A stretch of 41,518 bases of DNA. Origin: a bacterium. Its GTDB lineage: Bacteria > Zhuqueibacterota > Zhuqueibacteria > Zhuqueibacterales > Geothermadaptataceae. Shown here piece by piece: positions 1-41,518 of the stretch (positions are counted from its first letter, which is position 1; each line of letters starts with the position of its first letter). The translations under genes and the position numbers were made by a program. The stretch is from positions 1 through 41,518 of the forward strand of contig JAJRYV010000012.1 in the NCBI GenBank assembly GCA_024275575.1, in the 5' to 3' direction. The notes under the pieces were generated by a model that searched no databases, had not been told where the DNA came from, and was given only the letters and a program-made list of their open reading frames with translations.

Positions 1-40
1 CCCCGGAGACGGGGTGGGAGAGTAGGACACTGCCGGATAT
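1..40 (+). rRNA. rrf: 5S ribosomal RNA, 3' end (partial)
   Basis: The first 40 bases match the 3' part of bacterial 5S rRNA: the helix IV/V region with GGGAGAGTAGGACACTGCC, comparable to the E. coli end GCGAGAGTAGGGAACTGCC. The 5' part lies outside the window. A strong terminator follows directly, as expected for the last gene of an rRNA operon. The exact 3' end is uncertain by a few bases. Confidence 0.85.
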
Positions 41-46
41 TTCTAT

Positions 47-83
47 AAAAAAGGGCTCGTGCCAACACGCACGAGCCCTTTTT
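47..83 (+). terminator. rRNA operon Rho-independent terminator
   Basis: A perfect 10-bp stem, GGGCTCGTGC (53-62) with GCACGAGCCC (69-78), has a 6-base loop. It is preceded by an A-run and followed by TTTTT. It sits about 12 bases after the 5S end. Confidence 0.93.
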
Positions 84-176
84 GCGTTTGGATGATTTCT
101 GCATACCCGCTTCATCCGGTGGAGAGTGGTGATATCTGCGCGTCTGGCAAACCGCTGCGATATTTCCGACAGACAG

Positions 177-3131
177 CTACACGATCGAGCCTAATAACTC
201 ATCCGTAATATTGAGACTATCCAACCGCATCATGCTTTCCTCTGCACGACCAAAACTCAGGAGATTGATGCTGCCGTACCAGACAATTCTTTCATCAATG
301 ACAGCAAATTTTTGATGGAAGTTGTTCTTAAAAATAATGTTTAAGCCGCTATTTTCTATGGACTGCATCATTTCCCTGAATAAAGTTCTGTTTCTTTTTT
401 TAAAATCCGCCTCCGGTCGCGTGATAACTGTTATTCTCACACCGTTGTGAACAGCCTCCAATAGCAGCCCCAGCATTTGTGTTAATCGATCTGCTGATAA
501 AAGGACTGACGATAACAATCGTGCGTTTCGCAGCCAGGACGTCGCAGTGAAAGACGGGAAGGAAGTTTGTAAAAAGCAAGACGGGTTTCACCGGTCGGAT
601 ACTTATTGTTGAATATCGAACTCACCGATTCGAAAGTTTTGCTGCCGTATTTGATGAAATAACCAATGGATGCATAACCCCGCAACCGCTTCTGATACAT
701 CCTTTCCAGCACGCCGACATGCACATCGACATAATCGTAAATTTGCACTTCATTTTTAACCTGACATAATCGATGCAGTCTGCCTGCATATTGCTGCACC
801 GTGCCCTTCCACGCGATGGGCATGGCGAGAAACAAGGTGTCCAGTCGCGGCTCATCAAATCCCTCGCCAATAAATTTTCCGGTGGCGACGATGACGACAT
901 TCTTTCTGGCCGGTAAAGCGGCCAGCGTCTCCACTGCCGCTCTTCGCTCCTTCGCAGACAGGCTGCCGGTGAGCGTAATAACATGCGGCAGTGATTTTTT
1001 TAAAGCCCCGGCCAGTGCTGTGACGTGGGCTGTTCGCTGGGTTAAAATAATAGGATTGCGGCCTTCTTTGACGCTCTTGAGGACGTCATCGACAATCAGT
1101 TGATTGCGAATCTCATTAGTGCTAATTTCCGCATAGATTTCACCGATGGTCCATTCTTTTTCATTTTTATCAACGGGTTTGCGAAATGGAGTAAAGCGAG
1201 GAATCACGTAATGCTCAAAGGGACATTTTTCGTCCTGATCGCGGGCGTCGACCTGGTACCTGACCGGCCCGCATTGCATGAAAATGATGGGATGATGGCC
1301 GTCCTGCCGAATGGGAGTTGCGGTTAGCCCATAAACAGAAGTTGCAGTTGTGTTTTTCAAAATCTGCTCAAAGCTGAAGGCGGGAACATGAGGGCATTCA
1401 TCGACAATGGCCATGCCGTAGTTTTTTACACATGGTTTCACTTCATCGCCTTTAACCAGGGATTGCATGACGGCAATATCGATAATGCCGTTCAAATTAT
1501 TCTTGCCGCCGCAGATCTGTCCGATAAGCCTTGTCTTTTTTTTACGTCCCCTTTTTTTACCATCCGGCGCTACTTCAATAATTAATGAGAAATTGTTGCA
1601 GGCGTTCTTTCCATTGTTCCAGCAACTGCCGCGTGTGCACGAGTATGAGTGTGTTCACCTTCTTCTCGGCGATTATTTTCAATGCGACGATGGTTTTGCC
1701 AAAAGCCGTGGTTGCAGACAATACACCGTTATCGTATTTGAGCAAAGCCTCGACAGCACCTGCTTGCGTATCGCGCAATTGGCCATTGAATTCGACTTTG
1801 ATTGCTGTGCCCCGGTTACGTTCATCAATCCAGTCAATTTCGATTTTATGAGCATTGAACAAAGCAGGCAGGTCCGTCTCGCACCCGCGTGGAAGATGCA
1901 AATGCCCAGCGCTTTCATCAGAGAGAGAAATGATCCTCGGTTTATTCCAGGTTGGCAGCCGCATGGCTTGTGCTTTGTAAAAATCAGGATTTTGGAAGGC
2001 TGCAAGCCGTTTGAGGATATTCAGCGCTTTTTCCGAGAATCCTTTTTATCAACATACAGCATATTGGCTTTGGTGATATGAACAACTTCCGGGAAGTCGG
2101 TTTTCGCAAGCTTGCGGTCTTTTCTTCCTTTTTCCCAGGGTTTGATTTCCTCTTCTTCGCCCTGCCGGAGATCCCCAGATCCCCTACCTCGCTGCCTTTG
2201 CATAATTCTGCTGCATAGGAATGAATTTCACTAACGGACAATTTGGCGATGTTATTTAAAAAGCTCCATTGATCATCGTATGGTTGGAAATTTTCATCGA
2301 TAAAAACACTGTTGTTGTTTTCTCGCGCGCTCTTTTGCAGCGGCAAGGCGATAAGGTTTCCGAAACCGCCTTTGGCCAGGGTATCCTGATTGGGGAACAG
2401 GCGGTCATAGGCTTTAAAAGCAAGTTGGTGTCTGCGCGCCATAGCATAAGTTAGAAGGGCTGAGCCGAATTTTCTCGCTGTTATGGCGCTGAGTTTCTCT
2501 GTGAAAAAGAACTAGCCATGGGCGCCGTTACCGGATCCTGATCGCTCAACCGCGATGGGAATATTTTTTTCAATGCAGACTTTTCGCAGGGTTGCTACGT
2601 TTTTCCCCAGCCGTCGCCGTCAAAATCTATGGCTAAAAAGGTGCAGGTTTCATCGAGCAGCAAGGGGTAAACGCCTAAAATTTTCTCACCCCTGAGATGG
2701 CTGTTAACAGCCTCCGCATTCCAGGGTGCATAATTTTTGTTGTCACAGGCGGAACACTTAATTTGCGGCTTTTTGCAGAACTCCCGATCCCATTCATTCA
2801 GGCAAACCGGGGAATAGCCAGATTTGCCGGCTGTGCTCTGCCAGCGTTTGGCGTAGACGTCCTGCCGTCCTTTAAACAGGGACATAAAGATGTTTATTTT
2901 TGCCTCAGTCGTACTGAACTTGTTTGTGGATTTGGAAGTGCCGGATTGGGCTGAATGCTTCTCGGGCGGAGAAAGGTGTGCTTGCTGCTCACTGATTTCC
3001 TGAGAAAATTGGATCGGTAAACTCAGGTATGAACGATAATTATCAATTAATGCTTTAAGGCGTTTATTTTCTGTTAATAGTTGTTGGTATTTTTTCTCAA
3101 GCTCATTATAATCCATTTTTGTAATATCCAC
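177..3131 (-). pseudogene. Decayed TOTE-type primase-helicase-PLD nuclease
   Basis: About 980 codons of one protein can be followed on the minus strand, but the frame changes repeatedly. In order: an N-terminal coiled coil (GTG start near 3131, or ATG at 3116); an archaeo-eukaryotic primase-like part (GRQDVYAKRW, GKSGYSPVCLNEWDREFC, zinc-type CSAC, AIDFDGDGW, VERSGSGNGAH, RRHQLAF.YDRLFPNQDT, GGFGNLIALPLQ); NILKRLAAFQNPDFYKAQAM and LPRGC; a superfamily II helicase with Walker A TTAFGKT and Walker B DECPH, and helicase motif VI near QQYAGRLHR; and a C-terminal phospholipase-D-like nuclease, HQKFAVID with WYGSINLLSFG. Lesions include a TAG at 2514-2512 replacing the Trp expected in the HVWxFF motif, single-base losses at T5 runs near 2600 and 2043, and shifts near 2190, 1580, 540 and 500. 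This order is that of TOTE conflict-system proteins, usually transposon-linked. It is certainly not expressed as one protein here. Confidence 0.85.
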
Positions 3132-3153
3132 TTTTCAGAAGATTTTAAGCTCT

Positions 3154-3303
3154 TCAAGAACACAAGATATCGGGCGATGGATAAACAGTAGCATCTTGTT
3201 TATCTTCGTCAAAATGCAAGAATGAGTCTATTTCGTTTATGTTTGCACCGCTCATGGTATTTATTTGGTTTAGGATATAGTCGGCGGGATTATCCGTGTC
3301 AAG
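3154..3303 (-). other. Short open frame upstream of the TOTE pseudogene, possible gene remnant
   Basis: A 49-codon open frame directly upstream of, and co-directional with, the TOTE pseudogene reads like real protein (acidic, balanced composition; it contains ADYILNQINTMSGANINEID). It has no start of its own before an ATG at 3255 (33 codons) and is preceded by an in-frame TAG. It may be the 3' remnant of a gene lost during the insertion or decay of the element. I do not recognise it, and it could be chance. Confidence 0.2.
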
Positions 3304-3415
3304 CTAAATTGCAGCGTTCAATTCATGGCTGAATTGATAATTGCAAGGCCGGAAGAAAATCCCGTCGAGCGGGCAGTGCTGAACAGGAATCAGGTTAAAG
3401 TGAATAAGCAGAAAA

Positions 3416-4129
3416 TTGCACAGAATAATGTTTAAAACTGCCGGCGCCTGCTTGGGTACTGCTTTGCTGGTAATTATCACAGTTTTCTATTTTCAGCCAC
3501 GTTTTATTCTCCGCCATTTAAATGGTGAAAAAACCGTCTATTATTTCCATCCATATCAAAAAGCAATTGCGCTGACAATCGATGACAGCCCGGACCCGGT
3601 CACTACAGAGGCCATTCTCGACGTGCTCGAAAAATTCGACGTATCGGCGACGTTTTTTATCATCGGCGAGCGGGTGCAGGGCAATGAAACCTTGCTTCGG
3701 CGTATGTTGCAGCGGGGTCACGAAATCGGCAACCACCACTGGCGTGATGCGGTCGGCCTGCTTCTGCCGCATTCCCTTTTTGAAGACTATTTTTATAAAA
3801 CCGACAGCGTGCTTCAGCGGTTCGTGGCGCCGAAGTGGTTCCGCCCGGGCAGCGGGTTTTATGATCAGCAAATGGTGGATAAAATCGCCGCAAAGGGGTA
3901 TAAAATGGCGCTGGGTTCAATCTATCCTCATGATGTCGCTGTTCCTTTTGTGGCAATCAACAGTGCTTATATTCTCCGGCGCGCATTTCCCGGGGGTATC
4001 ATCGTGTTGCATGACGGCGCTGCACGCGGCCACCGGAGCGCTGCTGTTCTGCACCGGGTTATTCCGCAATTGTTGGCAGATGGGTATAAATTTTATACAT
4101 TATCACAATTGCAGGCGGTTTCTCACTAA
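3416..4129 (+). CDS. Polysaccharide deacetylase (NodB domain), membrane-anchored
   Basis: This carbohydrate esterase family 4-like enzyme should hydrolyse N- or O-acetyl groups from an envelope polysaccharide outside the cytoplasm. One N-terminal hydrophobic helix (about residues 8-27) anchors or exports it. The catalytic core shows TIDDSPDP (Asp56/Asp57, base and metal ligand), GNHHWRD (His107 and Asp111, a variant of the H-[ST]-x-x-[HD] metal motif), RPGSGFYD and LHDG (His199). The length of 237 aa is short but normal for a bare NodB domain. The listed start is TTG; ATG at 3428 gives a protein four residues shorter and is equally plausible, since neither has a strong ribosome site. The following acyltransferase on the same strand suggests a cell-surface glycan context. 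The substrate is not predictable. Confidence 0.85.
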   Translation: MHRIMFKTAGACLGTALLVIITVFYFQPRFILRHLNGEKTVYYFHPYQKAIALTIDDSPDPVTTEAILDVLEKFDVSATFFIIGERVQGNETLLRRMLQRGHEIGNHHWRDAVGLLLPHSLFEDYFYKTDSVLQRFVAPKWFRPGSGFYDQQMVDKIAAKGYKMALGSIYPHDVAVPFVAINSAYILRRAFPGGIIVLHDGAARGHRSAAVLHRVIPQLLADGYKFYTLSQLQAVSH

Positions 4130-4209
4130 ATTAAGCGATCAGCTTCGACTCAAGTTTTTAAATCCACAGATACGAGAAACCAGGATTTTTTTTCACCAAA
4201 GGGTAATCC

Positions 4210-4914
4210 ATGAAAAAATACCGCGGTAAATCCCGGGAAGAAATCATGCGGCTGGTGACGACTGAAATTATTTTACGAGCTATTAAAATTGGCAGCAGAA
4301 AAGGACGAACGATTTTTATCAGCAAGACGGCGGGCGGCAAAGGGGTGGCGGTAGAAACGCTGAACCCGAACACAATAGATGGGCGTGAAAACTTGCAGAA
4401 ATTTCTCACACCGACGAAAAGGCATTATACGATTTTCGGCCTGGGGCATGCTGAAGAGAAAAACGCCATCAGTTGGCGCGTATTGAATTTGCCTTTGGGC
4501 CGGCGAGTACTGCTGGCTTTTCAGCTCATTCTCTCCCTGTTTTTAAAAGGAACGCCGCTAAAAAACCGGCTTTATCGCTGGATGGGGGCGCAAATCGGGC
4601 AAGGCGTCGTCATCATGCAATCCGTCTGGCTCGATCATTTTCGGCCTGAACTGATTTCGATCGGCGAAAATACACTTATCGGCGCCTTCAGCCGCCTGAC
4701 GGTGCATGCCTTTGAAGGCGGCGGAAAATTTCGCTACGGCATGATCGACATCGGTGCAAACTGCACGCTGGGTGCAGGAACCGGCATGGGGCCGATTAAA
4801 ATCGAAGACGAAGTCCGTGTTTTGCCGGATACGACGCTTTCTCCTTATTTTGTGAAAATAAAAGCCGGCTCGGTCGTCGGCTGGAACCCGCCAAGCCTGA
4901 GCCGGCCTGACTGA
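4210..4914 (+). CDS. Left-handed beta-helix (hexapeptide) acyltransferase
   Basis: The second half (about residues 115-230) carries imperfect hexapeptide repeats, e.g. IGQGVVI, ISIGENTLIG, IDIGANCTLGAG, IKIEDEVRVLP and KIKAGSVVGW. These build the left-handed beta-helix of LpxA/CysE/maa-type acetyl- or acyltransferases. The first 100 residues are basic and of unknown fold, with one hydrophobic stretch (LLAFQLILSLFLKG) that may touch the membrane. ATG follows an AAAGGG ribosome site. The gene lies 80 bp after the deacetylase and ends just before a strong terminator, so the two may form one envelope-glycan transcript. The acyl donor and acceptor are unknown. Confidence 0.75.
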   Translation: MKKYRGKSREEIMRLVTTEIILRAIKIGSRKGRTIFISKTAGGKGVAVETLNPNTIDGRENLQKFLTPTKRHYTIFGLGHAEEKNAISWRVLNLPLGRRVLLAFQLILSLFLKGTPLKNRLYRWMGAQIGQGVVIMQSVWLDHFRPELISIGENTLIGAFSRLTVHAFEGGGKFRYGMIDIGANCTLGAGTGMGPIKIEDEVRVLPDTTLSPYFVKIKAGSVVGWNPPSLSRPD

Positions 4915-4929
4915 TTCAATACAAAAGAA

Positions 4930-4967
4930 AAAGTCGCCTGTTTCAGTCCCTTGAAACAGGCGACTTT
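4930..4967. terminator. Bidirectional terminator between convergent genes
   Basis: A perfect 16-bp stem, AAAGTCGCCTGTTTCA (4930-4945) with TGAAACAGGCGACTTT (4952-4967), has a 6-base loop. A- and T-rich flanks allow it to work in both directions. It ends the plus-strand acyltransferase gene and the minus-strand barrel/OmpA gene. Confidence 0.93.
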
Positions 4968-4999
4968 CTTTAATCGTGATGTTTTCTTGTAAAAAAGAT

Positions 5000-7969
5000 C
5001 TATTCGTTTTCAACAGGGGTGAGGGGCTTTTCCAGCGAATAGAATGAGATCTCAATACGCCGGTTCAATTTGCGGCCGAGGGGGCTGTCGTTATCTCCGA
5101 TGAGGAAAAAGTCACCCGTAGTGCGGACAACACCCAGGGGATGTTCTTCGCCAAAGCCCACGGCTTTATCGAGACGCTGAAAAATTTGTCTGTAGGCTTC
5201 CGGGTGTTGGGAGTTGACTCTTTTCAAAAAACGGTCACGGAAAACTTTCGCCCGCTTGCGAGAGAGGCGCAGGTTGACATTTTCCGGCCCGACAGCGCAG
5301 GCATGGCCGATGAAACGCATTCGCATGGTATTATCCTGCAGCATACGATTGATTTGTTTGAACAATCGGATCCAGTAAAAGTCGTAAAAAGGTTCCGTGC
5401 CGGCGAATTTTAACGGCCAGCTAAAACGTTGTTCGCGCAAATGGGCTTCATCGGTGAGATAAAACTTCTGGTCATGCGTCTGAAATGATCTGCCGAGTGA
5501 ATCTTTCAGGGTAAAAGAATAGCTAACGGTTTTGCCGATCCAGGGTGAATGTTTGTCCGATTCCAGGCCTTGCATGTGGTTCCAGCCGATCAAAGTATGC
5601 ACTACTTTTTTATCGCGAAAGGATGAAGTCGCCTGAATTTTATCTTTCAGGCGGCCGCGGTGGACAAAAAGAGAGGCGTTTTTGAACGACAATGCGCTCC
5701 AGAAATCTGCGTAGAATTTAATTGCCAGCGGCAATTTTTCTACATCGTTATAGCTAATCGGCGTAAAGAGTACGTTTTCCATCCGGTCGGTGGTGATGAT
5801 CACGTTTCGTCGTTCCTGGAAAACCCAGCGTGCGTCCATCGCATCAGGGGGAATGCTGCGCAGCGGGTGAGCTTTGCCGGGCAGAATACGCAGTTGGTTC
5901 CAATCGACGCCCATGGCCAGCAGGCTGTCTTTTACTGCATTGGCGCGTGCATTGGCAAGGAAAAGATTGTGCTCATCCGAGTTTGGATCGATAAAACCCT
6001 GCAGAAAAATGTTCAACTCCGGATATTTTTTTAGTCTTTCGGCAAGGATAGCGAGCGGTGGTTTCAGAATCCATTCCCGCACATATTCCTTGTTGATGCG
6101 AGATGAATTTTTATCGAAGTATATCTCTGCGATAAAAGGCAAGTCATAGTTTATTTTTGACAAAATATGTGCCGTTACCGTATCATCGACACTGATTGAC
6201 CCTTTGGGTATGGTATAAAATTTAGCGTGTGTTTCATTGTTGTTTTCATCGCTTTCCGGCACGTTGTTTTTCACATCCACACGGACGGCAAATTCGTGCA
6301 ATCCTTCGATCTCTGTGTACCAGTCGAGGGTGAAAGTTCTCGTTTCTCCGGATTCGAGTTTGTCGATATGTTTATCCAGCATAGCGTCCATGGAAAAGCT
6401 CGAACCATCGTCTTTTGAGGTGTACTGCGGTGCCGTCAAATCATCGAGGCGTATGTTGAAATTTTTAGCGATGTATTCTCCGGTATTGGCGACAGTCACC
6501 TTGATTTTGCCCTGAAAATCGTCCTCAGTTATCCATTGGTGATAATCAAATTCGATATCGGTAATCTGCAGTTCCGGCGCCGGCACAACAAAACGCAAAA
6601 TATTTTTAGCGCCATCACTGATGGGTCTGCTGTGGCCGTCACGATCGAGGGCGATGACGCTCCAGTAGTAATCTCCACCGGCCAGAATACCGCAATTGTA
6701 TGTTGTGCCTGCCTGTTTATCATTAACTTTGAGAAGATGGGGAACAAAACTATTGGGCAGGTCTATTTTTTTTCCTTCATAATCAGCAAGAATCTTCGCT
6801 ACGGCAAGGCTGTCTCGGTCGAGCACGAGATGATATTTCACCTCGTCATACAGGTCGGGATCATCGCTTTTGCTCCAACTCAGGACGATCGGCGAGGTGT
6901 GAATCAGCTCGTCATTGCGGGGGAAAGAATTGTTGAATTTTTCCGGCCCCACCGGAAAGTGCGCCACGCCGCCGCGATAGGGGGAGCTAAAAAAACTGTT
7001 GCTTTCGGCGCGTGCGAGGTCGACACGCATATTGTTGTTGCGACCGGGTAGCATTTGGGCAAATGATCTGTAAGTATCTTTAAGATTTAAGCTCATGCCC
7101 ATTGCGAAATTACTGAGAGCATTTTTTTCGAATTTATAACCGCCGCGCAGCGAAATCAATTGCGCCCATGATATTTCTGTGCCGAAACTGATTTGTCCGT
7201 TTTCATCGAGAATTTTGTTATAATCGGCGAGGAAATGTAGTTGCAGGCCATTGTGCGATCCGAGTTGGATGGCTGCGCCACCGCGAATGGTTTTGGGCAG
7301 CGGTGTTTTGTTGATATCGTGACTCAGCGGTGCGCCGAGTTGCGTCATCGAGAAACCGGCGGAGATGATGGCGTTTTCCAGGCCGGGAAGTTTATCCGCC
7401 AGCAAATGTGTATCAAACCGGTTGCTGCGCCAGAGAATTCCGCTGTCATAGATCCACGTCGAGGCCTGGAAACCGGCCAGCGAACTGCGATAGTATTTTA
7501 GATTGGCACCAACGGCGATCTGACCGAATTTAAAGCGAAACGGGTGCGCAAGAGTCATCCCGAGTAACATATCGCTGGCGGAAACGCTGGCTGCAGCGCC
7601 TTCGGAGCTATCGAAATCCGGTACGCCGAGATAGGACATGCTGAGCCCGATATTGTTCGTTCCAAGCATGCGGGAATGAAATTTATAACCGGCCACAAAC
7701 GAGGTGTTATAAACCTCGGGCATCCATTTTGCGTATGAAGCTGCCCATGTCCATTCACGGGTAAAACCCATGGCTGCCGGATTGGCGTAAAGGCTGTGAA
7801 TTTCGTCGATCACACCAGTGAGGCTGCTGCCGATGCCCTGTTGCCGTACGCCGGGGCTGGTTTTCAAAAATGCCAGACCCGCCCGAACCTGCGCGTTTGA
7901 TTCCGGCGTTCCGTTGATGAAAAATGAGAAAGACAGAATAAGAGCAAAACTGATACGCATGTATTTCAT
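5000..7969 (-). CDS. PorV/PorQ-like barrel protein with CARDB-like and OmpA domains
   Basis: A large outer-membrane protein of 989 aa. A signal peptide (MKYMRISFALILSFSFFING...) is followed by a PorV/PorQ-type beta-barrel region (about 30-335; AGLAFLKTSPGVRQQGIGSS, then LYANPAAMGF, the usual family opening). Then come an Ig-like stretch with HTSPIVLSWS, a CARDB/DUF11-like domain (about 490-590; VTVANTGEYIAKNF), and two OmpA-like peptidoglycan-binding regions (about 620-720, and 870-985 with RMRFIGHACAVG, LSRKRAKVFRDRF and LNRRIEISF). The open frame extends to 7993, but ATG at 7969 overlaps the upstream stop as ATGA and begins the signal peptide directly, so it is preferred. It probably links an outer-membrane barrel to the cell wall and partners the upstream VWA protein. 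PorV relatives act in type IX secretion, but this fusion has no assigned function. Confidence 0.8.
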   Translation of the reverse strand: MKYMRISFALILSFSFFINGTPESNAQVRAGLAFLKTSPGVRQQGIGSSLTGVIDEIHSLYANPAAMGFTREWTWAASYAKWMPEVYNTSFVAGYKFHSRMLGTNNIGLSMSYLGVPDFDSSEGAAASVSASDMLLGMTLAHPFRFKFGQIAVGANLKYYRSSLAGFQASTWIYDSGILWRSNRFDTHLLADKLPGLENAIISAGFSMTQLGAPLSHDINKTPLPKTIRGGAAIQLGSHNGLQLHFLADYNKILDENGQISFGTEISWAQLISLRGGYKFEKNALSNFAMGMSLNLKDTYRSFAQMLPGRNNNMRVDLARAESNSFFSSPYRGGVAHFPVGPEKFNNSFPRNDELIHTSPIVLSWSKSDDPDLYDEVKYHLVLDRDSLAVAKILADYEGKKIDLPNSFVPHLLKVNDKQAGTTYNCGILAGGDYYWSVIALDRDGHSRPISDGAKNILRFVVPAPELQITDIEFDYHQWITEDDFQGKIKVTVANTGEYIAKNFNIRLDDLTAPQYTSKDDGSSFSMDAMLDKHIDKLESGETRTFTLDWYTEIEGLHEFAVRVDVKNNVPESDENNNETHAKFYTIPKGSISVDDTVTAHILSKINYDLPFIAEIYFDKNSSRINKEYVREWILKPPLAILAERLKKYPELNIFLQGFIDPNSDEHNLFLANARANAVKDSLLAMGVDWNQLRILPGKAHPLRSIPPDAMDARWVFQERRNVIITTDRMENVLFTPISYNDVEKLPLAIKFYADFWSALSFKNASLFVHRGRLKDKIQATSSFRDKKVVHTLIGWNHMQGLESDKHSPWIGKTVSYSFTLKDSLGRSFQTHDQKFYLTDEAHLREQRFSWPLKFAGTEPFYDFYWIRLFKQINRMLQDNTMRMRFIGHACAVGPENVNLRLSRKRAKVFRDRFLKRVNSQHPEAYRQIFQRLDKAVGFGEEHPLGVVRTTGDFFLIGDNDSPLGRKLNRRIEISFYSLEKPLTPVENE

Positions 7970-10900
7970 TGCACAACCACCATTTTTTTCCATGAGGTAT
8001 ATTCACCTGAGCGCAGTGTGACGAGATAGACACCGCTACCGACCTGTTGGCCGGATTTCGTATAACCATTCCAATAATAAGTATTGTGCCCGGCGAGATA
8101 AGGCCCCTCTTCGATGACGGTTATCAGCGTGCCGGAAAGGTCGTATAAATCGAGCCGTACATTACGATTCGAACTCAATTCAAAATTAATTCCGAAGCGC
8201 GACTCCCGGCCGGAGCGAAAAATATTGCGTTCCAGAACCATGGCATTACGCGCTTTCACCGTCAAACTGGCGGAGACGCGTTTTAGATTGTTGAGAAAAT
8301 CCACGGTCACCAGCTCAAAGCGGATAACCTCCTCTTTGGCTTCGGTGAACAGGCGGATGTTGCGGAAAAGCGGTACCACATCGACCCATTCACCCGTCTG
8401 CAATGTCGTTGCCGCGATAAAATCATCGGCAAAGGAATCATCGACGATATTATCATCGGTGTAAACGCGTAAATCCCAGGATTTGAGTTCGATTGAAGTC
8501 CGTACAGAAACCCGAACGCTATCACCGACGAGTACGGTTTGCGGTGAGACGGCTATTTCAGGCTGTGGAATTTCTTTGACACTATAAATCACTACCGTAT
8601 CGCTATTATCAGCCAGTTTTGTTTTATCTTCATTGGCTGCCCGGACTTCTGATTTGTGGGTGAAAGTCCGTAACGCGTTGTTCGTTGCCGCAGGCACTGT
8701 CATCGAAAAGTGGATCAGACGGCTGCTATGCGGTTCGATCGCTTCAAAAAACCAGGCCGATGGATCGCCGGTGGAGAGAGGTTGCGGCGAATAGGAAGCG
8801 GCGACCGGTACAGCGCCCTGAGGTAAAAACTCGCTCAGGTAAACGCTATCCGCAAAAGTATCACTGTTGTTGGAAATTTTGACCGCGTATTGGTAGGTTG
8901 AATTTTCCTCGGCAAACCAGATCGTGTCATTATCGGCATAGTTGAACGAAGAGCCTCGGACAAAATTTTGTACGGTTAGATCACTATTTTTTACAGCACC
9001 ATCGACGGCGTAGACCGTCGACAGGCTGATGTTGTTCGCACTCACCGTATCTTTTTCGGCAAAGATTTCAGCGCGGTTCTGCAGTGCAAACGGTGTCTGT
9101 ACTACATCGGCGGCGATCCGCGCAAAAAAGATGATATTTTCACTTTCACCGGCGCGCAGCGATGAGAGATTCCAGCTCAGTTCAGAGAGTGTTGCGTGAT
9201 CGGTCTGTTTGCTCACCTGAAAATATGAAACGTTTTCCGGCAGGGAATTGACGATGCGGATATTGCGTGCCGTGCCCGGGCCGAAGTTATCAACTTTGAG
9301 TTTGTAGCGATAAACCGAACCCGGTCGTGCTGCCGGTTCTTCGCGTCCGTCGATGAAAATCGTCGTATCGGTTAATATTTCGGTATCGATAGCGAGATCA
9401 TAATTCCACAGTTCTTCCGGCGGGACCGTGATATACGCCACCGTATCACGGGCCGTGTTGTTCCAGGTGACGGTATCGACCGGTGAAAGAATTTCAGCCC
9501 GGCTGACCAATGTTTCAACACTTTCAGGGATGTTCAGCGCCACCTTGACAGCGACCTCGATCGATTTACTGCCGCCGGCCGGCAGATCGCCGAAATGCCA
9601 GTCATTTTCGCTGGCGCCGGCAAGGCCGCTTTCGGCGAAAACGACAATTGGAGGCAGGCTGTGTTTAACGATGATGTTTTCCGCATCGCCGGGGCCGTTG
9701 TTGGTGACGCCGAGGGTGTAGGTATAAACTTCTTGCGGGATGACAGCGTTGCGACCGGCGATCATCGAGTCGGTTGTCGAGGTAAGTGTGAGCGCCAGGT
9801 CACTGTTTTCTTTGAAGATCACCGCATAAATCGTTTCTTCTGCAGAATTATTTTCCGGTTCTTCATCCTGGATCATTTGCAGCTCGGCTTTGTGCGGCAA
9901 AGGAAATGATCCCGCCGGCATCTTGTCGGCAAGCCGGGCGGTAAAATTGATGATCAGCGAATCCCAAGCCTGAATCACCGGCAAATTCCAGGTCAATTCG
10001 CCGGCAGCTTCTGTCGATGGCTGGGTTGAAATCGAAGTTATTTTTACCGAATCAGGAATCCAGTTGTGCAAAACAGCGCCAGTGATTTCCTGATTGCCGC
10101 GGTTATAAATTTTAAGGCTGTAGGCATAGGTCTCGTTCTGCGAAACCCGACCGAATTCGAAACCGCCTGCGGAGATTTTTCCGGGGGTCACTATGGGCAT
10201 CGTCAGCGCGCCGTCGTAGCGTGGGTAGGTGCCGAGAAATTTTACGATGGCGGTCGCGTGGTTATTTTCAGAAGCTGTGTCATTGACCGAGAAAATATCC
10301 ACCGAACTCACCAGCTCTTGCGTGCTTGGGGGCATGTCGTTGCGAACGCGAACGGTGACGTTATAAATGCGCACGTCACCGGGCTGCATTTCTGCGATCG
10401 TCCATTGCAGCGTTCCGGTGTCTTGTGTTTCGGGGGGGATAGCTGCCGTGATAAAATCTGTTCCCACCGGCAGTGCATGGCTCACCCGTACATTGGTAGA
10501 AACATTGGGGCCGTTGTTAAAAACGACAATTGAATAACTGATCAGACTGTCGGCATATGCTGCATTAAATATTTCGCCGGCAACATGCACGGTGTCGCTG
10601 GTGGCTGAGGTCAGCTTAACAGAAAGATCGGTGCCGCCCGGCCCGGGAACAAAATAGCGGCCTGTGCCACGGCCGATACGGTTTTTATCGGTGATGTTGA
10701 TATTTAACAAACGAATGGAATTGTTGTAAACAGGGTCGGGAGTGCTGTAATTCAGAACATAATAGTTTTTAATCACCTCGGAAAGCCGCGCATAGATGGC
10801 TGCCATTTCGGCGGCAGATCCCGATTGTAAATATTCACCGCCGGTTTCGGTCGCCAGCATTTGCAGGGTATCGGCACGAATTTCCGCCCCGAGACCGATC

Positions 10901-11700
10901 ATATAAATGGGAATATGATAAGTGCGGGCGCTATCGATCACCGACTGGATGGTGTATTCTTTGGAATCTTTATCATGCCCGTCGGTGTAGGCGATGATCA
11001 CGCGTCGCGGTGTTGTTTCCTTTTTGGTCATTTGAATGGCCAGGCCCAAGGCATCGGCGAGGGGGGTACCGCCGCTTGCTTTGCCGCCATCGACGCCGTG
11101 GTAAAGCGTTTCTTTATCTGAGGTAAAATCGATAACCGTGCCGATTTCACCGTGAAACTGGATAAGCCCGGCGCGGTCGCCCTGCCCCAGGCTGTCGATG
11201 AACAATTTTGTTGCAGAACGCACTGAATCGATAGCGAGACGCATGCTCCAGCTCATATCCATAATCATCATCGCAGAACTGGTGGATTGCTCACTCTTGC
11301 GGATTTCAAGGATTTTCGGCGCCGGTATCCGGGCGTAGATATCAGGGTTTTTGGGATAACCGGGAAAAAGTTTATGATATTCTTGCAGCGGCTGCCAGAT
11401 ATTTTTAATTTTTTTGCCGTTCAGCGCGAAATCTTCCGGTCCCAGCCAACGGGCGGTATCGGCCAGCCCGGTAACCGCATTACCGGCAGAGTCGGTCACA
11501 GAAATTGTTGATAAAATGCTGTTGGGAAAGGTTCCCGTTACACCACGAATCGTTAAGGTGCCGTCGATAACCGGGTTGTTTACAGTCACTTTCAGGGAAT
11601 CAGCTCCCGGGCCGGCTGTGGCCGCGGTCGTAAAAAAGATGAGGAAAGCAGGGGCAAACAACAGTTGTTTCAATTGCCTTCGGGTTGCAGTTCTTTTCAT
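7966..11700 (-). CDS. Secreted VWA protein with five DUF11-type repeats and C-terminal sorting domain
   Basis: A surface or secreted protein of 1244 aa. It has a signal peptide (residues 1-29, ending TTAATAG) and a von Willebrand factor A domain (about 142-325) with a complete metal-ion-dependent adhesion site: Asp148-x-Ser150-x-Ser152, Thr212 and Asp240. Five consecutive DUF11/CARDB-type beta-sandwich repeats follow (each with a motif like YxxxVxNxGP...A.N..V...LP), beginning near DLSVKL, YDGALTM, DLALTL, DLAIDTE and DLTVQN. A FlgD-like/type IX sorting domain (about 1160-1244; VRLDLYDLSG, GSGVYLVTL, KKMVVVQ) ends it. The stop overlaps the start of the barrel/OmpA gene, so the two are translationally coupled. 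It probably acts in adhesion, self-assembly or ligand binding outside the cell; the ligand is unknown. Confidence 0.85.
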   Translation of the reverse strand: MKRTATRRQLKQLLFAPAFLIFFTTAATAGPGADSLKVTVNNPVIDGTLTIRGVTGTFPNSILSTISVTDSAGNAVTGLADTARWLGPEDFALNGKKIKNIWQPLQEYHKLFPGYPKNPDIYARIPAPKILEIRKSEQSTSSAMMIMDMSWSMRLAIDSVRSATKLFIDSLGQGDRAGLIQFHGEIGTVIDFTSDKETLYHGVDGGKASGGTPLADALGLAIQMTKKETTPRRVIIAYTDGHDKDSKEYTIQSVIDSARTYHIPIYMIGLGAEIRADTLQMLATETGGEYLQSGSAAEMAAIYARLSEVIKNYYVLNYSTPDPVYNNSIRLLNINITDKNRIGRGTGRYFVPGPGGTDLSVKLTSATSDTVHVAGEIFNAAYADSLISYSIVVFNNGPNVSTNVRVSHALPVGTDFITAAIPPETQDTGTLQWTIAEMQPGDVRIYNVTVRVRNDMPPSTQELVSSVDIFSVNDTASENNHATAIVKFLGTYPRYDGALTMPIVTPGKISAGGFEFGRVSQNETYAYSLKIYNRGNQEITGAVLHNWIPDSVKITSISTQPSTEAAGELTWNLPVIQAWDSLIINFTARLADKMPAGSFPLPHKAELQMIQDEEPENNSAEETIYAVIFKENSDLALTLTSTTDSMIAGRNAVIPQEVYTYTLGVTNNGPGDAENIIVKHSLPPIVVFAESGLAGASENDWHFGDLPAGGSKSIEVAVKVALNIPESVETLVSRAEILSPVDTVTWNNTARDTVAYITVPPEELWNYDLAIDTEILTDTTIFIDGREEPAARPGSVYRYKLKVDNFGPGTARNIRIVNSLPENVSYFQVSKQTDHATLSELSWNLSSLRAGESENIIFFARIAADVVQTPFALQNRAEIFAEKDTVSANNISLSTVYAVDGAVKNSDLTVQNFVRGSSFNYADNDTIWFAEENSTYQYAVKISNNSDTFADSVYLSEFLPQGAVPVAASYSPQPLSTGDPSAWFFEAIEPHSSRLIHFSMTVPAATNNALRTFTHKSEVRAANEDKTKLADNSDTVVIYSVKEIPQPEIAVSPQTVLVGDSVRVSVRTSIELKSWDLRVYTDDNIVDDSFADDFIAATTLQTGEWVDVVPLFRNIRLFTEAKEEVIRFELVTVDFLNNLKRVSASLTVKARNAMVLERNIFRSGRESRFGINFELSSNRNVRLDLYDLSGTLITVIEEGPYLAGHNTYYWNGYTKSGQQVGSGVYLVTLRSGEYTSWKKMVVVQ

Positions 11701-12218
11701 TTTGATGCCTGTCGATTTTGGGTGTTAAATTCTCCTGGATGCAGCGTTCACTCAAAGTGAATTTCAAAGGTGCGGTCATGCGTGATTGCCAATCCGATGC
11801 AGTGCGTCTAAGGCTTCTGCTATGAATCTTCTCTATAAAATTCTAAAGCTCGGTTAAATTTGTCGAATTACCCGTTCCTGGTATCTTGATCGGTCTCGGC
11901 TGCAAGTATAATTTTAATGTGTCAAATTTTACAAAGTCATTATGCGATAACCGCTTGTAAGCAAACTTGATGCCAGTGATGTAAGATATTGTTTTTATGG
12001 TTAGATAAGGCGGTTTTTTACATGCAAAGTGTATAATGGTGAGACAAGCGGTCAAATGTAGCACAAAATTGTGAATGGTAGCAGGTTGGGAGTTTTGCCG
12101 ACTTGCAGCCCCTGTTACATCTCACAATAAAACCGGATGAAACACCCGGGAGACAGCGGCAATTTCTGCAAGAAGCGATCAATAATAGCCTGGCATAACC
12201 TATCCAAAGGTATAATTT

Positions 12219-12236
12219 ATCTATTTATAAATAGAT
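12219..12236. repeat. 18-bp perfect AT-rich palindrome
   Basis: ATCTATTTATAAATAGAT is fully self-complementary. It may be a binding site for a dimeric regulator or just low-complexity sequence. No promoter can be placed around it with confidence. Confidence 0.4.
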
Positions 12237-12311
12237 CCGGTTTGAGTGTTCCGCTGAGCCAGATGGAAGCGGAGATTTAAACGTATCTCATTCAGCCTCA
12301 TCCTCGATAAT

Positions 12312-12370
12312 ATAGCAGCGAAAACGTTCTCGCTGCGCGTAGCCCTCGTGCCGCTCGGCGAAGACGTACC
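12312..12370 (+). repeat. Structured intergenic repeat, copy C (diverged)
   Basis: ATAGCAGCGAAAACGTTC then TCGCTG, and CGCTCGGCG then AAGACG, aligns with copy B (ATAGGCCGAAAGCGTCC, TCGCTGAG, CGCTCGGCG, GGACG). The two halves can pair as an imperfect hairpin. It is shorter and more diverged than copies A (32346) and B (32935), and has the same orientation. Confidence 0.4.
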
Positions 12371-12436
12371 CTTAAGGCAAGCTCTGCACATCTCTTTGCT
12401 TTATATTCAAAAACTGTGTCGCCTAAACAGTCACGT

Positions 12437-12880
12437 TTAAACAGGGTTATTTTTAATTTGGGTATATTTTTGCAATAAACCCTTTAAATTTGTACATTCA
12501 TGTGCGTTGAGGTAGACATGGCATTGACGGCAATCAGAACTCCGGCAATCCCCTTTAAGATCGCTTTTGATCATCCAGCAGGGCTTGATTGAACCTTTGA
12601 AAGCGGGGCATTCAGCCCGATCTTTCTGTGAACAGGGTTTGATCTGCCAGCAGGGGATTAATGAGAGCAAACGCCGTATGCCTTCGATGTTGAGCCCCTG
12701 TTCCTTGATAAGTCGCCGGATACAATTCAACCAATGCAGATCATCTTCACTATAAAAGCGTTGCCCGCTTTTCGTCTTGGCAACGATGATCAGGCCTTCG
12801 CGTTCGTACATGCGGATTGTTTCAACCGCCACATCGAGACGGCGGGAAACCTCACCGATTTTTAATTTTTTGTCTTCCAT
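12437..12880 (-). CDS. MerR-family regulator with cysteine-rich two-CW-like C-terminal domain
   Basis: The first 70 residues are a MerR winged-helix domain (KIGEVSRRLDVAVETIRMYEREGL, then GQRFYSEDDL), which binds a spaced palindrome and distorts the promoter. The usual dimerisation helix leads into a short domain with cysteines in the order PCWQIKPC, CPAF, PCWMIK, DC and CRQCHVYL. This matches the layout of the small two-CW domain (CW...C...CPA...CW...C...C..C). Such a domain suggests metal, iron-sulfur or redox sensing, but the ligand is unknown. The gene is divergent from an exported hydrolase and a pentaheme cytochrome, with a 38-bp palindrome between them, so it probably controls that pair and itself. 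The domain match is from motif spacing only. Confidence 0.8.
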   Translation of the reverse strand: MEDKKLKIGEVSRRLDVAVETIRMYEREGLIIVAKTKSGQRFYSEDDLHWLNCIRRLIKEQGLNIEGIRRLLSLIPCWQIKPCSQKDRAECPAFKGSIKPCWMIKSDLKGDCRSSDCRQCHVYLNAHECTNLKGLLQKYTQIKNNPV

Positions 12881-12909
12881 AGAAAGCGACGATTTGCTTT
12901 CGGGTTATA

Positions 12910-12947
12910 TTTGTAATTACTGTATTTGAGAATACAGTAATTACAAA
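12910..12947. promoter_or_regulatory. Perfect inverted repeat, likely MerR operator
   Basis: TTTGTAATTACTGTATT (12910-12926) and AATACAGTAATTACAAA (12931-12947) are perfect 17-bp arms separated by TGAG. The site lies 30 bp upstream of the MerR start in the divergent intergenic region, so an operator for that regulator is the simplest reading. No T-run follows, which argues against a terminator. TTGTAA within each arm could serve as a -35 element for either direction. Confidence 0.75.
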
Positions 12948-13133
12948 GAGCGGGCCAAATAGATACTTGTCTCGTAAGGTGTTGTTTTAATTTGGATTGA
13001 ATGGAGTAATAAAAGTGCCGGTCAGGTCGAGGCTTCCTGTTTCCGGGAAAAAAGATTTCGATTTGCTGATTTTAAGAAAAAGATGAACCGTTTCAGTGCC
13101 TGAAAAAAGGTAAGCTTAGATTTTGCCTTTCGT

Positions 13134-13168
13134 TGAACTCTGACAGGGTTCCAGATTCTGTCAGTTCA
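13134..13168 (+). other. Leader hairpin upstream of the MBL gene
   Basis: TGAAC and TGACAG (13134-13146, with a 2-base bulge) pair with CTGTCA and GTTCA (13158-13168) across an 11-base loop. It lies about 90 bp upstream of the hydrolase start, in what would be a long 5' leader. It is followed by CTTTT, so weak attenuation is possible. Function unknown. Confidence 0.3.
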
Positions 13169-13257
13169 CTTTTCACGAAATTTATACACTGGCAGAGAAC
13201 CCCGCCGAACGGATGCGACTGGAGGGATACGGGTTACAAATAAAAAAGGAGATCATA

Positions 13258-14139
13258 ATGCAAAAAAAATCGACTGGCTTTTTGTTGTTGGTCCTGTTCT
13301 GTTACATGACCGGCAATGCATTTGCTCATACCGGATCGCGGAAAATACAGGAAGAGACCATAATCACAACAATTCATGTCGGTGGCGCTGTTTACATGCT
13401 TACCGGCCGCGGTGGTAATATTGGCATCTCAGTCGGCTCCGACGGCATTTTGATGATCGATGATCAGTTTGCCAACCTTTCAAAAAAAATCCGCGCCGCA
13501 ATTGCCGCTATCGACAGCGGTGAAATCAGGTTTCTGGTCAATACGCATCACCACGGAGACCATGTCGGCGGCAATGCAAATTTCGGCAAAACAGCAACTA
13601 TTTTAGCCCACCACAACGTGCGTAGCCGTGTCGCCGAAAGAAACAAGACATCTGTTTCAGCGTTGCCGATCATCACCTTTGATGTAGGCCTGTCGATTCA
13701 TTTTAACGGCGAGGAAGTCAGGATTATTCACTGGGCCGGCGGCCATACGGATGGCGATGCAGTCATCTTTTTTTCAAAATCAAACGTCGTGCATACGGGT
13801 GATCAGATGTTTGCCGGTATGTTTCCTTTTGTCGACCTCGACGGTGGCGGCGATGTGCAAAGATATATGGATAACATCGCTTCGATTCTCGAAAAGGTTC
13901 CCAACGACGCCAAAATCATCCCCGGGCACGGCCCGCTTTCGACAAAAGATGATTTGCGCAAAGTGCACCAGATGCTCGTTGAAACCACGACCTTTATCCG
14001 GCAAAAAATTGCTGCCGGACAGACACTGGAGATGATGATAGCCGCCGGGTTGCCGCAGAAGTGGCAAAGCTGGGCATGGAGTTTTGTGCCGCAAGACAAA
14101 TGGATTAAAACAGTTTATAAAAGTTTTACGAGGAAATAG
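13258..14139 (+). CDS. Exported metallo-beta-lactamase-fold hydrolase
   Basis: A 293-aa protein with a signal peptide (residues 1-23, cleavage after AFA) and a complete dinuclear zinc site of the MBL fold: His97-x-His99-x-Asp101-His102 (THHHGDHVGG), His163 (GGHTDGD), Asp182 (HTGDQMF) and His224 (PGHGPLS). It therefore acts in the periplasm. The ATG at 13258 is chosen because AAAGGAG precedes it and the signal peptide begins there; an upstream in-frame start at 13213 would bury the signal. It ends 1 base before the pentaheme cytochrome start, so they are one operon. Related exported MBL enzymes occur in sulfur and quinoprotein redox clusters. The substrate here is unknown and a beta-lactam is not implied. 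Confidence 0.88.
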   Translation: MQKKSTGFLLLVLFCYMTGNAFAHTGSRKIQEETIITTIHVGGAVYMLTGRGGNIGISVGSDGILMIDDQFANLSKKIRAAIAAIDSGEIRFLVNTHHHGDHVGGNANFGKTATILAHHNVRSRVAERNKTSVSALPIITFDVGLSIHFNGEEVRIIHWAGGHTDGDAVIFFSKSNVVHTGDQMFAGMFPFVDLDGGGDVQRYMDNIASILEKVPNDAKIIPGHGPLSTKDDLRKVHQMLVETTTFIRQKIAAGQTLEMMIAAGLPQKWQSWAWSFVPQDKWIKTVYKSFTRK

Positions 14140-14140
14140 A

Positions 14141-15550
14141 ATGCGCCTGAGAATTGCCAGCCTGTTTATCTTTGTTATTGCGACCGGAATAATTCTAAAC
14201 TTTCAAACACAATCCGGCAGCCGGCTCACTCCGCTCGATCACCGCTTTGATAAAGAAAAAGAAAGCTACGCATTCGTACTGCCGAATCTCAAACCGGTAG
14301 AGGTGATCGATACGATACAGGGAGAAACCTGTGCTGTTTGCCATCGGGATATTTACGATGAGTGGCGGGCTTCGACGCATGCCAATGCTCTGCGCGATAT
14401 CCAGTTTCAGGCTGAGCTGTCGAAGGCTGATTCGCCGAAATGGCTCTGTCTCAATTGCCATATCCCGGTGCAAAATCAGCGCGATTCCATTGTCACCCAT
14501 CTGCGCGATAATGATGTGCTGCAGCCGGTTAAAAAGGTTAATTCCGAGTTTATCGCCGAATACCAGCAGGAAGGCATCTCCTGCGCTGCCTGCCACATCC
14601 GCCGCGATGAAAAAACCGGCGCCAGTTATATCATCGGGGCGATCGGCAGCACCTATGCGCCACATCCGGTTAAAAAAGACCCTGAATTTTTACGACAAAT
14701 CTGTGTGCGCTGCCACGATCCGCAGGGCGAGCAATTGACGCAAAACCTGCTCTGCTGGTTTGAAACAGTCGATGAATTGGCCGATGGGCAGGCAAACCTG
14801 CAAAAAACCGGCGGCAAGACTCCCGACTGCGTCGATTGCCACATGCCGATCAAGAAGCGCTTGCTGACGATCACTTTCCCCATGTTCCCGGTGCGCGATT
14901 CACACATGCACCACTGGGTGGGCAGCGGTGTGCCGAAACAATTTGACGGTTACGATAATTTGCTCGAACGCGGTTATATTTCCGGCCTCGAAACAATGGT
15001 CAATTTGCCGCAGAGCTGGTTGCCGGGTAGTGATTTGAAGTTCTCCATCATGCTGAAAAATGCCCGATCCGGCCATGACCTACCGACAGCTGATCCTGAA
15101 CGGTTTTTGTTAGTCAAAGTCGTTTTAAGCGATAAAAATGGCGCTTGCTTGCAGGAAAGACAACTGCGCATCGGGCAGGAATGGTTATGGAATCCGGCAC
15201 GCAAAGTCGGTGATAATCGTTTGAAACAGGGGGAAACACGGGTCTGGCCGGTGCAATTGCCATTACCGCAGAAGCTGGCTGGCAACCGCTTGTCGGTTTT
15301 TGTGTTGCATGTGCGTCTGAGCTCGAAAAACGCAAAATATATGATGCAGGCAAAAAACATCGATGAAAGTTTTCTGCCCAACGGCCGCGAGCTTATCGCG
15401 AATGCCACCGAGCATTATCCTTTTGCCAGTTTTATTTTCCGTGAAGATATCGACCTGACGGGCGGACGCCGTAAACTGTTTTCCCCGGAAGAATTGGTCG
15501 CACTTTCAAAAAAAGAAAAAGGCAAAGCGCTTTCGCAGCGGGATTATTAA
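14141..15550 (+). CDS. Pentaheme cytochrome c with C-terminal beta domain
   Basis: A 469-aa protein. An N-terminal hydrophobic segment (about 5-20) serves as export signal or anchor. Five CxxCH heme sites follow: CAVCH (64-68), CLNCH (103-107), CAACH (148-152), CVRCH (188-192) and CVDCH (230-234). The first half resembles the cytochrome c554/multiheme family. The half after residue 245 has no heme sites and looks like a beta-rich domain (MHHWVGSG, NARSGHDLPT) common in multiheme proteins. ATG at 14141 follows GAGGAAA and starts the signal; longer versions overlap the preceding gene. Located in the periplasm, it probably takes or passes electrons in a reaction coupled to the preceding hydrolase. 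Confidence 0.87.
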   Translation: MRLRIASLFIFVIATGIILNFQTQSGSRLTPLDHRFDKEKESYAFVLPNLKPVEVIDTIQGETCAVCHRDIYDEWRASTHANALRDIQFQAELSKADSPKWLCLNCHIPVQNQRDSIVTHLRDNDVLQPVKKVNSEFIAEYQQEGISCAACHIRRDEKTGASYIIGAIGSTYAPHPVKKDPEFLRQICVRCHDPQGEQLTQNLLCWFETVDELADGQANLQKTGGKTPDCVDCHMPIKKRLLTITFPMFPVRDSHMHHWVGSGVPKQFDGYDNLLERGYISGLETMVNLPQSWLPGSDLKFSIMLKNARSGHDLPTADPERFLLVKVVLSDKNGACLQERQLRIGQEWLWNPARKVGDNRLKQGETRVWPVQLPLPQKLAGNRLSVFVLHVRLSSKNAKYMMQAKNIDESFLPNGRELIANATEHYPFASFIFREDIDLTGGRRKLFSPEELVALSKKEKGKALSQRDY

Positions 15551-15641
15551 TTTTTTTAAAAATAGATTTCATTCCCGTGCAATCAAAACCCATATTAGAC
15601 GAGCTCACATTGTCAAAAGGTCTAAATGTAAAATGTTGCTT

Positions 15642-16712
15642 TTAACCTCGCTGGCCGTCATCGTTGCTTGATAAACCTTCGATCAGTTTCCTCTTTCGTA
15701 AAGATTCCCGTAATAAAGGCTCAATCTGCTGCCGAATTGCGGTGTTAGCGTAGCCCACCCAGGTGATTTCATCATCTGTAGTTAACCTCGCATGCAGCGG
15801 TCCGCCGTTTTCATCGGCGATGATGACGCCGGCTTCATGGGCGATCAGTTCGGTGCAAATGTCGTATGGATGGCAGGTGATACCGGCAGTGTGTTTGCGG
15901 TTTTTTATCTCATGTTTCAACAATGGCCGGATATCGGCATTGAAGCGGTCGTGCCCGGCGATCAATTCATATAATTGTCCACCGGTAGAGATATACTGGT
16001 CCTCGAAACAATGAGTTTTTCCCGGCTGCACCGGCCCCAGGGCGCCGTGAATAATCTCCTCGTCTATTTTAGCGATCAAATCACGCGCGCCCGGGAAAAA
16101 ACGGGCCAGCATGGCAAAACCGTGGGCGATTGTCGTGGCGTTTGAGGGGCGCAGTGTAATCTCTTTATCTCTGCCGCTCAAACGATTGTGGCGCACAGCC
16201 TGCATGCCTTTGCCGCGAACTGCCCGGAGCTGATCCGAAAGATGTTGTTTTATCAATGGAATTTCCGTCTGTACAGCCAGTTCGATATCTTGCAGGTCGG
16301 TGTTTTTTCCGCGATTTGGCGCCACACCGGTGAGAATCCAGCCGCTGCGCTTTTGAACCATCAGACCGCGTGTGCCATCGATGGGATCGACGATGAGGCG
16401 AAATTCGGCATCGTCTTCAGTCGTTCCCTGCGGCAGGACGATTTGCCCCGTCTCCAAACCTTCGGCGATGAGCACAACCGGTGCAAGCGGGGCAATTTCC
16501 CTCTCGACGAATCCAATGAGCGCATTTTCGCTAATGCGGTCGATGCGGTAAATCGTATCGTCCCGCCCCTCGGATTCGATCTTTGACAGCTCATCGATTG
16601 CAGATTTTTCACAGGCGGAAACCACCGTATCCCGGATTTGTGCATGCAACCGCTGTATTATCGGCAATAGGGCTTCGATTTGCATTTTTTCCCGTTCGGT
16701 TAAATTATTCAA
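15642..16712 (-). CDS. Inositol monophosphatase-family phosphatase
   Basis: A 356-aa protein with the family's metal-binding motif [10 protein letters not shown] (Asp109, Asp112) and the second motif near [18 protein letters not shown] (Tyr-Asp in place of the usual Trp-Asp, then the EAG triplet). Both are needed for Mg-dependent hydrolysis of a phosphomonoester such as inositol phosphate, PAP or fructose bisphosphate. It is about 80-90 residues longer than a typical SuhB; the excess lies between the two motifs and at the charged C-terminus. It stands alone between a convergent cytochrome gene and the divergent nqr operon. The substrate cannot be named from sequence. Confidence 0.82.
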
Positions 16713-18514
<1,802 letters not shown>

Positions 18515-18515
<1 letters not shown>

Positions 18516-19720
18516 TGAAATTCTTAAGAAACTTTTTGGATAAACAGGATCACCTGTTCCGCAAGGGCGGCAAGCTCGAAGCCCTGTTCCCCATTTGGGA
18601 GGCCCAGGATACGATTCTGTATACGCCCGGAACGGTGACCAAAACGAGTTCACACGTCCGTGATAAAATGGACCTCAAGCGCATGATGATTCTGGTTTAT
18701 CTCGCGCTTATTCCAACCGTGGTGATGGCTTTTTACAATACCGGTTATCAGGCGCATCTGGCCCTGGCAAAAATGGGCGGCGCCGCAGTCGGCAGCGATT
18801 GGCATTATTCGCTGGCAGCCTGGCTGGGAATCGGTACAAATCCTGAGAACATATTCAGTAATCTGGCTTTTGGCGCCCTGTTTTTCCTGCCGGTTTATCT
18901 GGTCACATTAGCCGTCGGTGGTTTCTGGGAAGTGGTTTTTGCCACGGTGCGGAAACATGAGATCACGGAAGGTTTTCTCGTCACCAGCCTGCTTTTCCCG
19001 TTGATTTTGCCGGCAACCATTCCGCTGTGGCAAGTGGCCATCGGCATCAGTTTTGGCGTTGTCATCGGTAAAGAAGTTTTCGGCGGTGTCGGCATGAATG
19101 TGCTCAATCCCGCTTTAACAGCGCGGGCTTTTTTATTTTTCGCTTATCCAGCGCAAATTTCAGGCGATGCCGTCTGGGTCGCTGTCGACGGTTTTAGCAA
19201 AGCTACACCGTTGGCAGAATTTGCCGATTCGGCGATGCAGCTTACGACTTCATGGTGGGATGCCTTTATGGGATTTATCCCGGGATCGATGGGAGAAACT
19301 TCGGTTGTGGCCTGTCTGATCGGCGCTTTTATCCTCATTGTTACTCGTATCGGATCGTGGCAGATCATGTTGAGCACCGTGCTCGGCATGGCCGGTTTTT
19401 CTTATTTTCTAAATTTCATCGACAGCGCCACCAACCCCATGTTTGCGATGACACCGGCATGGCATCTCGTCATCGGTGGCTTTGCCTTTGGTACGGTTTT
19501 TATGGCGACGGACCCAGTCACGGCGGCGATCACGGATGGTGGTAAATGGCTTTATGGCTTTTTGATCGGCATACTCGTCGTGCTGATTCGTGTTATCAAT
19601 CCTGCTTTTCCCGAGGGTATGATGCTCGCCATTCTTTTCGGTAATGTTTTCGCGCCGATTTTCGATCGCATATTCCTCAATAGAAACATAAAAAGGAGGC
19701 TAGCGAGAAATGCAAAGTGA
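18515..19720 (+). CDS. nqrB: Na+-NQR subunit B (membrane, covalent FMN)
   Basis: A 401-aa integral membrane subunit with about ten hydrophobic helices, carrying the Na+ path and quinone site together with NqrD/E. The flavinylation motif DGFSKATPL puts the covalent FMN on Thr231, close to Thr236 of Vibrio cholerae NqrB. The Lys before Ala-Thr, where Gly is common in ApbE targets, is noted. GTG start overlaps the nqrA stop after [28 protein letters not shown] and TDPVTAAIT are family hallmarks. The end overlaps nqrC by 11 bp. Confidence 0.96.
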
Positions 19721-20507
19721 TAGTATTCGCAAGACCGTTGGCGTTGCACTCGCTGTCTGCCTGGTCTGTTCCGTGCTCGTTTCCACCGCTGCTGTCTATT
19801 TGCAGGGCATACAGGAGGAAAACAAGCGCAACGATAAAATTAAAAATATCCTGATGGCTGGTGGTTTATACGATAAAAAAACCGACGTCAAAACGATTTT
19901 TAAAGAAAAAATCACCAGCTATATCATCGATCTTTCCACCGGTGAACATATTCCCGAAGATCAGTACACCGCCAAATTGTCGCCCGAGACATTCGATATT
20001 AAAGAAATGTCTGTCGACCCTGAATATGGCCATGAAATTCCGGCGGAGGCCGATATCGCCGGTATCGGGCACATGCCGAAGAATATGCTCATCTATTCAG
20101 TGACGGAAAATGGCGTTATCGAAAAAGTGATCCTGCCGGTGCATGGCAAAGGATTATGGTCAACCATGTACGGATTTGTCGCGCTGAGCAAGGATTTGAA
20201 CACCGTCAGAGGGATCACTTTTTATGAACACGGAGAAACTCCGGGTTTGGGTGGTGAAATTGAAAACCCGCGCTGGCGTGCTTCGTGGAACGGCAAAGTC
20301 GTATTTGACGATCATCAGAAATTGATTTTGCAGGTTCTCAAAGGTCAGGTGAATCCGGCAAGCCCGGATGCGAACCATCAAATCGATGGCCTTTCCGGCG
20401 CAACCCTGACAACGCGAGGAGTAGGTAAAATGATTAAATTCTGGTTTGGTGAAAACGGCTATGGCCCGTTTCTGAAAAAAATGAGGGAGGCGAGCTCTAA
20501 TGGCTAA
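19710..20507 (+). CDS. nqrC: Na+-NQR subunit C (covalent FMN)
   Basis: A 265-aa subunit with one N-terminal transmembrane helix and a periplasmic FMN-binding domain. Motif [10 protein letters not shown] gives the covalent FMN threonine as Thr232 (Thr225 in Vibrio). [28 protein letters not shown] is typical and reported here only in part. ATG lies inside the nqrB end after AGGAGG, and the 3' end overlaps nqrD by 8 bp, so translation is coupled. Confidence 0.96.
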
Positions 20508-21123
20508 TAAATATAAAGATGTTTTGCTCGATCCGATTTTTAACAACAATCCGATCGGGCTGCAAATTCTGGGAATTTGCTCCGCTCTCGCAGTGACAAC
20601 CCGTATGGAGACCGCGGTCGTGATGGCACTCGCCGTAACCGTTGTAACGGCTTTTTCCAACCTTGCCGTCAGCGCTATCCGCGATCACATCCCCAGCAGC
20701 ATTCGGATTCTCGTAGAGATGACCATCATCGCATCGTTGGTTATCATTGCCGATCAGTTCATCAAGGCATTTGCTTACGATATCAGTAAAAAATTGTCGA
20801 TCTTTGTTGGTTTGATCATCACCAACTGTATTATCATGGGGCGGGCTGAGGCGTACGCGCTGAAAAATCCGCCGCTCATCAGTTTTCTCGACGGTATCGG
20901 CAACGGGCTGGGTTACAGCTTCGTGCTGGTCGTGGTGGGCTTTTTTCGTGAACTGTTGGGCACCGGCAAACTCTTCGGCATCAGCGTATTGCCGCTGACA
21001 ACCGAAGGCGGCTGGTATTCCGCCAACGGGCTGATGGTGTTGAGCCCCAGCGCATTTTTCTTGATTGGATTGCTCATTTGGGCGATCAGAGCCTGGAAAC
21101 CCGAGCAAGTGGAAAAGGACTAA
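20500..21123 (+). CDS. nqrD: Na+-NQR subunit D (membrane)
   Basis: A 207-aa membrane subunit with six hydrophobic helices. The two cysteines that help hold the intramembrane iron-sulfur centre between NqrD and NqrE are present: Cys in [12 protein letters not shown] and in [14 protein letters not shown]. It is antiparallel in topology to NqrE, as known for the pair. GGGAGG ribosome site lies inside nqrC. Confidence 0.96.
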
Positions 21124-21126
21124 ATC

Positions 21127-21738
21127 ATGGTAGAGCATTATTTAAGTTTGTTTATTAAATCCATTTTTATGGAAAACCTTGCCCTGGCGTTTTTTCTGGG
21201 CATGTGTACTTATCTGGCCGTTTCGAAAGATGTTGGGACCGCGACAGGTTTGGGAATTGCGGTCATCGTTGTGCAGGGTATCACCCTGCCGGTTAATAAT
21301 CTGTTGTATACGACATTCCTGAAAAAGGGCGCCCTCGCCTGGGCCGGCCTGCCCGGCATCGATCTGACATTCCTCGGATTGATTACCTACATCGGCGTTA
21401 TTGCGGCGATGGTACAAATTCTGGAGATGGCACTCGATAAATTTGTTCCCGCGCTGTATAATGCGCTGGGCATCTTCCTGCCGCTGATCACTGTGAACTG
21501 CGCTATCCTCGGTGGTTCGTTGCTCATGGTTGAACGCGATTTTAACTTCGCCGAATCAGTAACTTTCGGTATTGGTTCAGGTGTTGGCTGGGCACTGGCA
21601 ATTATCGCCCTCGCCGGGATTCGCGAAAAAATGAAGTACAGCAATGTGCCCGATGGTTTACGTGGCCTGGGCATTACTTTTATCATGGTGGGCCTGATGG
21701 CGATGGCCTTTATGTTATTTTCTGGAATTCAACTTTAG
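21127..21738 (+). CDS. nqrE: Na+-NQR subunit E (membrane)
   Basis: A 203-aa membrane subunit with six hydrophobic helices, paired with NqrD. The conserved cysteines appear in [12 protein letters not shown] and [12 protein letters not shown]; together with those of NqrD they ligate the buried iron-sulfur centre. It starts 3 bp after the nqrD stop. Normal length. Confidence 0.96.
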
Positions 21739-21750
21739 AGAGATAAATAA

Positions 21751-22983
21751 ATGACTGGAATAAGCTTAGTATTATTCGGCTCGGTGATGTTCATCCTCAT
21801 CGTGATCATGCTTGTGACGGTGATTCTCTTCGCAAAGTCGAAACTGGTTGCCAGCGGCAATGCCAGAATCACTATCAATGATGATCCCGAGAATTCCGTC
21901 ACCGTTGGTTTGGGTGGAAAACTGCTGGACACCCTTGCCGGAGCAAAAATCTTCATCCCCTCCGCCTGCGGTGGCGGCGGTACCTGTGGCCAGTGTAAAG
22001 TGGCCGTAAAAGAAGGCGGCGGAGATATCCTGCCGACAGAAACCTCGCACATCAATCGCAAGGAGCAGCGTGAAGGCTGCCGCCTCGCTTGCCAGGTCGC
22101 CGTCAAAGGCGATATGAAAATCGAAGTACCGGCCGAGGTCTTCAGTGTGAAAAAATGGCACTGCAAAGTACGCTCAAATCATAATGTCGCTACTTTTATC
22201 AAAGAATTTATAATCGAACTGCCGAAAGGTGAAAATGTCAATTTCCGCGCCGGTGGTTATATTCAAATCGAAGCCCCGCCTCACGTGGTGCATTACAAAG
22301 ACTTTGTCATCGAAGAAGAATATCGGGAAGATTGGGACAAATTCAATCTCTGGCGTTATGTCTCCAAAGCTGAAGAGCCTGTGGTGCGCGCTTATTCGAT
22401 GGCCAATTATCCCGAAGAAAAAGGCATTATCATGCTCAATGTGCGCATCGCTTCACCGCCGCCACGTTTGCCTGATGTGCCGCCGGGTTTGATGTCTTCC
22501 TATATTTTCAGCCTGAAACCAGGCGATGAGGTCACCATCTCCGGGCCCTACGGTGAATTCTTTGCCCGTGAGACGGATAATGAAATGATGTTCGTCGGCG
22601 GTGGCGCCGGCATGGCACCGATGCGCTCCCATATTTTCGACCAGTTGCGTCGCATCAAAACCAAACGCAAAATCACCTACTGGTATGGCGCCCGCAGCTT
22701 GCGCGAGATGTTCTATGTGGAAGATTTTGACAAACTGCAGGAAGAAAACGAAAATTTTACCTGGCATGTGGGGCTTTCCGAACCCCTTGAAGAAGACAAC
22801 TGGAAAGGCCATATCGGCTTCATCCACCAGGTGATTTACGATAATTACCTGAAAGATCATCCGGCGCCTGAGGATATCGAATATTACCTTTGCGGCCCGC
22901 CAATGATGAATTCTGCAGTGACCAACATGCTGCTCGATCTTGGCGTTGAACCGGAAAATATCATGTACGATGATTTTGGCTGA
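21751..22983 (+). CDS. nqrF: Na+-NQR subunit F (NADH dehydrogenase, FAD and 2Fe-2S)
   Basis: A 410-aa entry subunit for electrons. It has one N-terminal membrane helix (about 5-28), then a ferredoxin domain with C-x5-C-x2-C ([11 protein letters not shown]) and a distal Cys (GCRLACQV), then a ferredoxin-reductase domain with the FAD motif RAYSMANYP, the NADH-binding [12 protein letters not shown], and the C-terminal CGPPMMN and DDFG. All ligands for FAD, NADH and 2Fe-2S are present. Last gene of the operon, followed by a terminator 21 bp after the stop. Confidence 0.97.
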
Positions 22984-23004
22984 TTCGAAATTGTGCAAAT
23001 AAAC

Positions 23005-23051
23005 AACATCCTCTCCACATGGAATATTACTGCCGGAGAGGATGTTTTTTT
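23005..23051 (+). terminator. nqr operon terminator
   Basis: A perfect 12-bp stem, AACATCCTCTCC (23005-23016) with GGAGAGGATGTT (23035-23046), has an 18-base loop. A T-run of seven starts within the end of the stem (23045-23051). Confidence 0.88.
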
Positions 23052-23108
23052 ATGCAGAATTCAACGGATAAACCGTATAAAAATCATTAATGAGAAAGGG
23101 AGAGCATA

Positions 23109-23573
23109 ATGAAAACCGCCATCGAAATGCTGCAGGAAAAAGGAAACAAAATTTATTCGGTTCCACCGGAAACAACGATTTATGACGCCCTTCGCATCAT
23201 GGCTGATAACAATATCGGCGCCATGCTGATCGAAGAAAGCGGCACTATTTCCGGCATCTGGACGGAACGCGATCTTGTGCGCAATTCATTGCAAGCAGGC
23301 TTTGACACCAAAACAGCAAAAATCGGTGATTATATGATCACAAATCTGAAAAAAACACCGGATGACGCCACATGTTACGCTCTCCTGGACAAGTTCCTCG
23401 GCATGCGTCTGCGTCATTTGCTGGTTGAAAAAGATGGTAAACTCGTCGGCCTGCTATCCGTCGGTGACGTGATTAAAGCAGCCCTAGTGCAAAAATCCAC
23501 CGAACTCGACAAACTGAATGCCATCGTTAAATGGGATTATTACGAAGACTGGCGCTGGAAAACGAACGATTAA
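23109..23573 (+). CDS. CBS-pair domain protein
   Basis: A 154-aa soluble protein built of two CBS motifs (about 10-65, TIYDALRIMADNNIGAMLIE then ISGIWTERDL; and 75-130, ending LVGLLSVGDVIKA). Together they form one Bateman module, a sensor of adenosine nucleotides. A short C-terminal tail (KWDYYEDWRW) is rich in aromatics. GAAAGGGAG ribosome site. It sits between the nqr terminator and apbE/nqrM, so it may adjust or belong to the energy-metabolism locus, but stand-alone CBS proteins are common and no partner can be named. Confidence 0.88.
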   Translation: MKTAIEMLQEKGNKIYSVPPETTIYDALRIMADNNIGAMLIEESGTISGIWTERDLVRNSLQAGFDTKTAKIGDYMITNLKKTPDDATCYALLDKFLGMRLRHLLVEKDGKLVGLLSVGDVIKAALVQKSTELDKLNAIVKWDYYEDWRWKTND

Positions 23574-23733
23574 TCAGAACACGCTGCAGTGCTTGTCCCG
23601 GCGATCAAATGAACAGGTTTTTCCCATATCGGACGAAAGTCTCCCGCAGCGTGGATAAAGTTTTTCCTGCGCGCGATGCTTTCCTTATTTCACCGGGTTT
23701 ATTAGCGCCCAGCCATTTTGATGTAAATCGAAT

Positions 23734-24777
23734 ATGATGAAAATAGTAAAGAATTATACAATCGGCCTTTTTGTTGTTTTGCTCCTCACAACCTGTGTAA
23801 AGACGCCGACAGCTTTGGTTGAATTGAAAATCGATGGCTACACCATGGGAACGACTTATATGGTGAAAGTCATCGCGATGAAATCCAAGAATTCTGCCGT
23901 ATTAAAGCAAAACTTGCAAAAACAGATCGACTCACTGCTGTATAAAATCGACAAAATACAAATGTCGACCTACAGCCCGGAGTCGGAGCTTTCCCGTTTC
24001 AATCAATACGCCAAAACAGACTGGTTTGCCGTTTCCGCTGAACTCGCAGCAGTGATTGCAGAAAGCCATAAAATATATCGACAAACGGGTGGCGCTTTTG
24101 ATATCACTGTCGGACCATTGGTGAATCTATGGGGTTTTGGCCCGACGGAACAGAAGTCGGCAATCCCTTCTTCTGCAGAGATTACCGCTCAAAAAAAACT
24201 TGTTGGTCAAAATAATATCTCGGTCAACTTCAATCCGCCGGCAGTGAGAAAAACTATGCCCGCTGCCTATTGTGATTTATCAGCGGTTGCTAAAGGATAT
24301 GCCGTCGATGCGGCAGCTGAATTTCTTGCCGCTGCAGGATACGAAAATTATCTCGTGGAAATCGGCGGTGAAATTCGCGCCGGCGGCAGCAAAGCCAATG
24401 GTAAAGTCTGGCGCATCGGCGTGGCGACGCCGGTGAACAAGGGCGGCATCCAGAAAGTGGTGCGTGTTTCCAATACCGGTATGGCGACCTCCGGGGATTA
24501 TCTCAATTATTTTGAAAAAGACGGTATACGGTATTCGCATACCATCGACCCGCAGACAGGACGGCCGATCACCCATAAACTGGCCTCGGTCACCGTCATC
24601 GACCCCTCCTGCATGGCTGCTGATGGTTACGCCACAGCAATCGATGTAATGGGTCCGGAAAAGGGTTTTGATTTTGCACTTAAAATGAATTTGCCAGTTT
24701 TTATGATCATCCGTAGTGAAAACGGTTTTATCGAAAAAATGACGCCGCAGTTTAAAAAAGTTTTTATGAAAAAATAG
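23734..24777 (+). CDS. apbE: FAD:protein FMN transferase (flavin transferase)
   Basis: A 347-aa periplasmic lipoprotein-type enzyme (lipobox LLTTC near residue 21). It transfers FMN from FAD to the threonines of NqrB and NqrC. Family motifs: MGTTYMVKV at the start of the mature part, STYSPESELSRFN, GAFDITVGPLVNLWGFG, DLSAVAKGYAVD, VEIGGEIRAGG, SHTIDPQTGRPI, and the Mg-binding end MAADGYATAIDVMG. Two adjacent ATG codons make the start uncertain by one residue. nqrM follows 11 bp later, so the two maturation factors are one unit. Confidence 0.95.
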   Translation: MMKIVKNYTIGLFVVLLLTTCVKTPTALVELKIDGYTMGTTYMVKVIAMKSKNSAVLKQNLQKQIDSLLYKIDKIQMSTYSPESELSRFNQYAKTDWFAVSAELAAVIAESHKIYRQTGGAFDITVGPLVNLWGFGPTEQKSAIPSSAEITAQKKLVGQNNISVNFNPPAVRKTMPAAYCDLSAVAKGYAVDAAAEFLAAAGYENYLVEIGGEIRAGGSKANGKVWRIGVATPVNKGGIQKVVRVSNTGMATSGDYLNYFEKDGIRYSHTIDPQTGRPITHKLASVTVIDPSCMAADGYATAIDVMGPEKGFDFALKMNLPVFMIIRSENGFIEKMTPQFKKVFMKK

Positions 24778-24788
24778 AGAGTGCTGAA

Positions 24789-24983
24789 ATGACACCTTAT
24801 TTAATAGTATTCGTTTTCATGATCATTGGTTTTACTTTTATGGCCGCCATGCTGCACTTTGCCCAGTGGAAGAAAAAAGAAGGCAGTTGCGGCTGTGGCG
24901 GTTTGGAAGAAGACTATCTCTTGTCCGGCAAACTGCCAACTACTTGCGCCCGTACCGGGCAAGTGTGTATGAATAAAAAGTAG
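24789..24983 (+). CDS. nqrM: Na+-NQR maturation factor NqrM
   Basis: A 64-aa protein with one membrane helix (about 5-25) and a cysteine cluster, CGCGGLEEDY, then TTCARTGQVC. NqrM is needed to supply iron for the NqrD/E iron-sulfur centre. The length and Cys-rich tail after a single helix fit the family, and the position just after apbE is the usual one. It is a short protein, but the neighbourhood makes the call firm. Confidence 0.9.
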   Translation: MTPYLIVFVFMIIGFTFMAAMLHFAQWKKKEGSCGCGGLEEDYLLSGKLPTTCARTGQVCMNKK

Positions 24984-25142
24984 AATTCGTCGCGCTCTTC
25001 TGATAAAGTGTCGATCCTAATTGCAAATAATGATGAATAAGCCGTAAAGTGCCACAACAGTTTTCAACGGGGATATTTGAACTCCGGCGTGAATCGATGG
25101 TCGGCTTTCCTGATTTAAAGGTTTAAAATTTTTTAATAAGGG

Positions 25143-25171
25143 TTGCATTGTAAATGTATTTTGTTTATACT
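25143..25171 (+). promoter_or_regulatory. Sigma-70-type promoter of the metal operon
   Basis: TTGCAT (25143-25148) and TATACT (25166-25171) are separated by 17 bp, near consensus for housekeeping sigma. The predicted start point, near 25178, falls inside the operator that follows, leaving a leader of about 20 bases before the arsR-type ATG. Confidence 0.7.
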
Positions 25172-25185
25172 TGAGCAATTGTTCA
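25172..25185. promoter_or_regulatory. ArsR/SmtB-type operator
   Basis: TGAGCA-AT-TGTTCA is a 6-2-6 inverted repeat directly downstream of the -10 box. It matches the known SmtB/CadC operator form TGAACA-N2-TGTTCA at all but one base. A dimer bound here would block transcription start, so release by metal would induce the operon. Confidence 0.75.
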
Positions 25186-25199
25186 AATGAGGTTGTTAG

Positions 25200-25562
25200 A
25201 TGACACATACTGACGTCTGTTCTGCCGATATCGTCGATCGCAAAAAAGTGAAGCTGGTCTCCGCTGCGCTTCCCGCAGATGCCGAGAACCAGTCCATGGC
25301 CGGTCTGTTCAAAGCTTTGGGCGATCCGACACGTTTGCGCATTGTCCAGGCCCTGTCTTTGGAAGAGCTCTGTGTCTGCGACCTGGTCGCGCTGATGGAT
25401 GTTTCCATATCAGCAATTTCGCATCAATTGCGTTTGTTGAGAACTATGAAAATCGTCAAAAACCGCAAAGAAGGAAAAATGGTTTATTATTCACTCGATG
25501 ATGAGCATATTAACGGGCTTGTTCTGATAGCCAAAGAACATGTGGCGGAGAAACAGAAATGA
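25200..25562 (+). CDS. ArsR/SmtB-family metal-sensing repressor, CadC-like
   Basis: A 120-aa winged-helix repressor (FKALGDPTRLRIVQAL, SISAISHQLRLLR). Metal sites are visible. The alpha5 site is complete: Asp101-x-His103 with His114-x2-Glu117. The alpha3N site has Cys7 and Cys58-x-Cys60 (ELCVCDL), but the second N-terminal cysteine of CadC (residue 11) is Ile here. Numbering matches CadC almost exactly, pointing to Zn and perhaps Cd/Pb. The ATG follows a GAGG site, and a matched operator and promoter lie just upstream. The stop overlaps the next start (ATGA), so it is the first gene of the operon and represses itself. Confidence 0.93.
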   Translation: MTHTDVCSADIVDRKKVKLVSAALPADAENQSMAGLFKALGDPTRLRIVQALSLEELCVCDLVALMDVSISAISHQLRLLRTMKIVKNRKEGKMVYYSLDDEHINGLVLIAKEHVAEKQK

Positions 25563-25981
25563 TCATGACTATCTCCAGGGTAATTCTGAGCTACCTATTT
25601 TTTATGCAATCGATGCTGTTTCAGGTATCCCTGCCTGATTTTGTCCTCTGTTTCGGCGACAATGGTCATGTGGCCGTGGAGGCTGCTGACAATAAGGAAC
25701 ACTGTGTAAATGAGTTTTCTTCACCCGAAGCAGTGAATTTCACAAAAATCGTTGCTTTACCCAATATCCCTCTAAATGTTTGTTCTGATGTTTCGCTGGA
25801 TACACAGTGGCAGCATGTTATCATCAAACAAAGTGAAAAACACCAGATTCCAGACCTGAAAACGGGCCTGTTTATAAAATCTGCTTTAATGAGCAGTTCG
25901 AGTCATACCACCCCTCCCTTGGAATACAACAGTATTTTGCCGCAATACAGCGCCGTTTGTAACGTCGTTCTGCTTATTTGA
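25559..25981 (+). CDS. Small exported protein of the metal operon, unknown function
   Basis: A 140-aa protein with a hydrophobic N-terminus (about 5-24) likely to be a signal peptide, then the short motif FVLCFGDNGHVAVE and further single Cys and His residues (EHCVNE, LNVCSD, SSHTTPP). The ATGA overlap with the repressor gene shows operon membership. Similar small proteins with LC-x-G-x-x-GHVA-like motifs occur before efflux channels in metal clusters; that is memory of context, not a database match. It may bind metal in the periplasm. Function is not assigned. Confidence 0.6.
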   Translation: MIMTISRVILSYLFFMQSMLFQVSLPDFVLCFGDNGHVAVEAADNKEHCVNEFSSPEAVNFTKIVALPNIPLNVCSDVSLDTQWQHVIIKQSEKHQIPDLKTGLFIKSALMSSSSHTTPPLEYNSILPQYSAVCNVVLLI

Positions 25982-26109
25982 TCCCCCTCCAAAAGATTTT
26001 TCCTGAAATTCCATCTTGTCTGCATTCCTCGTAAAGGAACTGCGGGCGCTCTGCTATTCATTTAACCTACGTTTATGATTGTTCAACCAGTATTTAATGG
26101 AGAATCTTT

Positions 26110-27462
26110 ATGAGAGTACGTCCATTTATTCCAATAATAATCTTGTCTTTTAGCATATTAATCGGTTGCACCGGATCACGCACAACCGTAGAACGGGCTG
26201 CGCCCCGATTATTATATAAATCTTTTGTCGCTCATGAAAAAGAGTCTCAATCCGCTACGAGAACCAGCAAAATTAAACAACCGGAAATTTTACAATTAAA
26301 AGACGCCCTCGCCCTGGCATTGCATTACAATCCGCAATTAGCCGTTTTTTCGCTGGAAATCCGCGCTCGTGAGGCCTGGGCCTTGCAGCAATCTTTTCTG
26401 CCGAATCCTGAATTAAATGTGGAAGTGGAAAATTTTGGCGGCAGCAGTAATTATGGCGCTTTCCGTTCCACTGAAACGACTCTGTCCCTGGGACAGTTAA
26501 TCGAACTCGGCGGCAAGCGACAAAAGCGAACACGAATCGCCGCACTGGAAAGCGATATGGCCGCATGGGATTATGAAGCCGTACGGTTAGACGTCTTTAC
26601 CGAGGTGGTGAAAAGTTTCACCGAAGTTCTCGCTGCGCAGGAACGGGTGCGAATGGATGAGGAACTGCTCGCCCTGGCTGAAAAATTTGTCGCTACGATC
26701 ACCAAACGTGTCGAAGCGGGCAAAATATCCACGGCGGAAGCGGCGCGGGCCAAGGTCGAACTGTCGGTTGCCGGCATCGAACTGGAAAGAGCGCGCCGTG
26801 AATTAACCGCCGCCCGCCAGAGATTGGCCGCAGCCTGGGGCGGCATCAAAGCTGAATTTCTTCAGGCTGAAGGAAAACTGGATATAGCGCTTTCTTTTCC
26901 TGCGCTGGAAAAACTACAGGCGCTGATCAATGATAATCCCGACCTGGCGCGCTGGGTGGTGGAAATGGAGCGTCGGCAGGCTGTGCGGGAACTGGAAAAA
27001 GCCAATGTCATTCCCGATCCCATCGTTAGCGGCGCCTACCGCCGTCTCAATGAAAGCGGCGATAATGCTTTTGTCATCGGTTTATCCATTCCCCTGCAGT
27101 TGTTTAATCGCAATCAGGGCGCCGTTCAGGAAGCGGAATACCGCGTCAAACAATCAGAAAAACAGCGCCAGGTGGTGGAAACACAGGTGAAATCCCGACT
27201 TGCCATCTATTATCAACTGCTTTCGGCGCTGCATAATGAGGCGAGTACGCTAAAGGACAAAATCATTCCCGACGCCCGCACGGCTTATGAGGTGATCAAC
27301 CGCGGATACCTCCTGGGGAAATTCACCTCTCTCGACGTCCTTGACGCCCAGCGAACATTATTCGAAACACGCGGCCGGTATTTGCGGACGATAACTGATC
27401 TCCATCACACAACAGCGGATATCGAAAGGCTGGTAGGACGCAGCCTGGCGGATGTAAAATAA
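26110..27462 (+). CDS. Outer-membrane channel (TolC/CzcC family), module 1
   Basis: A 450-aa outer-membrane factor with lipoprotein signal (lipobox LIGC, residue 20) and two internal OEP repeats. The periplasmic alpha-barrel has long heptad-rich helices (SLGQLIELGGKRQKR, LALAEKFVATITKRVEAGK, and later FNRNQGAVQEAEYRVKQ and TSLDVLDAQRTLF, the usual family phrases). It forms the exit duct for the adaptor and pump downstream. It starts about 130 bp after the small exported gene with no obvious terminator between, so it is likely transcribed from the repressor promoter. Confidence 0.9.
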   Translation: MRVRPFIPIIILSFSILIGCTGSRTTVERAAPRLLYKSFVAHEKESQSATRTSKIKQPEILQLKDALALALHYNPQLAVFSLEIRAREAWALQQSFLPNPELNVEVENFGGSSNYGAFRSTETTLSLGQLIELGGKRQKRTRIAALESDMAAWDYEAVRLDVFTEVVKSFTEVLAAQERVRMDEELLALAEKFVATITKRVEAGKISTAEAARAKVELSVAGIELERARRELTAARQRLAAAWGGIKAEFLQAEGKLDIALSFPALEKLQALINDNPDLARWVVEMERRQAVRELEKANVIPDPIVSGAYRRLNESGDNAFVIGLSIPLQLFNRNQGAVQEAEYRVKQSEKQRQVVETQVKSRLAIYYQLLSALHNEASTLKDKIIPDARTAYEVINRGYLLGKFTSLDVLDAQRTLFETRGRYLRTITDLHHTTADIERLVGRSLADVK

Positions 27463-27510
27463 ATTAAAAATGATATAAAAGCAGATTCATATTTCAAAAG
27501 GAACAGCACC

Positions 27511-28518
27511 ATGAAGACCATGACGAAAATTATTTCTTCAAACATTTTATCGGTTTTATTACTGGTATTCGTTTTCATATTGATACAGGGTTGTGGCAGC
27601 CGGCCCGAAGAAAAACAAAACAAAAAAATGGAAGTTGCTGAAAAAGAAGAACACGACGGGCATGAGGAAGAAGAGCGCGGTGGACACGAGGAAGAAGAAA
27701 TTGTGCAGCTCAGCGCCGATGAACTGGCTGAATTCGGCATCGAATTAGCCACGGCAGGCCCGGGAAATTTACAGGTGCATACTGACCTGACTGGCGAAAT
27801 CGTCATCGATCCCGATCGACTGGCCCACATCATTCCGCGTTTTCCCGGTATCGTCAAGGAAGTGCGCAAGAAAATTGGTGATAGAGTCAAAAAAGGCGAG
27901 GTACTGGCTATTATTGAAAGCAATGAAAGTTTAGTCCCATATAAAGTCAAATCCCTGATCAGCGGCACGGTTATCGAAATGCACCTGACTCTCGGCGAGG
28001 TGATAAGCGATGCCGCGCATGCTTTTATCGTCGCGGATTTAAGCCATGTATGGGCTAATTTGAATGTTTACCAAAAGGACTTGCAGTTTATCAAAATCGG
28101 CCAAAAAGCCGTTGTCACCGCCGGTTCGGAAATGCCTGAAGTGCAAGGGAAAATATCATACATCAGCCCGGTCGTTGAAGAAGATACGCGCACCGCAACT
28201 GCACGGGTCGTGCTGCCCAATTCTGACGGCCATTGGCGCCCGGGTTTGTTTGTTAGCGCCGCGGTTGTAAAGCAGGAATCCCAGGTCGATGTTTTGGTGC
28301 CGAAAACCGCGCTGGAGACTTTTGAAAATCGCACGGTGGTTTTCGTTAAAACAGCAAAAGGTTTCGTTCCCAAGCCGGTTTCCATCGGCCACAAAAATAC
28401 GCGCTCCGTAGAGATTATCGCCGGACTTCAGGTCGGCCAGGAATATGTATCAAAAGGCGGATTTACCATCAAAACCGAATTGCAGAAAGAAGCTTTCGGT
28501 GGCGGTCACGGGCATTGA
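27511..28518 (+). CDS. Periplasmic adaptor (CzcB type) without alpha-hairpin, module 1
   Basis: A 335-aa lipoprotein (lipobox IQGC) linking pump and channel. After the lipobox comes an acidic His-rich stretch (EEHDGHEEEE, then GGHEEEE). The barrel-sandwich part reads RFPGIVKEVRKKIGDRVKKGEVLAIIES then KSLISGTVIEMHLTLGEV (shown in pieces), with only a few residues between its two halves where most adaptors have a long alpha-helical hairpin. The C-terminus is GGGHGH. The His/Glu tracts at both ends could bind metal in the periplasm. The missing hairpin sets it apart from the 398-aa adaptor of module 2. Confidence 0.88.
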   Translation: MKTMTKIISSNILSVLLLVFVFILIQGCGSRPEEKQNKKMEVAEKEEHDGHEEEERGGHEEEEIVQLSADELAEFGIELATAGPGNLQVHTDLTGEIVIDPDRLAHIIPRFPGIVKEVRKKIGDRVKKGEVLAIIESNESLVPYKVKSLISGTVIEMHLTLGEVISDAAHAFIVADLSHVWANLNVYQKDLQFIKIGQKAVVTAGSEMPEVQGKISYISPVVEEDTRTATARVVLPNSDGHWRPGLFVSAAVVKQESQVDVLVPKTALETFENRTVVFVKTAKGFVPKPVSIGHKNTRSVEIIAGLQVGQEYVSKGGFTIKTELQKEAFGGGHGH

Positions 28519-28551
28519 TAAGAAAAAAAACCGAACAGGAGTTAATATAAT

Positions 28552-31500
28552 ATGCAGAAAATAATTCAATTTGTTCTGAGAAACAAATTACTGATGCTCG
28601 TATTAGGCGTGCTGGTTCTCGCCGGGGGCTGGTTCAGCTACAGGCAACTGCCCATCGACGCCTTTCCCGACGTATCGCCTTCGCTGGTGCAGGTTTTTAC
28701 CGAAACCGAGGGCCTGGCCCCGGAAGAAATTGAAAAATACGTCACCTTTCCGGTGGAAGTAGCGATGAACGGCCTGCCCAACCTGGAGAAAATTCGTTCG
28801 GTTTCCAATTTTGGTCTGTCGGTCGTCAACATCTATTTTAAAGACGGCACCGATATTTATTTTGCCCGCCAGTTGGTCAACGAACGCCTGCAGGAAGCGC
28901 GCGAGCAAATCCCCGATGGTTTCGGCGAACCCTCGATGGGGCCCATTTCAACCGGCATGGGACTCATTTTGTTTTACTATCTGGATGATACAACCGGCAA
29001 CTATTCCCTGACTGAACTGCGCACCATTCAGGACTGGCTGATCAAATACCAGTTGCAGACCGTTCCTGGCGTCACCGAGGTGCTGGGCATCGGTGGCTGG
29101 GAAAAACAGTTTCAGGTCGTCATCGATCCCAGCGCTTTATTGCGCTATGATATCACCATCAATGAAGTCATCGAAAGAATAAAAGCCAACAACCTGAACG
29201 TGGGCGCCCAGTTTATCGAAAAAAATGCCGAAGAGTTCATCGTGCGCTCGGTGGGGCTGGCCAAAGACATCGAAGATATCGAAAGCATTGTCATCATGGC
29301 CGAGGACGGCGTGCCCATTTTTTTAAAGCAATTGGCCGATGTTGAAATCGGCGGCTCTATTCGTCGCGGTGTGCAAACGATGGATGGCGAACACGAGGTG
29401 ATCTCCGGCATGGTTGTCAAACTGTACGGCAGCAATTCTTCGACGGTGATCGGCCATGTGGAAGAAAAAATGAAAGAGATCAACAGCATTCTGCCACCGG
29501 GAATAAAAATTATCCCCTATTATCAGCAAAAAACGCTGGTGGAATCCAGCGTAAAAACGGTGACCGACGCGCTGCTGCAGGGCATTATTCTGGTCACCCT
29601 TGTTTTGCTGGTATTTATGGGCTCTTTTCGCCCCAGCCTGGTGGTGGCGATTTCCATCCCTTTTTCTATCCTGTTTGCCATGGTCGGTATGCAGTATTTC
29701 GGCATTTCGGTTAACCTGATGTCCTTTGGCGGCCTGGCCATTGCCATCGGCATGATGGTGGACGGCACCATCGTGATGGTGGAAAATGTCGATCGTATGT
29801 TGCGCTTGTCAAAACCCGGCGAACCGCGCATCCATGTTGTGGCCCGCGCCTGTCTCGAGGTTGCGCGGCCGATCCTGTTCGCTATTTCCATTATTATCGT
29901 GGTTTTCCTGCCCCTGTTCACTCTGCAGGGGGTGGAAGGCAAAACATTTAGTCCGCTGGCTTTTACGGTTTCCCTGGCCATGTTGGGCTCGCTGATTTTT
30001 GCCCTCTTTTTGGCTCCGGTATTATCCAATATGATTATGCGTCGCCCAAAAGTAAAAAAGGAAAACACCGGGCATGATGACGGTTTTTTAGTCGGTTTAT
30101 TATTGAAACTGTATGAACCACTCATTTTGTTTTTTGTAAAATTTCGTCAGGCGGCTGTGGCGCTGGCCGTCATCCTGATTGTGATCGGCGCCTTGATTTT
30201 TCCCCGCCTGGGTTCCGAATTTACACCCACCCTACAGGAAGGCACGATTGTTCTGCGGCTGACCATGGCACCTTCCATTTCTCTCAATGAGAGCACGCGC
30301 ATAACGCAAATCGTCGAACGGCGGTTGGTTAAAATTCCGGAAGTGACCGGCGCGGTAACCCGCATCGGCCGCGGCGAGGTCGGCGCACACACCGATCCCG
30401 TCAACAGCGCTGAAATGTATATTTTGCTCAAACCAAAGGAAGAATGGCGAACGGCCAAAACACAGCAAGACCTTGAAAAAGTCATCCGCGACGAGGTCGG
30501 CAATATTCCCGGCGTATTGGCCAATTTCACCCAGCCGATTCAGATGACTGTCGATGAACTTTTGGAAGGCGTGCGCGCCGAATTGGCGATAAAATTGTTC
30601 GGTGACGACCTGCAAGTGTTAAAAGAAAAAGCGGATGAGATCGTGCGCGTTATCAACCAGGTGCCCGGCGCCGCCGACGTGCAGGCTGACCAGATAAGCG
30701 GAACGCCGCAGTTACTCATAAAAGTGAACCGCCATGCCATCGCCCGCTACGGCGTCAATGTTGAAGAAGTGCAGCAGGTCATCCGCGCTGCTGTGGGCGG
30801 TGAAATCGCCGGTCAGATTTTTGAAGGCGTACGCCGCTTCGATATTCTCGTGCGTTATCAGGCGGAATTCCGCAATTCGATGGAAGCGATCAGCGAGATT
30901 TTAATCAATGCGCCCGGCGGCATCAAAGTTCCTCTGTCGCAACTGGCAAGCATCGAAGAGGTGGTCGGGCCGCGCCAGATAACCCGCGAAAACAGCCAGC
31001 GCTTCATCACCATCCAGAGCAATGTCATGGGCCGCGACATCGGTTCATTCGTTGCGGAGGGCCAGCAAGCGATCGCTGAAAACGTCGATCTGCCGCCCGG
31101 CTATCTGGTCACCTGGGGCGGCCAGTTCCGCCTGCAACAGGAAGCCAATAAGCGATTGGCCGTGGTCGTTCCGGTGACGCTGCTGATTATCTTTTTACTG
31201 CTTTTTTCCAGTTTCAATTCGTTGAAGAATACATTTCTGATCCTGTTAAATATCCCTCTGGCTTTGGTCGGCGGCGTGGTGGGGCTGTGGCTGACCGGAC
31301 AGAATCTCTCAGTGCCTTCTTCGGTGGGATTTATCGCTTTGTTCGGCATCGCCCTGGAAAACGGTATGGTGCTGGTGACCTATTTAAACCAGTTGCTCAA
31401 AGACGGCGTGCCCATCGATAAAGCCTCGGTTAAAGGCGCTATGCTGCGTCTGCGTCCGGTATTGATGACCGCCCTGACCACGGCGCTGGGACTCATCCCG

Positions 31501-31659
31501 CTGCTCTTTTCCGACGGCACCGGCAGTGAAGTGCAGCGGCCTTTGGCAACTGTCGTGGTCGGCGGCTTGATCACCTCAACGGTTTTAACCCTGCTGGTCA
31601 TCCCGGCCATTTATAAGTGGTTTGCCATTGATTTGAGTGTGGAGAGACAACTTGATTAA
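28552..31659 (+). CDS. HME-RND heavy-metal efflux pump (CzcA/CusA type), module 1
   Basis: A 1035-aa proton-driven inner-membrane pump with 12 membrane helices and two large periplasmic loops. The start LPIDAFPDVSPSLVQVFTE and the typical RND helix-4 region near residue 400 (LAIAIGMMVDGTIVMVEN) are diagnostic of the heavy-metal (HME) branch. The first Asp of the CzcA motif (DFGxxxDG) is Ala-Ile here, as in CusA-like members, while the second Asp and the Glu-Asn are kept. Metal specificity is therefore not readable from this motif. It lies 33 bp after the adaptor gene. The following PII-like gene is the usual companion of such pumps. Confidence 0.93.
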   Translation: MQKIIQFVLRNKLLMLVLGVLVLAGGWFSYRQLPIDAFPDVSPSLVQVFTETEGLAPEEIEKYVTFPVEVAMNGLPNLEKIRSVSNFGLSVVNIYFKDGTDIYFARQLVNERLQEAREQIPDGFGEPSMGPISTGMGLILFYYLDDTTGNYSLTELRTIQDWLIKYQLQTVPGVTEVLGIGGWEKQFQVVIDPSALLRYDITINEVIERIKANNLNVGAQFIEKNAEEFIVRSVGLAKDIEDIESIVIMAEDGVPIFLKQLADVEIGGSIRRGVQTMDGEHEVISGMVVKLYGSNSSTVIGHVEEKMKEINSILPPGIKIIPYYQQKTLVESSVKTVTDALLQGIILVTLVLLVFMGSFRPSLVVAISIPFSILFAMVGMQYFGISVNLMSFGGLAIAIGMMVDGTIVMVENVDRMLRLSKPGEPRIHVVARACLEVARPILFAISIIIVVFLPLFTLQGVEGKTFSPLAFTVSLAMLGSLIFALFLAPVLSNMIMRRPKVKKENTGHDDGFLVGLLLKLYEPLILFFVKFRQAAVALAVILIVIGALIFPRLGSEFTPTLQEGTIVLRLTMAPSISLNESTRITQIVERRLVKIPEVTGAVTRIGRGEVGAHTDPVNSAEMYILLKPKEEWRTAKTQQDLEKVIRDEVGNIPGVLANFTQPIQMTVDELLEGVRAELAIKLFGDDLQVLKEKADEIVRVINQVPGAADVQADQISGTPQLLIKVNRHAIARYGVNVEEVQQVIRAAVGGEIAGQIFEGVRRFDILVRYQAEFRNSMEAISEILINAPGGIKVPLSQLASIEEVVGPRQITRENSQRFITIQSNVMGRDIGSFVAEGQQAIAENVDLPPGYLVTWGGQFRLQQEANKRLAVVVPVTLLIIFLLLFSSFNSLKNTFLILLNIPLALVGGVVGLWLTGQNLSVPSSVGFIALFGIALENGMVLVTYLNQLLKDGVPIDKASVKGAMLRLRPVLMTALTTALGLIPLLFSDGTGSEVQRPLATVVVGGLITSTVLTLLVIPAIYKWFAIDLSVERQLD

Positions 31660-31723
31660 AGTGGAATCCAAATTGCTCAATTTGGGAGGAAGTGTATTTT
31701 AAGTAAAAAGTGGAGGAAATACC

Positions 31724-32065
31724 ATGAAACATATCATCGCTTATATCAAACCGCATAAGCTGAACAATGTGACTATGGCCTTGCATGAAATTGACGGCCT
31801 CAGCGGCATGACTATTCTCGAAGTGCGCGGCTGCGGCCGTGGAACGTGCGGCGATGAACCGCATTCTATCGAAGAAGACCTGTACGATTTTGTCAAACAC
31901 ATCAAACTCGAGGTGTTTTGTCTGGATAAATTAGTGGAAGACGTCGTTGCCGCTATCCAGACTCAAGCGCATACGGGTTTAAAAGGCGACGGCAAAATCT
32001 ATATCACCGATGCGTTTGACGCCGTGCGCATCAGCAGCGGCGAACGCGGCGAGGCTGCGGTTTAA
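31724..32065 (+). CDS. PII-like protein of the metal-efflux type (PII-NG), module 1
   Basis: A 113-aa trimeric-PII-fold protein: MKHIIAYIKPHKLNNVTMAL, then VRGCGRGTCGDEP in the T-loop region, KLEVFCLDKLVEDVV, and the B-loop TGLKGDGKIYITD (given in parts). PII-fold proteins bind nucleotides and control transporters by inserting the T-loop. A group called PII-NG is known to be encoded beside heavy-metal RND pumps. The T-loop region here contains two cysteines (GCGRGTC) not found in classic GlnB, which could sense metal or redox. GTGGAGGAA ribosome site 64 bp after the pump gene. Confidence 0.88.
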   Translation: MKHIIAYIKPHKLNNVTMALHEIDGLSGMTILEVRGCGRGTCGDEPHSIEEDLYDFVKHIKLEVFCLDKLVEDVVAAIQTQAHTGLKGDGKIYITDAFDAVRISSGERGEAAV

Positions 32066-32128
32066 CGCTTGCAGGGCCTGCTTTATTTATAAACAATCTT
32101 TTTAGGTTCGAATTGCCAATTCCGAGAT

Positions 32129-32225
32129 AAACATTCCTCCCCCCTTCAAAGGGGGGATTTGCAAAATCTCCCTTTGAAGGGAGACAGATTTGTGCTCGTT
32201 AAGAGCACAAATCAGAGGGATGTTT
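32129..32225. mobile_element. MITE-like 97-bp element of three hairpins with terminal inverted repeats
   Basis: Outer ends AAACATTCCTC (32129-32139) and GAGGGATGTTT (32215-32225) are inverted repeats with one mismatch. Inside are three perfect hairpins: CCCCCCTT/AAGGGGGG (32139-32156, 2-base loop), TCTCCCTT/AAGGGAGA (32167-32184, 2-base loop) and ATTTGTGCTC/GAGCACAAAT (32188-32212, 5-base loop). It has no coding capacity. This layout fits a non-autonomous palindromic repeat or MITE. It follows the PII gene and might also end its transcript. Confidence 0.65.
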
Positions 32226-32345
32226 CGCACCCGGAAGCAGTGTTTTCTCTCGTTTATGAATTATACAGGAGGGTGGGTTCGGACGCTTGTCGAAGGATGA
32301 GTTCGTGCGCAATTTAGAAATCTGGTTCTATTTACTGACTTGATA

Positions 32346-32525
32346 ACCGGGGGCCAAGAACATCGTCGCTGAGGCCAACACACGCTCAGCCCCTTGCGAA
32401 GATTACCAGCAATTATGCTTGTGAGATGTACTTTGGGGTATTGTATCCTCTCAATTTCACCTCAACTTCGCAAGGGTGAAGTTACCTTTCAGCCGGGTTT
32501 CTAATCTGGTAATTCCCGGCTGAAA
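32346..32525 (+). repeat. Structured intergenic repeat, copy A
   Basis: ACCGG-GGCC then TCGCTGAG-GCCAACACA-CGCTCAGC aligns with copy B (32935). It carries a long-range 11-bp pairing, CCCTTGCGAAG (32391-32401) with CTTCGCAAGGG (32466-32476). A further perfect 11-bp hairpin, TTTCAGCCGGG/CCCGGCTGAAA (32487-32525), is just upstream of the next gene. It resembles a folded RNA leader. I could not match it to a known riboswitch. Confidence 0.5.
32487..32525 (+). other. Leader hairpin before the 113-aa gene
   Basis: A perfect 11-bp stem with a 17-base loop ends 34 bp upstream of the ATG at 32560. No T-run follows, so it is not a typical terminator. It could be a processing or regulatory structure, or the 3' border of repeat copy A. 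Confidence 0.4.
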
Positions 32526-32559
32526 ATATCATGACGGAATCAATATAAGGGATTTAAAA

Positions 32560-32901
32560 ATGAACTTTTCCCGAAAAACAAAGCAGGGGCTAATTTTTTT
32601 GTTTTATTGTGGTTTTATCGCGGCATTTTTTCATTCGGCATATAATACCCTGTATCAATTTGAAGTGAACCATTCTCAGCATGATCTGAGAATTCTTTTA
32701 GCAAAGGCTGATAAAATTGATAATAATGACACTGATGATACCAACAGATTCCTCACAAACAATTCAGCCGCCTGTTCTGTTTTTGAAAAACCGAACCCGA
32801 CTTGCCTTATCAACTCTGATTACACTACTTTCTCAATTTCTTTAAATAGATTTCTGATCAACACCTCGCTCATAACTTTGTTCCAGTCTTTTCTCATTTG
32901 A
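32560..32901 (+). CDS. Small exported or membrane protein, unknown function
   Basis: A 113-aa reading frame after a weak AAGGGA site, with a hydrophobic N-terminus (LIFLFYCGFIAAFFHSAY) and a second half containing AACSVFEKPNPTC and a hydrophobic end. It occupies the same place before module 2 that the 140-aa protein occupies before module 1, and both are exported and contain Cys/His. No sequence similarity between them is evident by eye. It is AT-richer than its neighbours and framed by two copies of a repeat, so transfer or a spurious frame are alternatives. Not recognised. Confidence 0.4.
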   Translation: MNFSRKTKQGLIFLFYCGFIAAFFHSAYNTLYQFEVNHSQHDLRILLAKADKIDNNDTDDTNRFLTNNSAACSVFEKPNPTCLINSDYTTFSISLNRFLINTSLITLFQSFLI

Positions 32902-32934
32902 TTCGCTCTGTTATGCTGAACCAGCCCTGAAAAC

Positions 32935-33042
32935 ACCGGTTTATAGGCCGAAAGCGTCCTCGCTGAGGCCAGACACGCTCGGCGGGACGCTTGCTGCTCT
33001 ATGTTTTTTGGGGACTTGCAACTTTTCGGCCGAGTTCCCGGA
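32935..33042 (+). repeat. Structured intergenic repeat, copy B
   Basis: ACCGGTTTATAGGCCGAAA then a hairpin GCGTCC-T-CGCTGAG (32954-32967) with CTCGGCG-GGACGC (32978-32990), loop GCCAGACACG. GGCCGAAA (32946-32953) pairs with TTTCGGCC (33024-33031), closing the whole. It shares segments in order with copy A, including TTTGGGG and the TTTCxGCCGxGTT end. It lies 120 bp upstream of the module 2 channel gene. Confidence 0.55.
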
Positions 33043-33163
33043 TTTTTGTCAGGCGCTAAATACCGCATTCCTTTTGTCAATCGATGGCAGATAAATACAA
33101 TTTTAACCCATTTTTTAGAAAGTCCAATTTCGGAAAAATGAAAAAGCATGAGGAGCATGTGAA

Positions 33164-34396
33164 ATGAAAAATATTTTTCTGATATTTCTCGTTTTGATTT
33201 TACCTGTTTCCAGCGGCTTCGCACAACAGGTGAAGCCACTCTCGCTGCAAGATGCGAAAAATCTTGCCTTGCAAGAAAACCCGTTATTGCAAATTCAACA
33301 CAAGAGAATAGAAGCGCAAAAGGGGATTTACTGGGCGGAGATGACCCCTGAAAACCCGGAGCTCGGAATTGAAAATGAGCAAATTCATCCGAACGCACCT
33401 TTCACGCGTTATGGTGAGAGCAGGTTGTATATGTCACAGTCCCTTGATTTCCCCACCACTTACTATTTCCGCCACAAAGTGCTCAATGCGGAAATACAGC
33501 AGCGGCGATTTGGCCTTGAAAGATTCAAACGTGAATTAATTTTCATGGTGAAAAAGGCTTATTTTACCGTTTTGCTGCGAAATGAGCTGGTCAAGCTGGC
33601 GCAAAAAAATCTGGACTTATCGCAGGATTTTTACGAACGCGCCAAACGCAGCTACGAATTGGGCGAAAGCGACCGCCTGACTTTTTTAAAAGCAAAAGTC
33701 AATCTCGGCGAAGCCCGGCGGCAATTAAACGGCAAACAAAAAGACGTCGACGCTGCGCTTTCCCGCTTGCGCCAGGTGCTTGGCCTGCGGGACGACGACC
33801 GTTTAAAAATCGTGCTGACCGATTCAATCCCCGAAACCATCGAGGAATTTTCTTATGCAAAACTCAAACCCAAACTGGCGACTCATCCGGCGCTGCTCGC
33901 GGCGCAGACAGGACGGCAAGCGGCGCTCAATGCCAGACGTCTGGCCTATTCCGGCTTTTTACCGCAGATATCGATGACTTATTATAAACAGGAAATTGAG
34001 ATGGATAATTTTTGGGGCGGCGGCGTCGGCCTGTCTTTTCCCCTGTGGTTTTTCGGGCAAAAAGGCCGCGTTCAGCAGAGAAATGCGCAACTGTCGATGG
34101 CGGATCATTTTTTATCCGCCGAAGGCCTGCGCCTGCAAAAGGATTTTGATCTGGCCGCCGCCAATTTCCAAAAAGCGGTCAATGAAGTACGTCTGTACCA
34201 AACCAGCCTGTTGGGGGAAGCGGAAGAGGTTTTTCGTATTGCCCGGCAAAGTTATGCTGTCGGTGAGATCGGTTACCTGCAATTTATCGACGCCCAGCAG
34301 ACGCTGATTTATACGCGGCAAGGTTACCTGATTTCACTCAATAATTATCAAATCGAAAAAGCGCACTTAATCAAACTGGTGGGAGAAGAATTATGA
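33164..34396 (+). CDS. Outer-membrane channel (TolC/CzcC family), module 2
   Basis: A 410-aa outer-membrane factor with a cleavable signal peptide (ending SSGFAQQ, not a lipobox, unlike module 1). Two OEP repeats with long helices follow: NPELGIENEQI, RAKRSYELGESDRLTFLKAKVNLGEARR (reported in part), FWGGGVGLSFPLWFFGQKG, and GEIGYLQFIDAQQTL. It is the exit duct for the following adaptor and pump. The stop overlaps the adaptor ATG as ATGA. It differs clearly from the module 1 channel, so the modules are not a recent duplication. Confidence 0.9.
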   Translation: MKNIFLIFLVLILPVSSGFAQQVKPLSLQDAKNLALQENPLLQIQHKRIEAQKGIYWAEMTPENPELGIENEQIHPNAPFTRYGESRLYMSQSLDFPTTYYFRHKVLNAEIQQRRFGLERFKRELIFMVKKAYFTVLLRNELVKLAQKNLDLSQDFYERAKRSYELGESDRLTFLKAKVNLGEARRQLNGKQKDVDAALSRLRQVLGLRDDDRLKIVLTDSIPETIEEFSYAKLKPKLATHPALLAAQTGRQAALNARRLAYSGFLPQISMTYYKQEIEMDNFWGGGVGLSFPLWFFGQKGRVQQRNAQLSMADHFLSAEGLRLQKDFDLAAANFQKAVNEVRLYQTSLLGEAEEVFRIARQSYAVGEIGYLQFIDAQQTLIYTRQGYLISLNNYQIEKAHLIKLVGEEL

Positions 34397-35589
34397 AATT
34401 AAAAACTTTTATTATCGCAAAAATGAGTTTGCCCGTGCTGTTTCTTTTCACATTACTCCTGGCCGGCTGCACGGGAAATGAGGATAAACAAATCGAAACA
34501 GAAACCGCCGCAGAAGAACATCATGCTGAAATCGTTATTTCGCCGGAGATCATCGAAGAGGTCGGCATCGAAGTGGGCAAACCTCTGCACACGCTGTTGC
34601 GGCAGCATTTCACCGCCCAGGGCAAAGTGGTGGTCAATCCCGATTATGTCGCCCATTTAAACAGCCTGGTCACCGGCCGGGTGCGCAAAATTTATGTGCA
34701 GATCGGTGATTATGTTAAAAAAGGCGATGCGCTTTTCGAAATGGAAAGCCTGGAAATTGCCAATATCACCGCCGATTATATCCGCGCCAAAGCGGATTTC
34801 CGGGCGGAAAAAGCGAATTATGAACGCATTAAGAAACTGCGCAAGGAAGATATTAAAGCTGAAAAGGATTTGATTTCCGCCAAGGCCAGCTATCAACGGG
34901 CCGAGGCCGAACTCAAAGCCGCCGCCGACCGCAAGTTGCATTCGTTGGGTTTTAGCGAAGAAGACGTGGAAAGCATGTTCAGCGGCAAGGAACACCGCCG
35001 CGGCGTGCTGGTGGTAAAAAGCCCCATCAACGGTTACGTGACCGAGCGCAACATCGAACTCGGCCAGATGATTCAACCCGACACCGACATCATGAAAGTG
35101 ATCGACAACAGCCGTATCTGGGTTGAAGCCGCGGTTTATGAGAAAGATTACCTCAACCTGAAGATGGATCAGGCTGTCAGCATTGCAGCCACCGCTATGC
35201 CCGGAAGGAGGTTTAGCGGCACAGTTATCAAAATCAATAAAGAGCTGAACCCGAGGGCGCGCACTTTTAAGGTGTTTATCGAAATTAAAAAAGGCAAGAC
35301 CGAGCTGATACCGAATATGTTCACCACGGTCTATTTCCAATACGGCGCCCCGGATTCCATTCTCGCCGTGCCCGAAGAAGCTGTGCAGTTTGACGGCACG
35401 GATTATTTTATCTTTGTTGAAGACAAAGCGAATAGCTTTGTCCGCCGGAATGTCGTTATCGGTGAAGGCAGTGACAGCCTGGTGCTGATTAAAAGCGGGC
35501 TGACAGCCGAGGAAAATGTGGTGTTGCGCAAGGCCTTTTTTGTCAAATCGGAAATGGAAAAAGAATCGTTTGGCGGCGACCATCATTAA
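34393..35589 (+). CDS. Periplasmic adaptor (CzcB/CusB type) with alpha-hairpin, module 2
   Basis: A 398-aa lipoprotein adaptor (lipobox LAGC). A short His/Glu segment (AEEHHAE) follows the lipobox. The barrel-sandwich halves (VTGRVRKIYVQIGDYVKKGD; VVKSPINGYVTERNIELGQM) are separated by about 100 residues of charged helix (ADYIRAKADFRAEKANYERI and onward), the alpha-hairpin that contacts the channel. The C-terminus ends FGGDHH. It overlaps the channel gene by 4 bp and precedes the pump by 12 bp, so all three are coupled. Confidence 0.92.
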   Translation: MKLKTFIIAKMSLPVLFLFTLLLAGCTGNEDKQIETETAAEEHHAEIVISPEIIEEVGIEVGKPLHTLLRQHFTAQGKVVVNPDYVAHLNSLVTGRVRKIYVQIGDYVKKGDALFEMESLEIANITADYIRAKADFRAEKANYERIKKLRKEDIKAEKDLISAKASYQRAEAELKAAADRKLHSLGFSEEDVESMFSGKEHRRGVLVVKSPINGYVTERNIELGQMIQPDTDIMKVIDNSRIWVEAAVYEKDYLNLKMDQAVSIAATAMPGRRFSGTVIKINKELNPRARTFKVFIEIKKGKTELIPNMFTTVYFQYGAPDSILAVPEEAVQFDGTDYFIFVEDKANSFVRRNVVIGEGSDSLVLIKSGLTAEENVVLRKAFFVKSEMEKESFGGDHH

Positions 35590-35601
35590 GGAGAATTAAT
35601 C

Positions 35602-38600
35602 ATGATCAACAAAATCATCGAATTCGCCGCCCGCCAACGGTTGTTGGTTTTAATCTTCACCATCCTGCTTGTTGCGGCCGGCATTATCTCGTTAAATAAG
35701 CTGCCTATCGACGCTTTCCCGGATGTATCCCCGGTGCTGGTGCAGGTCTTTACCGAAGCCGAGGGCCTGGCGCCGGAAGAAGTGGAAAAGCTTATCACCT
35801 ACCCCATTGAAGTGGCGATGAACGGCTTGCCGGACATCCGCGAAGTGAAGTCGATTTCAACCTTTGGTCTTTCCGTAGTGTCGGTTTATTTTGCCGACAA
35901 TGTCGATATTTACTTTGCCCGGCAACTCGTGTTCGAGAGGCTGCAATCGGCCAAGGGCGATATCCCCGAAGGTTTGGGCAACCCGGAATTGGGGCCGATT
36001 ACTTCGGGGCTGGGACAGGTGTACCAGTATTATTTGCAGGGAGAAGGTTATTCTCTGATGGAATTGCGGGAAATTCAGGACTGGATTGTCAAATTCCAGT
36101 TGCGTACCGTGCCCGGCGTCACCGAGATACTCAGTTTCGGCGGCGAGGTGAAGCAGTATCAAATTCAGCTCGACCCGGTTTTGCTGCAAAAATACGATAT
36201 TACGCTTGATGAAGTCCTTGAGGTGGTCAAGTCCAACAACCGCAACGTCGGCGGAAATTTTATCGTGCGCCATTCCGAAGAATATCTCGTGCGCGGCCTG
36301 GGCTGGGTTTCAACCCTGAAAGATATCGAAAATATTAAAGTCGTGCGCCGCAGTGAAATACCGGTTTATATCCGCGATATTGCCGTGGTGGCTTTTGGTC
36401 CGGAAATCCGCCGCGGTCTGGTATCGATGAACAACAAGGGTGAAATCGTCTCGGGTATCGTTTTAAAATTATTAGGCGAGAACACCTCGGAAGTCATTGA
36501 AAATGTGAAAAAGAAGGTGGCGCAGATTAATGCAGGTCTGCCCAAAGGCGTTAAAGTGGTTCCTTATTACGATCAGGCCGATCTCGTTAAAAAAGCCACC
36601 GGCACGGTCAAAGACGCCCTGTTAGAAGGCGGCATACTGGTTGTAATAATTTTACTGTTATTCCTGGGTAACCTGCGCAGCGCTTTTATTGTCACCATCA
36701 CCCTGCCGCTTTCGGCGCTGACCGCTTTTATCCTGATGAATTACATGGGCATGTCCGCCAACCTGATGTCCCTGGGCGGTCTGGCCATTGGCATCGGCAT
36801 GATGGTGGACGGCTCCATCGTCATGGTTGAAAATATTATCCGCCATTTATCCGGGGGAAATCACAACCAGGGGAAAGCGGTTCCGGTTATTTTGCAGGCG
36901 GCGCGGGAAGTCGGCCGGCCTATCGTTTTCGCCATTTCCATCATCATCATCGTGTTTTTGCCCCTTTTCACTTTGCAGGAAGTGGAGGGCAAGCTGTTCA
37001 GCCCGATGGCTTTTACCATCAGTTTTGCCATGTTGGGCTCTTTAATTTTTTCACTGACGTTGGTGCCGGTATTGTGCACCTATTTTTTTAAAAATGGAAT
37101 TAAAGAAAAAACCAATGTCATCGTCGGTTTTCTGCAGGCGCTTTATGTTCCGCTTCTGGAAAAAGTTATCAGCCGGAAAAAGATCGTTACAGCGGCAGCG
37201 GTTCTTTTGCTCATCGCCAGTTTGGGGCTGGTGCCGTTTCTCGGTACCGAATTCGTACCCATACTGGACGAGGGCACGCTGGCGGTGCGCATCACGCTTT
37301 CGCCGAGTACTTCGCTGCAACAGGCCGCCGAAATCTCGCAGTCCCTGGAACCGCGTCTCATGGAATTCCCGGAAGTGATCGATGTGATTTCTCGGGTCGG
37401 CAGGGCCGAGGTGGGCGGCGATCCGGAGCCCATCAACAACTCGGAGATTTACGTTATTCTGCGGCCGGAAGAGGAGTGGACGGTGAAAAACAAAGCGGAA
37501 CTCGTCGATAAAATGCGGCAAAAGTTGAGCGACTTTCCGGGCATTTTATCCAATTTTACCCAGCTCATCCAGATGCGGGTTGACGAACTTCTCAGCGGCG
37601 TCAAGGCGCAATTGGCGATCAAACTCTTTGGCGATGACCTTGCTGTTCTGGCGCAAAAAGGGGCGGAAATTCAGGCCGTGGTCTCGGGCATAGCCGGCGC
37701 AACGGATATTCAGTTAGAGCAGATTGCCGGCAAACCGCAGGTGCAAATAAAGGTCGACCGCGACCGCATCGCCCGCTTAGGCATGAATGTGGATGAAGTG
37801 CAGGAAATTATCGAAACGGCGATCGGCGGTTCGGCTGTCGGGCAGGTATTTCAGGGGCAGAAACGCTTTGATATTTTCGTGCGCTACGGTGAATCTTTCA
37901 GAAATGATGTTGAAAAGATCAGAAATATACTGGTCTCCACGCCGGACAGTGTGCGTATTCCGCTCATTCAGGTCGCGGATATCAGCCTGGTCGTCGGCCC
38001 GAAGCAGATCAGCCGCGACAATAGCCAGCGCCGTATTTCCATCCAGTGCAACGTCGAAGGCCGCGATATGGGCGGGTTTGTCGCCGAAGCGCAAAAACGG
38101 ATAACCGAAAAGGTTTCGCTGCCGCCCGGCTATTTCATCACTTTCGGTGGCCAGTTCGAAAATCAGCAGCGCGCCATGGCGCGGCTGGGGCTCATCGTTC
38201 CCCTGACCATCCTGCTTATTTTTATCATGCTGTTTTCAACATTTAATTCGGTGCGCAACGCTTTTCTTATTATTATGAATGTGCCCTTCGCCCTGATCGG
38301 CGGTATTCTGGCCTTGTTCCTGTCCGGCCAGTATCTCAGCGTACCCGCTTCGGTGGGTTTTATCGCCCTGTTTGGCGTCGCGGTTTTGAACGGCGTGGTC
38401 ATGGTTTCCTATTTCAACCAGTTGCGGGATGAAGGGCTGGATTTGCACGACGCTGTGGTAACCGGCTCAAAATTGCGTCTACGCCCGGTGTTGATGACCG
38501 CGCTGGTGGCCAGTCTGGGACTGGTGCCGCTGCTGTTTTCCAGCGGCACGGGTTCGGAAGTGCAACGCCCGCTGGCAACCGTGGTCATCGGCGGGCTGGT

Positions 38601-38676
38601 TTCTTCCACTTTTCTGACATTGTTTGTGCTGCCGACGCTGTACGGCTGGTTCGAGAAAAAAAGAGTTGAGTTTTAA
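35602..38676 (+). CDS. HME-RND heavy-metal efflux pump (CzcA/CusA type), module 2
   Basis: A 1024-aa 12-helix proton-driven exporter. It begins with LPIDAFPDVSPVLVQVFTEA, and the helix-4 motif is LAIGIGMMVDGSIVMVEN, again without the first Asp of CzcA. By eye, the N-terminal 150 residues are roughly 55-60% identical to the module 1 pump, so the two are related but not recent copies. TGSEVQRPLATVV near the end is conserved in both. AAGGAG ribosome site. The PII-like gene follows 18 bp downstream. Confidence 0.93.
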   Translation: MINKIIEFAARQRLLVLIFTILLVAAGIISLNKLPIDAFPDVSPVLVQVFTEAEGLAPEEVEKLITYPIEVAMNGLPDIREVKSISTFGLSVVSVYFADNVDIYFARQLVFERLQSAKGDIPEGLGNPELGPITSGLGQVYQYYLQGEGYSLMELREIQDWIVKFQLRTVPGVTEILSFGGEVKQYQIQLDPVLLQKYDITLDEVLEVVKSNNRNVGGNFIVRHSEEYLVRGLGWVSTLKDIENIKVVRRSEIPVYIRDIAVVAFGPEIRRGLVSMNNKGEIVSGIVLKLLGENTSEVIENVKKKVAQINAGLPKGVKVVPYYDQADLVKKATGTVKDALLEGGILVVIILLLFLGNLRSAFIVTITLPLSALTAFILMNYMGMSANLMSLGGLAIGIGMMVDGSIVMVENIIRHLSGGNHNQGKAVPVILQAAREVGRPIVFAISIIIIVFLPLFTLQEVEGKLFSPMAFTISFAMLGSLIFSLTLVPVLCTYFFKNGIKEKTNVIVGFLQALYVPLLEKVISRKKIVTAAAVLLLIASLGLVPFLGTEFVPILDEGTLAVRITLSPSTSLQQAAEISQSLEPRLMEFPEVIDVISRVGRAEVGGDPEPINNSEIYVILRPEEEWTVKNKAELVDKMRQKLSDFPGILSNFTQLIQMRVDELLSGVKAQLAIKLFGDDLAVLAQKGAEIQAVVSGIAGATDIQLEQIAGKPQVQIKVDRDRIARLGMNVDEVQEIIETAIGGSAVGQVFQGQKRFDIFVRYGESFRNDVEKIRNILVSTPDSVRIPLIQVADISLVVGPKQISRDNSQRRISIQCNVEGRDMGGFVAEAQKRITEKVSLPPGYFITFGGQFENQQRAMARLGLIVPLTILLIFIMLFSTFNSVRNAFLIIMNVPFALIGGILALFLSGQYLSVPASVGFIALFGVAVLNGVVMVSYFNQLRDEGLDLHDAVVTGSKLRLRPVLMTALVASLGLVPLLFSSGTGSEVQRPLATVVIGGLVSSTFLTLFVLPTLYGWFEKKRVEF

Positions 38677-38694
38677 TAAAAAGGAGTCATTATT

Positions 38695-39033
38695 ATGCAG
38701 GAAATAAAAGCCTAGATCCAACCGTTTATGTTGAATAAAGTCGAGACCGCTCTGAAAAAACTTCACATTCACGGCATGTCCGTCTGTGATGTGCGCGGAT
38801 TCGGGCGGGAAAAAGATGAGAGTTTTCCACATTATTATCAGGATTATGTGGTGGAATTTACACCGAAGATAAAAATCGAGATCGTTTGTCCCGATGTGGA
38901 GGTGGATAAAATCGTCGATTGTATTTACCAAAACGGGCGCACCGGACGCAAGGGGGACGGCAAAATATTTGTAACCGAGATTATCCGCGCCAAAAGCATC
39001 CGCACGGGCGATGAAGGAGAAAAGGCGATTTGA
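38695..39033 (+). pseudogene. PII-like gene of module 2, interrupted by TAG at codon 7
   Basis: From the ATG at 38695, which has a strong AAGGAG site at normal spacing, the frame reads MQEIKA-stop-IQPFMLNKVETALKKL. The intact module 1 homologue has MKHIIAYIKPHKLNNVTMAL, so the TAG (38713-38715) replaces Tyr7. The remainder is intact to 39033: VCDVRGFGRE, KIEIVCPDVEVDKIV, TGRKGDGKIFVTE. An internal ATG at 38728 would give 101 aa but lacks beta-strand 1 of the PII fold and has no ribosome site. Options: recent inactivation, readthrough, or reinitiation. Other genes here end with TAG, so TAG is a normal stop. Confidence 0.8.
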
Positions 39034-39054
39034 AGTCCGTTTAAACTCGCTCCC

Positions 39055-39080
39055 GGTTCCCAGGCTGGTGCCTGGGAACC
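39055..39080. repeat. REP-like palindrome
   Basis: GGTTCCCAGGC (39055-39065) and GCCTGGGAACC (39070-39080) are perfect 11-bp arms around TGGT. The GGTTCCCAGGC/GCCTGGGAACC hairpin is a common dispersed intergenic repeat type in bacteria. No T-run follows. It lies 22 bp after the PII frame. Confidence 0.6.
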
Positions 39081-39123
39081 AGCGTTAAATATCGAATCAC
39101 AGGTTGTTTTGGCCACGGAAATT

Positions 39124-39167
39124 CACGGATGAAACACTGATTTTGAAACATCCGTGTTTCATCTGTG
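39124..39167. repeat. Inverted repeat before the CDF gene
   Basis: CACGGATGAAACAC (39124-39137) and GTGTTTCATCTGTG (39154-39167) pair at 13 of 14 positions around a 16-base loop, ending 26 bp before the CDF start. It may be part of the dispersed CACGGATGAAACAC-type intergenic repeat class or a leader hairpin. Confidence 0.5.
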
Positions 39168-39193
39168 CTGATCGACGACAAAAAGGAAATTAT

Positions 39194-40096
39194 ATGTCAC
39201 ATAATCATGACCATTCACATGCTCCGGCAGGAAAAGATTTTAGCAAAGCTTTTGCAATCGGCGTTATCCTCAACCTGATCTATATTGTCGTCGAAGTTAC
39301 TTACGGTATTATTGTCAACTCGTTAGCGTTGATCGCCGACGCCGGGCACAATTTCAGCGATGTGCTTGGTTTGTTGTTAGCGTGGGGAGCCAGTTATCTC
39401 GTTAAAAAATCGGCGACGGAAACCCATACTTACGGCTATAAAAAATCGACCGTATTGGCCGCTTTTCTCAATGCGCTCATTCTCCTTGTTGCCGTTGGCG
39501 CGATTATCTGGGAAGCCATCGGCCGCTTTGCCGAACCGCAGGCCATTGAAGGGAAAACGATTATGATTGTTGCCGGAATAGGTGTTGTCATAAATACAGC
39601 AACAGCATTGCTCTTCTTCTCCGGCAGAAAAGACGACTTGAATATCAAGGGAGCGTTCCTGCACATGGCGGCTGATGCGGGCATTTCTTTGGGTGTTGTC
39701 TTGGTGGGACTGGCGCTGACATTTACCAATTTATATTGGCTGGACCCGGTTGTGAGTATCGTTATTGCGCTGATAATTTTCTGGAGCACCTGGGGGTTGC
39801 TAAAAGATTCGGTTAATTTGGCCCTGGATGCAGTGCCGGGAAATATCGATAAAAAAGGCGTGCAAGATTATTTGGATACGCTGCCGGAGATTGAAAGCTT
39901 TCACGATCTTCATATTTGGGCGCTGAGCACCACGGAAACGGCTTTAACCGTTCATGCCGTTATCAAAGAAAAATGCAACCGAAACAAGGCTATTGGAAAA
40001 ATCAGCACCGATTTACGGCATAAATTCAATATCGTTCATACCACGATTCAAATTGAAGATAAAGGTAGAGAAGATTGCCGTCAAAATCAAATTTAG
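39194..40096 (+). CDS. Cation diffusion facilitator (CzcD/ZitB type)
   Basis: A 300-aa inner-membrane metal/proton antiporter moving Zn, Cd or Co from cytoplasm to periplasm, where the RND pumps can take it over. His-rich start (MSHNHDHSH), six membrane helices, and transport sites in helix 2 (ADAGHNFSD, His52 with Asp56 and Asp49) and helix 5 (HMAADAGISLG, His and Asp). The cytoplasmic C-terminal domain has HDLHIWALS. ATG at 39194 is preferred over the longer frame from 39104 because AAAGGAA precedes it and the His-rich start is typical of the family. The longer form would read through the inverted repeat. Confidence 0.94.
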   Translation: MSHNHDHSHAPAGKDFSKAFAIGVILNLIYIVVEVTYGIIVNSLALIADAGHNFSDVLGLLLAWGASYLVKKSATETHTYGYKKSTVLAAFLNALILLVAVGAIIWEAIGRFAEPQAIEGKTIMIVAGIGVVINTATALLFFSGRKDDLNIKGAFLHMAADAGISLGVVLVGLALTFTNLYWLDPVVSIVIALIIFWSTWGLLKDSVNLALDAVPGNIDKKGVQDYLDTLPEIESFHDLHIWALSTTETALTVHAVIKEKCNRNKAIGKISTDLRHKFNIVHTTIQIEDKGREDCRQNQI

Positions 40097-40122
40097 CCAA
40101 TAAATCAAAAGGAGAAATAACG

Positions 40123-40686
40123 ATGAATCAGAAGTTTCTGACAGGATTATTATTAACGATTTTCATACTCAACTCGGGCTGCGGCCAGGACAAACCGGCG
40201 GCAGACCAATCAGCCGCAGAAAACCTGATCGCTATCGTTATGTCGGACGCAAAGCCGCAGATCCGCAAGGAAGCGCTGCACAGATTGGCCCATGGCGGTC
40301 ATGAAGAAGGCGCTGAAGCGGTTGTAAGCGCAACTTATGATACCTCCTGGGTTGTCCGCAGGCAGGCTATTATTTCATTGAAATACTTTTCTTCCCGGAA
40401 AGCGGTCATGCGGCTGCGGGAAATGGTTCAGGATAGTATTCCTAAAATTCAAATTCTGGCCATAGAAACTTTGTACCGCTCGCAAAAAGAAGATCATCTT
40501 GCGACCGTTTTGCAATTCCTCAACAACGAAGACGCGGAAATCAGGAGTCTGGCGGCGCAAACTTTTTCTTATATCGCGGAGAAGAGATTTCTCGAACCGC
40601 TAAAAAAGGCGCTGCAAACTGAAACCGACCCCGGAGTAAAAACTCAGTTGGAGAAAGCTATCGCTTTTGTTGAACAGCTAGATTGA
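40123..40686 (+). CDS. HEAT-repeat protein, putative lipoprotein
   Basis: A 187-aa protein with an N-terminal signal of lipoprotein style (LLLTIFILNSGC, with Asn at -3 so not a perfect lipobox) and about four HEAT-like helical repeats (EALHRLAHGGHEEGAEAV, SWVVRRQAIISLKYF, KIQILAIETLYRS, EIRSLAAQTFSYIAEK). Such repeats bind other proteins or peptides. ATG follows AAAGGAG, 26 bp after the CDF gene, so it belongs to the metal transcript. The partner is unknown; a periplasmic scaffold for the efflux modules is one guess. Confidence 0.75.
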   Translation: MNQKFLTGLLLTIFILNSGCGQDKPAADQSAAENLIAIVMSDAKPQIRKEALHRLAHGGHEEGAEAVVSATYDTSWVVRRQAIISLKYFSSRKAVMRLREMVQDSIPKIQILAIETLYRSQKEDHLATVLQFLNNEDAEIRSLAAQTFSYIAEKRFLEPLKKALQTETDPGVKTQLEKAIAFVEQLD

Positions 40687-40713
40687 GCCGCCATTCCATC
40701 GAATCTTTTCAAA

Positions 40714-41179
40714 TTATTTGAGAATAAGCAGCTTTTTGCTTTCCTCAATAATTTTCCCGGACGACTGTTTCGCCCTCATGCGATAGATATACATGCCCTT
40801 CGGTAAATCTCCGGTGTGGAACGAAACAGAATGCCCGCCTGCAAGGAGCTCATTTTTGAGCAGTGTCGAAACCTCGCGTCCCAGAACATCGAACAGCTTG
40901 ATTGACACGGCAGCTTTCCTGTGTTTTGTTGCGCATCAAAACGGATTGTACGCTGTCCATTTTTCATCGCCTGGCTTTTTCTACTCCACAGCCACAGAAA
41001 GTGTTTGAAATCGATAAACGCCGGCCATTTGATGTCGGTAAAATTGCTGTTGGTGTAAAACTCAGCGTGTCGTTGCCCTGAACAGGGCCAAGTTGCAGGC
41101 GCCAGGCATGATCCACCGGCGGCGCATCATGCCAGGGGTTATTTTTCCTCAGCTTATCAGCACAGCAATACGGATCCAA
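40714..41179 (-). pseudogene. Remnant of a secreted protein with type IX/FlgD-like sorting domain
   Basis: The last 64 codons (40714-40908) read VSIKLFDVLGREVSTLLKN then GMYIYRMRA and end KKLLILK, a canonical C-terminal sorting domain. Its first strand, NGQRTIRFDAQQNTGKLP, lies in another frame (40911-40967 region), and further upstream coding-like sequence (NPWHDAPPVDHAWRLQLGP, FTDIKW) lies in yet other frames up to 41179. At least two frameshifts break it. The upstream body of the protein cannot be identified, and the left limit of homology is uncertain. Confidence 0.7.
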
Positions 41180-41307
41180 TTAGCTCAGTATTCCGGTTAT
41201 CGAAAAATATCTATCATGCGATCTCACGCAAAAAGTTTTCTGCCGGCAGGAAAATCTCAGCGACACGACATTTCACTACTGGCTGAAAAAGTTTCGGTCG
41301 CAACAAA

Positions 41308-41518
41308 ATGTGTTCAGGCCAAAGCGCTTCGTTTCTGCCCGTTCACATCACAGCGCCGGCCACAATCCAAAGCCCGACCTGCGAAATCGCATACCCGAGC
41401 GACATCACCATCCGCTTCGACCAACCCGTTGAGGTGAGCGTACTGCGCCGGCTCATCGAGACCGGCAGCGCCGGATATGTTTGGCCTGAATTCACCGCGA
41501 CGCTTTCATCTATATCGC
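41308..41518 (+). CDS. Possible start of a gene running off the window, unknown
   Basis: A 70-codon frame open to the window end. It reads protein-like from residue 9 on (FLPVHITAPATIQSP, CEIAYPSDITIRFDQPVEVS, VLRRLIETGSAGYVWPEF), in beta-strand style. No ribosome site or signal peptide is visible at the ATG, and the frame could extend upstream only to 41287. It may be a fragment of a decayed gene like its left neighbour. Confidence 0.25.
   Translation, partial: MCSGQSASFLPVHITAPATIQSPTCEIAYPSDITIRFDQPVEVSVLRRLIETGSAGYVWPEFTATLSSIS

Follow-up and report, generated by a model that had tools for sequence, protein, structure and literature searches.

The analysed stretch, here called the window, is a contig of 41,518 nucleotides (C110; GenBank JAJRYV010000012.1) from a bacterium of the Geothermadaptataceae, whose 4.96-Mb genome (G000; GCA_024275575.1) is a 144-contig draft that is 97.7% complete. 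The window carries two tandem heavy-metal efflux modules, each of which is ordered outer membrane efflux protein (OEP), CusB-type membrane fusion protein, CusA-type pump and PII protein (Table 1). The PII gene that closes module 2, PII-2, is interrupted by an in-frame stop codon. It is followed by a cation diffusion facilitator gene that more likely starts at an ATG near 39194 than at the first base of the ORF as listed. Promoter and terminator scans of positions 31500-39400 returned matches at the level of shuffled sequence (10 versus 8.3 and 15 versus 12.0, respectively). A match to the Whalefall-1 RNA (RF01762) lies between PII-1 and module 2 at 32164-32224 (+), with 37.3 bits and a gathering score of 37. 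Elsewhere in the window, at 177-3131 (-), a TOTE-type primase/helicase gene (AEP-TOTE, ResIII/DEAD and Helicase_C) is a multiply broken pseudogene, split into four or more fragments that do not share a frame.

Table 1. Coordinates of the two efflux modules and of the features of the interrupted PII gene in the window
Feature	Position	Strand	Basis or remark
Outer membrane efflux protein, module 1	26110..27462	+	OEP
CusB-type membrane fusion protein, module 1	27511..28518	+	HlyD_D23
CusA/CzcA-family RND pump, module 1, open	28552..31659	+	TIGR00914, 1129 bits
PII-1, first CusA-linked PII gene, open, Tyr at codon 7	31724..32065	+	ORF list, Pfam P-II, alignment
Outer membrane efflux protein, module 2	33164..34396	+	OEP
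CusB-type membrane fusion protein, module 2	34393..35589	+	HlyD_D23
CusA/CzcA-family RND pump CusA2, module 2, open	35602..38676	+	TIGR00914, 1202.7 bits
AAGGAG ribosome-binding site of PII-2	38681..38686	+	8 nt upstream of ATG; direct reading
PII-2, second CusA-linked PII gene, interrupted	38695..39033	+	Frame reading, PII-1 search, Pfam P-II
In-frame TAG, codon 7 of PII-2	38713..38715	+	TAT/TAC in 13 of 13 orthologues
Post-stop open frame of PII-2, 101 aa, without beta-1	38728..39033	+	ORF list, structure models
Cation diffusion facilitator 3' of PII-2	39104..40096 (ORF as listed)	+	Cation_efflux

Direct reading of the sequence bears out the in-frame TAG at codon 7 that the initial annotation had reported for the second PII-like gene. 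The frame begins with an ATG 18 nt after the end of CusA2, encodes MQEIKA, meets the TAG and continues with IQPFMLNKVE through 105 further codons to a terminal TGA at 39033, without a second stop; apart from codon 7, its 112 codons are open. The start signals are intact, and both the first six codons and those after the TAG fit a PII protein, as had been proposed. The Pfam P-II profile crosses the stop (83.3 bits, profile positions 1-101, one TAG inside), as does a search with PII-1 (E 2.1e-18, query positions 1-113, one TAG inside), and neither the profile nor the query contains PII-2. The 101-residue remainder alone scores 73 bits against Pfam P-II (PF00543; cut-off 25). PII-2 is not a complete PII ORF that includes the first beta strand, since this strand spans residues 2-8 of the read-through model and codon 7 is the TAG. 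The module 1 protein does have Tyr at this position, in agreement with the original reading.

All 50 matches that Foldseek listed for the read-through model in the PDB are PII proteins. PII-2 is equal in length to GlnB/GlnK, represented by E. coli P-II (PDB 1pil), with which its B-loop (TGxxGDGKIF), Tyr-51 and Lys-58 are aligned. Unlike GlnB/GlnK genes, PII-2 is linked to a pump and not to amt or glnA. Position 7 is Tyr in PII-2 orthologues and Ile in E. coli. The PII-2 clade keeps the B-loop, Lys-58 and Tyr-51, with the exception of locus L038, which has no Tyr at position 51, and differs from E. coli P-II in its T-loop, REKDES(F/Y)PH, with Glu in place of Gln at position 39. Gln-39 of E. coli P-II takes part in 2-oxoglutarate binding, so the Glu found here may mean that the response to 2-oxoglutarate has been lost in the clade.

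In a midpoint-rooted phylogenetic tree of 48 PII sequences, built without a published PII-NG reference sequence, 35 rows (31 labelled CusA-linked and four not) separate from the other 13, which are Amt-linked or non-CusA. The split has support of 100/98 but draws a long-branch warning. PII-2 groups in this tree with the pump-linked PIIs, apart from the Amt-linked and other canonical PIIs, as a member of the PII-NG proteins (Sant'Anna et al., 2009, as cited in PMC7726332) might. Its likeness to PII-NG proteins is that its PII domain (PF00543) is encoded beside CusA/CzcABC-type pump genes. The PII-NG protein GSU2134 of Geobacter sulfurreducens is described in PMC7726332 as the product of the first gene of a czcABC operon that is upregulated under cobalt stress, and a metal-sensing role is proposed there. 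By analogy, the pump-linked PII of the window may have the same sort of role. The two arrangements differ in gene order, the pump coming first and the PII gene last here; the PII-2 copy in the window also differs from GSU2134 in being interrupted.

The initial annotation had called for codon 7 to be compared in relatives, and this comparison returned a sense Tyr codon in every PII-2 orthologue with a visible N-terminus (TAT in eight and TAC in five; TAG in none of the 13). These orthologues comprise 12 of the 13 loci from the collection search and L004 from a search of 60 related genomes; L043 was omitted from the count since its contig begins 3' of codon 7. The nearest orthologue (L032) belongs to a metagenome-assembled genome (MAG) titled Caldithrix abyssi HyVt-577 (G082), whose module is collinear with the window at 76% DNA identity over the stretch compared. 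Both this genome and G084 have the order OEP1-CusB1-CusA1-PII1-OEP2-CusB2-CusA2-PII2, in which OEP1 is incomplete because the stretch or contig ends there, and G083 and G086 show the same order to the extent of their contigs. PII-1 and PII-2 are free of stops in these genomes and in G085; they share one contig in G082, G083, G084 and G085, where in G085 they are similarly spaced, and lie on two contigs in G086. The position next to CusA is also seen in orthologues. The PII-2 clade (the window, L032-L042 and L044) spans MAGs titled Caldithrix, Calditrichota, Bacteroidetes, Chlorobiota, Omnitrophota and Eisenbacteria. No confirmed relative was found in viral contigs, and the 99 plasmid records that matched were all below 60% identity; the best 15 of these 99 comprise five named glnB, two named 'P-II family nitrogen regulator' and eight without a feature name.

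The gap-free alignment of PII-2 with its HyVt-577 orthologue contains nine nonsynonymous and 65 synonymous differences over 111 codons (pN 0.034; pS 0.961, which is saturated), so PII-2 was under selection until recently. Any decay therefore set in late: the unconstrained time amounts to less than about 5% of the branch if dS is 1 and less than 10% if dS is 0.5, where these branch values are assumed and the bound is the point at which seven or fewer amino-acid changes have a probability below 5%. The low nonsynonymous divergence and the orthologous Tyr codons support the earlier suggestion of a very recent loss. When amino-acid changes are polarised with G084 and G083, six fall on the window lineage, none on the HyVt-577 lineage and one is ambiguous (p 0.03), compared with 157:181 for five neighbouring genes (Fisher p 0.011 against PII-2). 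Within the window lineage, however, the ratio of amino-acid to synonymous changes in PII-2 (6:12) equals that of the five neighbours (157:296), so the excess is no clear sign of decay, and relaxed constraint was ruled out as proof that the gene is dead. The part that is still open shares 93% identity with HyVt-577, so the coding sequence alone does not prove the death of PII-2 either.

PII-2, the second gene in the tandem pair of pump-linked PIIs, has probably become a pseudogene only recently, by a nonsense change in what was a CusA-linked PII-type regulator. The main rival, next after recent nonsense loss and considerably less probable, is an artefact of sequencing, assembly or strain consensus, in which case codon 7 is a sense codon in the cells and PII-2 works as usual. 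The draft state of the genome favours such an error, as does the fact that PII-2 is otherwise intact and under purifying selection, and the frameshifted glnA-linked PII gene in this assembly may point to errors that remain in it. The error rate was gauged from rpoB of the phylum, using 81 rows from 72 of 82 genomes, or approximately 259 kb (57 near-full rows at 3,762 bases each). Two of these rows have an internal stop (G049 and G062) and at least three genes are split (G043, G048 and G049), so draft errors do exist. At the rpoB rate, however, a PII gene would be expected to contain only 0.0026 stops, and the 73 PII rows of the phylum 0.19 in total. Four such rows with a stop were seen, of which three are otherwise full-length (G000, G001 and G042) and one is a truncated gene (G047). 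The probability of at least three stops among the 73 rows is 0.001, which argues that the stop set as a whole is not artefactual, while the odds for any single gene are less sharp. The rpoB and rpoC genes of the window's genome are also without a stop, the window's pump genes are open, and 73% of 281.5 kb sampled from the genome (the window and twelve 20-kb samples) lies within mechanically called ORFs of at least 200 aa, all of which speaks against an artefact.

Continued expression of PII-2, either by low readthrough of the TAG or by a restart at ATG 38728, is improbable. The initial annotation had left room for both routes, and they draw on the intact frame past the stop, on the purifying selection on PII-2 and on the next in-frame ATG being only 12 nt beyond the TAG. 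Readthrough is opposed by the tRNA content of the genome: ARAGORN assigned an anticodon to all 41 tRNA matches, none of which is CUA, so that the proposed check for an amber suppressor came back negative, and the one tRNA-Tyr has the anticodon GTA. Release factor RF1 is present (526.5 bits; cut-off 423.25). In the same 281.5-kb sample, TAG ends 20 of 147 non-overlapping mechanical ORFs of at least 200 aa, some of which are spurious, and these include window genes that are typical of their families, for example 5000-7993 and 17169-18515. TAG is therefore an ordinary stop in this genome, and its absence from codon 7 of the orthologues likewise tells against readthrough. As for the restart, ATG 38728 corresponds to the normal Met-12 codon of all 13 orthologues and no ribosome site precedes it. 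The restart product would begin downstream of beta-1 and gives a poor predicted model, with strands shorter or gone (pLDDT 68.3 and pTM 0.57, from 18 sequences, compared with a mean pLDDT of 84.3 and pTM of 0.71 for the read-through model, from 19 sequences). That TAG is recoded as an amino acid throughout this genome, for which only the open frame past the stop speaks, is very improbable given the TAG-terminated ORFs, RF1, the lack of a CUA anticodon and the lack of a TAG in the orthologues.

On the preferred reading of a recent nonsense loss, a Tyr codon within strand beta-1 would have changed to TAG, and translation of PII-2 would now stop after six residues, with the CusA2 pump and the paralogous PII-1 of module 1 staying open. 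The TAG would then be present in the cells and not merely in the assembly. A normal PII-2 would be a nucleotide-binding trimer that tunes the pump or its operon to the state of the cell, and module 2 may now work without it or under PII-1.

A survey of the window's phylum found 73 PII rows in 82 genomes, which were classed by linkage (a CusA or Amt gene within 1.5 kb of the PII row) as 17 CusA-linked, 33 Amt-linked, six linked to a P-type ATPase and 17 other. When disruption is judged solely by whether a search row shows a stop or a partial match, four of 17 CusA-linked genes are disrupted compared with one of 33 Amt-linked genes (Fisher p 0.04, post hoc). The four are PII-2 itself and the genes of G001 (TAA at codon 35), G042 (TAG at codon 55) and G041 (a short gene). 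G001 belongs to the same genus as the window, and its gene (L045 7510-7848; G001:C16:43509-43847), which is flanked by CusA and a heavy-metal P-type ATPase, is the only PII found in that genome. In G042 (L046 1-1326; G042:C357), the relative L013 has Tyr at the position of the stop, and the CusA match is a 135-nt piece at the start of the contig, approximately 860 nt from the PII gene. Two small opposite-strand ORFs lie between that piece and the PII gene, one of which encodes a putative minimal nucleotidyltransferase. The G041 gene (L156 5477-5740; G041:C73) encodes 87 residues compared with 113 in its relatives, an in-frame internal deletion of 26 codons that takes out the B-loop.

Two more disrupted rows fall into the class of other linkages. 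One is a 5'-truncated PII-1 relic in G066 (L130 13390-13584; G066:C3:99389-99583), upstream of an open module 2; the stretches of that genome that were read contain no module 1 pump. The other is the glnA-linked PII of the window's own genome (L050 4646-4982, minus strand; G000:C81), which is frameshifted near its 5' end. The Pfam P-II profile finds three PII genes above cut-off in G000, two of which are broken, and only the broken copy in G001. No match above cut-off was found in seven of eight genomes of the sister family in the same order, or in G002, which is 67% complete.

The survey was extended to two other phyla at a threshold of E 1e-30, with at most 11 or 12 candidates scored per genome and, for the phylum of G083, a completeness of at least 80. 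No stops were found in 112 PII rows from 394 genomes of the phylum of G083 (a record titled Bacteroidetes bacterium, itself included), in which, among the loci classified, 17 (L200-L216) are shown to be CusA-linked and 12 more (L217-L228) are not, or in 66 PII rows from 384 genomes of the phylum of G091 (a record titled Omnitrophica bacterium). These settings mean that truncated or divergent PII copies are missed in the other phyla. At the common cut-off of 1e-30, stops occur in two of 15 rows of the window's phylum (G000 and G001) compared with none of 178 elsewhere, which would make the loss local to this phylum if the difference goes beyond small numbers; the G042 stop would escape detection at that cut-off. 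Recurrent loss of CusA-linked PII in the phylum is possible. The fuller proposal, that the phylum repeatedly discards the pump-linked PII as a removable brake while keeping the pumps, with Amt-linked PIIs mostly intact, is tentative and on balance rather unlikely.

As a single gene, PII-2 is an ordinary pseudogene candidate, and the recent loss of a regulator is an ordinary event. An ORF caller would report a 101-residue PII without its first strand, which calls for caution in annotation. No report of a broken pump-linked PII appeared among the best literature matches listed, and the role that PMC7726332 proposes for pump-linked PII proteins is based on linkage, expression and structural similarity. 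Only the possible recurrence has wider interest. If such losses do recur in this phylum while the pumps stay, then PII-less pump operons would occur naturally beside intact ones and would provide a test of PII function.
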